Shown here in pieces: positions 1 through 49,594 of a stretch of DNA of 49,594 nucleotides. Each line of letters starts with the position of its first letter. The first letter of the stretch is position 1. The notes under the pieces were generated by a model that was not told where the DNA came from, ran no database searches, and saw only the letters and a program-made list of their open reading frames with translations. The stretch spans positions 1 to 49,594 of the forward strand of contig QZJF01000007.1 in NCBI GenBank assembly GCA_003599255.1. Reading direction: 5' to 3'. The position numbers were made by a program, and so were the translations under genes. The DNA comes from a candidate division WWE3 bacterium. Lineage in GTDB: Bacteria; Patescibacteriota; WWE3; UBA101185; UBA10185.

Positions 1-17
1 GGATATACAACCAAAAA
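1..17. repeat. 17-bp terminal direct repeat, left copy
   Basis: Bases 1-17 are identical to bases 49578-49594. A match placed exactly at both ends is unlikely by chance and suggests a circular map, a terminal redundancy or an untrimmed assembly overlap. The left copy runs into a small hairpin (arms 8-12 and 18-22 around an A5 loop), and the right copy stops inside that loop. Confidence 0.8.
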
Positions 18-113
18 GGTTGGGTATTGATTACAAAAATAAATGGGATGATAGATGGTGTAACCTATTGTGTATCAAGACCAAAAAAAATTTTATATTC
101 CCTAAAGTTTCTC

Positions 114-142
114 TTGATTTCTGCGGATATATATATTATAAT
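114..142 (+). promoter_or_regulatory. sigma70-type promoter of the left gene block
   Basis: A TTGATT -35 box (114-119) and a perfect TATAAT -10 box (137-142) are separated by 17 bases in an AT-rich stretch. Transcription should start near 149-150, about 36 bases before the first convincing start codon at 186. This is the best promoter in the window and probably drives the small-gene block to the terminator at 10428-10464. It looks like a host-sigma early promoter. Confidence 0.8.
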
Positions 143-185
143 GATATTAGAAAGACAAAAGAAACCTCAAAAAGGAGAATTGAAA

Positions 186-536
186 ATGGCACGCCCTGAA
201 TTCGTCGAGCAATTTGAAAAAGCCAAGCAGGCCATGAAGTTAATGGAAGATGCGTTAAGAGACGACTACGATACGAGAAGGAATGATTTGTTTCTGGCTG
301 CAAAAAGTATGCTTAGAGCCCATCCTACCTTTGACCAACTAATGTATGTAATAAAGATTTGCTACTACTACGGGATTACTTTACACGGTCGTCGACGTGG
401 ATATCACATTTTTGATATTACATTAGGCACTAATTGCAACAACGAAGAAGTTCTTTACTACTTGTATGATGATGGGGTTTCACATGGGAAGTGCTTGCTA
501 AAGAATTTTTACAGGGTAGCTGATTTTAGAAAGTGA
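186..536 (+). CDS. small unknown phage protein (116 aa)
   Basis: I do not recognise this protein. The reading frame is open from 27, but the ATG at 186 is preferred: it follows AAAGGAG with good spacing and lies downstream of the promoter at 114-142, whereas upstream starts would precede transcription. The N-terminal third is charged and probably helical (EQFEKAKQAMKLMEDAL); the C-terminal half is rich in Tyr and Gly. It is the first gene of the leftmost operon. Its leader bases just before and including the ATG are nearly the same as those of the next gene. Confidence 0.8.
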   Translation: MARPEFVEQFEKAKQAMKLMEDALRDDYDTRRNDLFLAAKSMLRAHPTFDQLMYVIKICYYYGITLHGRRRGYHIFDITLGTNCNNEEVLYYLYDDGVSHGKCLLKNFYRVADFRK

Positions 537-584
537 AAGTAGATAAGTCCAAATCAGACATTAACGATTAAAGGAGAATTGAAA

Positions 585-1217
585 ATGTCTTACAGAATAA
601 TCAAACCTACTCGAACTGTTGATTTCGAGGTCGAGGAAAAGATTGAAGAAAAGTATACCTCGATGTATCGACGAGTTTTGTCCCTACTCCCAGCATCCAA
701 ATTCAGCTTTGAGAATAAAAAGGACTGGCTCACTAACCTCTTCAAAGTTAAATTTCAAGGGTTGATAGTAGACTGGAGGAAGGATGTCTCAAAACACACG
801 GGCTACACTATGGTTTTCATGACTGTTAATGGAATCATTGTTGCTGAAGTAGGTTTTAGTTACGAGTCTCCATTCAGACTGTTTAATCAGGAAGCTCCGT
901 GGGACTATTTTGAAGGAGGGTCGGGTGCCATTACGCAGCCTGAATTTTCTAAAGCGTTTAGCGATATTGAGGCTCAATACAGGCTAAAATTCGCAGAACC
1001 TGGGCGTATGGAATCTGCTATTGCACTTCGCGATACCCTTTCGGTCAACGATATTTTCGAACTACTTGAATGGTATGGTTACGATGGGATGTTTCCGACT
1101 GTTGAAAAAATGCGTGAACTTGTTAGTTCTAAGAATATTCGGATTCCCCTGCAAACTTTCAAAGAGTTTTTCAGGATTGTAAGAATTTTGGAAAACAGGA
1201 GTAAGAGAAATGATTAA
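585..1217 (+). CDS. unknown phage protein (210 aa)
   Basis: An unrecognised, probably soluble protein with mixed charge and no signal or membrane segment. The start at 585 follows an AAAGGAG site, and the 18 bases ending in the ATG are the same as those at 171-188. The C-terminus (about residues 135-205) looks helical. The 3' end overlaps the next gene by 8 bases, which suggests translational coupling. Function unknown. Confidence 0.8.
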   Translation: MSYRIIKPTRTVDFEVEEKIEEKYTSMYRRVLSLLPASKFSFENKKDWLTNLFKVKFQGLIVDWRKDVSKHTGYTMVFMTVNGIIVAEVGFSYESPFRLFNQEAPWDYFEGGSGAITQPEFSKAFSDIEAQYRLKFAEPGRMESAIALRDTLSVNDIFELLEWYGYDGMFPTVEKMRELVSSKNIRIPLQTFKEFFRIVRILENRSKRND

Positions 1218-1653
1218 GTCTACTTACAAATCTCGTGCAACGAGATTATCACAAGCGACTGCACCTATTGATAGTATGGTAGTGCATCTTGAAGAGATTC
1301 GTAATGAATTTAGTGATATTGAAGATGCATCTGAAAATGTTGCTTTGACAAAAGAACAAGAGGACGAACTATCTGCTAAGATTGGCGAGGTCTGGTCGTT
1401 GGATATTGGCGAGATAGAATCTTTGTCTGAAGAAATGTCATCTTGGCGCGATAACATGAATGGAACTAACCTTGAATCTACTTCGAAGTACGAGACTGTT
1501 AGCGAATGCGCCGATACTCTGGAGAACGTTGTATCTGAATTATCGTCTTTAGACGAGCCTAGGTCTCTTGATGAACTTGAAGCTGCAATTGCTACACTAC
1601 AGTCTGCTTTATTAGACTTGGAGAACATCGAATTTCCGGGAATGTATTCTTGA
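1210..1653 (+). CDS. acidic unknown protein (147 aa)
   Basis: A strongly acidic, Ser/Glu/Leu-rich protein with repeated helical heptad-like stretches, for example around SSLDEPRSLDELEAAIATL near the C-terminus. It is probably a helical or coiled-coil protein. It overlaps the upstream gene through the junction AATGATTAAG, a junction that recurs at 2039-2048. Highly acidic small proteins in phages are sometimes DNA mimics or inhibitors, but nothing specific supports that here. Confidence 0.75.
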   Translation: MIKSTYKSRATRLSQATAPIDSMVVHLEEIRNEFSDIEDASENVALTKEQEDELSAKIGEVWSLDIGEIESLSEEMSSWRDNMNGTNLESTSKYETVSECADTLENVVSELSSLDEPRSLDELEAAIATLQSALLDLENIEFPGMYS

Positions 1654-1666
1654 AAGGAATAGCATC

Positions 1667-2047
1667 ATGCTTAAGTTGAATTTTTCTGAGTACCAAATCA
1701 AGTTGGCTAAACGCATATTTTGGATGGCATATCAAACCTCAACAGTAGTGGGAATGGGTAGATTTCAAGCTCGTAATGGCGTGACGGAGGATGATGTTTG
1801 GAGTAATGTAGTTGCTTCTGGAGACTACTCAATCAGCCATAATAGCTCTGACTGCCTGTATGCAGATTATGTATTTGGGCGTATGATGAAGTTGAGGGTG
1901 AAACATACCTCAATGGGGTTAGCAATTTTGCCTGAGAAATTCCATCAAGATTATCAAAGTTTTTCGAAAACTTACAGCGACCCCCAAACTTTGATGAAAC
2001 TCGCAGTTGAATCTCTTGATTCAGATGAAGGCAATAAAAATGATTAA
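1667..2047 (+). CDS. unknown phage protein (126 aa)
   Basis: An unrecognised protein starting at an ATG preceded by GAAAGGAA. The N-terminal 20 residues resemble an amphipathic helix (EYQIKLAKRIFWMAYQT). There is no signal peptide or membrane helix. It ends within the next gene's start (AATGATTAAG junction), so the two are probably translationally coupled. Function cannot be assigned. Confidence 0.75.
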   Translation: MLKLNFSEYQIKLAKRIFWMAYQTSTVVGMGRFQARNGVTEDDVWSNVVASGDYSISHNSSDCLYADYVFGRMMKLRVKHTSMGLAILPEKFHQDYQSFSKTYSDPQTLMKLAVESLDSDEGNKND

Positions 2048-2717
2048 GGTCAAATCGAAAGAGAAGATTTGGGAGAAAGCTACAGGGCATCCCAACCTAC
2101 TTCATTTTCCAGTGATTTGTCAGCAGGTTGCGTCTCCTTGCGACTACATTTCAAGGTTATCTCCCAAACGGAGATGGGATGATTACTACACAAGTGAGAT
2201 ATTCTACAAGTGGTGGTATGCAGAATGTGGTGTACATTATTTGTTGACCTGTTGGTACTACGAGAGAGATGAAAATCACAAGCATGATTTCACAGGAGTG
2301 CTATATAGACTTGGGTCAGCTGGGGAACTAACAGGCGTGGTGGCTCGTAGCCACTTCAATTTAGTAAGTCTTGCTCCACCATCCGTTGTAAGAAAGTATC
2401 CTGTGATTTTTGTTACAGCAGGGTCGCATACTCCTACAGGACTTCTCGATTCTATTGATTCTTCTCGTGGAGTTTGTTATGTTCAGCCTGAGTTCAAACT
2501 AACTCGGATGGATATCAACTTCATGAAGAATTGGAAGAGGTTGGATATAAAAGAACCCGTAACTCCTCCTTGGAATTGGTTTGACCCTGAAATTGATAAA
2601 TGGATTCGGCGTAAATGGGTTCTTGTAGATGGTTCGAAGATTTCAACTTGTGGATTGATGTTTACGAATCCAGCCAAATTGTTTGCTCTGGTGGATGGAT
2701 ACGAAAGGGGAAAGTAA
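2040..2717 (+). CDS. unknown phage protein (225 aa)
   Basis: An unrecognised protein rich in Trp and Tyr. The start at 2040 overlaps the previous stop. No signal peptide or clear motif is seen; short segments such as VIFVTAGSHTPTGLLDS look like a soluble alpha/beta or beta fold. The stop overlaps the next start as TAATG. It sits in the promoter-proximal part of the left operon, where phages often carry host-takeover genes, but that is context only. Confidence 0.75.
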   Translation: MIKVKSKEKIWEKATGHPNLLHFPVICQQVASPCDYISRLSPKRRWDDYYTSEIFYKWWYAECGVHYLLTCWYYERDENHKHDFTGVLYRLGSAGELTGVVARSHFNLVSLAPPSVVRKYPVIFVTAGSHTPTGLLDSIDSSRGVCYVQPEFKLTRMDINFMKNWKRLDIKEPVTPPWNWFDPEIDKWIRRKWVLVDGSKISTCGLMFTNPAKLFALVDGYERGK

Positions 2718-2938
2718 TGTGCCCTATTGAAGAACCTTTGAAGAGCTGGTTGAAGGCTGAAACAAAGTGCGAGGTTTGTGGTGAGGTCATTATATATTTA
2801 AAGTACTTGGACAAGGCGCAGAAAGTGTTAGCACCTGTTCCAACAGTGCATCATGGTCGATGCCACGCTATTTATTATGGTTCGAAGTTAAGAATTCGAG
2901 CTGCGAAAGACAAAGAAAAAAGAGGAAACCAATCATGA
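2717..2938 (+). CDS. small putative zinc-binding protein (73 aa)
   Basis: The start at 2717 overlaps the upstream stop (TAATG). A CxxC pair (CEVCGEV) followed by HHGRCH about 30 residues later could bind one zinc ion, as in treble-clef or HNH-like fingers, but the second half of an HNH motif is absent. The C-terminus is basic (RIRAAKDKEKRG), which fits nucleic acid binding. Precise role unknown. Confidence 0.65.
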   Translation: MCPIEEPLKSWLKAETKCEVCGEVIIYLKYLDKAQKVLAPVPTVHHGRCHAIYYGSKLRIRAAKDKEKRGNQS

Positions 2939-2943
2939 AATTT

Positions 2944-3007
2944 GTGGTAGCAGGGTCTTTGCGGGAATTCTCAATTCTCCCCCGCAGGTCTTTCTCCCCG
3001 CTACCAC
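2944..3007 (+). promoter_or_regulatory. long nested hairpin in a gene gap
   Basis: Arms 2944-2955 and 2996-3007 pair over 12 positions with one A/C mismatch (GTGGTAGC with GCTACCAC, extended by GGG/CCC). Inside, TGCGGG pairs with CCCGCA, and a GAATT/AATTC stem lies at the tip. There is no T-run after it, so it is not a classical terminator. It lies about 25 bases before the next ATG at 3030. It could process or stabilise the transcript, or bind a protein. Confidence 0.6.
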
Positions 3008-3029
3008 TCAAAAAATTTAGGAGGTTTCG

Positions 3030-3365
3030 ATGAGAAAGGTGTTTGCAGGGGCATTGATTGGATTGTTCATTGGATTCATCGTTGGATTTTTCGTGCTCGG
3101 GGGATATTCCAAGGAGTGCGATGAACTCATTGCGGGTTACAAGTTTGCTCTTGACAGTTGCGCAGCTGTTAACTTGAAGATGAACAGCGGTCTTATGATA
3201 TACAATCAAGAGCTTCAAAATTCAAGTATCAGGGAGAGGTTCATTGGTGAGTTGTTTGGTCGTTTGGTTAGATTGATTCAATCTGACCCTGTGAGCGCGC
3301 GGAAACTCGCTGATTCAATTTACAATGAGGCAGCGAAGAACTCAGCGAGTTCTGAAGGTAAGTGA
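3030..3365 (+). CDS. membrane-anchored protein, paralogue of next gene (111 aa)
   Basis: An N-terminal hydrophobic segment (residues about 5-25, GALIGLFIGFIVGFFVLGG) should anchor the protein in the inner membrane with the rest outside. The C-terminal segment (LIQSDPVSARKLADSIYNEA) closely matches one in the following gene, so the two are tandem paralogues. AGGAGG precedes the ATG. Two small adjacent membrane-anchored proteins recall spanin pairs, but there is no lipobox and they lie far from the endolysin, so I do not call them that. Confidence 0.75.
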   Translation: MRKVFAGALIGLFIGFIVGFFVLGGYSKECDELIAGYKFALDSCAAVNLKMNSGLMIYNQELQNSSIRERFIGELFGRLVRLIQSDPVSARKLADSIYNEAAKNSASSEGK

Positions 3366-3367
3366 AG

Positions 3368-3703
3368 ATGAGTACGAAGATTTGGCGATTCAAGACTTGG
3401 CAGACATTCTTCATCGCATTGATGGTTGGAAGTGTCTGCACGCTTTTCATAATGGAGATGCGAGTAACGAGTAGAGTGAAGACCGTTGTTGCTGATTACG
3501 AAAAATCAGTGAACTACTTAGCTACGCAACTCATCTTGTGCGAGAAGATTTCAGACTCAACCACAATCGTTCTCAGTGAACAACTTAGTAATTTGATTTG
3601 GAAGTTGCACTCTGACCCAAGTTCGGCGAGGAGTTATGCAGACTCAATAGTCAATGAAGCGATGAGGATGATGGATTCGTTGAGAAGGGAGAACTCATTA
3701 TGA
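3368..3703 (+). CDS. membrane-anchored protein, paralogue of previous gene (111 aa)
   Basis: One transmembrane helix near residues 12-30 (FFIALMVGSVCTLFIM) is followed by a soluble helical domain. The segment KLHSDPSSARSYADSIVNEA matches the upstream neighbour. A GTG at 3362 is also in frame, but the GAAGG site is spaced correctly for the ATG at 3368. It overlaps the next gene as ATGA. Function unknown; probably acts with its paralogue at the inner membrane. Confidence 0.72.
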   Translation: MSTKIWRFKTWQTFFIALMVGSVCTLFIMEMRVTSRVKTVVADYEKSVNYLATQLILCEKISDSTTIVLSEQLSNLIWKLHSDPSSARSYADSIVNEAMRMMDSLRRENSL

Positions 3704-3906
3704 TGTTTACTGGGCTCATAATGACAATGGGGCTGTTCTCCATTGTGTTTTTGTTTGCAGCTGGTATGGTTTTGTTCAAGGTTGAGTCAACCTTGCCTGA
3801 TTGGTTATTCATAACGTTGCTGATTGGTTTATTCGGCACGTTTGGATTGGTAATGATGAGTTTATGGGGGTTGATTAGGTCATTCGAGAAGAAAGGAGAA
3901 AAGTGA
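3700..3906 (+). CDS. two-helix small membrane protein (68 aa)
   Basis: Two hydrophobic helices (about residues 4-27 and 33-58) make this almost entirely membrane-embedded, with a short basic tail. It overlaps the upstream stop as ATGA and is followed by GAAAGGAG for the next gene. It could be holin-like by topology, but it belongs to a cluster of small membrane proteins far from the endolysin, so the role is open. Confidence 0.7.
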   Translation: MMFTGLIMTMGLFSIVFLFAAGMVLFKVESTLPDWLFITLLIGLFGTFGLVMMSLWGLIRSFEKKGEK

Positions 3907-4097
3907 TGAATGAGCAAATTTGGTCTGCTCCCGATGAGTTGCTCAAGAATGTTCATAGTGAATTGAGGACATTGAAAGAACTTACTGAGGCTAAGAGAAA
4001 TTTGATTGAGAATCTTAGGAAACTTCATCATGGATTGAAGGGTGTTATTGCCGTTGTTGAGGCAAATCTCAATGGTGAATTGAATAGAGGTGCGTAA
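3906..4097 (+). CDS. small helical protein (63 aa)
   Basis: A charged, Leu-rich, probably coiled-coil protein with no membrane segment. A GTG at 3903 is also in frame, but the ATG at 3906 has better spacing from AAAGGAG. It sits between genes for small membrane proteins and overlaps both neighbours by single bases or codons, so it may be a cytoplasmic partner of them. Not recognised. Confidence 0.65.
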   Translation: MNEQIWSAPDELLKNVHSELRTLKELTEAKRNLIENLRKLHHGLKGVIAVVEANLNGELNRGA

Positions 4098-4408
4098 TGA
4101 CTTTAGAAGAAAAGAAGGATGAGATTGTAATGAAGATTAGAAAGGATGAAACAACTCTACGAAAATCCTTCCCTGAGTTGATTATTGTTTTGTTTGCAAT
4201 GGTTTTCATTGGGATGTCTTCAATCTTGCTTAGTGCGGCGTTGTTGGTGTTGCCAGTGCAATGGCCTCCCTTCATTTTGTCAGTTATTCTTGGGTTGATT
4301 GGTTTATCTCTTGCAGTTAAAGTTAGTGTGAAGTTGATTAGAGAGATAAAGATTGCAATGATTGAAAAGAAGATAGAAGAAAGGGATATGAAAGTGGAAT
4401 TAGATTAA
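4097..4408 (+). CDS. two-helix membrane protein (103 aa)
   Basis: A charged N-terminus of about 25 residues is followed by two hydrophobic helices (around residues 27-52 and 56-75) and a charged C-terminal helix. The topology suggests both ends are cytoplasmic. It starts in a TAATG overlap. Downstream, bases 4403-4440 contain an imperfect direct repeat (GATTAATTT then ACTGATG, twice). Function unknown. Confidence 0.7.
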   Translation: MTLEEKKDEIVMKIRKDETTLRKSFPELIIVLFAMVFIGMSSILLSAALLVLPVQWPPFILSVILGLIGLSLAVKVSVKLIREIKIAMIEKKIEERDMKVELD

Positions 4409-4454
4409 TTTCACTGATGAAAAGATTAATTTAGTTACTGATGGAGGATAGAGC

Positions 4455-4895
4455 ATGCTTTCGAAATTCAAAGAATTCTGGGTGCTAGTTACTGTTGGGG
4501 CAGCAATTGGAACAGGTGTGTTTGTTGTTAAATCAGTTGTTGTTACTGCTGCTGATGTAAAGAGAGCGGTTGATAGTGTGAAGGCAGATTCGGAACAATT
4601 TAAACAGGCGTTATCGAATTTGTCTGAAATTGCTTCTGAAGTCAGAAGCACAAAATTTGGATTGAGGAAATTTCTTGAAATGAATGGAATTTCAGACTCG
4701 TTGTCAAAAACTTGGTCGAACATTCCGTGGGGAAGAGACTTAGTTGATTCTTCCGGCGAGGTTCGAAAGCAGATTCCGTTTTTATACGATGAGAGGCTGC
4801 CCTACATTGGGATTTACTTGATGCGTCAGGGGTCGGGTGATGTCATCGTTCTCGATACCCTGTGGGACATTCGGGATAGGAGTAAAGGAGAATGA
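4455..4895 (+). CDS. membrane-anchored coiled-coil protein (146 aa)
   Basis: A hydrophobic segment near residues 8-28 is followed by a helical region with heptad-like spacing (DVKRAVDSVKADSEQFKQAL) and a C-terminal domain of mixed character. The start has a good GGAGG site at about 4443-4447. It resembles other phage inner-membrane proteins with a periplasmic coiled coil, but I cannot place it in a family. Confidence 0.7.
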   Translation: MLSKFKEFWVLVTVGAAIGTGVFVVKSVVVTAADVKRAVDSVKADSEQFKQALSNLSEIASEVRSTKFGLRKFLEMNGISDSLSKTWSNIPWGRDLVDSSGEVRKQIPFLYDERLPYIGIYLMRQGSGDVIVLDTLWDIRDRSKGE

Positions 4896-4896
4896 T

Positions 4897-5046
4897 ATGT
4901 CGTATTCTCATGACGATTCTTTTGAGGTCTTCGATGATGAAGACGTTGGAATGGCTGCGGTGGTGGCGGTTGCGGGTTTGTTCGCATTCGTGATTTTGGT
5001 CGGTGTCGTGATTTTCTCTTTCGTGAAGGGAGTGATTTATGGCTGA
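4897..5046 (+). CDS. single-helix membrane peptide (49 aa)
   Basis: An acidic N-terminus (SHDDSFEVFDDEDVG) is followed by one long hydrophobic helix (AAVVAVAGLFAFVILVGVV) and a short tail. The ATG at 4897 follows AAAGGAG; the longer in-frame extension upstream lies inside the previous gene and is rejected. It overlaps the next gene by 8 bases. Last of the small membrane-protein cluster. Confidence 0.68.
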   Translation: MSYSHDDSFEVFDDEDVGMAAVVAVAGLFAFVILVGVVIFSFVKGVIYG

Positions 5047-5488
5047 TTTTCGGCGTGACGTGAAGTTTTCTTACTTTTACAACATTTTAACTCAACAGTT
5101 GGTGGCGGTCGTCGCGTATTTGGCTGTTGAGAATGAAACATTCTTTGGCACATCCGTGGTTTCCGAGAGGGAGTACGGGTTTGACTACCTTGGCCGGAAG
5201 TGTCGACCCTGTCATGTGAGTAAGGATGTCGGTAGGTTGATTGCGAAGTTCCGATTGAAGTCGACCCTCGATGACGGGTTGATAAAGGGTTGGTGGCCTT
5301 ACAAAGGCGAGTTTGAGAACATTGAGATGTTAAGTCATCGTCAGGTGATGACTGACTTGAAGGCGGTGTTCATTGAGAAGCGGGGTTGGATGGGAACGAA
5401 GCAGTTTGTTAGCAGCATCAAGACGCTCAGGCAGATTGGCTATGCCCCGAAGCCCTACGGTTACCCGAAAGTGAGGCAGTTGGGATGA
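5039..5488 (+). CDS. unknown phage protein (149 aa)
   Basis: An unrecognised, basic, aromatic-rich protein. A short CRPCH segment near residue 55 has two Cys and one His but no second pair, so a zinc site is not established. It overlaps both neighbours. Proteins of this size and charge in phage early regions are often nucleic-acid or host-protein binding, but nothing specific is visible. Confidence 0.7.
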   Translation: MADFRRDVKFSYFYNILTQQLVAVVAYLAVENETFFGTSVVSEREYGFDYLGRKCRPCHVSKDVGRLIAKFRLKSTLDDGLIKGWWPYKGEFENIEMLSHRQVMTDLKAVFIEKRGWMGTKQFVSSIKTLRQIGYAPKPYGYPKVRQLG

Positions 5489-5808
5489 AAATATTGAGGA
5501 GAGCACTAAATAGGATTTTTACGAGATATTCGTCGGGTTCGTTTGTGAAACCCAAGATTGTCGTGAGGTGGAACAGTCAATTCAAGAATTACGACCTGAT
5601 TTTACTGGTCAAGGAGGACGTGCCGGACTTGGTGTCAAAGGGGTGGGATTTCAAACCCGCGATGCATTATGCTGTGAGCATCGCCCGGGCGTTGAAAATT
5701 GATTCAGTTAAGATAATCGAGGTGGCGCGTTCCTTTGACAGGGAAGTTAGGGCTTCTTATGTTCGAGGAAGTGCGAATTGCCATGACAAGCGCGTTAGGT
5801 TGATATGA
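5485..5808 (+). CDS. unknown phage protein (107 aa)
   Basis: A small basic protein with an N-terminal amphipathic Arg-rich helix (KILRRALNRIFTRY) and alternating hydrophobic/charged beta strands (KIVVRWNSQFKNYDLILLV). It starts in an ATGA overlap with the upstream stop and ends in another ATGA overlap at 5805. Not recognised. Confidence 0.7.
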   Translation: MKILRRALNRIFTRYSSGSFVKPKIVVRWNSQFKNYDLILLVKEDVPDLVSKGWDFKPAMHYAVSIARALKIDSVKIIEVARSFDREVRASYVRGSANCHDKRVRLI

Positions 5809-5966
5809 AGAAGGCCAAGAAGATTTTGTTAGTCGTGGCTCGTCACATTGATGAGCGGGATTTCAACACTCGATTGCAATTCAAGACTCACTGGGATGAG
5901 ATTGAGAAGGAGATTGAGAAGTTTTTAACGTGTGATTGTGAGAAGAAAGGAGAAAGAGATGGCTGA
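5805..5966 (+). CDS. very small charged protein (53 aa)
   Basis: A short gene that fills the space between its neighbours. The ATG at 5805 overlaps the upstream stop (ATGA), and it runs to TGA at 5964-5966, overlapping the next start at 5959. The protein is Lys/Glu-rich and helical (WDEIEKEIEKFLTCDCEKK). The codon style still matches the surrounding phage genes, in contrast to the genes that follow. Function unknown. Confidence 0.65.
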   Translation: MKKAKKILLVVARHIDERDFNTRLQFKTHWDEIEKEIEKFLTCDCEKKGERDG

Positions 5967-6135
5967 GATTACGCTGAAAGAAGCGATGGAGTTGCTCAAG
6001 GAGTGCCGGGCTCATGTAAAAGCCTATAAGCATAAAATGATGATAGGTGGGGGTGTTGGTATGTGGATAGCGGATGTAAATAGCCTCCTTTCCCGTCTCG
6101 ATGCGGCGCTGAAGGAGGCTCCCGATGCCGACTGA
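5959..6135 (+). CDS. small unknown protein (58 aa)
   Basis: Starts at an ATG eight bases after AAAGGAG. A helical N-terminus (LKEAMELLKEC) precedes a glycine-rich turn (MMIGGGVGM) and a C-terminal helix. It begins the 6.0-8.3 kb stretch in which codon choice changes by eye (more GCC, CGC, GCG and TAT). Not recognised. Confidence 0.62.
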   Translation: MAEITLKEAMELLKECRAHVKAYKHKMMIGGGVGMWIADVNSLLSRLDAALKEAPDAD

Positions 6136-6361
6136 CATAGACGCCATTGTCGAAGAGGCGATGGAGAAAATATTATCAAAAGAATTGGAATATTGGATTA
6201 CATCTTCAGACACACATTTTCTGATTGAGGTGGGGACGGCACGAATAGAAGATGCCCTCCGCGCCGCCTGCGAAAAAGCGGCAGAGGCGGGATTTCACAT
6301 TGGGCGCAATGAGCAACTATTCACAAACCACCATACCGCAGGAGAAGGAGAGCCGAAATGA
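6125..6361 (+). CDS. small unknown protein (78 aa)
   Basis: An acidic, Ala/Glu-rich helical protein overlapping its neighbours by 11 and 4 bases. The segment ALRAACEKAAEAGFHIG looks like part of a DNA- or protein-binding helical bundle of the kind found in small phage proteins, but no family is identifiable. It lies in the codon-atypical segment. Confidence 0.65.
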   Translation: MPTDIDAIVEEAMEKILSKELEYWITSSDTHFLIEVGTARIEDALRAACEKAAEAGFHIGRNEQLFTNHHTAGEGEPK

Positions 6362-6687
6362 CTGAGCATACCCCAGCCGTCAAGCGGGCGACGGAGAAGA
6401 TAAGATGTTTGACTCTTACAATTTGGTGGGATAAACATACTGAGAAGGAACGGGAAGAAAGGGTCGCCGATATCATCGCCGAAGAAACGGGGGCGGATTT
6501 GTTACCGGAGTGTTTAGAGATGATAAAAGATGCTATGATGAGAGAAGTTACTACTCCCGTTGTCAATGGAATATATTTTCAGTGTATATATTGCAGTTAT
6601 GATAGCCGCCAAGCCAGAACTCATCACGACCATTATTGTAAAGCATATAGTCTCCTCGCCCGACTCCGAAAGGTAGTGAAAGAATGA
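6358..6687 (+). CDS. small zinc-finger-like protein (109 aa)
   Basis: The C-terminal part carries C-x2-C followed by H-x3-H or H-x4-C (CIYCSYDSRQARTHHDHYC, near residues 76-94), a plausible single zinc site of C2H2 or C2HC type. The N-terminal part is helical and acidic. It starts in an ATGA overlap. Candidate nucleic-acid or protein-binding adaptor; function unknown. Confidence 0.68.
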   Translation: MTEHTPAVKRATEKIRCLTLTIWWDKHTEKEREERVADIIAEETGADLLPECLEMIKDAMMREVTTPVVNGIYFQCIYCSYDSRQARTHHDHYCKAYSLLARLRKVVKE

Positions 6688-6875
6688 AGCCAGTAATCGT
6701 CAATCTGTTCGAAGGGGAGAAAGATTATAATAGCGTTAGATTCATTATCTATAAGTCAAAATTGGTAGTCGAATTTTCGGGAACAGCGAAGAAGTGGTGC
6801 AGTGAATATGTTATTCCATGTAAATATTACCCCGCCATCATCGAGGCGTTGAAGAAAGTGAGCGAGGGTGAATGA
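6684..6875 (+). CDS. small unknown protein (63 aa)
   Basis: A compact protein with alternating beta-like segments (VRFIIYKSKLVVEFSG) and a C-terminal helix. It overlaps both neighbours by 4 bases (ATGA). Not recognised. It belongs to the tightly packed codon-atypical segment. Confidence 0.62.
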   Translation: MKPVIVNLFEGEKDYNSVRFIIYKSKLVVEFSGTAKKWCSEYVIPCKYYPAIIEALKKVSEGE

Positions 6876-6934
6876 CCTACGCCGATAATGACGGAGAGAT
6901 GGGCAGTAAAACGATTAGCCCAGGAGGTGCTGAT

Positions 6935-7231
6935 ATGAAGGAAAAATACATTTACCCCGAAGTGTCCTACGACGGGAAAAAGAGGTCAACCGCTAAAGTC
7001 TGGCTCCGTATTCCTGGCAATCACAAGGGTAAGTGGTACTATGGGCTGAGCCGCGATGATGACGGAAGAATCGTACTGTCGGAGATATACTCCGGCGGGC
7101 GATTTATGGTGCTGAAAGACGCAAAGAAAACGCGGCGTGTGATTAAAGACCTATACCAAGCCTGCCAGGCGTGGTTGAAGAATGATGATGCTAAGAACGC
7201 CAACAAAACAGTTAAGGGAGTAAAGTTATGA
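6935..7231 (+). CDS. unknown phage protein (98 aa)
   Basis: Two starts are possible. An ATG at 6872 overlaps the upstream stop. The ATG at 6935 has a far stronger AGGAGG site (6922-6927) seven bases ahead, so I chose the latter. The protein is basic, with beta-like segments (WYYGLSRDDDGRIVLSEIYS) and a Lys-rich C-terminus. Function unknown. Confidence 0.62.
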   Translation: MKEKYIYPEVSYDGKKRSTAKVWLRIPGNHKGKWYYGLSRDDDGRIVLSEIYSGGRFMVLKDAKKTRRVIKDLYQACQAWLKNDDAKNANKTVKGVKL

Positions 7232-7440
7232 CCAAGACATATTGCGACTGGTGTGGTAAAGAGAATACGGGGGTAGGCTACATTATTAGAGTTGACGGTA
7301 CTTGTTTCAACGAAAATCTCAGGATTTCGATTAACGGTATAACAGAACCCTCGATTATTCGTCTTTGTGACTTACATGAACACTGCTACAAGAAACTCGT
7401 CACCCGCCTCAAGGCGGCGGTGAAGAAGGAGGAGAGATGA
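7228..7440 (+). CDS. small zinc-ribbon-like protein (70 aa)
   Basis: Two metal-ligand clusters are visible: CDWCGKE near the N-terminus and CDLHEHC about 40 residues later, a CxxC...C/H arrangement typical of small zinc ribbons. The C-terminus is basic. It overlaps the upstream gene as ATGA. Probably a nucleic-acid or protein-binding accessory protein. Confidence 0.7.
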   Translation: MTKTYCDWCGKENTGVGYIIRVDGTCFNENLRISINGITEPSIIRLCDLHEHCYKKLVTRLKAAVKKEER

Positions 7441-7529
7441 GAGGTACTATATTTGCTTTGGCTTGTTATTTCTTGGGGATTCTAATGGGCAGGTATTTTT
7501 GGCCTTTTAACAAAGACTCCAAGCCATGA
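7437..7529 (+). CDS. single-helix membrane microprotein (30 aa)
   Basis: A tiny gene that bridges the gap exactly: its ATG overlaps the upstream stop (ATGA at 7437) and its TGA overlaps the next ATG (7526). It encodes one hydrophobic helix (GTIFALACYFLGILMG) and a short polar tail. The double overlap and GGAGG upstream support real translation despite its size. Confidence 0.55.
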   Translation: MRGTIFALACYFLGILMGRYFWPFNKDSKP

Positions 7530-7792
7530 CCCGCGCCGTGTGGGGGATGATGATACTGCTGGCGATTGCCGGATGCAGCCAAAAGAAAGCGGAACTACAT
7601 TATTCCGACATCGAATTAGTGGGTATCAATGTCACGGGCAATCTCATTCAACGGACTATTATTACAAGGGGCAACGATACGATTGATACTCTATTTTTAC
7701 ATGTTACAGTTTGGAATGATTCGGTATATGTCACATTTGGGGACACACTATTTAAAAGAGCACTATACCCAGAAGAAAAGGAAATGAGATGA
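7526..7792 (+). CDS. small exported lipoprotein (88 aa)
   Basis: A short signal sequence ends in a lipobox, LLAIAGC-S, so the mature protein should be lipid-anchored by Cys17 in the inner or outer membrane. The remainder is a small Thr/Asp-rich beta-like domain. It is the first of five consecutive exported proteins (7.5-10.0 kb). Phage lipoproteins often block superinfection (T5 Llp is the known example), but there is no sequence basis for equating them. Confidence 0.72.
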   Translation: MTRAVWGMMILLAIAGCSQKKAELHYSDIELVGINVTGNLIQRTIITRGNDTIDTLFLHVTVWNDSVYVTFGDTLFKRALYPEEKEMR

Positions 7793-8337
7793 AGATGATT
7801 GTCGCAGTCGCAGTCGCAGTCGCAATCGTAATCACACTGGCGATGCCAGTTTGGGGGCAGTCAACCGAGGAGGTCAGACATCAGCAAATCTATGGACAGT
7901 TGAAACATATCTCCACCCAACTCGACTCGCTTATCAAGTTGCAATTAAGGGATGTTGTCTGGGATGGGAGAGTGGACACTAACTATATACGTTATAGGGA
8001 TTCAAATTTCATAATGATGCATTACTTACCCGACAACGTATATCACCCTCTTCATTCTTCGATTGTGGCTGTTCACGATAAGTTCAATGGTGACGACTCT
8101 TTATTTGAGATTGGTGATGATTACATAAAAATAGACCTGCCTGACTCTGCAAACCTGACGCACAGATGGAGATTGACCCGCGACCCCGCAGAAAAATGGC
8201 GATTCGTAAAAATCATCATTGCCGAGAGGGGGTTTTGGTGTGGTAAGATATTGCGCCACGGGGTTGAGCGAATAGAACTCCTGACACCCTCTGACACACT
8301 TTACCCCATACCCGAATATAAGAGGAGGTTCGAATGA
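7789..8337 (+). CDS. exported periplasmic protein, C-terminal motif shared with lipoproteins (182 aa)
   Basis: A Sec signal peptide with a Val/Ala repeat core ends near VWG-QST. No lipobox is present, so it should be periplasmic or secreted. The core is encoded by four perfect GTCGCA copies (7801-7824). The last 45 residues (IIAERGFWCGKIL, then LTPSDTLYPIPEYKR) match the C-terminus of the lipoprotein at 8628-9320 and, less closely, the one at 9360-10046. Codon style differs from those paralogues, suggesting import from a relative. Confidence 0.75.
   Translation: MKMIVAVAVAVAIVITLAMPVWGQSTEEVRHQQIYGQLKHISTQLDSLIKLQLRDVVWDGRVDTNYIRYRDSNFIMMHYLPDNVYHPLHSSIVAVHDKFNGDDSLFEIGDDYIKIDLPDSANLTHRWRLTRDPAEKWRFVKIIIAERGFWCGKILRHGVERIELLTPSDTLYPIPEYKRRFE
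7801..7824 (+). repeat. GTCGCA hexanucleotide repeat, four copies
   Basis: Four perfect tandem copies of GTCGCA lie in frame within the signal peptide core, encoding Val-Ala pairs. A fifth, imperfect unit follows. Copy-number change would lengthen or shorten the hydrophobic core without shifting the frame. Confidence 0.85.
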
Positions 8338-8615
8338 AATCAAGGGTTACGACCGCAGGATTTCTAATTTTGATTTGTATTGTTGTTTTTGGGTGCTCCA
8401 ATCGATTTGTTCCAGACCCATCTCTTGTAAACACATGTTTTGAGATGGTTAGGGAATTAAAAAATGAACTTGGAACCCCTGACAGTGCTTGGGTTGGAAA
8501 TCAGGGAATTATGGACAGCAGTTGGCTGTTCATTGGGCAACGAGTTAAGATTCGATTGATTGTTTTTGAGGACTTGACTTGTGAAGTGCAAACAACTGAA
8601 TTTTACTCAAAGTGA
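8334..8615 (+). CDS. small lipoprotein (93 aa)
   Basis: A hydrophobic signal (FLILICIVVFGC) ends in a lipobox with VFGC-S, so Cys21 should be lipidated. The mature domain of about 70 residues has the pattern of small outer-membrane-type lipoproteins: a helix followed by beta strands with a conserved-looking GTPDSAW turn. The GTPDS...W pattern recalls SmpA/OmlA-like folds, but this is too weak to claim. It overlaps the upstream stop (ATGA). Confidence 0.7.
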   Translation: MKSRVTTAGFLILICIVVFGCSNRFVPDPSLVNTCFEMVRELKNELGTPDSAWVGNQGIMDSSWLFIGQRVKIRLIVFEDLTCEVQTTEFYSK

Positions 8616-8627
8616 AAGGAAATTACT

Positions 8628-9320
8628 GTGAGGTTACTCAATGTTTTGATTCTGTTAGTGTTCATTGGTTGTTGTGGGTATCAACGACCGATAGAGGAGG
8701 GTCGTGAGGTTGTTGCCGTTGATTGCGATAATTTCAATTGCAACCCCGACAGCTTGCCTTCTCTGGTTGACCCTACGAAGTGGGTTCGTAAGGAATTCTG
8801 TGGATTTTACCACGAACCTGTAAGGTGCCCTGACTGTTGTGAGGAGCCAGAATGGCTAATGTCAGTTGATGTCAATCCCCCAATTGTTGAGTACCATTGT
8901 GTTTTGAAAGAGAAATTTCAGAAACAATGGGACGACAACTTTCAAGTGTTTTTAGTTGAGGAACTTGAGAGCATGGATTCATTTAAAGTGGTGGGAGTTG
9001 ATACTCTCAGAGAGAAGTTTAGAGAAGCAGTTGATTCACTTTACTGGTACAGCGATGACCAACGGTTGGGGAGACTTGAGAGGAAAGTTGATTCTTTGTT
9101 CAAGCTGCTGTCCCCCAGGGCTACATCGAAGAAAATTAAAAGTATTGATTCCACAATTTTGGTTATACCGTTAGCAGATTGGCAATACGTGAAAAGTATC
9201 ATCGCTGAGAAAGGGTTTTGGTTTGGTAGAACTTTTCGTCGAGACGGAATAATTCACTACGAACTTTTAACCCCTTCCGACACGCTCTACCCCGTACCGG
9301 AATATAAGAGGGGGGAATGA
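8628..9320 (+). CDS. lipoprotein of a three-member phage family (230 aa)
   Basis: Starts at GTG after GAAAGGAA. The lipobox is VFIGC-C, so one of two adjacent cysteines is lipidated. The mature protein has many Cys (CPDCCEEP), a CNPDSLPSL motif, a helical segment (LERKVDSLFKLLSP) and the C-terminal motif LTPSDTLYPVPEYKR shared with 7789-8337 and 9360-10046. The three genes arose by duplication. Probable location is the periplasmic face of a host membrane. Role unknown; superinfection exclusion or envelope modification is possible. Confidence 0.75.
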   Translation: MRLLNVLILLVFIGCCGYQRPIEEGREVVAVDCDNFNCNPDSLPSLVDPTKWVRKEFCGFYHEPVRCPDCCEEPEWLMSVDVNPPIVEYHCVLKEKFQKQWDDNFQVFLVEELESMDSFKVVGVDTLREKFREAVDSLYWYSDDQRLGRLERKVDSLFKLLSPRATSKKIKSIDSTILVIPLADWQYVKSIIAEKGFWFGRTFRRDGIIHYELLTPSDTLYPVPEYKRGE

Positions 9321-9336
9321 TGAATGGTTTGAACTT

Positions 9337-9355
9337 GAGAAGGAGAAGGAGAAGT
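9337..9355 (+). repeat. repeated AAGGAG ribosome binding array
   Basis: Three tandem GAGAAG-type hexamers put several overlapping AAGGAG sites just before the ATG at 9360. Changes in copy number would change both strength and spacing of the ribosome binding site of the lipoprotein gene that follows. Confidence 0.6.
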
Positions 9356-9359
9356 TGAG

Positions 9360-10046
9360 ATGGTGAGAGGCTTAGTTTTATTTGTGATGTTGATTTCGCT
9401 CGGGTGCGGCGATTGGTCTTTGCGAAGACCTATGCGAGAAATCAATGAGTGCGCGTTGGATAGCAGTGATGTTACTTTTGAGCGTTTGGGGGATTCGTTG
9501 TTGGGTGATTGGAACTCGGTCATTATTGAGGTTGATTGCAATCCTGACAGTTTGCCATCATTGACCGACTCAACGCGGTGGGTTCACAACGAAGTCGACT
9601 CAATTGAGTGGTACAGCACTGACCAGAAGTTTATGAGGCTGCAGTGCAAGGTCGATTCGTTGCTCGAGTTGTTGACTCCAAAGAAGACGTTCATTCCTGT
9701 CAAACTCCTGACTGAAAGGGAGAAGTACGAGAGGATGCCTTTCAGAATGTACGTATCATCGAACGTAACAGGGTCGATTTCATTAGAGGATATTGAGTTT
9801 TACTGGTGGAGTGGGATTAAGGAAATCATATCAAAGAAGGGGTGGTGGACTGGTGAGTTGTTGATTAAGGAGAATGATTTCAATAGATTCAGGGCGATTC
9901 GGGATACCCTGAGGATGTACCGCGTGTTCAGCACGGGGGAGGTGTTATTTCTCGACACCGTGACTCTGTATCCATCTGACACTGTTTATCCTGTGCCCTT
10001 GTATAAAAGGAAGAACAAAAGCCCCTTGTCCCCTGAGAGATTATAA
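9360..10046 (+). CDS. lipoprotein, paralogue of 8628-9320 (228 aa)
   Basis: The signal ends in the lipobox ISLGC-G. Shared features with the upstream paralogue are CNPDSLPSL, W-x-STDQKFMRLQCKVDSL and the C-terminal LYPSDTVYPVPLYKR. The middle (about residues 110-170) differs, so divergence or domain replacement is concentrated there. Codon style matches the main phage genome. Likely membrane-anchored on the periplasmic side. Confidence 0.75.
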   Translation: MVRGLVLFVMLISLGCGDWSLRRPMREINECALDSSDVTFERLGDSLLGDWNSVIIEVDCNPDSLPSLTDSTRWVHNEVDSIEWYSTDQKFMRLQCKVDSLLELLTPKKTFIPVKLLTEREKYERMPFRMYVSSNVTGSISLEDIEFYWWSGIKEIISKKGWWTGELLIKENDFNRFRAIRDTLRMYRVFSTGEVLFLDTVTLYPSDTVYPVPLYKRKNKSPLSPERL

Positions 10047-10138
10047 GAACGCAGTGGGCTTTGTTTAAGAAGTGTAACTCATTGTCTGACTTGAAAAAGA
10101 GTATTGATGAAGATTGAAACGTCTGTTTGGAGAAATTG

Positions 10139-10387
10139 ATGATAGACTTCGTAGTACAGGTACTCGTATGTGTTTTTGGAGTAGGCGCGATTTGGTTAGT
10201 AGGGCGTAAATCTGATAAGTGGAAGCGTTTAGGCTTTGTGTTTGGGTGCTTGAGTCAGCCTTTTTGGTTTTATACATTCATTTCGCACCATCAATGGGTT
10301 CTTGTTGGTATTGGAGTAGCTTACGCCTACGTTTGGGCTGACGGCCTTAGAAACCACTGGAAAATCAAAGAAAATCAGAGAATTTAA
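10139..10387 (+). CDS. small multi-helix membrane protein (82 aa)
   Basis: Three hydrophobic stretches (VVQVLVCVFGVGAIWLV, GFVFGCLSQPFWFYTFI, WVLVGIGVAYAYVWA) suggest a three-helix inner-membrane protein. Small membrane proteins with this FxxGxxSQPxWxY pattern are common in phage genomes and have no established function. A TTG at 10127 is in frame, but GGAG at 10128-10131 fits the ATG at 10139. It is the last gene before the terminator. Confidence 0.72.
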   Translation: MIDFVVQVLVCVFGVGAIWLVGRKSDKWKRLGFVFGCLSQPFWFYTFISHHQWVLVGIGVAYAYVWADGLRNHWKIKENQRI

Positions 10388-10412
10388 GTTATCTAAAGAA
10401 TCGCTGTAATAC

Positions 10413-10431
10413 CTTGTACATCTTTATAAAC
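10413..10431 (+). repeat. 19-bp motif shared with the right end
   Basis: CTTGTACATCTTTATAAAC here matches 16 of 19 positions of the motif at 49545-49563. A second motif, ATTTTCATAAATT, also occurs near both sites (10483-10495 and 49519-49531). The two gene-free regions therefore share regulatory-looking sequence. Confidence 0.55.
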
Positions 10432-10464
10432 CTCGAGAGATTGTAAGATTTCTCGAGGTTTTTT
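10428..10464 (+). terminator. strong intrinsic terminator
   Basis: An 11-bp perfect stem (10428-10438 with 10451-10461; core CCTCGAGA/TCTCGAGG) with a 12-base loop is followed directly by a T6 run (10459-10464). This is a textbook rho-independent terminator. It separates the left small-gene block from the capsid genes, so the latter need their own promoter or antitermination. Confidence 0.9.
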
Positions 10465-10499
10465 CTGTTTATAAATTCTACAATTTTCATAAATTTAAT

Positions 10500-10621
10500 T
10501 CAAGTCACTCGAAGGATGAGTGAAAGGAGCCACGAATCACAAGGACTGTGAATAATACAGCTGCAGGCATGGAAGCAACGAGTATGAAAGTGGCTCCTAG
10601 AAATTTAGGAGATGTTTTAAG
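10500..10621 (+). promoter_or_regulatory. structured leader with possible ribosome-site switch
   Basis: This gene-free leader contains three helices: TCACTC/GAGTGA (10505-10510 with 10518-10523), a closing stem AGGAGCCAC/GTGGCTCCT (10525-10533 with 10590-10598) and an inner TCACA/TGTGA hairpin (10537-10541 with 10547-10551). CTCCTA at 10594-10599 can instead pair with TAGGAG at 10606-10611, which is the ribosome binding site of the next gene. The closing stem and the site-blocking hairpin share bases and exclude each other, the layout of a translational riboswitch or thermosensor. No known class is recognised. Confidence 0.55.
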
Positions 10622-12502
10622 ATGCCTTGGTCAAAGAACAAAGACTTACCCGATTCGGTGAAAGTTCTTCCTGCAGGTGCACAGACGGTTTTTAGAAATG
10701 CTGCGAATTCGCACTTTGATTCCCATCCTGCAGATGAGACAGGAGCTATGCAAGTTGGATGGGGTGCTGTGAAGAACGCAGGTTACAAGAAAATGGATGA
10801 TGGGAAGTGGGCGAAGACTGAAAAAACAGAATCTGAGGGCATCTTGAAAGTTGAAAAGATTGGAGATTTTTACGCTCTTCATCTTAAGCAGGAAGATGAT
10901 TTTCAGGCCAACTCGTTTGATGAGATAGTTTTGGAAAGTTCTAACGGTATAAAAGCTGTTGTTGGTAAGTTGAAAGGGACGAGTACTGTAGTTACGAAGA
11001 CTGTTCTTGTTCCTGCAAGTGATGACTGGGATGAAACAGCAGCAGTTGAGTGGGTGACGAACTACTATCTCAAGAAAAAGAAGAAGGAGAGCGACGGTTT
11101 TGAATACGATGTTGAATCCAGCACACTTTTGCACGAATCGTTAGGCATGCCTATCTCCGAGATGCAAGTTGACGAGTTGACTCGTACTGTTAACGTTAAC
11201 CTTATTAAGACTGGTTGGTCGATAAATGGGAACTACTGGCAGAAGAAACACCTTGACCAAATTGCTGAGGCCATTAATTTACATCAGCGAAAGAAATCGT
11301 TTGTAGGGCACTCAGAATCAAAGTTGGGTCGTTCTGTGACCAAAGAGTGGATGGCTATGCTCAGCGACCCTCTTGTTGAGAAGACTTCGGATGGTCAATT
11401 TGTTCTTAGGGCGAAAGCGCATGTTTTTGAGTTTCCGGATGAGGCGAAAGCTTTGTGGGAACGGATAGTGAAATATCCCGAAGCAGTTGGTATGTCTGTT
11501 GACGCCTTTGTAACAGGTAAGAGGGGTGAGGCTGAAGGAAGAAAAGGATTCATTCCCGAGGACGTAACAAAGTTCATGAGTGCAGACTTTGTTGACTATG
11601 CATCTGCTGGAGGAGGAGTTCGAGTAGGAGAGAGCATTGGGAAAATTTTTGTAAGTGAAAATGAGGAGGAGAACATGAACCTATTTGAGGGTGTCTTGAT
11701 GCAGATGAAAGCCCTCAAAGATGCTGAAAGACAGTTGTGGGACTTGAACTACGCTTTTGAGGATTACTGCAATCAAACCATTCGGAACAAGGACTTGACT
11801 CCTGACGAAAAGAAAGTAAAGATTGAGGCGGCTGTGGCTGACTTAGCCGTTGAGTTGAAGAAAATCAAGTTTCCTGTAATTGAGCCCGGTGGAGGCACCA
11901 AATCGGCAGAAGCTAAAGAATCAATACACGTTAAAGAGGAAGTAATTACGATGGAAGTCAAAACAGTAGCAGAGTTAATTACAGCTTTCCCGCAGCTGAC
12001 TGAGGCTCTCAAGGCGAAGGCCATTGAGGACTTCAAAGCTGAGCAGAAGTTGACTGAGAACTCGAAGCAAGTAGATGCGCTGTTCAAGGAGAATGAGGAC
12101 TTGAAGAAGGCCAACACCGAGTTGGATGCCAAGCTCAAGGCTCTTGAGGCTGTGACAGCTGAGGACAAGAGAAAGCTTGAGACTTTTGAGTCTGAGAAGA
12201 AGTTGGCCGAAAAGGCCACTAAGATTGATAAACTGCTTGAGGACTCGAAAATTGTCAAAGAGGCAATAACTGATGAGTTCAAGAAGAGTTTGTTCAAAGT
12301 TGAGGAGGGGGAGAAATTCGAAACTGAAATCAACGCTCTGATTGCTGACCGTGTTGGCGTTTGGAACAGGGCGAAGGGTGTGAAATCCACGACTGGGTTC
12401 GGCGAGAAGAACTTACAGGACGCAAGTCACAAACAGGAATCTCAGGGTTCAAAGTTGGATGAGCAGTTCAACAAGCAGTTTCCTACTCTCGCCAAGAAGT
12501 GA
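10622..12502 (+). CDS. ChaB domain-prohead protease-scaffold fusion (626 aa)
   Basis: Residues about 1-60 match the ChaB family (KNKDLPDSVKVLPAGAQ start). Residues about 180-345 look like a phage capsid maturation protease: FVGHSE carries the likely catalytic His230, GMSVDAF the likely Ser292, followed by the DFVDYASAGG segment typical of these enzymes. Residues about 350-626 are a charged coiled coil typical of scaffolds. The protease should process the scaffold and capsid during head maturation. Two in-frame internal starts with good ribosome sites (11675, 11951) could give scaffold-only products. The ChaB domain's role in heads is unknown. Confidence 0.85.
   Translation: MPWSKNKDLPDSVKVLPAGAQTVFRNAANSHFDSHPADETGAMQVGWGAVKNAGYKKMDDGKWAKTEKTESEGILKVEKIGDFYALHLKQEDDFQANSFDEIVLESSNGIKAVVGKLKGTSTVVTKTVLVPASDDWDETAAVEWVTNYYLKKKKKESDGFEYDVESSTLLHESLGMPISEMQVDELTRTVNVNLIKTGWSINGNYWQKKHLDQIAEAINLHQRKKSFVGHSESKLGRSVTKEWMAMLSDPLVEKTSDGQFVLRAKAHVFEFPDEAKALWERIVKYPEAVGMSVDAFVTGKRGEAEGRKGFIPEDVTKFMSADFVDYASAGGGVRVGESIGKIFVSENEEENMNLFEGVLMQMKALKDAERQLWDLNYAFEDYCNQTIRNKDLTPDEKKVKIEAAVADLAVELKKIKFPVIEPGGGTKSAEAKESIHVKEEVITMEVKTVAELITAFPQLTEALKAKAIEDFKAEQKLTENSKQVDALFKENEDLKKANTELDAKLKALEAVTAEDKRKLETFESEKKLAEKATKIDKLLEDSKIVKEAITDEFKKSLFKVEEGEKFETEINALIADRVGVWNRAKGVKSTTGFGEKNLQDASHKQESQGSKLDEQFNKQFPTLAKK
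11675..12502 (+). CDS. nested scaffold protein from internal start (275 aa)
   Basis: The in-frame ATG at 11675 (residue 352 of the long product) is preceded by AGGAGGAG at 11664-11671. This would yield the coiled-coil scaffold without the protease, as lambda Nu3 is made from within gene C. A second in-frame ATG at 11951 (residue 444) has AAGAGGAAG eight bases ahead and begins a Leu/Lys/Glu-rich helix, giving a possible 183-residue product. Which one is used is not decided by sequence. Confidence 0.65.
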   Translation: MNLFEGVLMQMKALKDAERQLWDLNYAFEDYCNQTIRNKDLTPDEKKVKIEAAVADLAVELKKIKFPVIEPGGGTKSAEAKESIHVKEEVITMEVKTVAELITAFPQLTEALKAKAIEDFKAEQKLTENSKQVDALFKENEDLKKANTELDAKLKALEAVTAEDKRKLETFESEKKLAEKATKIDKLLEDSKIVKEAITDEFKKSLFKVEEGEKFETEINALIADRVGVWNRAKGVKSTTGFGEKNLQDASHKQESQGSKLDEQFNKQFPTLAKK

Positions 12503-12548
12503 TGAATACATTGATTGACTTAAACATTAAGAGGAGGGAGAGTTTAAA

Positions 12549-12968
12549 ATGAAGCTCTCGATTTTGTGGTATGACCCCGATATGGTTGTGACGCTGAAGG
12601 CTACTGACAGCACAGCAATTGACCTTGGGGATATGTTGAAACTGTCTTCGAGTAGGGTCACTCCTGTTGCGGCTGTGACTGACGACGCTACGTTCGTCGG
12701 AATCGCGTTGGGTCAGGCTCTCACTTCGGAGACCGGCAAGGAAATTCAAGTTGCGCTGAAGTGCATTTGCAGGGCAACGTTGACTTCAGCCGCGTACGCG
12801 TTTCTCGATGGTTTACTGTGGTCTTCGACGACTACCTTGGCTGCTGATTCTGCGGCGAACACCATCGGTTGGTATTATGATTGGCTGCAGACTGGTCAGA
12901 CTGTGACTTCGGGCAGGGTTTTGTTCGATGTCATCGCTCTTGGCAAGCTCGCTGGCGTTGACGCTTAA
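12549..12968 (+). CDS. capsid decoration/head stabilising protein (139 aa)
   Basis: A small beta-rich protein between the protease/scaffold and the major capsid protein, the usual place for decoration proteins. Segments such as DSTAIDLGDMLKLSSSRVTP and FVGIALGQALTS resemble phage head decoration proteins that bind the outer capsid surface. AGGAGGGAG precedes the ATG. The family assignment is by context and fold style. Confidence 0.7.
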   Translation: MKLSILWYDPDMVVTLKATDSTAIDLGDMLKLSSSRVTPVAAVTDDATFVGIALGQALTSETGKEIQVALKCICRATLTSAAYAFLDGLLWSSTTTLAADSAANTIGWYYDWLQTGQTVTSGRVLFDVIALGKLAGVDA

Positions 12969-12985
12969 CAGGGAGGTGAAAGACA

Positions 12986-14128
12986 ATGCTTGGACTTAGA
13001 AATTTAATGGAGAGCGCTCTTCAGGATACAAGTAACGATGTCAAGGAAGCTCAGAAGCGCGTAGTTGACAAATTCTCCGAGGCTCTGGACTCAGGCAAAA
13101 TCAGCCTTGCCAATGGGGTTTCACTTCGTGAAGCTTTTGACGTCCTTTGCAACCCAAAGGGCGATGTTGACTTAGGCAACTCAGCGAGAGTCGCTGAGGC
13201 AATGGTTGGAACTGCATTTCCATACTTCACGGAAAAAGTACTCGTTCCGATAATTCGGCGCGAGTATGAGTGGGCACTCAACGACATTCTTAGTCTCTGT
13301 ACTGAGACGACTACAAATAAACAGACCGTCAACGTGCCGGGTCTCGGGAATTTTCAGGGAGCTGAGAAAGTTGGTTCTGGCCAGGAATATGTGCACGACC
13401 AGGGTGAAGAGAACATGTGCACCGTGAAGCTGCACAAATATGGCCATATTATTGACATCACGCGTGAGGCGATTCTCAATGATGAGGCTGGTATACTCGA
13501 GTCTCGTGCAGCAGGTGCTGGTAAGTACATGGGAAGGTTGATTCATGAAATAGGTGTGAAGAAGCTGACCAATGTTACGACTATTTCGCTGAACGGTGAG
13601 GGCGCTAACACCGCTTTTACTTACAACGAGACTGGTTACGCTCACTTCTCGACTGACCACTCATCCATTGATGGTCAGACTAACAGCAACGTTGACACTA
13701 CAGCGTTCAGTTATGCTGGAATCACGGCAGTTGAGAAGTTGTTGCTGCTCATGAAGGACGACCGCGGCAAGCGTGCTCCAGTGATGCCAAAGGTCTTGAT
13801 GGTTCCGGTTGCGCTTCGTCAGACTGCTATGCAGTTGCTCGGTTCCGAGAGGCAATACGACAACGCGAACAATGCGGTGAACGTTTACAAGAACGCCTTT
13901 GTTCCATTCTACTCGCCGTTCTTGGATGACAATTCATCTACACTCTATTACCTTGGTGACCCTAAAACAGCGTTCTACCTGTTTTGGAGAATGAGACCAA
14001 CTACGACCGTTCAGTCGACTGGTTCCGATGACGCCTTTAAGCGGGACATTGTCTTGGCTTACAAGTACGCTTCGGAATTTAACTTCGGATTGCTCGATTA
14101 TCGGGTTGTAGCTCGAGGGAGTTCCTGA
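12986..14128 (+). CDS. major capsid protein, Mu gpT-like (380 aa)
   Basis: The main building block of the head shell. It begins with a helical segment, then has the pattern of HK97-fold capsid proteins of the Mu gpT type: PYFTEKVLVPIIRREYEW near residue 75, a beta-hairpin region and a C-terminal domain with an RMRPTTTVQS segment before the end. Position after protease and decoration genes supports this. AGGGAGGTGAAAG gives a strong ribosome site, consistent with high expression. A GC-rich hairpin follows the stop. Confidence 0.87.
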   Translation: MLGLRNLMESALQDTSNDVKEAQKRVVDKFSEALDSGKISLANGVSLREAFDVLCNPKGDVDLGNSARVAEAMVGTAFPYFTEKVLVPIIRREYEWALNDILSLCTETTTNKQTVNVPGLGNFQGAEKVGSGQEYVHDQGEENMCTVKLHKYGHIIDITREAILNDEAGILESRAAGAGKYMGRLIHEIGVKKLTNVTTISLNGEGANTAFTYNETGYAHFSTDHSSIDGQTNSNVDTTAFSYAGITAVEKLLLLMKDDRGKRAPVMPKVLMVPVALRQTAMQLLGSERQYDNANNAVNVYKNAFVPFYSPFLDDNSSTLYYLGDPKTAFYLFWRMRPTTTVQSTGSDDAFKRDIVLAYKYASEFNFGLLDYRVVARGSS

Positions 14129-14141
14129 TAATTAGTTGTGA

Positions 14142-14179
14142 GGGCGGGGACGGTTGCCCTTGTGGCGCCGTCCCCGCCC
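14142..14179 (+). terminator. GC-rich 12-bp hairpin after the capsid gene
   Basis: GGGCGGGGACGG (14142-14153) pairs perfectly with CCGTCCCCGCCC (14168-14179) across a 14-base loop. No T-run follows, so it may be a partial terminator or, more likely, a barrier that protects the abundant capsid message from 3' decay. Confidence 0.55.
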
Positions 14180-14222
14180 CGCTGACGAAATTTCTGGAAT
14201 GCAAACAATGAGGAGAAGTGAA

Positions 14223-15155
14223 ATGAAATTACTTTGGATTTTGGGTTTGCTCGCCTTGCTGATTTCCCCGATTTTTGCTCAGACCGACCAGACCAAGTTG
14301 GAGGGCAATCTCTACGTTGAGGACTCACTTCGAGTGCCTTACTTGAACGCTTCGGACAGCGCTCGAATTGGGGCAAATGCGAAGGTTGAGAAAGACCTCA
14401 CGCTCGGTTCGACGGTGGACACCTCCGGGGCAGTTTTGATGTACGTTAGGAACAAAGCGGGGGTTGTCCTCCTTGGTGGGGACATCGTTGAGCCGGACTC
14501 GACTGGCATCCTGCTCGGGTGCAATACGAAGGGTGAGGTTGATACTGAGGCCGATTCGTTTTACTATGACTTGGACGCCGAGGGTTACCCAGTTTCGTTG
14601 AGGTTCATTACAGTTGGAACTGCCGATGCTGGTGACTCAGTTCGAGTTTACGGCACGGTGTACGGAGCTACTTCCGCTTCAGTTGAGCGAAGGTACTTGG
14701 GCACCGGTGCGAACAACGAGCAATCATCGAGTTACTTGTGGTCGGACATCGATTCAATTTCAAACAGGGGAGCCAACGCCGCCACTTTGGATTCGGTGAG
14801 GATTTGGGCTTGGTCGTTCGCCGGAGTGAAGGCCTGCATCACCGCTAAGAGTCGCTCCGCCCTCGGGGTGGTCGTTGGTGACAGCATCTCGGACAACGCG
14901 GTTGGCCGAATCGTCATCAAGGGGGTCGTTCAAGCTGATGCTGAACCTTCGGCGACCGCTGTTCTCGGTGGGGTGAAGGCCGGCGAGTGGCTTGAGATTA
15001 ACGCACGTGGAAACCTGACGCAGACGATTGCAGGTTTAGCTCCCGACTCGATTTACAATCGCGGTCTGGCCATTGCCTTGCAGGCGCTTTCGGCGGGTGG
15101 AACTGGCGCTGCGACTGACAGTGGCAAGATTTGGATTCTGTGGAACGGTAATTAA
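14223..15155 (+). CDS. Sec-exported beta-rich protein (310 aa)
   Basis: An N-terminal signal peptide (KLLWILGLLALLISPIFA, cleavage before QTD) is followed by a beta-rich region with fibre-like segments (LEGNLYVEDSLRVPYLNASD) and Asp/Ser-rich strands. A longer frame from 14154 is rejected because GAGGAGAAG lies just before the ATG at 14223. Position after the major capsid gene would suggest a virion protein, but the signal peptide implies export. Function unknown. Confidence 0.75.
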   Translation: MKLLWILGLLALLISPIFAQTDQTKLEGNLYVEDSLRVPYLNASDSARIGANAKVEKDLTLGSTVDTSGAVLMYVRNKAGVVLLGGDIVEPDSTGILLGCNTKGEVDTEADSFYYDLDAEGYPVSLRFITVGTADAGDSVRVYGTVYGATSASVERRYLGTGANNEQSSSYLWSDIDSISNRGANAATLDSVRIWAWSFAGVKACITAKSRSALGVVVGDSISDNAVGRIVIKGVVQADAEPSATAVLGGVKAGEWLEINARGNLTQTIAGLAPDSIYNRGLAIALQALSAGGTGAATDSGKIWILWNGN

Positions 15156-15171
15156 TCGTGGAGGCAATTCC

Positions 15172-15507
15172 ATGACAATGGGCAACGGGTCACTCAGTTT
15201 GAAGTGGATTGCAATCATTATTGCAGCGGTCAGTCTCACTGCAGGAGCAACCACGGCGTTGAACCGAGCGGTCGGTTCGGACGCGAAGGCATTAGTTGAG
15301 GAGGCTCTCAAGCAGAGGGCGGAAGTTTCGCAGGAGTTGTTTTTCTCGAAGGAGAGGGGCATTCTACTCGAAGCGAAGGTCTCAGCTCTGGAGGCCGAAT
15401 TGAGAAAGATGCAACTGAGTCTTGACGGCATTCATGTGGAGACTCAAAAGCAAACAAGCATCTTAATCAAGTTGGAAGAGCAAGTTAGTTATTTACGCAA
15501 GCCTTGA
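15172..15507 (+). CDS. membrane-anchored coiled-coil protein, lysis-region (111 aa)
   Basis: One transmembrane segment (residues about 10-28, WIAIIIAAVSLTAGATTAL) precedes a long coiled coil (ALVEEALKQRAEVSQEL and AEVSALEAELRKMQL-like heptads). It lies upstream of the endolysin. The topology is that of i-spanins or XhlA-like proteins that link lysis to the envelope. GGAGG precedes the ATG at 15172; the longer frame from 15073 lies inside the upstream gene and is rejected. Confidence 0.7.
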   Translation: MTMGNGSLSLKWIAIIIAAVSLTAGATTALNRAVGSDAKALVEEALKQRAEVSQELFFSKERGILLEAKVSALEAELRKMQLSLDGIHVETQKQTSILIKLEEQVSYLRKP

Positions 15508-15526
15508 TAGGCATCTTAGAACACAG

Positions 15527-15580
15527 GGGCGGTCGAAAAGGCCGCCCATCGAAAAACAACAAAGTCGGTTTCGCCGGCTT
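15527..15580 (+). terminator. two consecutive hairpins
   Basis: GGGCGGTC/GGCCGCCC (15527-15534 with 15540-15547, loop GAAAA) and AAGTCGG/CCGGCTT (15562-15568 with 15574-15580, loop TTTCG) follow the coiled-coil gene. Each stem contains one G-T wobble. Neither is followed by a T-run, so complete termination is doubtful; they may reduce read-through or mark a recombination scar. Confidence 0.4.
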
Positions 15581-15608
15581 CAAGAAGAGACATTGAGAAT
15601 GATGATAG

Positions 15609-15755
15609 AGAAACGGACTGCTTCCCTCGGACACCGTTGTTTACTTCAAGATTGTCGTGTTCGACGAAGTTGGAAACAGGAGTTTACCAAGTAACATGGC
15701 GACGAAGAGAACTGCAGATGTGATTCCTCCAGCAAGAATTATTGATTTGAGGTAA
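15609..15755 (+). pseudogene. remnant of a fibronectin III-like domain
   Basis: This open frame has no usable start, begins right after a stop, and reads like the end of a fibronectin III-like domain (TVVYFKIVVFDEVGNRSLP, then IPPARIIDLR). Its TAA ends five bases before the endolysin GTG and its tail carries that gene's GAGG ribosome site. It is probably the 3' end of a decayed gene, or a gene broken by a sequencing frameshift near 15600. Confidence 0.5.
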
Positions 15756-15759
15756 TGAA

Positions 15760-16233
15760 GTGACTTACATGGACGTTCTCTCGGTTGACAAATTGCGAAC
15801 TTGTTGCCGCAGTTTGCAATTGTTAGTTGAGGATGTGAGCAGGTACTACAACGTTAAGGTTTTGTGGGGATGGAGGTCACAAAAATGGCAAGACGATGCT
15901 TTTGCTCGAGGAACTACGAAATTGAAGTGGCCTGACAGTAAACACAATTTCGTTGACCCCGAGACAGGTGACCCTTGCTCATTGGCAGTTGATATCACTC
16001 AAGTGATTGACGGAAAGCCAATCATGTGCGTTGAACCGACGGATTGGTCGAACAAAGTTGCTGTTAATCGCTATCATGGGGAATTGAGACAACTTTACTT
16101 CTTCAGCGGAGGTGTTTTGATTTGCGGATTGAAGCAAGGGTTGAAGTTGCGATGGGGTGGAGATTGGAATTCAGACCTTAGTTTGCTGAACAACAAATTC
16201 AATGACTTGTTTCATTGGGAGTTGGTGCTTTGA
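15760..16233 (+). CDS. endolysin, M15-type L,D-peptidase (157 aa)
   Basis: A peptidoglycan peptidase of the VanY/L-alanyl-D-glutamate endopeptidase type, as in T5 endolysin. Visible motifs are WGWRS, RGTTKLKWPDSKHN with zinc ligand His62, SLAVDI with Asp78 and the C-terminal FHWE with His152. It should cut peptide stems of the host wall. There is no signal peptide, so release needs a holin, and candidates follow immediately. The start is GTG at 15760 after GAGG; ATG at 15769 is the alternative. Confidence 0.85.
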   Translation: MTYMDVLSVDKLRTCCRSLQLLVEDVSRYYNVKVLWGWRSQKWQDDAFARGTTKLKWPDSKHNFVDPETGDPCSLAVDITQVIDGKPIMCVEPTDWSNKVAVNRYHGELRQLYFFSGGVLICGLKQGLKLRWGGDWNSDLSLLNNKFNDLFHWELVL

Positions 16234-16418
16234 TAAAAAAGTGGTTGTTAAAGTTAAGAGACTGCTTTCTTTATTTGATTGGAGTAATTAGTAGCGGTTT
16301 TTTGATTTTCAATAGTTTTGAAGGTGAGGGCGTGATAGACTTCGCTGCTGTGATTCCTGGAGTGGTTTGCTTAGTTGCTTGTTTTAAAGCCCTCATAGTT
16401 AGGTGGAATGATTATTGA
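16230..16418 (+). CDS. holin-like small membrane protein (62 aa)
   Basis: Two hydrophobic helices (FLYLIGVISSGFLIF and FAAVIPGVVCLVACF) joined by a short acidic loop. No ATG exists; a TTG at 16230 overlaps the endolysin stop (TTGA) and has GGGAG eight bases ahead, while a TTG at 16215 is also open. Its position after the endolysin and its topology fit a class II holin, but no family motif confirms it. Confidence 0.6.
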   Translation: MIKKWLLKLRDCFLYLIGVISSGFLIFNSFEGEGVIDFAAVIPGVVCLVACFKALIVRWNDY

Positions 16419-16431
16419 AAGGAGGTTTTGA

Positions 16432-16824
16432 ATGAGACCTGGATTGAAGACCACCGAGGGAATTGTTGGACTGGTTACCTGCGTGGTCGCCGCAGTTCTG
16501 AAGGGACTCGGAATTGTTGATTTTCCTACTGAGGCATTTGCTGCACTTGTGGCGTGGGTCGTTGGGAGGTCGCTACAGAAGACCTTTGGAATGACTGCGG
16601 AGGAAGAAGCCACTGCCAAAAGGGCATGGAAGAGTTCAGAGTTTTGGGCTACAATTCTATACGCTGGAGCGAAGTTCGTGTGGCCGTCGCTTCCTGATGA
16701 GGTGCTTGCGATGGTGCTGACTTGGATTAGTGTGAGAACTGGGGTGAAAATTACTCCCAACTGGAAGATTGGACTGAAGAAAATTGGAACAACCAACAAC
16801 GTTTCAACTCATGGAGGTTCTTGA
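16432..16824 (+). CDS. membrane protein, second holin candidate (130 aa)
   Basis: Hydrophobic stretches near residues 10-28 and 35-48, a charged middle, and another at about residues 70-95 suggest two or three membrane segments. AAAGGAGG gives a strong ribosome site. Proteins of this size with an N-terminal KTTEGIVGL-type start occur next to phage endolysins and are often annotated as holins. It overlaps the next gene as TGATG. Confidence 0.65.
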   Translation: MRPGLKTTEGIVGLVTCVVAAVLKGLGIVDFPTEAFAALVAWVVGRSLQKTFGMTAEEEATAKRAWKSSEFWATILYAGAKFVWPSLPDEVLAMVLTWISVRTGVKITPNWKIGLKKIGTTNNVSTHGGS

Positions 16825-17375
16825 TGAAACGCGTTTTGATGATTGCTGCTTGCTTGATGTTCGTGGTGGCCGGTGCCTTTGCACAGACCGCTGAACCGGA
16901 GACAAAACTGCTCTTCGGAGCAGGTGCTTCGTTTCCTATTGAAGTGTTTGGTGAGGTAGCTGATGTTGGGTTTAGCGCCGTGACTGGTGTTGAGAAGACG
17001 ATTGGGAGTCACATTGCTGTTGCTGGTCGTTGGACTTACACGAAGAACGATGGTGATTTGGGTGCTAACTTCATCGCCAATACTTTTGACGCTCGATTCA
17101 AATACTACTTCACTTCAATTGAAATAGGGGATTTGGGAAAGCACTATGTTGCTCCTTACTTGATTTTCGGCGCCGGAGTTGCTTCGCTTGACAACTCTGA
17201 AGATGAGATTTCACCGGACGTGATTTTGGGAACTGCTACTGGTTTAGGAGTGGTTTACAGGTTCTCAACGAATTACGCAATCTTTGCTGAGGGTGAAGTG
17301 CTTCCTACAGGATTGCCAGCGAGCAAATTGACTTTGAAGGCTGGAATTACGGTGCCGAGTCCGTTTCAGTTTTAA
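16824..17375 (+). CDS. outer-membrane beta-barrel protein (183 aa)
   Basis: A signal peptide (MIAACLMFVVAGAFA, cleavage before QTA) precedes about eight amphipathic strands (KLLFGAGASFPI, GRWTYTKNDGDLGANF, YVAPYLIFGAGVASL) and a terminal Phe (VPSPFQF), the signature of small outer-membrane barrels of the OmpA/OprF or Lom/Ail type. A phage protein of this kind could alter receptors or block superinfection, as Lom-like proteins are known to be expressed by lambdoid prophages. The ATG at 16824 is preferred over an adjacent TTG. Confidence 0.75.
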   Translation: MKRVLMIAACLMFVVAGAFAQTAEPETKLLFGAGASFPIEVFGEVADVGFSAVTGVEKTIGSHIAVAGRWTYTKNDGDLGANFIANTFDARFKYYFTSIEIGDLGKHYVAPYLIFGAGVASLDNSEDEISPDVILGTATGLGVVYRFSTNYAIFAEGEVLPTGLPASKLTLKAGITVPSPFQF

Positions 17376-17380
17376 GTGAT

Positions 17381-17626
17381 GTGGTGATTGTGCGCACGAG
17401 GAAGAACCAGTTGACTCTTGCGGATGTCGAAATTAAAGTACGTCGCTTTGACGACTTGAGAAAAACGCAAGCAACCTCAAGAAGTCGAGAGTTCACCCGC
17501 TACCGGAATACGGGCGACGCGTTGGATAGCCATGACTTGGTGTTTGAAGTTCCGGAACTGGTTCTTCCTATTAAAATTATTTTAATGAAATTGGCAACTA
17601 TTAAAAGAATCGGCTGGGTATTTTAA
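17381..17626 (+). CDS. questionable small protein (81 aa)
   Basis: A GTG-started frame fills the gap before the Ntn hydrolase and ends in a TAATG overlap with it. There is no ribosome site, the N-terminal half is very basic (RTRKNQ and TSRSREFTRYRN) and the C-terminal half hydrophobic. Codon choice looks less phage-like than in neighbours. It could be a real leader peptide gene, or decayed sequence. Confidence 0.4.
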   Translation: MVIVRTRKNQLTLADVEIKVRRFDDLRKTQATSRSREFTRYRNTGDALDSHDLVFEVPELVLPIKIILMKLATIKRIGWVF

Positions 17627-18174
17627 TGACTTGCATCGTTGGATTGAAGACTGACGTTGGGACTTTCATGGGTGGTGACAGCTGCGCCACTGATGGAACT
17701 GAGTTAGTAATTCGTAAGGATGCCAAGATTTTCAAACTCGGTCGAAGCATCCTCGTTGGATACTGCGGTTCGCCTCGAATGGGTCAGGTTTTAAGGTATC
17801 AACTCAAGATACCTCGAAGGCCTGTGAAGATGGATGCTCTGGACTTCATGGTCAAGTTTTTCGTTGAGAAAGTTAGATATGCTCTTCACCTCGCTGGGAT
17901 GTTGAAAGACCAATCGTCTAATGATTCTGTTGAGGGAAACGTGTTGATTGGGTATCGGGGTAGACTGTTTGTTATCGATTCGGACTTTCAAGTTGCTGAG
18001 CCTGACGCTGAATTTTACTGTATTGGAACTGGAGCGATGGTTGCTAATGGTTCATTGTTCACCACCGCTTCGTGCGGAATGTCTCCTGAGGAGAGAATCA
18101 TGCTGTCGCTTGAGGCTGCTGAGAAGTATTGTGTTGGTGTTGCGAGACCATTTAAGATTGAAGTATTGAGGTGA
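17626..18174 (+). CDS. proteasome/HslV-like Ntn hydrolase (182 aa)
   Basis: An N-terminal nucleophile hydrolase related to HslV and proteasome beta subunits. After removal of Met, the first residues are TCIVGLK, and the catalytic triad falls exactly where the family has it: Thr1, Asp17 (in GGDS) and Lys33 (in RKDAKIF). The GTG at 133-135 corresponds to the usual GSG. ATG at 17626 is decided by the need for Thr next to Met. No ATPase partner (HslU) is nearby, so it may work alone or with host HslU, perhaps processing the exported or tail proteins beside it. Confidence 0.82.
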   Translation: MTCIVGLKTDVGTFMGGDSCATDGTELVIRKDAKIFKLGRSILVGYCGSPRMGQVLRYQLKIPRRPVKMDALDFMVKFFVEKVRYALHLAGMLKDQSSNDSVEGNVLIGYRGRLFVIDSDFQVAEPDAEFYCIGTGAMVANGSLFTTASCGMSPEERIMLSLEAAEKYCVGVARPFKIEVLR

Positions 18175-18181
18175 TTACAAA

Positions 18182-21100
18182 ATGAAGTTACTTATTGGCT
18201 TGCTTCTAGTTTGCGCGTTACCATGCGTTTCATTTTCTGGTGTGAACGTCAACACAATCATCCTCAAGACGAGTGCAGATACGATTAAGGGAATTCCAAT
18301 TCAAGATACAATTGGTAACATTCAAGACAGATACATCTTGAAGTGGAACGCTGGGACAGGTCAGTTAATATGGGCAGTTGATTCTGCTGGGGGAGTAGGC
18401 TCTTCATGGAATTGGGAGGACTCTTCAGGTGAGGCACCTTTTTGGGTTGACAGCGCTTTGTATGCGATTTTCGCTGACAGCGCGGGAAAAATTGATACAG
18501 CTTATGCTCCGTTTCAGCAGTATGTCTCAAATCATGCCGGGGCTGGGGCTGGAGATGAAATCAAAGTTGACAGTGCTGGAAATGGTTCCACTTCCGCAGC
18601 CATGCAGTCTCCCGTGGTGGTTAAACAGGGGGTTGGAATTGACCTTGTAATCATCAACGGTGATACAGTTAGAGTTGATGTGAATCTTGCCGATGCTAAT
18701 ATTCCGAATGACATTACAATCACTGGGTTATCGGACTCAACGAAGTGGAATGATGCTCATGATTCGGTGTTTTCATGGGACAATGGTGTTTTATTTTGGA
18801 CGGACTTATTTACGGATTCTCTCCTCGAACACCCCGTCATCAAGACGTTGATTGAAGACAGTCTTGATGAGTACTTTACTTCCTCTGCAACTCAATTGGA
18901 GATTGAGGACAGCCTTGATGAGTACAGTTTTTCGACTCATTTGCACGATAGTACGTACTTTCAATTGTCAGATTTTGACAATTCGACGATTGATACTACT
19001 TCAGGTGGCGCACTTCAAATCAAGAGCAGCGGAGTTGGGTCTGCTCACATTTCTAACCAGAGCGTGTTGAGAGAAGATATTGACTCAACATTGAATGACT
19101 TGGTGGTGTCTGATTTATTCAAGTCAACCAGATTCTATTCAGACAGCGCCATGGCGACAGTGGATTATGCGAAATACTCAGTGAGTAGTAAAAGAATAGC
19201 ACGAGCAAGCTCTCCAAGTGATAATTACATTCTCAAATATGACCTTGCGACTGATTCAGTTTATTGGGAAGCAGATGCTGGTTCTGGAAGTGGTGATGAC
19301 GCCTATGCGGATTCGGTTATTGGAGATGGTGGTGATTGGGATTTGTCTTCTACATTTTACCTTCAGCAGGGAAGTAATATAGACTTCATTAAAGTTGGGG
19401 ACACGTTGAGGATTTCCTCAACTGGCGGTTCCGGTGATGACATCAAAGTCGACACTATTCTCGGTGACGGCGGAGTCTGGGATTCTCCCTCCGGTTTGGT
19501 GATTCAAGAGGGCAGTAACATCGTCTTTAACAAGGTTGGAAGCGATTCACTGAGAATTGGATTCGTTGATGTGTTTTTGAATGAAGCGGATTTTGATGAT
19601 TCGATTAACGAGCACCCGGCGATTAAAAACTTGATTGAAGACAGTCTGAATGAGTACTTTACTTCCTCTGCAACTCAATTGGAGATTGAGGACAGCCTTG
19701 ATGAGTACTCCACAACCGCAGCCATGCAATTGGAAATTGAGGACTCCCTCGATGAGTATGTTTTTAGTGTTGACTTTTCGAAGGTGACGGACGACACCTC
19801 ATCTTGGAAATTCGCTGCAGATTCCGTTGCTGCATGGGACAACGGCGCTCTTGGAACAGTGAACATTGCTAATCAGAGTTTGACGAAGAATGATTTGGAT
19901 ACTACTGAAAGTGATTTTGTTTTTGATGACGCTTATCGTGGGACTTCGGGGACTTCTGAGAGTTTGTACGTCACTGATAGATTCGTTAAAATTCTAATTG
20001 AAGACAGTCTGAATGAGTATTCCACGACTGCGGCGATGCAATTAGAGATTGAAGACTCCCTCGATGAATATACTCTCACCAGTGCTTTTAATCTGGTTAC
20101 TGACGATACGGTTTCTTGGAAAGCGGCAACGGATACGGTCGCCGCTTGGGATAATGGTGCGCTGGGAACAGCAAATATCACTAATCAGAGTCTTACCACT
20201 GCCGACCTTGACACGACTTCAAGCAATTTTGTCTTTGATGATGCTTACCGCGGGACTTCCGCGACCGCCGATAGTCTATATGCGACAGAATGGTTTGTCA
20301 AGATTCAGATTGAGGACAGTCTGAATGAGTATCCTACAATTACGGCGATGCAGGCGGAAATAGAAGATTCCCTTGATGAATATTCAACCACCGCCGCTAT
20401 GCAGTTAGAAATTGAGGATTCGCTTGATGAATACACTCTCTTGACGGACTTTGCTAAGGTTACTGATGACACTATTGCGTGGCAAGCGGCTAAAGACTCC
20501 GTTGCGGCTTGGGATAATATGGGATATCCTATAGGAAACTTCATCGACACCACTACGCTGGATACAATACAGAACGCGCACGAAGCGGTAATTGCCGACA
20601 GTGCCGTAATTGCGGCAGACGTGGATACTACCGGAACGAGCAAGATAACGACCTACATCGACAATCACGCCGCAGTGGTGAATAGCGCAGAAGACTTGGA
20701 GATTATCGGCAATGTGACGATTGACGGTAGCCTCTTTCAGGTGGGACACGGTTTTGAATACGACACTTCGGTTGGCTATTATTCCCGACCGCCCGACACC
20801 TTCTTGCAGATATTGACCTACTATGATTACCCAGGAAGCGGCGATTCGATGAAACAGACGCACCCCTCAATAATAACTTTCCCCGGCAGGTATGGCGTCA
20901 ACAATGGCGATAGCATTGACCCGACTACCTGGGTGGCTGATACAGGAAGTTATAAATGGATTTACTGGATGGTGACGACTCCGCTCCGAACCGATACGGC
21001 GGAAAATCCAACCTTGTATGTCAGCAATGACCCCTCTAATCCTAACGGTTGGATACGACCATACTACGTTGACCAGTTCAATAATGTCGTTAATTGTCCC

Positions 21101-22321
21101 GAACCGATTATCTTAGCCCCCACGGTGGGGGCATCAGGTGGACACCTATCCGACGGGCATATTGGGCGGCTTCGCAATGGAGATATGTGCATCCTTTTCA
21201 GGGCGACAAATTCCTCCAACTATGACAAGTTGATGACGATTACCTCGCGGAATGGATTGGTCTGGGATACGACGGCAGACACCGCCTCCCTGACTGCATA
21301 TACCGCGACGACCGCACCTAAGTATATGTCGCCCGCCTGGGTAATTGGCTACGGTGATAATAACTATTGGGTATGGTGGGTAGATGAAAGGAATGGGGCA
21401 AGTGTGTCTGACAGTACTGCCGTCAAGTTTTTAAAAGTTACTCGATTGGACTCTACCTGGAATCTCGCCGATACGGTTGTCTGTCAATTCACGGGCAATA
21501 CTTTCGGCTGGGATTCCCTGAAGATATGGCATATATCGGTGAAGCAGCACGGCTCACAACTGCATATGTGGGCGGCTCTGGCGCACGATTCTGCTACCAC
21601 CCAAAACGGCGGCGACCTCTGGCACGCCACCAGCGTTGACGGTCGTAATTGGAAATTTGACGCTAAGCCCTTCATCAGCAATCAGGGCGGCGCGCCCAAT
21701 AGAGATTCGCTGATGATTTACCGGACGGACTGCGAATGGTTCGAGGATGGACGGGGCGGCGGCTGGCAGTGCGTTTATGGCGGGCTTAACTCTCTTGGGG
21801 CGCATCATATTTTCTATCGCAAGGTCTATAACGGCTCATATATCAATGTGCCGGTAGAGGTAGCAGGCTTAGACCATACGCCAGAGGACTCGATTATGTT
21901 ACTCCTGCCGACACAGGCTAAAGCGGGGGACACCACGCGGCTGTTTGTCGATACCTCTTATGACGCTTCGGGTGACGATTGCTACGATACTTTCTCCGTT
22001 TTCATCAATGTCCCGCAAGCGATGTACATCGATTCTTTCAACGCTGTGCTGGCTACGACCGGTTCGCTCGACTCAATTGAGTTCTGGGGAAGAAAGAACG
22101 GGACGACATTGAATATTAATGATTCGCTCTATCAGACTTATACAACGGCATTTACTACAACCACAGCAACCAAGTTGACCATACCACTGAATAATATTAT
22201 AAAAACAACTAAGTGGTTTCGACCGGGGGAAAGGGTTACGGCGATATTCTATACCAAGCACGTTGACGCCAACGACAAATTGACTGGCTACTCCGCCGAA
22301 TTTACGGGGTATCCCAAGTGA
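18182..22321 (+). CDS. Sec-exported fibre-like protein with C-terminal propeller (1379 aa)
   Basis: A signal peptide (KLLIGLLLVCALPCVSFS) precedes a fibre-type region with the common phage motif YILKWNAGTGQLIWAVD. Residues about 220-780 hold three roughly 115-residue repeats (IEDSLDEY, then VAAWDNGALG, ANQSL, FVFDDAYRGTS). The C-terminal part has a propeller-like region (about 840-1230, with WHATSVDGRNW) and a beta-sandwich. The first 250 residues are nearly the same as those of 23997-28433. From about 20.1 kb the codon style changes, so the C-terminal module looks acquired. Fibre architecture suggests receptor or glycan binding, but the signal peptide implies export. Confidence 0.78.
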   Translation: MKLLIGLLLVCALPCVSFSGVNVNTIILKTSADTIKGIPIQDTIGNIQDRYILKWNAGTGQLIWAVDSAGGVGSSWNWEDSSGEAPFWVDSALYAIFADSAGKIDTAYAPFQQYVSNHAGAGAGDEIKVDSAGNGSTSAAMQSPVVVKQGVGIDLVIINGDTVRVDVNLADANIPNDITITGLSDSTKWNDAHDSVFSWDNGVLFWTDLFTDSLLEHPVIKTLIEDSLDEYFTSSATQLEIEDSLDEYSFSTHLHDSTYFQLSDFDNSTIDTTSGGALQIKSSGVGSAHISNQSVLREDIDSTLNDLVVSDLFKSTRFYSDSAMATVDYAKYSVSSKRIARASSPSDNYILKYDLATDSVYWEADAGSGSGDDAYADSVIGDGGDWDLSSTFYLQQGSNIDFIKVGDTLRISSTGGSGDDIKVDTILGDGGVWDSPSGLVIQEGSNIVFNKVGSDSLRIGFVDVFLNEADFDDSINEHPAIKNLIEDSLNEYFTSSATQLEIEDSLDEYSTTAAMQLEIEDSLDEYVFSVDFSKVTDDTSSWKFAADSVAAWDNGALGTVNIANQSLTKNDLDTTESDFVFDDAYRGTSGTSESLYVTDRFVKILIEDSLNEYSTTAAMQLEIEDSLDEYTLTSAFNLVTDDTVSWKAATDTVAAWDNGALGTANITNQSLTTADLDTTSSNFVFDDAYRGTSATADSLYATEWFVKIQIEDSLNEYPTITAMQAEIEDSLDEYSTTAAMQLEIEDSLDEYTLLTDFAKVTDDTIAWQAAKDSVAAWDNMGYPIGNFIDTTTLDTIQNAHEAVIADSAVIAADVDTTGTSKITTYIDNHAAVVNSAEDLEIIGNVTIDGSLFQVGHGFEYDTSVGYYSRPPDTFLQILTYYDYPGSGDSMKQTHPSIITFPGRYGVNNGDSIDPTTWVADTGSYKWIYWMVTTPLRTDTAENPTLYVSNDPSNPNGWIRPYYVDQFNNVVNCPEPIILAPTVGASGGHLSDGHIGRLRNGDMCILFRATNSSNYDKLMTITSRNGLVWDTTADTASLTAYTATTAPKYMSPAWVIGYGDNNYWVWWVDERNGASVSDSTAVKFLKVTRLDSTWNLADTVVCQFTGNTFGWDSLKIWHISVKQHGSQLHMWAALAHDSATTQNGGDLWHATSVDGRNWKFDAKPFISNQGGAPNRDSLMIYRTDCEWFEDGRGGGWQCVYGGLNSLGAHHIFYRKVYNGSYINVPVEVAGLDHTPEDSIMLLLPTQAKAGDTTRLFVDTSYDASGDDCYDTFSVFINVPQAMYIDSFNAVLATTGSLDSIEFWGRKNGTTLNINDSLYQTYTTAFTTTTATKLTIPLNNIIKTTKWFRPGERVTAIFYTKHVDANDKLTGYSAEFTGYPK
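18702..18762 (+). repeat. 61-bp DNA repeat, copy 1 (fibre N-termini)
   Basis: These 61 bases are identical to 24517-24577. They lie in the N-terminal segments of the two fibre genes and show that this part was duplicated recently or is kept alike by recombination. Confidence 0.9.
18850..18924 (+). repeat. 75-bp intragenic repeat, copy 1
   Basis: Nearly identical (two differences by eye) to 19633-19707 in the same gene. Both encode IEDSL-x-EYFTSSATQLEIEDSLDEY. Further diverged copies continue to about 20450. Such repeats allow in-frame length change and recombination. Confidence 0.85.
19633..19707 (+). repeat. 75-bp intragenic repeat, copy 2
   Basis: Second copy of the 18850-18924 sequence. 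It begins the main repeat array of the fibre-like protein. Confidence 0.85.
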
Positions 22322-23655
22322 AAAAGTGGCTCATTATATTAGTGCTTTTGGCGGCATCCGCGCAGGGAGGAGAGTTCAAGGTTGGCGATTCTGTTCATCA
22401 CTCTTCTTTCGCTCAGTACCGATATGCGCCACACATGAGTATGACGTCCAGCGGCGGCGTTATCTGGGTTTACTGTGTCGATAAAACTACAGATTCAATG
22501 CGTGTCTATACTACTTTAGATATGGGGACAACTCTCGATACAACCAATACCTTTCCCTCCAGCGGTTCTCTTATAAGCCCATACACCGGAGCCTATTCTT
22601 ACGGAGAATCAACTTTCGTCTCAACGGCGCGAGCATCAGCGGATTATTTTTCTATCGCAAAATTTTCGGGCGCATTATATACGCGCACACTGGTGGACAC
22701 CGTTGCCTATACTGGGTATAGTGGCCCCGCCGGAACGCCGGTCTTTGGGTTTAGTTTATACGGTGCATCGGGGGGACAAATGCTGGTAGCCCACCGAGAA
22801 GAAACGGGAACAACTGACAGTATGAGGGTGAATTATTCTTCGGGTGCGTTATCCCAAACAACATCTTGGACTTCCAGTGATAGTAGTGATGCCGCAATGG
22901 GGGGGCAGTATGTTGATTTTTACTGGAATGGAGGGACTTACGGCGGCATTCTTGCTTATGTATTCAGCGAAAATGACCTCGACTGGATAGATGTTGCTAA
23001 TGGTTTTGATACTTTAAGCACCGCCTTCCTATCTTATAGTCCCGGCTCATTTCAGACTACCTATTGGAATTTCGTACAGAAGAAAGATTCTTTTGGACTG
23101 GTGGCGTTTCAGCAGTCAGCAACGGCGGGAACGGATAATCTTTATTCGATGAATTTCAAAGTCTCTGGCGTGGGGGGTGGTTCGGGAACGGTGGTGCGAA
23201 TTGATTCGGCGTTGATAGAATCGCACGCAGGGATAGCCAGCGGATTTTCCTGTAATCCTTATTATTCGGTAGTGGGGACTAACGGTGACACGGTCAGGCT
23301 CTATTATCTCTATTGGGCGGATACGACCAATGCTGATTCGGCGGATATTGTCTATAAGCAATCGACTGATGGCGGCGTGACCTGGGGTTCTCGAACAACC
23401 TATGTAGCGGCGGTCAATACTCGCCAGCGGTGGGCGTTACACGCTCCGCCTCGAATATATAAACGCGGCAATTATTTGCTTCACGGGGTCAGTTGGCTTG
23501 ATAGCGTGGCGACAAGGGATACACTCTGGACTTATCTTGACAGTACCTATATTCCGCCTTCAGGGCCGACTTTCCTCACCGGCGTTCATCACAGCAAGGC
23601 GGGAATGATGCCGGCGCACAGTAAGAGTTATATCGGAACAATGCACAGGAAATGA
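22318..23655 (+). CDS. Sec-exported beta-propeller protein with Asp-box (445 aa)
   Basis: A GTG start overlaps the upstream stop (GTGA). The signal peptide (KKWLIILVLLAASA) precedes a sialidase-like beta-propeller: an Asp-box STDGGVTW near residue 350 and propeller strands throughout. It is a clear paralogue of 28430-29806 (GGILA, GFDTL, LVAFQQSATAGTDNL versus LVYQSGATSGTDTL). No sialidase catalytic residues can be assigned, so glycan binding is as likely as hydrolysis. Codon style differs from the paralogue, in line with import. Confidence 0.75.
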   Translation: MKKWLIILVLLAASAQGGEFKVGDSVHHSSFAQYRYAPHMSMTSSGGVIWVYCVDKTTDSMRVYTTLDMGTTLDTTNTFPSSGSLISPYTGAYSYGESTFVSTARASADYFSIAKFSGALYTRTLVDTVAYTGYSGPAGTPVFGFSLYGASGGQMLVAHREETGTTDSMRVNYSSGALSQTTSWTSSDSSDAAMGGQYVDFYWNGGTYGGILAYVFSENDLDWIDVANGFDTLSTAFLSYSPGSFQTTYWNFVQKKDSFGLVAFQQSATAGTDNLYSMNFKVSGVGGGSGTVVRIDSALIESHAGIASGFSCNPYYSVVGTNGDTVRLYYLYWADTTNADSADIVYKQSTDGGVTWGSRTTYVAAVNTRQRWALHAPPRIYKRGNYLLHGVSWLDSVATRDTLWTYLDSTYIPPSGPTFLTGVHHSKAGMMPAHSKSYIGTMHRK

Positions 23656-23662
23656 GGAGAAG

Positions 23663-23983
23663 ATGAAAACGCTATTGATTCTTTTGGTTCTGACAGTGCC
23701 GGTGATGGGAGGGGTAGCAGAAGATTCTCTGTATAATCACACAACACTCTTGCATTCAATTTCAGAGATTATTGACACTTGCAAATACTATCCGGCTTTT
23801 ACGCCCAAGTATGAAATCGTCAAGGAAATTTATAATAAGCCCGAACCGGACAGCGTGATTGTGAAAATGGACTATACGACTTGGAAGAAATTCTTAGAAT
23901 GGATACAGCCCCAGTCTATGTCAGTGACAATATGGAATGTAGTTGCGGATACTGTATATTGGGATACCTTGCAAAATTGGTGA
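23663..23983 (+). CDS. small exported protein (106 aa)
   Basis: A signal peptide (KTLLILLVLTVPVMG) precedes a short soluble domain with Pro/Asp-rich segments and a helical stretch (YTTWKKFLEWIQ). GAGGAGAAG precedes the ATG. It shares the atypical codon style of the two upstream genes and ends the probable imported segment. Function unknown; it may be an accessory to the fibre-plus-propeller pair. Confidence 0.68.
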   Translation: MKTLLILLVLTVPVMGGVAEDSLYNHTTLLHSISEIIDTCKYYPAFTPKYEIVKEIYNKPEPDSVIVKMDYTTWKKFLEWIQPQSMSVTIWNVVADTVYWDTLQNW

Positions 23984-23996
23984 TAAAGAGGAAAAA

Positions 23997-26900
23997 ATGA
24001 AAAAGTTCTTATGTGTTTTCACTTTGCTTTTTATTACTTGTTCTTTGAATGCAGCCATCGTTGTCAATCGTCTCGTGATTGAAACCAGCGCGGACAGTAT
24101 TCGTGGTATTTACGTTCAAGACACGACCGGGAATATTCAAAACAGGTTTGTCTTGAAGTGGAACGCCGGCACGAGTCAATTGGTGTGGGCAGTTGATTCT
24201 GCTGGTGGAGTTGGTTCATCTTGGAACTGGGAGGATTCTTCGGGTGAGCCTCCTTTTTGGGTTGACAGTGCTTTGTATGCTCTTCTTGCTGACAGCACTC
24301 TGAAAATCGACACTACTTACGCCCCTCTTCAACAATACGTTTCAAATCACGCTGGTGCTGGTGCGGGAGATGAAATAAAGGTTGACAGTGCTGGGAGTGG
24401 CTCTACTTCCATTGCTATGCAATCTCCTGTAGTGATTAAACAGGGAACGGGGATTGACTTCGTAATCATCAACGGTGATACAGTTAGAGTTGATGTTAGC
24501 ATTGTGGATATCAATGTTCCGAATGACATTACAATCACTGGGTTATCGGACTCAACGAAGTGGAATGATGCTCATGACTCTTCGTTGACTTGGGATAACG
24601 GTGCTTTATTGTGGTCGTATTTATTTGATGATTCGCTTGGAAATCACAGAATTTCTTGGGATGCTGCGGTTGAATCAGTTTTGGTGTGGGATAACGGAAT
24701 TTTGCTTCGAGGAGAGTGGTTTGATGATTCGTTAAACAACCATATTCAACTTGGAAACTATATTGATTCAACCACGCTCGATACAATTCAAAACTCATAT
24801 CAAGCAGTTGCTGCTTTGAGGTCTGATTCAACTTCACGAAGTTGGTTGGGTTTGACCACGTTTTTAACGAGTGACTTTGACAATGTTGGAATTGACACTA
24901 CTTCTGGTGGGGTGTTGAGATTGAAGGATGAAGGCATAACGACTGACAAGATTTTGAATCAAACTATTCAAAGAGACGACATAGATTCAACTTTAAACGA
25001 CATAGTTGTTTCAGATTTGTATAAGGGTTTGAGAACGTCGGTGGATTCTGGAGTTGCGACGAAATACTACGCCCGTTACAATGTCGGAAACAAAGCGATT
25101 TCAAGAGTAACTCCAACTGACAACTTCATCCTGAAGTACGACCAATCAGTTGACTCAGTGATGTGGGAGGCTGATGCTGGGGCTGGTTCTGGAGACAATG
25201 CTGTGGTGGACACCATTTTGGGCGATGGTGGAACATGGGACTTGCCCGCTACGTTTTTCATTCAGGAGGGAACTGGAATTGCCTTTAACAAAATTGGAAC
25301 AGATACTTTGAGGGTTTCAATTACTGGTTCAGGCGGTGGAGATGACATCAAAGTTGACACCATCCTGGGAGATGGAGGAGTTTACGATGCCCCTAGTGGG
25401 GTTGTTTTTCAAGAGGGAACAGGAATTGTCTTGAATGTTTTGTCTTCTGACACTGTCAGAATTGGAGTACTTAGAGATTACTTACTATCAAGTGGAGACA
25501 CGGCGTCTGCTTCAAATAAAGTTTGGGACTTTGAGGATGGAGTTATTTCCGACCTTAACAAAATTGAAGACTTGGATTCCATCATTCTTAACAATGGAGA
25601 TACCATTACTGAATTTTCAGGAACTGGGTTAACTATTTCAAGTGGTATTTTGTCATCTGTTCTCGGGACGAACGTTACTGACGCTGAAGTCGATGATGAT
25701 ATCACAATCAATCAAGCGAGTAGCGCAGTCAACGCTTTGAATTCTGATTCATTGGGTCACAAATTGTACATGACTGGTGATACACTAAAATCTATTTCGG
25801 AAGTTCTTTACATTGCAAGTGCCTCGAATGACTTGCAATTGCAAAATGACACAATTTTGATTGGGGAAGAGAGTGGTGACAACGATGTTTACTTGATTGT
25901 TTTGAATACTGAGGATACTGCGTGGATTAAACTTGACGCGGCAACTGCAAAACTTCAATTCAAGAATGAAAGTGGTTCGTTTGCTAATTTTGGGGCGTAT
26001 TCAGATTCAATCAGTAGGTCGTGGGGACGAGGTGTTTGGTTTGAATTGTCGGACTTTGACAATGTGACGATTGACACTGGCACCTCCGGTGCATTGAGAG
26101 TGAAGGATGGAGGCATTACTGGCGCGAAGATTTTTGACCAAACAGTGCAGCGTGATGACATGGACTCAACGAGTAATGACGTAGTTTTCAGTGGAGTTTA
26201 CAGAGGAACGAGGGAAACCGCCGAATCTCTTTTAACGACTGACCGTTGGGTTCGCTATGTAGTTGGAGATAGCTTGAACAACTACAGCTTGATTACTCAC
26301 AACCACATCTCGGAGTACTTCGCCTTGAGTGATTTTGATAATGTCAGCATTGACACTTCAGCGGGCGGTTCCCTTCAATTGAAGGATGGTGGTGTAACAA
26401 ATACTAAGATTCTTGACCAAACAATTGCTCGAGATGATATTGACTCCACTTCAAATGATTTGGTCGTGAGCGGGATATACCGTGGGACTCGTGAAATCGC
26501 TGACAGTTTGTTGCCCACCATAAACTGGGTGAACTTATTGCTCGAGGACAGCCTTGACGAGTATAGTGTGACGAATCACAACCACGATGCGTCGTACTTT
26601 GCTCGAGATGAATTCGATAACTCAACGATTGACACCACGGCGACTGGGGCGTTGGAGGTCAAGGCGTCGGGGATTACAACTAGTCAAATTCTCAATCAAA
26701 CCATCACGATGAGCGACATTGACACGACAAGCAACAACTTCGTCTTTGATGATGCTTACAGGGTAACATCAAACATTGCGGAGAGCCTACTCGCGACAGT
26801 TAATTACGTTAATGAGAAAGTTATCTCCACGGGTTTAATGGACACGCTAAACTCCGGGGACAGTTTGATTTACGCCCACTTGGCAGATACTTTCTTGTTG

Positions 26901-28433
26901 GTTGTTAACTCCGGCGACACCACCAAGGTCTTGCCGAGGGACAACGCTGAGTTGATTTTGGGGTCGGAAGGGTTGACGACTGCTGACAGTTTTAGGGTGC
27001 TCAATCGATTATACTTCGGTAAAGAGGGATTGACATTTTTGGATTCTTCAGACGTTGATTCTCTTGTGAATCTTGGAGGTGAGATTGACAGTACTGAAAT
27101 CATCGACCAAACTGTTAAAAGGAATGACATTGATTCAACTTACAACGATTTGGTTGTTTCAAATTTGTTTAAAGTCACAAGGTCATTTTCTGACAGCGCT
27201 ATGGCGACGAGAGATTTTGCGAAGTTCAATATTTCGAGTAAGCCAGTCTCAAGGGCAGCAATCACTGACGACTATGTATTGAAATACGACGCCGCGCTCG
27301 ATAGTTTGATGTGGGAGGCAGATGTTGGTGCCGGTTCAGGGGATGACGTTAAATTCGATTCAACGTTTGGAGTCTATGGCGTGTTCGATATGACGAATCC
27401 TGTGATTCAAGGTGGTTCATTCATTGAGATAATTGCAGTTGGGACTGACACAGGCAGAATCAATGTGGATACATCAGGAACTGACGCAATAGCCTCAAAG
27501 ACTTGGTCAAGGGACAGCCTTGTTCAGTCATTGACCGCTGGAAATGGTGTTGATGTTAGTGCTTCTTACGGTAACGTTACTGCAAGTGTTGACTTGGATT
27601 ATGGTTTGACTTTCGATGGGGGTCAGTTGGAGGTCGATACTACCACGGATGTTCCGTCAATGAATATTTTTAAGAAAAGAACTGAGGCTTATTTCGACAG
27701 TTTGACCACCAGAGACAGTCTCATTTTGAGAACTACTACTGCCGGCGTGGACACGATGATTTCGCTCTTCTTAAAGGGAGATACTGTGTTCTTGAATCCG
27801 AATGACAACAATTTATTTTACTTTGGGAAGAGAGGAGGAATGAATTTACTCGACTCCGTTCGAATTCTGAAGCAGCTTTTCTTCGGGAACGCTGGGACAA
27901 CAGTGGTTGATTCGCTCAAGGCAGACTCAATCGTGACTGGTAAGGGTAGATTCTCCCTTGATGAAGTGGTGTTTCCACTCAACATGGTGTTTGGCGCTGA
28001 CCGTGCAGTTGAAGATTCGGTTAGGTTGACTCAGCCGGTTCGAAAGGCAAACAGCGACACTGCCGTGTGGTTGCTTGACTCATGTTACGCAGTCGTAACG
28101 ACTTCAAATGACACTTTTGATGTTTCTGGTCTTGCACCTGTAGCTATGAATGTGGACAGTTTGATTTATTTGTATCAAGCAACTGGTCAGATTGACAGTA
28201 TTGCTGCTTATAGTTGGGACATCACAGATGGGTTCGAATTGACTGACTCGTTGTACTATTACGATGGAACTGACCGAAACTCTGTTAATTGGACTCGGGT
28301 TGCTCTTTATATAAATGAGTCATTCAGCGCAGGTCAAGAGTTGAGGGTGAGGTTTTTCACTTCGTTTGCTTCAGGCAGTAACAAGACTGTCAGAATTGCC
28401 TACATGAAAGCAAAAGGGAGGCCTAAGCAATGA
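23997..28433 (+). CDS. Sec-exported fibre-like protein (1478 aa)
   Basis: A signal peptide (KKFLCVFTLLFITCSLNA) is followed by the same N-terminal module as 18182-22321, then a long series of fibre repeats (DFDNV-x-IDT, GGSLQLKDGGVT, KILDQTIARDDIDST) and a C-terminal beta-sandwich with a basic tail (YMKAKGRPKQ). The repeat pattern is that of phage tail fibres that trimerise. The longer frame from 23943 is rejected: AGAGGAAAA fits the ATG at 23997. Codon style is that of the main phage. Location is uncertain: virion, host surface or secreted. Confidence 0.78.
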   Translation: MKKFLCVFTLLFITCSLNAAIVVNRLVIETSADSIRGIYVQDTTGNIQNRFVLKWNAGTSQLVWAVDSAGGVGSSWNWEDSSGEPPFWVDSALYALLADSTLKIDTTYAPLQQYVSNHAGAGAGDEIKVDSAGSGSTSIAMQSPVVIKQGTGIDFVIINGDTVRVDVSIVDINVPNDITITGLSDSTKWNDAHDSSLTWDNGALLWSYLFDDSLGNHRISWDAAVESVLVWDNGILLRGEWFDDSLNNHIQLGNYIDSTTLDTIQNSYQAVAALRSDSTSRSWLGLTTFLTSDFDNVGIDTTSGGVLRLKDEGITTDKILNQTIQRDDIDSTLNDIVVSDLYKGLRTSVDSGVATKYYARYNVGNKAISRVTPTDNFILKYDQSVDSVMWEADAGAGSGDNAVVDTILGDGGTWDLPATFFIQEGTGIAFNKIGTDTLRVSITGSGGGDDIKVDTILGDGGVYDAPSGVVFQEGTGIVLNVLSSDTVRIGVLRDYLLSSGDTASASNKVWDFEDGVISDLNKIEDLDSIILNNGDTITEFSGTGLTISSGILSSVLGTNVTDAEVDDDITINQASSAVNALNSDSLGHKLYMTGDTLKSISEVLYIASASNDLQLQNDTILIGEESGDNDVYLIVLNTEDTAWIKLDAATAKLQFKNESGSFANFGAYSDSISRSWGRGVWFELSDFDNVTIDTGTSGALRVKDGGITGAKIFDQTVQRDDMDSTSNDVVFSGVYRGTRETAESLLTTDRWVRYVVGDSLNNYSLITHNHISEYFALSDFDNVSIDTSAGGSLQLKDGGVTNTKILDQTIARDDIDSTSNDLVVSGIYRGTREIADSLLPTINWVNLLLEDSLDEYSVTNHNHDASYFARDEFDNSTIDTTATGALEVKASGITTSQILNQTITMSDIDTTSNNFVFDDAYRVTSNIAESLLATVNYVNEKVISTGLMDTLNSGDSLIYAHLADTFLLVVNSGDTTKVLPRDNAELILGSEGLTTADSFRVLNRLYFGKEGLTFLDSSDVDSLVNLGGEIDSTEIIDQTVKRNDIDSTYNDLVVSNLFKVTRSFSDSAMATRDFAKFNISSKPVSRAAITDDYVLKYDAALDSLMWEADVGAGSGDDVKFDSTFGVYGVFDMTNPVIQGGSFIEIIAVGTDTGRINVDTSGTDAIASKTWSRDSLVQSLTAGNGVDVSASYGNVTASVDLDYGLTFDGGQLEVDTTTDVPSMNIFKKRTEAYFDSLTTRDSLILRTTTAGVDTMISLFLKGDTVFLNPNDNNLFYFGKRGGMNLLDSVRILKQLFFGNAGTTVVDSLKADSIVTGKGRFSLDEVVFPLNMVFGADRAVEDSVRLTQPVRKANSDTAVWLLDSCYAVVTTSNDTFDVSGLAPVAMNVDSLIYLYQATGQIDSIAAYSWDITDGFELTDSLYYYDGTDRNSVNWTRVALYINESFSAGQELRVRFFTSFASGSNKTVRIAYMKAKGRPKQ
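24517..24577 (+). repeat. 61-bp DNA repeat, copy 2
   Basis: Identical to 18702-18762; part of the duplicated N-terminal module of the two fibre genes. Confidence 0.9.
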
Positions 28434-29806
28434 AGTTTGCATTGCTGATTGTACTTGTAGCGTTAATTGTTATTCCATCCGTTTCAGAGGCAATCGCTAC
28501 TCGTTACGACCGGACGCAAACTGGACTCGATTCACTTGAGAGTTCATCCATTGCAGGTGGGTTTAGCCGAGGTTGGCATCGAGTGTTTTTAACGAAGAGT
28601 GGTGATGTGTTGATTAACGGCTACATGCGCTTCAATTTTGGGCAGAGTTTCTACAAGAGTTCGGATTGGGGTACGACTTGGATATATGATACTATTACTG
28701 GGCTCACTGCAACAACGGCGGTTCAGAATTTTTCATGGTTCTTTGATGATTCCGGGTGGGCTTTGAATGCTGCAAGTGCTTCCGGAGTGCCATGGACAAT
28801 TAGACGATATGATAGAACTGTTGCTGGGATTTTGGATACAGTCACGACCACTGGTGGAGCAAGTTCTGCTACGAGAAGACCTATGCTGACAGTTGTTGGT
28901 GGGAAGTTGATGGTCGTTGTCAATAATGAATCCACCCCAGATGATTCTGCTTTGGTAACCATTACTACTGGTCAGCACTCACAGGATGCTACTTGGTATC
29001 GTGCCTTTAAGAGCAAGGAATTTACTGGCGGCGGTCTGAAATTGCCTCATCAATGGGGTGGAGGAAGCGGCGGAGGGATTCTTGCTACTAACATGGTTCA
29101 GTCCGATTTTTACTGGGTTGACTCGCTTTACGGGTTTGACACTCTTCACTTAGCATTCAAACCCGGAAACGACCCTTATCTAAGGGATTGTTGGGTCATG
29201 CCTTTGTTGGAGAGTACAGGAGTGCTTGTGTATCAATCAGGTGCTACTTCAGGAACTGACACCTTAGTCAGTTTCAATTACGTAGTGCAGAATACTGGTG
29301 ATGGCACTGGCGGAAATGTTTCTATTACGCTATCGAACAGACAGGTTGTGGAAACTCATCAAGGAATTAAGAATGGTAATCAGGCCAACGTGACTGGAGG
29401 GACTTTCATGCCAGGTGGCGACTCTGCTGTATGTTTTTACAAGTACTGGCCTGATACGACAGTTGACAGCCCGAGCATTGTTGGCAAGGTGTTTAACGGT
29501 AGTTCGTGGGGAAGTTCATTTTACGTTTCTTATGGAAAGATGAGGTCAACTCTTGATTCGACAATTGAATTCATGCAGGCGAGCCCGTATTTGTGGAAGA
29601 TTGGAGATTACTATCGGTATGTGATTGCCCATACTGATAGTTGTGCAGGGGATACCTCAAAGGGAACCGTTTTTCTCGGAACGATTTATGCTCCGAGCGG
29701 CGAACTTCCAGCAGTGATTGAGCACTCAGGAACGATTCATAACAAGACTGATGGGGCTAAGATTCATGACGCATCTTCAGTTCGAGTGAGACACGGGGAA
29801 GATTAA
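28430..29806 (+). CDS. Sec-exported beta-propeller protein, paralogue of 22318-23655 (458 aa)
   Basis: A signal peptide (KFALLIVLVALIVIPSVSEA) precedes a propeller with an Asp-box SSDWGTTW near residue 76. It aligns with the product of 22318-23655 along most of its length and sits in the same position relative to a fibre gene. Together the two gene pairs form a repeated fibre-plus-propeller cassette. It overlaps the upstream stop (ATGA). Substrate or ligand unknown. Confidence 0.75.
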   Translation: MKFALLIVLVALIVIPSVSEAIATRYDRTQTGLDSLESSSIAGGFSRGWHRVFLTKSGDVLINGYMRFNFGQSFYKSSDWGTTWIYDTITGLTATTAVQNFSWFFDDSGWALNAASASGVPWTIRRYDRTVAGILDTVTTTGGASSATRRPMLTVVGGKLMVVVNNESTPDDSALVTITTGQHSQDATWYRAFKSKEFTGGGLKLPHQWGGGSGGGILATNMVQSDFYWVDSLYGFDTLHLAFKPGNDPYLRDCWVMPLLESTGVLVYQSGATSGTDTLVSFNYVVQNTGDGTGGNVSITLSNRQVVETHQGIKNGNQANVTGGTFMPGGDSAVCFYKYWPDTTVDSPSIVGKVFNGSSWGSSFYVSYGKMRSTLDSTIEFMQASPYLWKIGDYYRYVIAHTDSCAGDTSKGTVFLGTIYAPSGELPAVIEHSGTIHNKTDGAKIHDASSVRVRHGED

Positions 29807-31062
29807 TGAAAATACTTTTGAGAGTAATCATTGTTTTAGGGTTGACGTTCATTGCAAGAAGCGCTTATACGACTGACCCAGTCGTGACGGTGAGTCATTA
29901 TGCAATGGACAGTTCAACTTCATCGGTTTTCAATCCTTTGTCAATTCCGAGATGGCAGATTTGCCCACTCGCTGATTCAGGTCACGTGGTGTTCTACAAC
30001 GCTGGCTACTTGAACAAGGCGGTGACCCTGACTTTCGGACTCGATAGTTCTCAACCGTGGGTTAGTTATCATACAGGAGCGTTGTCGGACTTAGACCACG
30101 CTCACTTGAGTGTTCACAACGACACGGTGATTGTTAGTCGTTCTAACAACAGCACGCTTCAGGCTTACACTCCCATTGGAGATTCACTCACTCAACTTTG
30201 GACTTGGACTTGGCCTTATTCTGAGGCAGATGTTTACGTGCCCTCAATTCAAAGGTTACCCAATTCAGACACTTGTATTGCAATAAGTCGTGGTTTGGAT
30301 GATGCTCATGCCATTGCTTGGTGGATAAGTTCGAATAAGGGGCAATCATTCGTTGAGCAGGGTTACATGGTTAACAGAATTGGAACTGGCAGGTGTCGAA
30401 TTGGACTGATGGTCTACGGACAGACGGTGGCAGCTGTAGTTGACACAGGCGATTACGCAATTGAATGGTGGACTTTTAATCGTTCATCATTGACCTGGGT
30501 TCGTGAGGGTAAAATCTTTAACAGGTCGATGTATCGTGGAATGGCTGGAAATGTTGCAGAAGATTCCATTCAGTTCTTAATTGGAACTCGGGATTTGTCC
30601 ACCGGTGACTCGATAATTTGGGCATGGAAGAATCAAGGTGATGTGTCATTCGTTGAGGGAACGGGGTTCAAGACGTCAAATGTTGGACAATCACTTCCAC
30701 CTTACACTGCCTTGACTTACATTGAGAGTTCAAGGAGATTAGTTCTGTTTTACAGTGACAATGATTCAACTGCTAATGACGATTACTGGACTGTTTTTTG
30801 TCGGTGGATGAAGATGGACGACAAGACTTGGAGCGCCCCAACGAGAGTTTCAAGGGGTACTGATGCTTGGAAGGTAGTGACTGCTATGCGAGTTCCTGAG
30901 TCTCACGGGGACGTCGCTTACGCCATGATTCCGTTTGACACTTTGATTGGAGCAACTACCTACCACCTTGCTGGCGTCGTTAAGGTTGAATTTGACGACC
31001 CGGACGTTAGTACGACTCGGGGAAATTTGGGAAAAATCAAATTGCGAAAGGGGAAGTTGTGA
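29806..31062 (+). CDS. Sec-exported propeller-like protein (418 aa)
   Basis: A signal peptide (KILLRVIIVLGLTFIARSA) is followed by repeated beta blades (ISSNKGQSF near residue 175, TFNRSSLTWVREG, WMKMDDKTWSAP) resembling degenerate Asp-box or BNR propellers. The C-terminus is basic (GKIKLRKGKL). It starts in a TAATG overlap. Likely a third exported propeller, more distant from the two paralogues. Confidence 0.7.
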   Translation: MKILLRVIIVLGLTFIARSAYTTDPVVTVSHYAMDSSTSSVFNPLSIPRWQICPLADSGHVVFYNAGYLNKAVTLTFGLDSSQPWVSYHTGALSDLDHAHLSVHNDTVIVSRSNNSTLQAYTPIGDSLTQLWTWTWPYSEADVYVPSIQRLPNSDTCIAISRGLDDAHAIAWWISSNKGQSFVEQGYMVNRIGTGRCRIGLMVYGQTVAAVVDTGDYAIEWWTFNRSSLTWVREGKIFNRSMYRGMAGNVAEDSIQFLIGTRDLSTGDSIIWAWKNQGDVSFVEGTGFKTSNVGQSLPPYTALTYIESSRRLVLFYSDNDSTANDDYWTVFCRWMKMDDKTWSAPTRVSRGTDAWKVVTAMRVPESHGDVAYAMIPFDTLIGATTYHLAGVVKVEFDDPDVSTTRGNLGKIKLRKGKL

Positions 31063-31241
31063 AGAAGAGAGCGGTCAATATTAGACTTCTGATTTGGGTT
31101 TTGAAAACAACAGCCATTGATACAATCGGAGCTTTTCTTGCGTTCTTTATTGGTATCTATCAAGTATTGAAATGGACTGGTATTGTTTTATGGGAGTTGC
31201 TTTTGTTGTTGTTTGGTTTGACTGAGAGGGAGAGAAGATGA
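31059..31241 (+). CDS. small membrane protein (60 aa)
   Basis: A GTG start overlaps the upstream stop (GTGA). A basic N-terminus is followed by two close hydrophobic stretches (TIGAFLAFFIGIY and WTGIVLWELLLLLFGL). It is the only non-secreted protein in the exported block and could assist export or anchoring. Not recognised. Confidence 0.62.
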   Translation: MKKRAVNIRLLIWVLKTTAIDTIGAFLAFFIGIYQVLKWTGIVLWELLLLLFGLTERERR

Positions 31242-33202
31242 AGTTCGTAATAGTTGCAGTTTCATTAATCATTCTTTCAGCTCCAGTTTTTTCAGCGATA
31301 ATCACTTTATCTCAAAGCAGTGGTTGGCCGTACACAATCACGAATGACTTCAATTATGACACTGTGGTTCTTGATGGCAACATTCACGTAGATGATGACG
31401 CCATCAAGTTCAGTTCTGGGACGCATGATGTGCTGTTTGACCTTGATGAAGACACGATTTACTTCGGTGAAAATGGTTACGTGTACGGTCGAATTTCGAG
31501 TGTCGGTGCATCTGCTTTCGACTTCACTGGTAATCCTCAAGTTTACAACATCGCCGTGCGTGGAGGAGCGCTGGTGCATAATATTTCGGGTTCATTCACC
31601 ACCGAACTCCACTCAGTTGGCGCCATTCGAGTTGCGATGGCCTACAACGTCACGTTTGAGAGCACGTACGTTGAAGTTCGGGGTGGTAATGCGCGAGCGG
31701 TTTGGTCAACGGTTGGTTTATCCACCAGTTTTCCTTACAACTGGGAATTTCGGGAGTGTGTATTCAACAACTTGAGTTTGAATTACTTCGACCGGCAGTA
31801 CTGGGATGAGCACACCACTTTGAATTTTGGTGGGTGCAATTACCGCGGTGGGGTATCGGGATTGGAGGGTTTTGACCATCACGTTAAAATCGTCAATTGT
31901 TCTCTCGTCACGGCGCCTCACGCTCAAATTCACGTCAATGGGGACAGCCTTGTTGCCGTTATTGACAGCAATTGGATGCTCACTGATGCTTGGAATGACC
32001 ACCCGTCTTATACTTTCGCCGAGTGCTTTGCCGCCGCCTTGCGCTCTGGTGTTGACGGTGACAACATTGTCAAATTCAGGTGGAACATAATTCGGAGCGG
32101 TAATAACTATGGTGGCGGACGTGGGCTGATGATTACGGGGCTCGATGGTCACAAATTTACTGAAGATAGTGGAATTTTTATAGGGTACAACAATGCCAAA
32201 ACTCATCAGGGATTTTCTGGTTACGATAATAATGGAATGTCAACTTATTGGAGAGAGCACTGGCAGAACATAATAAGTCGTGGAAATTATTGGGAGAATT
32301 GGGGAGACACATCTAACAATGAAAATCTTGGGGATTCTGCTGGGTCATTTTCGTTGGCGTTGAGAATAGTTGGCGCAGGGAGCGACAACGAGCCTTACGG
32401 TCTTCACATTGTTGGGGATACGTGCGTTTCATACATAGTTGGCGATGCCAAGAATGCGCAGAACTTTGGGTGGGGAGGCGGCGCTATCACTGCAGCGGCA
32501 ATGGTGTTTGAGGAGTTTCAGCCTTATGGGTCGTCTGAGCCAATCGCTGGTGTTACTGTTGAATCATGCATTTTAATCAGCAACGGAATTTTCTTGTCGA
32601 ACGCAGGATACAACGGGACTGGTGGTAAGTACCTGAATTTTGAAAACTTGAAATTTCAGAATTACGGTGGTGCGGACGTTGTTGCGCCATACTGGACTGT
32701 GTGGTTTCAATCACCCAGCAATCCAGCTGACCAGAGGCACTCTCACCACAATTACATCTGGAATCCAATTTATGAGAATCAGGTTTCAGACACTCACTGG
32801 GCGCCTGACTACGACGCCAACGATTCAATATCTATGGGTTTGGGAACAACTATAACAGTTCAAGTAAACGGAAACAATGGGTTGCCAGTCTCCGGTGCAA
32901 ACTTGTGGGTAATCAACAATTACGATGATACGATTTTGAGCACGATAACCAATACCACTGGTCGAGCGACAGTTGACGCCGTGTATTGGTGGGAAGGCAA
33001 CAATTTTTATCCAGTAGATTCCACTGAATTCAATCCATTTACAATAAAAGCATTGAAAGATTCTGATAGTACTGAATCGAATCCAACAGTTGGATGGAAC
33101 GTTAAAAGCTTCACTTTGACTTTGTCAGGAACTGAGGGGTCTAACCCGAGATTCAGAAAGAAAATAATGAGCGGAAAGTTTGTAACGGGGAAGATAAAAT
33201 GA
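31238..33202 (+). CDS. Sec-exported beta-helix protein, tailspike-like (654 aa)
   Basis: A signal peptide (KFVIVAVSLIILSAPVFSA) precedes a right-handed parallel beta-helix region (about residues 30-500) with repeated rungs such as HVKIVNCSLV, VAVIDSNW and NIVKFRWNIIRSG, the pattern of pectate-lyase-like and phage tailspike proteins. Residues about 540-640 form a carboxypeptidase-regulatory-like beta-sandwich (GLPVSGANLWV). The tail is basic. Glycan binding or lyase activity is plausible; catalytic residues are not identifiable. Confidence 0.74.
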   Translation: MKFVIVAVSLIILSAPVFSAIITLSQSSGWPYTITNDFNYDTVVLDGNIHVDDDAIKFSSGTHDVLFDLDEDTIYFGENGYVYGRISSVGASAFDFTGNPQVYNIAVRGGALVHNISGSFTTELHSVGAIRVAMAYNVTFESTYVEVRGGNARAVWSTVGLSTSFPYNWEFRECVFNNLSLNYFDRQYWDEHTTLNFGGCNYRGGVSGLEGFDHHVKIVNCSLVTAPHAQIHVNGDSLVAVIDSNWMLTDAWNDHPSYTFAECFAAALRSGVDGDNIVKFRWNIIRSGNNYGGGRGLMITGLDGHKFTEDSGIFIGYNNAKTHQGFSGYDNNGMSTYWREHWQNIISRGNYWENWGDTSNNENLGDSAGSFSLALRIVGAGSDNEPYGLHIVGDTCVSYIVGDAKNAQNFGWGGGAITAAAMVFEEFQPYGSSEPIAGVTVESCILISNGIFLSNAGYNGTGGKYLNFENLKFQNYGGADVVAPYWTVWFQSPSNPADQRHSHHNYIWNPIYENQVSDTHWAPDYDANDSISMGLGTTITVQVNGNNGLPVSGANLWVINNYDDTILSTITNTTGRATVDAVYWWEGNNFYPVDSTEFNPFTIKALKDSDSTESNPTVGWNVKSFTLTLSGTEGSNPRFRKKIMSGKFVTGKIK

Positions 33203-34434
33203 AAACTAAAGTTGTCCAATTGCTCATAATCGTAATTTTAACGAGTTCATTGTTGATTGCTGCTAACAGAACTGTCCCCGTTGGGGGTTGTTACACGCAG
33301 AATTATTTAAGTGCCGTAGCAGATTCAGTGAAAGTTGTCGCTACTGATTCTGCGTCTCTTAATGACACTATTTCGTTGGCTTGGACTTCATCTTGCTACA
33401 GTGGAAAAATCACTGTTGATGCTGATGGGGATTACGTCAGTTTGGAGTACTTGATTTATGACGATGATACTGTTTTTCAATCATCTGAAACAATATATTT
33501 TTCTACAACAGTGGACGACGATTCTTCTTTGCTGGACTTTGTGAGGAATTCAGGCACATGGACTTCGGCTGAAGCGGACTCTGTTTTGAGTGCGGTTCGG
33601 GATGATGTGATGGCTAAGAAAATTTGGAACATCGCCTTCTCAACAGGATTTACAGCAGGGTCAATGGGTGATAGTTTGACGAATTGGACGTATGTGCAAG
33701 GTCAGGCCGCTGGCATTACTGCAGACGCAATTGTGGAGGCTTGGGCAAATAGGTATCTATCAGATTTCGCTGATGCTGCGGATTTTGATTCGACATTTGC
33801 GGGAGCCCTTCATCGAGCGGGTCAAGTATCTCTTCGTGGCAACAGAACTCTTACTCTGACTTTTTATGATAGCGTTAGTTCAGAGGTCATTCCCTTTACT
33901 TCAGCGACGATTAAAAATTACAACGGAACTGCTAACTTATGGTATTTCAAGACGGACGCCAGCGGAGTTGAGGCAACGACCCTTCCAGCGGATTCTTACA
34001 AGGTGTATCCTTATCAATATCAAGTCACGTTCCCGTCAAGTTACTACACTTTTAACATTGACTCTGGAAACGTAAATGACACTATCAACGCCTCGCCCCT
34101 CGCATCGTCACCCTACGACCCGCAGCATGCCACAATCACGGCGCGTGGTTACATCTTTAGGCCAAACTTAGTTAATAAAAACGGTGTACTTGTTCGCGCA
34201 AGAATAAGCAAGGAGAATGTGAAATTGACCCGTGGTAATATTCCTATCTCCCCGATTTGGGTGACAGACACGACAGATACTAACGGTTACTTCGAATTCA
34301 ATTTGTATGTCTCTGACTCTCTCACACCGAGAACTCCTTGGACGATTGAGGCAATCGACAGTTTAGAGAAACCCTTCAAAACCACGACAGTTTACACGCC
34401 GGTAACAAGTCCTTATGACATTGAATGGAGGTAA
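33199..34434 (+). CDS. Sec-exported multi-domain beta protein (411 aa)
   Basis: A signal peptide (QLLIIVILTSSLLIA, cleavage before ANR) is followed by a beta domain, a helical middle (SAEADSVLSAVRDDV; ADAIVEAWANRYLSD) and two carboxypeptidase-regulatory-like modules (KTDASGVEATTLPADSYKV; TDTNGYFEFNLYVS). Architecture resembles adaptor or stalk proteins of surface structures. It is the last exported gene before the tail module and overlaps the upstream stop. Confidence 0.7.
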   Translation: MKTKVVQLLIIVILTSSLLIAANRTVPVGGCYTQNYLSAVADSVKVVATDSASLNDTISLAWTSSCYSGKITVDADGDYVSLEYLIYDDDTVFQSSETIYFSTTVDDDSSLLDFVRNSGTWTSAEADSVLSAVRDDVMAKKIWNIAFSTGFTAGSMGDSLTNWTYVQGQAAGITADAIVEAWANRYLSDFADAADFDSTFAGALHRAGQVSLRGNRTLTLTFYDSVSSEVIPFTSATIKNYNGTANLWYFKTDASGVEATTLPADSYKVYPYQYQVTFPSSYYTFNIDSGNVNDTINASPLASSPYDPQHATITARGYIFRPNLVNKNGVLVRARISKENVKLTRGNIPISPIWVTDTTDTNGYFEFNLYVSDSLTPRTPWTIEAIDSLEKPFKTTTVYTPVTSPYDIEWR

Positions 34435-34440
34435 CAATAA

Positions 34441-35283
34441 ATGGTGACATATAACACAACTCGATATGACTTGCTGACAACTCCGTTAAATGTGAGGAAG
34501 ATGTCCGAGTTGATTGTGTCAAAAGTCGAGGATGCTGCGAGTGAGGAACTCGAGACAATCTCCGATGAAGAGGTTGAACTTCACATTGAGGACGCCTCGG
34601 GAATGGTTCTTGGGGCACTTGAGGGATATTACGGTGGCGTTAGTGCGCTGCAAGTCACTAATCCTTACGCGAGCAAGCCTTTCGCTTTGCCGACCAACCA
34701 GAGCAAGGTGAAGTTGTTGAAGGTGGGAGTATCCTCGACGGCCGTGACTGAGGTTTGGACTTTGAAGATGGCTCCGCCTGCTGACAGCACGGAGTACATT
34801 CGGTGGACGATTGAGGGGTCGGTGAGTGGCGAGCAGGGCAGTGGTGCAATTTTGGTTACGAATCCTGTGGACTTTAACTCGACAAATGAGGCCATTCAAA
34901 TTTTGACGACTTACTGGCAGAGAAATGATGATGTTTCTAAGGAGGGTGACAAAATTCGGTTCGCAACCTTCAAGGTTAAGCCAATAATTGCCTTCATAAC
35001 TGCAATGCTTGCCGCAGGCACTCTCCTCGATGCTAAGTTGAGCGAAGTTTCACCGAACTCATCGAGCATCGGAAAGAGGTTGACCGACCGGGCGTTTGAG
35101 TGGCTTGAGAAGTTGGCAAATCCTGAGAAGTCCGGAGTTACTTTGGCGAGCGTTCCGACGGTGGACTTCACCTTGATAATGATAAGTATGAATCCGTCGG
35201 ATTCTCTTGGAGAAGATGCTACGAAGTACGAATCGATTTCGGAAGAACGAGAACGGTTGGATATAATGGGATTTGATTCGTGA
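34441..35283 (+). CDS. head-tail connector protein, Mu gp36-like (280 aa)
   Basis: The N-terminal 60 residues (ISDEEVELHIEDASGMVLGALEGYY) resemble the adaptor helix region of Mu gp36/DUF1320-type proteins, which join the portal to the tail. The C-terminal part is longer than in that family and of unknown fold. It is followed by a gpG-like gene, as in Mu-type head-tail modules. No portal gene is visible, so partners are missing from the window. Confidence 0.62.
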   Translation: MVTYNTTRYDLLTTPLNVRKMSELIVSKVEDAASEELETISDEEVELHIEDASGMVLGALEGYYGGVSALQVTNPYASKPFALPTNQSKVKLLKVGVSSTAVTEVWTLKMAPPADSTEYIRWTIEGSVSGEQGSGAILVTNPVDFNSTNEAIQILTTYWQRNDDVSKEGDKIRFATFKVKPIIAFITAMLAAGTLLDAKLSEVSPNSSSIGKRLTDRAFEWLEKLANPEKSGVTLASVPTVDFTLIMISMNPSDSLGEDATKYESISEERERLDIMGFDS

Positions 35284-35305
35284 GGAAGAAGTGTCCGGAA
35301 TTAAT

Positions 35306-35926
35306 ATGAAAATAGATGATAAGGAAGTCATCAAACTGATGAAGGATTTAAGGGCGAAAACGAAAACACTGAAACCGTTTTTTGTGCACTCCGCAATTCC
35401 AGTTATCCAGAGAAGCACAATGATGAACTTCAGGGCTGGTGGTCGACCTCAACGATGGGAAGCATTATCATCGCTCACTCTCATGAATCGGGGAAATCGA
35501 GTTGCCAAGCATGCCCTTGGTCAGAATATTCTAATTGATTCCGGTCGACTTCAAAAATCGATAGGAACCGTGAGAAATATTACTGATTTCTCGCTCGAGT
35601 ATGGAACTAATTTGATTTACGCTGCTGTGCATCAGTTTGGGGCAGTAATCAGACCTGTTAGAGCCAAGGCCTTGACCATTCCTCTTCCGAATGCTCGCCC
35701 TGGAAGTTCGGCAAGGGATTATTCAAACACTTTTGTAGCGAAGGGTGTGATTTTTCAAAAAACCGCGAAGGGTGAAGCAATTCCTCTCTTCAAATTACTC
35801 TTATCGGTTAGAATTCCATCAAGACCTTTTATGGTTTGGCTTGATGAAGACATTTACACTTTGCAGAGAAATTTATTGATGTTTATAACTGAGTCGGATA
35901 AGTATTCGGCTCTAAACAAAGGGTGA
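35306..35926 (+). CDS. virion morphogenesis/tail completion protein, Mu gpG-like (206 aa)
   Basis: The motifs GGRPQRWEALSSLT, ILIDSGRLQKSIGTV and YGTNLIYAAVHQFG match the phage virion morphogenesis family (Mu gpG/tail completion), involved in joining head and tail. The frame is open from a TTG at 35273; I chose ATG 35306 because the earlier codons overlap the upstream gene, but the ribosome site is weak and the start is uncertain. Confidence 0.75.
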   Translation: MKIDDKEVIKLMKDLRAKTKTLKPFFVHSAIPVIQRSTMMNFRAGGRPQRWEALSSLTLMNRGNRVAKHALGQNILIDSGRLQKSIGTVRNITDFSLEYGTNLIYAAVHQFGAVIRPVRAKALTIPLPNARPGSSARDYSNTFVAKGVIFQKTAKGEAIPLFKLLLSVRIPSRPFMVWLDEDIYTLQRNLLMFITESDKYSALNKG

Positions 35927-35934
35927 GGGTCGCA

Positions 35935-36756
35935 ATGAGTTTAATTTTTGAAGGATTGGACTTTTTCTTACTCCCGCACGTCGTGATTTCACGCCAGGTG
36001 ACTGTAGCAACAGCTGGAACTGAATTGCCCATTGTGCCAATAAATTATAACACTGGCACTATCACAGTAACCGATGGGAGTACAACACTTGTTGGGATTG
36101 GCACAAGTTTCGTTGGTAACGTTTCAGTTGGAGATGTGATTGAAACTGCTGGGTTAGTAACTTACTTTGTCGCTGCCGTAACAGACGACACACACTTGGA
36201 ATTGTCAACGGAGGCAACCGCAACTGAGACTGGAGTTGCTTATTCATCTTACACGCTTGAGGAGACGGTCAGAGTGATTCTTCGGGCAGATAATGATAAT
36301 GCTGGAAAGATTTTTGTTGGTGGGGTTGGTGTTAGTTCGACTACAGGACTTGAGTTGAATGCAGGAGATGAACTGACTTTGAAAGTTAATAACAAAGTTT
36401 CCAACATTCATGTTGATGCTGGCTCCAACAATCAGAAAGTTTTTATCTTAATTGAAAGAGGAGGCATAATGGAAACAAGAGTTCCAACCTCGATTGCAAC
36501 TGGGCAGAGAACGAGTGCAGGCGGAGGTGAAGTTCAGTTAGTAGCTACAAAAGTCAACACTGTTCAAGTTGTTATTGAGGCTTTATCAACAAACGCTGCA
36601 TCTGCATATGTAGGGGTAACTGGACTTGACGCTACATCCGGATATGAACTGACCCCAGGGAAAAGTGTGGTTTTGAATGTGAACGACCACGATGCAGACG
36701 TTTACGTTTACTTGGCTGCAGGAGAGAAGGTTTCGTATTTGATTACCAAGCCGTAA
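35935..36756 (+). CDS. virion structural protein with two tandem beta domains (273 aa)
   Basis: Residues about 25-110 form a fibre-attachment-like beta region (GTITVTDGSTTLVGIGTSF). Two homologous beta domains follow, each with the pattern GVxxxxGxELxxGxxLxxxVN (about residues 115-178 and 195-273). An in-frame ATG at 36469 (residue 179) has AGGAGG at 36459-36464, so the second domain may also be made alone (95 aa). Probably a minor virion protein of the head-tail region. Confidence 0.65.
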   Translation: MSLIFEGLDFFLLPHVVISRQVTVATAGTELPIVPINYNTGTITVTDGSTTLVGIGTSFVGNVSVGDVIETAGLVTYFVAAVTDDTHLELSTEATATETGVAYSSYTLEETVRVILRADNDNAGKIFVGGVGVSSTTGLELNAGDELTLKVNNKVSNIHVDAGSNNQKVFILIERGGIMETRVPTSIATGQRTSAGGGEVQLVATKVNTVQVVIEALSTNAASAYVGVTGLDATSGYELTPGKSVVLNVNDHDADVYVYLAAGEKVSYLITKP

Positions 36757-36763
36757 TGAAGAA

Positions 36764-37714
36764 ATGGATTATCAGGGAACTATACAGGAAGTGATGACTG
36801 CATTGAACGACTTGCTGAAGGCACTGCGTTCGGAAAAGGCAGGAAGCCAACTGTCAAGAGTTTCAACGTTTCAACTCGGAATTTTGCCAGTGACGATTGT
36901 GTACCCAGCAATCGCGCTACTTCCAGATAGTGAAATGTATACAAGGTTTGAATCTGGTGGTCACTACACAGTTGAGCGGAATTTTCAAATAGAAGGGTTT
37001 ATTAAGGAACTTGACATAACGAGCGCGCAACAAAGGGCAACAACGCTTGGAGAAGAAATCAGGGACGGTCTACTGCGAAGGGCGTCAATCAGAAAGTCTG
37101 ACAAAGAGAAATCTCTGGTCGGATTTGGGATGACAGTAGGAAATTTGACTCTTGCTGAGGGAGTGAGCAATGAGGACTTTGTCATTGGGAAGTTTATCTT
37201 GCCGATTACGGTATTTTCACACAGTGTTATTCCTTCCACAAAGAAAGTGGAGCAAACTCATACTGAAAGACCTGAAAAAGAAGTTTTCAGTAAGTTACTT
37301 GAAATCTTAAAGGCGAATCGCAGTTTGATGTTTTCAGTGGTTAGGCCATCAAATATTTTCAGTGTTGTTCTTCCTGGTCTTGGAACATTCAACACTCCAG
37401 CAGTCTTCGTTGAGGAAATTAGTTCTGACCTTCTGAGAAGAGAATCTGGTCGTGATACTATTATCAGGAATTTTGTAATATCCGTTTACACATCAGCAAT
37501 TCCCAAACCGCAGTTGTTGTGGAGTAACCTTGAAGTTTTGGAAGGAATCAGAGATACAATTTTGGTAAACAGCCAACTTGACGGATTGGCAAAGAGAACT
37601 GTTGTAGATAAGTCATCTTTTTATATATCAACTTTGAAGGGCTCAAATTCTTACTTTTATCGGTCATCGCTTGATGTGAAGGTTGAATGTTTTAGAGGAG
37701 TTGATTTTGTTTAA
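36764..37714 (+). CDS. duplicated tail-terminator-like protein (316 aa)
   Basis: Two halves (about residues 1-155 and 160-316) have the same layout: a helix, the strand motif PAIALLPDS or PAVFVEEISS, a long basic middle and a strand VERNFQIEGFI or IIRNFVISVYT. This fits a tandem duplication of a gp37/tail-terminator-type domain that caps the tail at the head end. The single-domain form is the usual size. Position before the tube gene supports the role. Confidence 0.6.
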   Translation: MDYQGTIQEVMTALNDLLKALRSEKAGSQLSRVSTFQLGILPVTIVYPAIALLPDSEMYTRFESGGHYTVERNFQIEGFIKELDITSAQQRATTLGEEIRDGLLRRASIRKSDKEKSLVGFGMTVGNLTLAEGVSNEDFVIGKFILPITVFSHSVIPSTKKVEQTHTERPEKEVFSKLLEILKANRSLMFSVVRPSNIFSVVLPGLGTFNTPAVFVEEISSDLLRRESGRDTIIRNFVISVYTSAIPKPQLLWSNLEVLEGIRDTILVNSQLDGLAKRTVVDKSSFYISTLKGSNSYFYRSSLDVKVECFRGVDFV

Positions 37715-37735
37715 CATTTTTGGAGGTTTTGAAAC

Positions 37736-37957
37736 ATGGCTAAGACAGTAAAAATTCAACGTGTTGAGGGGGAGAGGCTTCTCCCTCGAGATGCGGTGGA
37801 GTTCTTTAAACAACACCCTGAGGAGTGGGAGAAGTTGAAATTCGGCGAAGTAATTGAAGTTCCTGAAGAGATTGTCCCAAACTTGAAGGCTGTTGTCATT
37901 GTAGAGAAGACTAAGAAAAAGGAAACTGATACCGATTTGGGAGGTGATTTGAAATGA
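37736..37957 (+). CDS. small acidic/basic protein before the tube gene (73 aa)
   Basis: A short soluble protein with segments ERLLPRDAVEFFKQHPEEW and GEVIEVPEEI. Its position between terminator and tube genes corresponds to the small DUF2635/gp38-type gene of Mu-like tails, with a similar LPxxxxE/W pattern, but the match is weak. It overlaps the tube gene as ATGA. Confidence 0.62.
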   Translation: MAKTVKIQRVEGERLLPRDAVEFFKQHPEEWEKLKFGEVIEVPEEIVPNLKAVVIVEKTKKKETDTDLGGDLK

Positions 37958-38958
37958 CAATGAGGGCACTTTACCAAGACATTTACTTGTTTATGCACCA
38001 AGTAGTTGGAATTTCAACTTCAGGTTCATTTGGCGTAACTGACATTGGGTTGAATACGAATGTTTTCAATCTTGTTCCAACTGCACATCCGAATTTGATT
38101 GCTGGACAGCAGATTTCAGATGTTAGAAAGGCAACAGGTCTGTCTCAAAAAAGAACTGGCTCTGGGTATGAATTTGTTCAGACCCTTCAGCAACCCTCTG
38201 TTACTGGAGTCAGTGTTGAGATGACAACCAAAAATCTTGGCGCATGGCTATGGTTATTCTTTCAGCAAGGAGTTTCACAGGGAGGTGCTGCTGTTTATAA
38301 GAAAACTGCGGTTCCTTACACCGATTCGGACTGCGAAGTTTGGGCTTCAATTGCCCGTGTACTTGATACTGGTTCTCAATCACATCAAGTTGATGGGGCA
38401 GTTATCAACCAGCTTGCTTTCTCAGGAGTTGAGGGAGGTGTTGTATCGTTAACAGCAGACTTCATAGGTTCGGCGTTTTCGAGAATTAAGGATGTTGACA
38501 CAATAACAACTGCGATTCCCAGTGAAGTTCCATTCTTGCATCAAAACTGCACAGTAACTCTTGGAGGAAACACTATTAGATTGCAGTCGTTTGACTTAAC
38601 ACTTAATAACAACGCTGAGCGGAGGTATTACAATTCAACTACACCACAAAAAATAGTTCTCGGGGACTTGTCAGTTTCCGGAACGATTGTTATTCCTTGG
38701 ACTCAGACAAATTATGATAGGAATAATGCTCTTGCTGATTTCATTGCTGGAACTGACCAATTGCTCACCTTAACGTGGGGAACGGCAAGTGTTAATGAAG
38801 TAGTGATTAAGGTTAACATGCGTTTCAGTGGTGACCCCGATATTCTCACTGACAAGCAGGATTTGTCTTTAAGCCTACCATTTATTGGAGCTTACGACGG
38901 CACTAACCACGCCATTGAAATAACTTGCGAAGACTCTGTTAACAGAGGCATCGCATAA
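37954..38958 (+). CDS. major tail tube protein (334 aa)
   Basis: A beta-rich protein with the features of siphovirus tail tube proteins: a VSVEMTTKNLGAWLWLFF segment, a central beta-barrel (CTVTLGGNTIRLQSFDLTLN) and a C-terminal strand ALADFIAGTDQLLTLTW, the region of inter-subunit contacts. Position just upstream of the chaperones and tape measure supports the role. No sheath gene is adjacent, so the tail is long and non-contractile. Confidence 0.78.
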   Translation: MTMRALYQDIYLFMHQVVGISTSGSFGVTDIGLNTNVFNLVPTAHPNLIAGQQISDVRKATGLSQKRTGSGYEFVQTLQQPSVTGVSVEMTTKNLGAWLWLFFQQGVSQGGAAVYKKTAVPYTDSDCEVWASIARVLDTGSQSHQVDGAVINQLAFSGVEGGVVSLTADFIGSAFSRIKDVDTITTAIPSEVPFLHQNCTVTLGGNTIRLQSFDLTLNNNAERRYYNSTTPQKIVLGDLSVSGTIVIPWTQTNYDRNNALADFIAGTDQLLTLTWGTASVNEVVIKVNMRFSGDPDILTDKQDLSLSLPFIGAYDGTNHAIEITCEDSVNRGIA

Positions 38959-38975
38959 TTAGAAAGGTGGATTTG

Positions 38976-39458
38976 ATGTTTGGAGTTAGAACTACACCAT
39001 TTGAGTACGTGCTTGAGGAGGACAAGGAGAGGGAGGAAAAGTACAGGACAAAGTTTTTCATTCGGCAGAAAACAATTGAAACCGAAAATGAAATAATTGG
39101 TCTCTATCGGTCAGCAAGTACAACGAGTAAGCGAGGAAGTGTTTCTCTGTCATTTTCAAAAACTGGAATGACAAAGGCAGACATTGAAGCCTTCAAACTT
39201 ATCGTTGACCGAGTTGAGAACTTCTTTGTACCCTTCGATGCCCCAGTGATTTTTGGGTATGACCCATTTAATCACTTCAAAAGTTTCACTGATGCAGTTG
39301 AAGAAGAAATCAGTGGAGTAAAGTACTTGAAATTGTCAACTGTTTCAGGTGAGGACTTGAAGTATGTGTCGGTTTGTTTAACGACCGCTCAACGGAATGA
39401 GATTTTTAATGTGTCTGAGGATGTAAGTAGGCTGAGCGAAACCGAAAAAAAAGATTGA
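38976..39458 (+). CDS. tail assembly chaperone, G-like (160 aa)
   Basis: A charged helical protein directly upstream of the tape measure region. GAAAGGTGG precedes the ATG at 38976 (a GTG at 38967 is also open). It ends in A8 (39445-39452) followed by GAT TGA, where ribosomes can slip -1 into the following frame to make a longer GT-type protein. Such chaperones coat the tape measure before tube assembly. Confidence 0.72.
   Translation: MFGVRTTPFEYVLEEDKEREEKYRTKFFIRQKTIETENEIIGLYRSASTTSKRGSVSLSFSKTGMTKADIEAFKLIVDRVENFFVPFDAPVIFGYDPFNHFKSFTDAVEEEISGVKYLKLSTVSGEDLKYVSVCLTTAQRNEIFNVSEDVSRLSETEKKD
39446..39452 (+). other. slippery site for -1 frameshift
   Basis: The heptamer A AAA AAA (39446-39452), read in zero frame as AAA AAA before GAT TGA, is a classical -1 slippage site. 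Shifting by -1 gives AAA AAA AGA TTG AGG and enters the 39455-39967 frame, which has no convincing start of its own. Confidence 0.72.
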
Positions 39459-39967
39459 GGTTCCTTGCGTATTTCGCGTGCTGGAAGGCCAGCGAACCAT
39501 CCCGAAGGCGCGAATATCACTGTGACTATTGCAGGGAACGGCAATACTTCGGGAGAACTTGCTTTTGGGAACATGAAACTGACGAAAACAACAAATTGCA
39601 AGTCGAAATTGATAACCGAGGGGGGGAGCCTCTCAAATTAATTGAGAAATTGACTGTTGAAGAGGCATTTGAAAAAATGATTGAATTTGGGCAAGAGGAG
39701 CAATTTCGATTTGAGGATGAACTTTACGTTCTTCTGAGAAAAATGCCCACTGTTTGTCCATTGTCATTAACAAATGTTGAGATGTTTGAATGGTTGGATA
39801 TTGAGGAGATGAGTCAGGCGTACAAAGTCCTCCCAATTCGTGGGTCGATTTTCAATCAACCATTAATTGTCAAAGACATATTTTCAGCAATTTTAGAAGG
39901 GAAGGCTCAATACCAATCGAGGTATTTAGCAGACATGAAAACTAAGATGGAGAACAAGCATGGGTGA
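39455..39967 (+). CDS. T-part of tail assembly chaperone, -1 frameshift product (170 aa)
   Basis: This frame overlaps the end of the chaperone gene in the -1 frame and has only a TTG without a ribosome site, so it is best read as the T extension of a GT fusion. The N-terminal part holds a small zinc-ribbon-like segment (HCDYCRERQYFGRTC). The rest is acidic and helical. The fused product would be about 325 residues. It overlaps the tape measure start as ATGGGTGA. Confidence 0.7.
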   Translation: MRFLAYFACWKASEPSRRREYHCDYCRERQYFGRTCFWEHETDENNKLQVEIDNRGGEPLKLIEKLTVEEAFEKMIEFGQEEQFRFEDELYVLLRKMPTVCPLSLTNVEMFEWLDIEEMSQAYKVLPIRGSIFNQPLIVKDIFSAILEGKAQYQSRYLADMKTKMENKHG

Positions 39968-42245
39968 GGCACTTCGTCGTAAAGTTTCATTGGCGCTTGG
40001 AATTGATACGTCTGAATTTCAGAAGGGAGTTGCTGTTGCAGAACAAAGGTGGTCGAAATTCACATCGACTCTGAAAAGCACTTCGCTTCAATTAACATTG
40101 TTAGGAGCAGCTGTTGCTGGGTATGCTTACTCATTTAACAAGATGTTTATTGAGCCAAACAAGCAAATCGAGATGTTTCGAGCTTCATTGACAACCTTGT
40201 ACAAGTCGTCTGAAATTGCTGAAAATCAATTGAGATGGATTTTTGAATTTGCCAAGAAAACTCCGTTTGAAGTTCCAGGGCTTGTAGAAGCATCAATTCA
40301 ATTAAAGGCATTTGGCCTTGACGCGCAGAAGTGGTTGCCTTTAATGGGTGAACTTGCTGCTGGAATGGGTAAACCTGTTGACCAAGCGATTGACGCTCTT
40401 GGCAAGTTGGCATCTGGTTTGACTGGCATTGCTGTGCGTCAGTTTCAGTATTTGGGTATAGGTAGAGAACTTTGGCAAAAGTATGGTATTGAATTTGAGA
40501 AGTCTGGTGAAGCAGTAACGAGTCATCAAAAGATGATGGAAGTCTTGATTCAAATGGTTACTGACAGATTTGGTGGTGGGATGCAGCGAATGTCCCATAC
40601 AATGACTGGTGTGTTGTCGAACATTTCAGATGCTTGGTGGCAATTCAGAATCAAAGTTGGAGAGGGGGTGTTCAAATACATTCGCGAGGATGTGAGAAAG
40701 TTTCTTGAGTGGATTGACCAAATGGACAAGATTGGGAAACTTGATGAGTGGGCTAGTAAGATAGGTCAGAAATTCAAGGAAATGTATGAGTGGATTAGGA
40801 AGTTTGCATCTGAGAATGCTCAGCAGTTCAAGGAGTTCATAAAAACAGTTGGTTGGTTGTTTGAAAAAGGGGCAAAGTACGTTGACGAAATACTGATAGT
40901 GATGGTAATGCTTAGAGCAGTGAAGATTGCTAAAGAATTTGCTGCTGTTATAAGTGCAATTCCTCTAATTGCGGGCGGTTCTGGTTTAGGTCTTCTTGTG
41001 ACGGCAACAGGTGCTGCATACCTCTTGAATCAGCCACCAGCGCCAGGTGAGGGATACACCCCAAGGCAATCGAGAAGTGCAACAGGAAGATTTTATAAAA
41101 ATCAATTTGATATTGGGGTCATGCCTTCAGGAATTCCAGTACCTGGTCTAAGTTTGGAGACAATCAGAGTTCAAACTTCTAAAGGGTTTCAATCAACTCC
41201 GCGGGGCTCAGGATTTGTAGGTGAGTTTGACCTTGAGTCAATGACTCAGCTTGAGAAGAAATCTATTAGTGAAACTAAACAAACTGCAGCCGAAGATGTC
41301 AAGATTTGGGAAGCCTCTAACGAACAAAAAAGGGAGTTTAGTGAGAAGTTTTGGAAAGAAATGCAGACGAAATACGATGAAAGTAAAAAGGCTGAACAAG
41401 AATTGAAGCAAAAGGCGTGGGAGGAGGACATATATCGAATTGAAGCACAACTGGGCTATGAAAGAATGTATGCTGACTTATCTTCTGGCTTAGTTGATGA
41501 AACTACTACCAGAAAACTGGAAGCAAACTTGAACCTTCAGGAACGTCTTCGTGAAATCAGTGAGATGCAGTACTTGAGTGAGGAGCAGCGAGATGAGTTG
41601 ATTATGCTTGCACACTTGAATCACCTTGACACTATTCGTGATGTAGACAGCAAGGCTTATCAAGAAAAAGTTGACAACTTGGCAAAGTACACTCAAGTTT
41701 TCACACGCTCGTACTCAATACTCGGACGAGAATTTGGCAAGTTTGCTGCTGGTGAGATGAAGATGAGAACAATGTTAAAGAACGCAGCAATTGCTGGTAT
41801 TCAAGAAATGTTAATTGCTGAACTTGAGCGAATTGCTCAGGAGGCATCAATCAAATCTGCTTATGCGCTTGCTGAAGGGTTGCTTGGAAATCCGAAGGCT
41901 TTCCTTGCTGCAGCTAAGTATGCTGCTGTTGCAGTTGCTGCAGGAGGCGCTGCTTCTTTTGCATCGACGAAACTTGACCAGTGGACTGCTGGAACTGCAG
42001 GTGAGGAAGCTGAAATGGGTAACTACGCTGCTGAGCGTCGGAGCGGTTCTCACACTTATGGGGGCACTACTCGTGGCACACCAATGAATGTGTATATTTC
42101 ACCTGTAATAACAATTAATGGGCAAACCATTTTCATTGGAAACGGAACTGTTGAGGAACTCTACAGCGGAATTGCAGATGTTTCTACAAGGGCAGTTAAG
42201 CAGGCGATTGAGGATGGGGAAATCAATTTGAGTAAGGTTTCGTAA
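39960..42245 (+). CDS. tail tape measure protein (761 aa)
   Basis: A long, mostly helical protein with typical tape-measure features: an N-terminal region (TFxKGVAVAEQRWSKF-like heptads), the segment KTPFEVPGLVEASIQLKAFG, a hydrophobic central region (about 320-360, AAVISAIPLIAGGSGLG) and charged coiled coils after it. It determines tail length; 761 residues at roughly 0.15 nm each gives a tail of the order of 110 nm. It follows the chaperone pair, as expected. Confidence 0.85.
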   Translation: MGEALRRKVSLALGIDTSEFQKGVAVAEQRWSKFTSTLKSTSLQLTLLGAAVAGYAYSFNKMFIEPNKQIEMFRASLTTLYKSSEIAENQLRWIFEFAKKTPFEVPGLVEASIQLKAFGLDAQKWLPLMGELAAGMGKPVDQAIDALGKLASGLTGIAVRQFQYLGIGRELWQKYGIEFEKSGEAVTSHQKMMEVLIQMVTDRFGGGMQRMSHTMTGVLSNISDAWWQFRIKVGEGVFKYIREDVRKFLEWIDQMDKIGKLDEWASKIGQKFKEMYEWIRKFASENAQQFKEFIKTVGWLFEKGAKYVDEILIVMVMLRAVKIAKEFAAVISAIPLIAGGSGLGLLVTATGAAYLLNQPPAPGEGYTPRQSRSATGRFYKNQFDIGVMPSGIPVPGLSLETIRVQTSKGFQSTPRGSGFVGEFDLESMTQLEKKSISETKQTAAEDVKIWEASNEQKREFSEKFWKEMQTKYDESKKAEQELKQKAWEEDIYRIEAQLGYERMYADLSSGLVDETTTRKLEANLNLQERLREISEMQYLSEEQRDELIMLAHLNHLDTIRDVDSKAYQEKVDNLAKYTQVFTRSYSILGREFGKFAAGEMKMRTMLKNAAIAGIQEMLIAELERIAQEASIKSAYALAEGLLGNPKAFLAAAKYAAVAVAAGGAASFASTKLDQWTAGTAGEEAEMGNYAAERRSGSHTYGGTTRGTPMNVYISPVITINGQTIFIGNGTVEELYSGIADVSTRAVKQAIEDGEINLSKVS

Positions 42246-42246
42246 T

Positions 42247-43404
42247 ATGTGGGAGATTGGGGTTGCTTACCCGATTTACAATCATACTTTCAGATATCGA
42301 AAGGTGGTTGAAGGAACTCTTCTTGCCAACGCCAATGCAGGTGCGTCGTCAATTTCTGTTTCAATACCTACAGGGAATCCAACTGTTTCTTCACTGTTTG
42401 GTTCGTGTGGAGATACAACTAAGTTTGTTCCCTCCCTTCTTGATAGAGTTGTCATTGGGAAGTCTACGAGGGTTGCTTACTTGAATGCTGTTGAGGAAGT
42501 AAAGGTCTTATCTGTTAGTGGTTCAACCATCACACTTTACAATTCGTTGACAAACGGGTTCAATTTGGGAGACTCAATTTCATTGTATGGGGTTGGCTGT
42601 CCTGATGGTTGGGTTTTTAATTCTGGAACTGAAGTTTTGAGGAGTTTGGTGTTTAATGAGTATGGAGGAAAGGATGACCTTTGTTCATTTGGAGTTGGAA
42701 TAGTTGCTGGAAGCCCTTCAGGTTCAATCAGAGCGGATTTAGCACTAACTAAGTTAATCCCGAATATGCCTCACGAGTTGAATTTTCACTACAAAAGGCA
42801 CTCAGTCGGGTCTGCATGTCAAGTCGAATTGCACGAGAATAATGGAATTTCTGGAGCGACGGTTACGGCGCCATTAACAACAACCTTGAGCTGGACTGAG
42901 AGTTCAAATTCGTTTACTTCCAACATCGTTCAGAATGACAATTCTTTGATTAGGTTGAGATGGCCAACATCTGGGTTTTCCTCATTGCAAGTAATAGACT
43001 GCCTTGTCTTACAATTTGGAGCACACTTTACGACTGGGGCTTCTTATATTTTTAATCAGGTTCCGGACTCCGATGTTAACATCTTCGATTTGACAGAAAA
43101 GAAAAGTAACTTTTTGACTTCTGGTTATTCGAGGCAGCATCTACTTGCAGGTAAGGTGGTTGAGTCAAAGCGCCACGCTTTATCATGTTCCTTCACGAAC
43201 ATCCCAAGTGAGACTTATCACCTATTTCAGGTTTTGTCAGCGTACTCGCTGTGGCAAAACAAGGGGTTCTTGATTGCTCTTAAAACTGGTATTCCTGAAC
43301 TGCCACCAATTCTTGTGGGGTTGATGGAATTGTCAGAAGTCAGGTCGTCTGCTTGGGCTTTTTCGGAGAAAAGTTTTACACTGAAATTTGAGGAAGTTTT
43401 GTAA
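42247..43404 (+). CDS. minor tail protein (385 aa)
   Basis: A beta-rich protein following the tape measure, the position of distal tail proteins. It opens with GVAYPIYNHTFRYRK and contains a beta domain SSISVSIPTGNPTVSS, then a C-terminal domain with the repeated FLIALKTG pattern. It shares overall layout with the next gene (PxYNxxF start, GASSISV/GVSSIQV segment, FWQDRGCK/LWQNKGF segment), so the two are paralogous distal tail proteins. Confidence 0.68.
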   Translation: MWEIGVAYPIYNHTFRYRKVVEGTLLANANAGASSISVSIPTGNPTVSSLFGSCGDTTKFVPSLLDRVVIGKSTRVAYLNAVEEVKVLSVSGSTITLYNSLTNGFNLGDSISLYGVGCPDGWVFNSGTEVLRSLVFNEYGGKDDLCSFGVGIVAGSPSGSIRADLALTKLIPNMPHELNFHYKRHSVGSACQVELHENNGISGATVTAPLTTTLSWTESSNSFTSNIVQNDNSLIRLRWPTSGFSSLQVIDCLVLQFGAHFTTGASYIFNQVPDSDVNIFDLTEKKSNFLTSGYSRQHLLAGKVVESKRHALSCSFTNIPSETYHLFQVLSAYSLWQNKGFLIALKTGIPELPPILVGLMELSEVRSSAWAFSEKSFTLKFEEVL

Positions 43405-44537
43405 TGGCCTTTCAATTGTCTGTGGCGTGGCCTCCGGTTTACAATTATTCATTTGATATGCCAACGAAGTTGAAAAGCACACTTGCTGCTGGAGTGACAG
43501 CTGGCGTATCAAGCATTCAAGTTACTGCGTCAAATTGGAGTCAGTACATTGTCAGAGGGGACTTTGTAGTTCTTGGAGCGTCGTCAGCAACAGGTCACCT
43601 TGGAAAGACTGAGGTTGTTCAAGTTAGTGATGGTACAACCAATCCATTCACTACAGTGGCACCAACGGTGAATGCCTATAGCGCGGGCGATTCTGTTGAG
43701 GTTTTCGGAAGTCGCGTGGCAGGCGGTTGGCAATTCAACGGAGATGCTTCACTGATTGGAACTGGGATATATCAATTTCTCGGAGACCCTTATTCGGTTG
43801 GATTTGATGTTGATGGGTGTCTTCAGAGACTGAGTAAGACTGTCGGCACTACTAATTCTTACTTGAATCATGCTCTTGAAGACCATTTCTTAATGAACAC
43901 CTTTCACAGGGCAATGTGCTACTACAAGTTAGTTGATGTAGTGAGTTCACCTTTTTTTGCAATGACTGACGGTGCTGGAACTTACGGTTCAGCTGCCTTG
44001 AGTAGTGGTGAGGGAAAGAGCGTTATTTCGATTCTTTCCGCTGGAAGTGTTCCAGCAAGCACTCCTCAATTATATTTTCAGATGGGGTCAACTAATGTGT
44101 TCACTGCATTGTATATTGACTTAGTGACGGTTGGGCATGCTAAGTTGACTTCAGGCGCTGGAGTAGGGTACATTTCCCTTCCTACGTCAATTCTTGGTTC
44201 AATTGACTGCTCATTCAAGGTTCGAGTTCGGCCTTCTTTTTTCGTTAATTCACTCGGCGTTTCTGGTTTTAAGCAGACGTTGAAGCATAAGTCTTCTGTA
44301 GCCATTTCACTTGAGTTTGAAGCGAATAATGACACTATCAGGGACTTGGAAGTGCTGAAATTTTGGCAGGACAGGGGATGCAAGTTGATTCTTGAAAATG
44401 ACATTGGTTCCGGTTCAACTTTGAGTTTGCAGAGTAAAGTAGCACCGCTGATTCTCGGAACTATCGATTACTCAATCAACAAGAGATTCTGGAATCAAAA
44501 TCTGAATAGAGTGAACTTTACCTTTGAAGGGGAATGA
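43404..44537 (+). CDS. minor tail protein, paralogue of 42247-43404 (377 aa)
   Basis: Starts with AWPPVYNYSFDM and shares with the upstream gene the VSSIQV beta segment, the GGWQFNGDA segment (compare DGWVFNSGT) and the terminal FWQDRGCKLILE segment (compare LWQNKGFLIALK). It is likely to form part of the distal tail or baseplate ring with its paralogue. The start overlaps the upstream stop (TAATG). Confidence 0.68.
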   Translation: MAFQLSVAWPPVYNYSFDMPTKLKSTLAAGVTAGVSSIQVTASNWSQYIVRGDFVVLGASSATGHLGKTEVVQVSDGTTNPFTTVAPTVNAYSAGDSVEVFGSRVAGGWQFNGDASLIGTGIYQFLGDPYSVGFDVDGCLQRLSKTVGTTNSYLNHALEDHFLMNTFHRAMCYYKLVDVVSSPFFAMTDGAGTYGSAALSSGEGKSVISILSAGSVPASTPQLYFQMGSTNVFTALYIDLVTVGHAKLTSGAGVGYISLPTSILGSIDCSFKVRVRPSFFVNSLGVSGFKQTLKHKSSVAISLEFEANNDTIRDLEVLKFWQDRGCKLILENDIGSGSTLSLQSKVAPLILGTIDYSINKRFWNQNLNRVNFTFEGE

Positions 44538-44540
44538 TTA

Positions 44541-47500
44541 GTGTCAATTTCAAGCATAGCGAATCAGTCGTACTTGGACTACTTCATCAAAGTCTACATT
44601 CAGGATGACAATTCAAAGTGGATTGACTTCACTGATAGAACTTCTTACATTGGCTTTCGGGGTGTTGACCGGGTAATGAACTTACAATCAGTCAAATACA
44701 CTGTTGAGAAGGAATTTGGACTTTTACAAACTACTACACAGAGAATAACGTTTGACAACTCCGATAACTTCTTTTCAAAGCCATTTCCTACTACACTGAA
44801 AACTACTGATAGCAACACCGCTTCGTTTTTGAAGACCTCCAATTACAATCATTCAGTACTCTTCAAACACAAATTGAAGGTTACAGCATGCTTTTATGAT
44901 AAGAGTGCTGGCATTGGTTTAGCAACAATAACCTCGCACCAACAGGTCACCCCTCTGTTCGAGTTTACTCTTGGAACATTCATTTTGGACGAGTTTTCAC
45001 TGGACTTTTCCAGTCGAACAATCACATTTGCAGTAAAAGGCCTTGAGGCACCTTTGATGAAAGTTGATGCATCAAAAATCAAAGATGGCAATAGTTGGTA
45101 TCAAAACAGGCCAGTATCGTTTTTGATTTCCGAGTTGTTGAAGCTTTACTACATGGATTCCGATGGGCAGTTGCCCGACACTTACAGTATTGAGAGGAAT
45201 CTATCGACTCCGACGATTGACGGGTCATTGATTTTGTCTCACTTTGGAAGACCACCAGAGTGGGATGGTTCGAGGTGGAGAAATGATGGATTGTATACTC
45301 GTGCAATCTGTTGGGCTGACTTGAGTATAAGCGGAACCAGAGGGCGTTTGTATTTGGGGTGCGATGATGAACTTTGGGAGTGGAACCCTGATACTGATGA
45401 GTACACTTTAATTGATGACTCAACCATTTACGCCCTCAATCCTAACGCCAAAATCAAGAAAATCATTGTAGGGTCTTCGCAACAATTGTACATTGTAGCG
45501 TGGCAGGATGAGTCCGATTATTCAAAGAATACCTTTACAGATTTTAATGCCAGTAGGCCGTGTTACATCCTGATTTACAACGGTTCTACCTTGACGTACT
45601 TGACGACGACTGAAATTTGGTCTTGCATTTACTTGGTGCATTGGTCGAACGTTTCTGCTGGAGGAGTTGGCGCTGGAATTGGACAAATTTATAGTGGAAC
45701 CTGTGGTGAAAACAAAACTGTTCCGTTTCCACAAGCTGTGTATTACTTGGAGTTTGACCCGTCGGTGTCTTTGAATGTTATCGGAACGAGTCCGACTGCT
45801 GGAATTTGGGACAACTTGTCAACGATTTTGACGCCAATTTACAAACCTGATACTGGATATGTCGGTGTGGCCAAGTATTACGTTCCAGAGAAGACGATTG
45901 GGTTGTGGCATTTCGACTCTATTTTCACCACAAAAGGGAGATTGATGTGGTCTTATGGCGTACCTTATCAAGTTGTGCGGAGTTCGCAGGGCGGCGTGGA
46001 GAAATTGTTCATGTTTGAGCACCTCGGGGTGAGTTATAGCGGCGCAACGCCAACTGAGATTTTCTACTTGAAGAGGGTGTTGATGAGCACTGGTGCTACC
46101 ACCACGTGGGGGATTGGAACGGATTTTGTTCCAGTATGCTTATGGAAGAAATCCCTGACGTCGAATTACGTTATGATGTCTGTGATGAGTTTCGACGTTG
46201 CTGGGACTGGCGACGCTAACAGAAACAATAACGTCATCTTGCGATTCGACGAGACTACTGGAGTGATAACCAACATCGGCAACTTCACATCAGTTGTAAG
46301 TGGAGATGATTTGTATTGGACGTTATTTGAAGTTTGTGAACTAGGAACGTCGGGGTTCGCCGTAGCCTCGTGCTATAACAGGAAGACGAGAGTCTTCCAG
46401 TTGCTGTGGGTGAGCAACAGCGAGTTTTTCGGGTACTTATTCAATTCAAGCGTGATTGCGACCAGTTTGAATCAATACAAGCAACTTCACTACGATTCGG
46501 CGAGTAATAAGGTGTATTGTTACGAGGTGAACGCTGGGAGAGTAGTATCAGTAAATATTTCGGGTGTGATGACCATTGAAGCATCAGGTTCATCAGCAGT
46601 TGAAGGCGATTACAACATTCTGTCGAGTTTGACGAGTAGAACAGATGTTTCTTCATCAGCACCGGTAATTTACGGCATATCATCCCCAACTTATCCACCG
46701 GAGACTCAGGATACTTACCCGAATGGGAAGTTTTACTTATTCCAACTCGCAAATGAAATCACAGACAGAATTGAATTGGCGGATTTCTCTGATAAGAAGT
46801 CATGGGATGCTATCAAACTCCTTACTCAAGCAAGCAATTCAATTGCATTTTTCGATGAGAATGGAAACTTTGTGCTGAAGAAAAGGCTTGTATCGAGTGG
46901 AACTGCAGACTTCTCAATAGGAAATCAAGGAGGTTCTGTTGAAAATGTCATTGACGTTAAGGTCACTTCCGGTGAGACTGAGATTTTCAACTACTGCGCT
47001 ATTGAACCAGGTAGGGTCACATATGAATTGCCCAACGAGGATGCTATAACTCTCGTTGCTCGAAATGACAATGAGTATGGTGATGGGGTTAGTGAAGTGC
47101 CTTTTGTTCCTTATGACATTGACCAGCGTGATGCTTTGACTAAAGTGGTGCGCGCGGTTTGTGTAGTTGGTGGAACTACAACCGATGGATTGAGTCGATT
47201 TAAGTATGCAATAACGAATGAGAAGATTTCAGCATTTTTGACTCAAGATGCTGGTGTGGCAGATGTCACTTACTACTTATCATCAGTATTTGGGGGAGAC
47301 GACGTTGCAAGCGGGGTGAATGTCGGCGACTTTGCTTCGGTGATTCATCCAACTTCGGGCGCCGAGTTGATTAGGACGATAACAACTGTTTCACTATTAA
47401 ACAACACGATAACATTGGCGTCAACTTTTGGAGTTGCCCTCAATCGAAAGACAGAAATATCGATTCTCAAGGCATTTCAAACTGCAAGCAACACGAAATC

Positions 47501-48254
47501 ATCGTGGTCGGATGAGGGCGTTGCATACTTGACTGCCAATTTGACTGCTACCGTTGCCACAGTCAACTCCCTTGATGGGTTGTCGGTTGGCACAGTAGTG
47601 AAATTCAAGTCTGGAACTACTTATTCATCTGAATATCGAATAACGGCAGTTAATAAGTTGCTCAATCAGTTCACCATTGACTCTGCCGTGCCAAGTACGA
47701 TTTCTTCAGGTGCTGTTGTTCTTGCTTGGTATTCTCCTATTGATAACGTCGCTTACCCGTCACAACTTGAAATAGGAGGCTCGAGGGTGTTTTTACAATT
47801 TCGAACTCCTGAAGGAGGGACTGCTGAGAGTGATTTCACGAAAACTTTCAAACCCGGTGATAGGATAACGATTGATTGTCCCGGCCTGCAATTGAATTCA
47901 GATTCAACATCAAAACAGGTGGCAGTCAATGTAACTTCAGAGTCAAAGTACCAAAGGCTAGAATTCCCAACTATTTCGAATTCCTTCATTCATGCGGTGT
48001 TAGCGAAGGAGTTTGCAAGGTACATTGTGAATTACTACAAAGACCCAACATACAGTATTGAGTTAACAATTCCTCTTGCGCCGGAGTTGAAATTGGTGAA
48101 CAATTCGGGTGAATTAGTTCGAATTGATGTTTACTTACCAGAAGTGTTTCCATTTTCTGAAGGTGGAATACAACAGTGTCACGTTAGAGGAATTGAGCAC
48201 AATCTCTCAAATCGAACGACGAGGCTTAGTTTGAAAGCTGTCGAGGCCTATTAA
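44541..48254 (+). CDS. tail hub/receptor-end protein (1237 aa)
   Basis: The largest tail protein after the minor tail genes, the position of the central hub or tip protein. A GTG start has AAGGGGA ahead. The N-terminal domain (about 1-230, DYFIKVYIQDDNSKW) resembles hub domains of siphovirus tip proteins. A central beta-propeller-like region with Trp-rich blades (about 235-730) follows, then a C-terminal hub continuation (SIAFFDENGNFVLKKRL; about 745-1237) that completes the fold. It probably contacts the host surface and starts DNA release. Confidence 0.7.
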   Translation: MSISSIANQSYLDYFIKVYIQDDNSKWIDFTDRTSYIGFRGVDRVMNLQSVKYTVEKEFGLLQTTTQRITFDNSDNFFSKPFPTTLKTTDSNTASFLKTSNYNHSVLFKHKLKVTACFYDKSAGIGLATITSHQQVTPLFEFTLGTFILDEFSLDFSSRTITFAVKGLEAPLMKVDASKIKDGNSWYQNRPVSFLISELLKLYYMDSDGQLPDTYSIERNLSTPTIDGSLILSHFGRPPEWDGSRWRNDGLYTRAICWADLSISGTRGRLYLGCDDELWEWNPDTDEYTLIDDSTIYALNPNAKIKKIIVGSSQQLYIVAWQDESDYSKNTFTDFNASRPCYILIYNGSTLTYLTTTEIWSCIYLVHWSNVSAGGVGAGIGQIYSGTCGENKTVPFPQAVYYLEFDPSVSLNVIGTSPTAGIWDNLSTILTPIYKPDTGYVGVAKYYVPEKTIGLWHFDSIFTTKGRLMWSYGVPYQVVRSSQGGVEKLFMFEHLGVSYSGATPTEIFYLKRVLMSTGATTTWGIGTDFVPVCLWKKSLTSNYVMMSVMSFDVAGTGDANRNNNVILRFDETTGVITNIGNFTSVVSGDDLYWTLFEVCELGTSGFAVASCYNRKTRVFQLLWVSNSEFFGYLFNSSVIATSLNQYKQLHYDSASNKVYCYEVNAGRVVSVNISGVMTIEASGSSAVEGDYNILSSLTSRTDVSSSAPVIYGISSPTYPPETQDTYPNGKFYLFQLANEITDRIELADFSDKKSWDAIKLLTQASNSIAFFDENGNFVLKKRLVSSGTADFSIGNQGGSVENVIDVKVTSGETEIFNYCAIEPGRVTYELPNEDAITLVARNDNEYGDGVSEVPFVPYDIDQRDALTKVVRAVCVVGGTTTDGLSRFKYAITNEKISAFLTQDAGVADVTYYLSSVFGGDDVASGVNVGDFASVIHPTSGAELIRTITTVSLLNNTITLASTFGVALNRKTEISILKAFQTASNTKSSWSDEGVAYLTANLTATVATVNSLDGLSVGTVVKFKSGTTYSSEYRITAVNKLLNQFTIDSAVPSTISSGAVVLAWYSPIDNVAYPSQLEIGGSRVFLQFRTPEGGTAESDFTKTFKPGDRITIDCPGLQLNSDSTSKQVAVNVTSESKYQRLEFPTISNSFIHAVLAKEFARYIVNYYKDPTYSIELTIPLAPELKLVNNSGELVRIDVYLPEVFPFSEGGIQQCHVRGIEHNLSNRTTRLSLKAVEAY

Positions 48255-48255
48255 C

Positions 48256-48283
48256 ATCAAAAAAAAATCTCTTTGATTTTTTT
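48256..48283 (+). terminator. AT-rich intrinsic terminator after the tail module
   Basis: ATCAAA pairs with TTTGAT, or alternatively AAAAAAATC (48261-48269) with GATTTTTTT (48275-48283), followed by a T7 run, directly after the hub stop. The stem is weak because it contains almost no G/C, but its place at the end of the tail operon supports termination. Confidence 0.5.
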
Positions 48284-48300
48284 CGTATTCATTATATATT
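48273..48300 (+). promoter_or_regulatory. sigma70-type promoter candidate
   Basis: TTGATT (48273-48278) and TATATT (48295-48300) are spaced by 16 bases and overlap the terminator. It could drive the right-end genes (48390 onward). The TATAAT in the palindrome just downstream is an alternative -10 box. Confidence 0.5.
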
Positions 48301-48337
48301 ACAAATAGGTGAAATGACATTGCTGCCTCCTTTAAAG

Positions 48338-48371
48338 ACAGGGTTGGTTATAATACATAGACCAATCCTGT
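48338..48371. promoter_or_regulatory. inverted repeat enclosing TATAAT, possible operator
   Basis: ACAGGGTTGGT (48338-48348) and ACCAATCCTGT (48361-48371) form an 11-bp inverted repeat with one G/T wobble. The 12-base spacer starts with TATAAT (48349-48354). No good -35 box lies at 16-18 bases upstream, so activator-dependent or repressor-controlled transcription is possible. Confidence 0.5.
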
Positions 48372-48389
48372 GAGAATTAGAAAGAGATT

Positions 48390-48629
48390 ATGCCAGCGTT
48401 AGCGTTTAGAACACTCAACGAAGCGAAATCACATCTTATCAAACTTAAAGCTCGACACAAATTCGAAATTGGAAAGTTTGTAAAGTACTGCCACACTTCG
48501 AATTTAGTTATCTGTCCAGTTTGCATGAGTTTCGACACAAAGCCCATTGATATCTCGGCCTCTTCTGCACTGAATACACCTGTAAAATTTCAATGCACAA
48601 TTTGTCAAGCCGAGTTTTACAAGATATGA
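48390..48629 (+). CDS. small zinc-ribbon protein (79 aa)
   Basis: Two CxxC pairs (CPVC and CTIC, 29 residues apart) form a zinc ribbon, preceded by a basic helix (NEAKSHLIKLKARHKFEIGK). Such proteins bind nucleic acid or assist transcription in phages. The start at 48390 follows AAAGAG. It overlaps the next gene as ATGA. Confidence 0.7.
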   Translation: MPALAFRTLNEAKSHLIKLKARHKFEIGKFVKYCHTSNLVICPVCMSFDTKPIDISASSALNTPVKFQCTICQAEFYKI

Positions 48630-48967
48630 CTCAAGAAGAAGAGCGTCAACTGGCGAATGCACTGTCTTTTCAGATTCGAAAAGCCAATCGAACAATTCTG
48701 CTTATACACACCGACTATTGTTCTTATAGAGCTCGAGCACTTCCTGTAAAATGTGCAGGATGTTCTTCAATGATGCCCTGTCGGCGCTACGCTGAAATCA
48801 TAACACAGATACTTCATACGTCGTCAACTTCATCGATTAAAGCTACTGCGTGGTCTCCGAAAGATGTTGTACTGAAGCAAGATGTGTACTTCCCTACCGC
48901 TAATACTAAACGAAGAAAGCAAGAGGACAGCGATGAAGCCGATTTCGGGATGGATTCAGACATCTAG
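48626..48967 (+). CDS. small Cys-rich protein (113 aa)
   Basis: The ATG at 48626 overlaps the upstream stop. A Cys-rich segment (KCAGCSSMMPCRRYAE) with an earlier DYCSYRAR suggests a metal site. The C-terminus is charged. The last 35 bases overlap the HD gene in another frame. Function unknown. Confidence 0.65.
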   Translation: MTQEEERQLANALSFQIRKANRTILLIHTDYCSYRARALPVKCAGCSSMMPCRRYAEIITQILHTSSTSSIKATAWSPKDVVLKQDVYFPTANTKRRKQEDSDEADFGMDSDI

Positions 48968-49478
48968 CAATACCAAATTCGATTACGAATCTTTTACGAA
49001 GGACAGTGTGAGTGTTGAAGATATAGCGCATTCGTTATCTCATATTTGTAGATTTTGCGGGCATACTCGAGAGTTTTATTCCGTAGCGCAACATTCCGTG
49101 CTGGTTGCTCTTAATGTTAGAGAAGAAAAACACTTCATGCACGCGCTGTTTCACGATGCCTCTGAAGCGTATATATCTGACATCCCACGGCCACTAAAAC
49201 GGAATTTCTATAAATTGCAAGCCTTGGAGCGTCTGATTCTTCGACGAGTTTTCGAAAAGCTTGAGATGTCTGAAACATTGCCGGAGGAAGTTCACTATTG
49301 GGACAATGTTTTGATTGCTACTGAAGCACGTGACTTGTTTAGTTCTTCAGTGGACGACTGGACAAAACAGCTTCCACAGCCCCTAACGTGGTCTATCAGA
49401 CCTTTACCACCGCAAGCAGCTAAGCAGCTCTTTCTTGATGCGTTTTATTCGCATAACTCCGAAAATTTCAAGTGTTGA
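48933..49478 (+). CDS. HD-domain phosphohydrolase (181 aa)
   Basis: A typical small HD-superfamily protein of phages. Motifs are EDIAHSLSHICRFCGH, SVAQHS (His54), LFHDASEAYISDIPRPLK (His74-Asp75) and a later WDNVLIATEARDL. The family, related to YfbR-like 5'-nucleotidases, removes phosphate from nucleotides; in phages it may adjust nucleotide pools or degrade signalling nucleotides. AGAGGA precedes the ATG at 48933. The substrate cannot be inferred from sequence. Confidence 0.82.
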   Translation: MKPISGWIQTSSNTKFDYESFTKDSVSVEDIAHSLSHICRFCGHTREFYSVAQHSVLVALNVREEKHFMHALFHDASEAYISDIPRPLKRNFYKLQALERLILRRVFEKLEMSETLPEEVHYWDNVLIATEARDLFSSSVDDWTKQLPQPLTWSIRPLPPQAAKQLFLDAFYSHNSENFKC

Positions 49479-49508
49479 CGCTGTTTTAGAAATATCCATA
49501 GCACAACA

Positions 49509-49563
49509 AGTTACAACGATTTTCATAAATTCTTTTTGTCTGGTCTTGTAACTCTATATAAAC
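49509..49563. promoter_or_regulatory. inverted-repeat regulatory region at the right end
   Basis: AGTTACAA (49509-49516) and TTGTAACT (49546-49553) form perfect 8-bp arms around a spacer that contains ATTTTCATAAATT (49519-49531). The CTTGTA...TATAAAC motif at 49545-49563 matches 10413-10431. Further TTACAA-like copies follow at the right end (ACTTACAAG, ATACAACC). This looks like an operator or promoter region. On a circular map it would lie just upstream of the first gene. Confidence 0.5.
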
Positions 49564-49577
49564 TAACAACTTACAAG

Positions 49578-49594
49578 GGATATACAACCAAAAA
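49578..49594. repeat. 17-bp terminal direct repeat, right copy
   Basis: Identical to bases 1-17; see the left copy. The sequence ends in the A5 loop of the small hairpin present at the left end. Confidence 0.8.

Follow-up and report, generated by a model that had tools for sequence, protein, structure and literature searches.

The stretch of DNA analysed here (contig QZJF01000007.1, 49,594 nucleotides; hereafter the window) belongs to a tailed dsDNA phage and corresponds to IMG/VR contig IMGVR_UViG_3300007351_000014, from a deep-mine metagenome of SURF/Homestake (IMG 3300007351; PMC6121073, PMC8478452). The genes and features considered are listed in Table 1.

Table 1. Features of the window. 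Export is predicted from N-terminal signals; ^ marks the predicted cleavage site.
Feature	Position	Strand	Remarks
Exported five-gene cluster	7526..10046	+	lipoproteins 7526, 8334, 8628, 9360; secreted 7789
ChaB/protease-scaffold gene	10622
Major capsid protein	12986..14128	+	PF25209/Mu gpT
Strong RNA hairpin separating capsid gene from 14223	14141..14180	+	z -6.6; no T-run
Exported protein immediately 3' of capsid gene	14223..15155	+	310 aa
Endolysin, opens gap-free operon	15760..16233	+	phrog_465
Outer-membrane beta-barrel candidate	16824..17375	+	Sec signal
HslV/proteasome-like protein	17626..18174	+	no signal
Exported long fibre 1	18182..22321	+	1379 aa; signal MKLLIGLLLVCALPCVSFS^G; mature N-terminal domain conserved, fibre-type repeats; C-terminal part propeller-like, with an Asp-box-like motif
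Exported Asp-box propeller candidate 1	22318..23655	+	445 aa; paralog of 28430
Small exported protein	23663..23983	+	106 aa
Exported long fibre 2	23997..28433	+	1478 aa; paralog of 18182
Exported Asp-box propeller candidate 2	28430..29806	+	458 aa; paralog of 22318
Exported protein, one Asp-box-like motif, basic C-terminus	29806..31062	+	418 aa
Small hydrophobic protein inside block	31059..31241	+	60 aa
Exported protein	31238..33202	+	654 aa; weak CarboxypepD_reg match
Exported protein without family match	33199..34434	+	411 aa
Neck, tail tube, tape measure and tail-tip genes	34441..48254	+	no signals
gpG-like neck protein	35273
Tail tube	37954
Tape measure	39960

Three further features of the region were noted. 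The gene for the HslV/proteasome-like protein adjoins the block of exported proteins. The hairpin directly 3' of the capsid gene has a GC-rich stem of 12 bp and lies in a region of -41 kcal/mol. In the upstream cluster, 7789, 8628 and 9360 have a C-terminal domain in common that ends in LLTPSDTLYPxPEYKR or similar, reaches 62% identity over 48 aa in one pair and is without a family match.

According to the initial annotation, seven large proteins encoded between 18182 and 34434 start with Sec signal peptides, and about 15 gene products appear to leave the cytoplasm. All seven open reading frames exist, and each N-terminus opens with an n-region containing lysine or arginine, continues with a hydrophobic core free of charges and leads up to a cleavage site of the small-x-small type, with a Shine-Dalgarno (SD) sequence at proper spacing for most of them; a predicted n-h-c signal with cleavage site is thus placed at the translation start. 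Fibre 2 starts at the ATG at 23997 (SD GAGG) and not at the TTG at 23943, and the open reading frame at 14154 has its true start at the ATG at 14223, preceded by GAGGAG. The count was likewise borne out, with 15 products carrying Sec or lipoprotein signals: the seven large proteins, 14223, 23663, the barrel candidate at 16824 and the five at 7.5-10 kb. Among these, the small secreted protein at 23663 is an addition, having had no separate entry before.

Signals were scored with a heuristic rule that asks for charge in the n-region, a hydrophobic core without charges, cleavage at a small-x-small site or a lipobox, and a proper start; it passes 7 of 8 textbook signal peptides. Eight of the 18 genes of at least 250 aa in the window were positive (14223, 18182, 22318, 23997, 28430, 29806, 31238 and 33199), as against 7 of 530 distinct large open reading frames from 129 phage and prophage loci around the same capsid-protein family (binomial 4e-11, Fisher 1e-9), a comparison limited by the control loci being 20 kb long and not always including fibre genes. 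The same rule gave no positives in lambda, B40-8, P2559Y, FCL-2 and 50 kb of phi38:1, and one flag each in RM378 and crAss001, both membrane proteins on inspection. Published phage genomes contain 0-2 signal peptides each (PMC5723332, PMC4615864). Type IX secretion cargo was rejected, since none of the proteins matched a C-terminal sorting domain in NCBIfam. A basic C-terminal tail was also discarded as a common sorting motif: four of the eight have one, yet 22% of controls reach +3.

The genes of the block follow the order fibre, propeller, (small protein), fibre, propeller, and we read the two fibre and propeller gene pairs as the product of a duplication. The fibres at 18182 and 23997 are 45% identical over 820 aa and have a C-terminal domain in common, and the propeller candidates at 22318 and 28430 are 31% identical over 341 aa (E 4e-23). 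A repeat of the type NQT..R.DIDST.ND.VV...YRGT occurs in eight copies. The fibres combine a repeat shaft with a conserved N-terminal domain and a variable distal part. No match to known fibre families was found in Pfam, PHROG or INPHARED (of the two fibre paralogs, 18182 was the one scanned against PHROGs), and the exported proteins gave nothing above cut-off in Pfam, PHROGs, NCBIfam, PADLOC or PDB. Asp-box motifs are present in 18182, 22318, 28430 and 29806, and in the propeller candidates they occur at about 20-45 times the shuffled rate, one per protein; a BNR_2 match remained under the cut-off (E 0.033), and the model of the 28430/22318 pair had a pLDDT of 34. The protein at 31238, proposed to be a tailspike-like beta-helix, had an AlphaFold model with a pLDDT of 31 and no Pfam or PDB match above cut-off. 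The virion-adhesin folds claimed initially are thus supported in part. The fibre repeats and the paralogy are clear; the propellers are represented by single Asp-boxes and the beta-helix was not confirmed, and we use 'propeller' and 'beta-helix' as suggestions.

The two fibres allow selection on the signals to be assessed. Over the first 20 codons they agree in 3 of 20 residues and 33% of bases, whereas the amino-acid identity of the adjoining mature domain is about 80-90% (codons 46-200), and over codons 21-200 dN is 0.13 and dS 1.29 (dN/dS about 0.1). When either fibre signal was left to drift neutrally to the observed distance, a signal was left in 0.4-0.7% of stop-free sequences. Since both fibres keep a signal in spite of near-random divergence, it is a class of sequence that is conserved and not one sequence. 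This is the pattern expected for a working signal peptide, and selection appears to act on the signals. For five of the eight signal-positive large genes, no start with a plausible SD occurs within 80 codons past the signal, so that for these five a signal-free form is not expected to arise by reinitiation.

From the endolysin at 15760 up to 37714 the gaps between genes measure at most 13 bases, with overlaps of 1 or 4 bases at most genes. The codon usage of the exported block matches that of the tail genes best (r 0.89), and promoter and terminator matches within it are not above shuffles. Judged by its position, the block is most likely co-expressed with the lysis and tail genes; independent (moron-type) expression is unsupported, there being no excess of promoters or terminators and no gaps to the endolysin or tail genes. 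As read from the sequence, the export signals on these proteins of virion architecture are real, selected and set in a late lysis and tail operon.

The assignment of the contig deserves comment. Tetranucleotide frequencies of the window correlate with those of the assigned MAG at 0.29-0.45, as opposed to 0.85-0.92 among segments of the window itself, and the bin is therefore probably wrong. The assigned bin is a 1.1 Mb genome, its phylum relatives measuring 0.7-1.0 Mb. The barrel, the lipoproteins and cleavage sites of the A-Q type make a diderm host probable, perhaps a member of the FCB group. Genes for terminase, portal or replication were not recognised on the contig, which we consequently take to be incomplete although its two ends (1-17 and 49578-49594) are identical over 17 bases, and terminase profile searches of the bin gave nothing. 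The identical ends may mean that a repeat flanks a partial genome, or point to something more unusual.

Close relatives were found neither in IMG/VR nor in INPHARED or GTDB. When the capsid, propeller and tape-measure proteins were each scanned against IMG/VR, the window itself was all that was recovered; in INPHARED the fibres, propeller, 31238, 33199, barrel and 44541 were without matches, and fibre-repeat profiles gave nothing in GTDB. A fibre-repeat profile search recovered three distant loci. In the unrelated contractile phage G287 (IMGVR_UViG_3300028026_000005, 98.6 kb, with a sheath-like protein at 75729 as judged by eye), the 552-aa fibre P0001 in the baseplate region starts with the signal MKRIVLLLALPYIAFA^Q and has the SDNYILKYD repeat in common with the window. 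G287 also has a second cluster of genes for exported products (17506-20925; loci L016/L017), upstream of its baseplate and tail genes. In locus L013 the fibre at 9851-10474 has the same short repeat without a signal; there, the homolog of the central tail fibre J (7055-9172) has a 23-aa Sec-signal-like extension before the conserved start of the family, and the signal-like stretch is followed by a second hydrophobic segment. An exported block is absent from the nearest capsid relative (locus L034; 29%, E 4e-35), which encodes an O-antigen ligase/polymerase-like (Wzy_C) membrane protein (11958-14063) between the capsid and tail genes.

Virion proteins with Sec signals, pIII and pVIII, are made by filamentous phages, inoviruses being assembled in the inner membrane, unlike the tailed dsDNA phage of the window. 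With their long repeats, a conserved N-terminal domain, distal parts that vary and paired shaft and tip genes, the fibres resemble phage tail fibres and receptor-binding proteins, but such fibres are normally without a signal peptide. Single exported phage surface proteins have precedents. Lom of lambda is an exported outer-membrane protein encoded among tail-fibre genes (PMC12309495); like the locus described here, Lom/Bor involve a late-region gene for a Sec-exported outer-membrane barrel, but comprise one or two small proteins as compared with at least eight large exported proteins of fibre and propeller type. Llp of T5 blocks the receptor FhuA from the periplasm, and Llp and Cor prevent phages from adsorbing again to cells already infected or to debris (PMC9586334). 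These too are phage-encoded envelope proteins, although Llp is a small lipoprotein acting in the periplasm and the proteins of the window are large fibres and propeller candidates whose function is putative. PblB of Streptococcus, a prophage tail adhesin with a signal peptide predicted in S. pneumoniae NTUH-P15 (PMC4508584), is likewise a tail protein of phage origin that the host cell displays, but a single Gram-positive protein in contrast to the duplicated multi-gene set found here in a phage whose host is probably diderm.

The explanation that we favour, tentatively, is that the block encodes surface proteins made late and exported before lysis, which would mask receptors or act as decoys or adhesins. 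The products of the 14.2-34.4 kb block would be made late in the infected cell alongside the lysis and tail proteins and would cross the inner membrane via Sec, the barrel and lipoproteins being directed to the outer membrane. Once exported, the duplicated fibre and propeller pairs and the other adhesin-type proteins would bind host-surface glycans or receptors. Such binding could mask or occupy receptors, and on debris and nearby cells the proteins could serve as decoys, sparing progeny from re-adsorption at lysis; alternatively, the infected cell might be made adhesive. The sequence shows the signals and their selection, the operon, the duplication and the lack of signal-free copies in the window; when the proteins are made, where they reside, what they bind and what they are for is inferred. 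In favour of this explanation are the SD-supported signals, their enrichment over controls and their retention despite saturation in the paralogs, the gap-free operon with endolysin and tail genes and its tail-like codon usage, the barrel and lipoproteins also being envelope-targeted with no T9SS domain matched in NCBIfam, and the precedents of Lom, Llp and PblB. That the post-capsid slot of L034 holds another surface-modifying product adds weakly, as a single case. Against the favoured explanation stand the virion-fibre look of the proteins and the conserved mature N-terminal domain, which resembles a dock for a common partner that could be the virion. Furthermore, a pure decoy model predicts signal-free versions of the tips, and no signal-free copies of the exported proteins were found within the window.

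The lack of such copies slightly favours the idea that the proteins are virion appendages, whose subunits, once exported, would fold and form trimers beyond the inner membrane and be mounted on particles by the conserved mature N-terminal domain at or after lysis. We regard this as possible but less probable than surface decoys. The strong constraint on the N-terminal domain next to diverging distal parts is as in virion fibres, fibre and propeller modules were duplicated, the genes lie between head and tail genes and are coupled to both, and the long baseplate-region fibre of the unrelated G287 also has a perfect Sec signal. However, tailed virions assemble in the cytoplasm, we know of no dsDNA tailed phage that adds fibres outside, and 44541 and 35923 could provide signal-free receptor-binding parts. 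The fuller version, in which receptor-binding fibres and propellers alike would be Sec-exported, matured outside and mounted at or after lysis, virions thus being completed outside the cytoplasm and G287 using the same trick, has a slightly smaller but still sizeable chance. Less likely than these two leading readings are four others. That the products are secreted glycan-active enzymes or binders, stripping host capsule or biofilm from outside for progeny exit, would agree with the four Asp-box proteins, the marginal BNR_2 match and production together with the lysis genes, but no catalytic family was matched, the propeller fold is a candidate one and two fibres of 1400 residues would be left unexplained, which makes it improbable. 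Somewhat similarly improbable are adhesins of lysogenic conversion or host origin, expressed independently of the lytic cycle: the sample community is rich in Zixibacteria and exported fibre-like proteins may be common in FCB bacteria, but the block has no excess of promoter or terminator matches and no gaps to the endolysin and tail genes, and no integrase or repressor was recognised. Virion membrane-interaction or docking peptides that mimic signals, as the double hydrophobic start of the J homolog might suggest, are very unlikely; n-region charge, cleavage site and length are signal-peptide-like in every case, the paralogs keep the class of signal and not its sequence, and the class extends to 15 products including lipoproteins and the barrel. 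Finally, a bacterial surface-protein locus joined to a phage during assembly would be in line with the apparently wrong bin and the poor fit to the MAG, yet we reject such a chimera as hardly credible, given the uniform tetranucleotides of the window, the tail-like codon usage and the overlapping or abutting start and stop codons across both borders.

The initial annotation had proposed a candidate for an undescribed system, and this stands in part: literature searches gave no counterpart block of exported phage proteins on this scale, and any of the roles it listed (surface adhesins, secreted decoys, superinfection exclusion or virion parts added outside) may apply. Identity with a known anti-phage defence family was rejected, no PADLOC model being matched. 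The feature is real, selected and unusual, a variant of phage-encoded exported surface proteins for which we found no published counterpart. If the products are exported surface decoys, they would form the largest phage-encoded set for surface remodelling known to us and provide a new way to exclude superinfection or avoid self-adsorption. Should they instead be virion parts, they would break the rule that the cytoplasm is where tailed virions are completed. Under either reading, a signal peptide on a fibre would be an inexpensive marker for searches of viromes.
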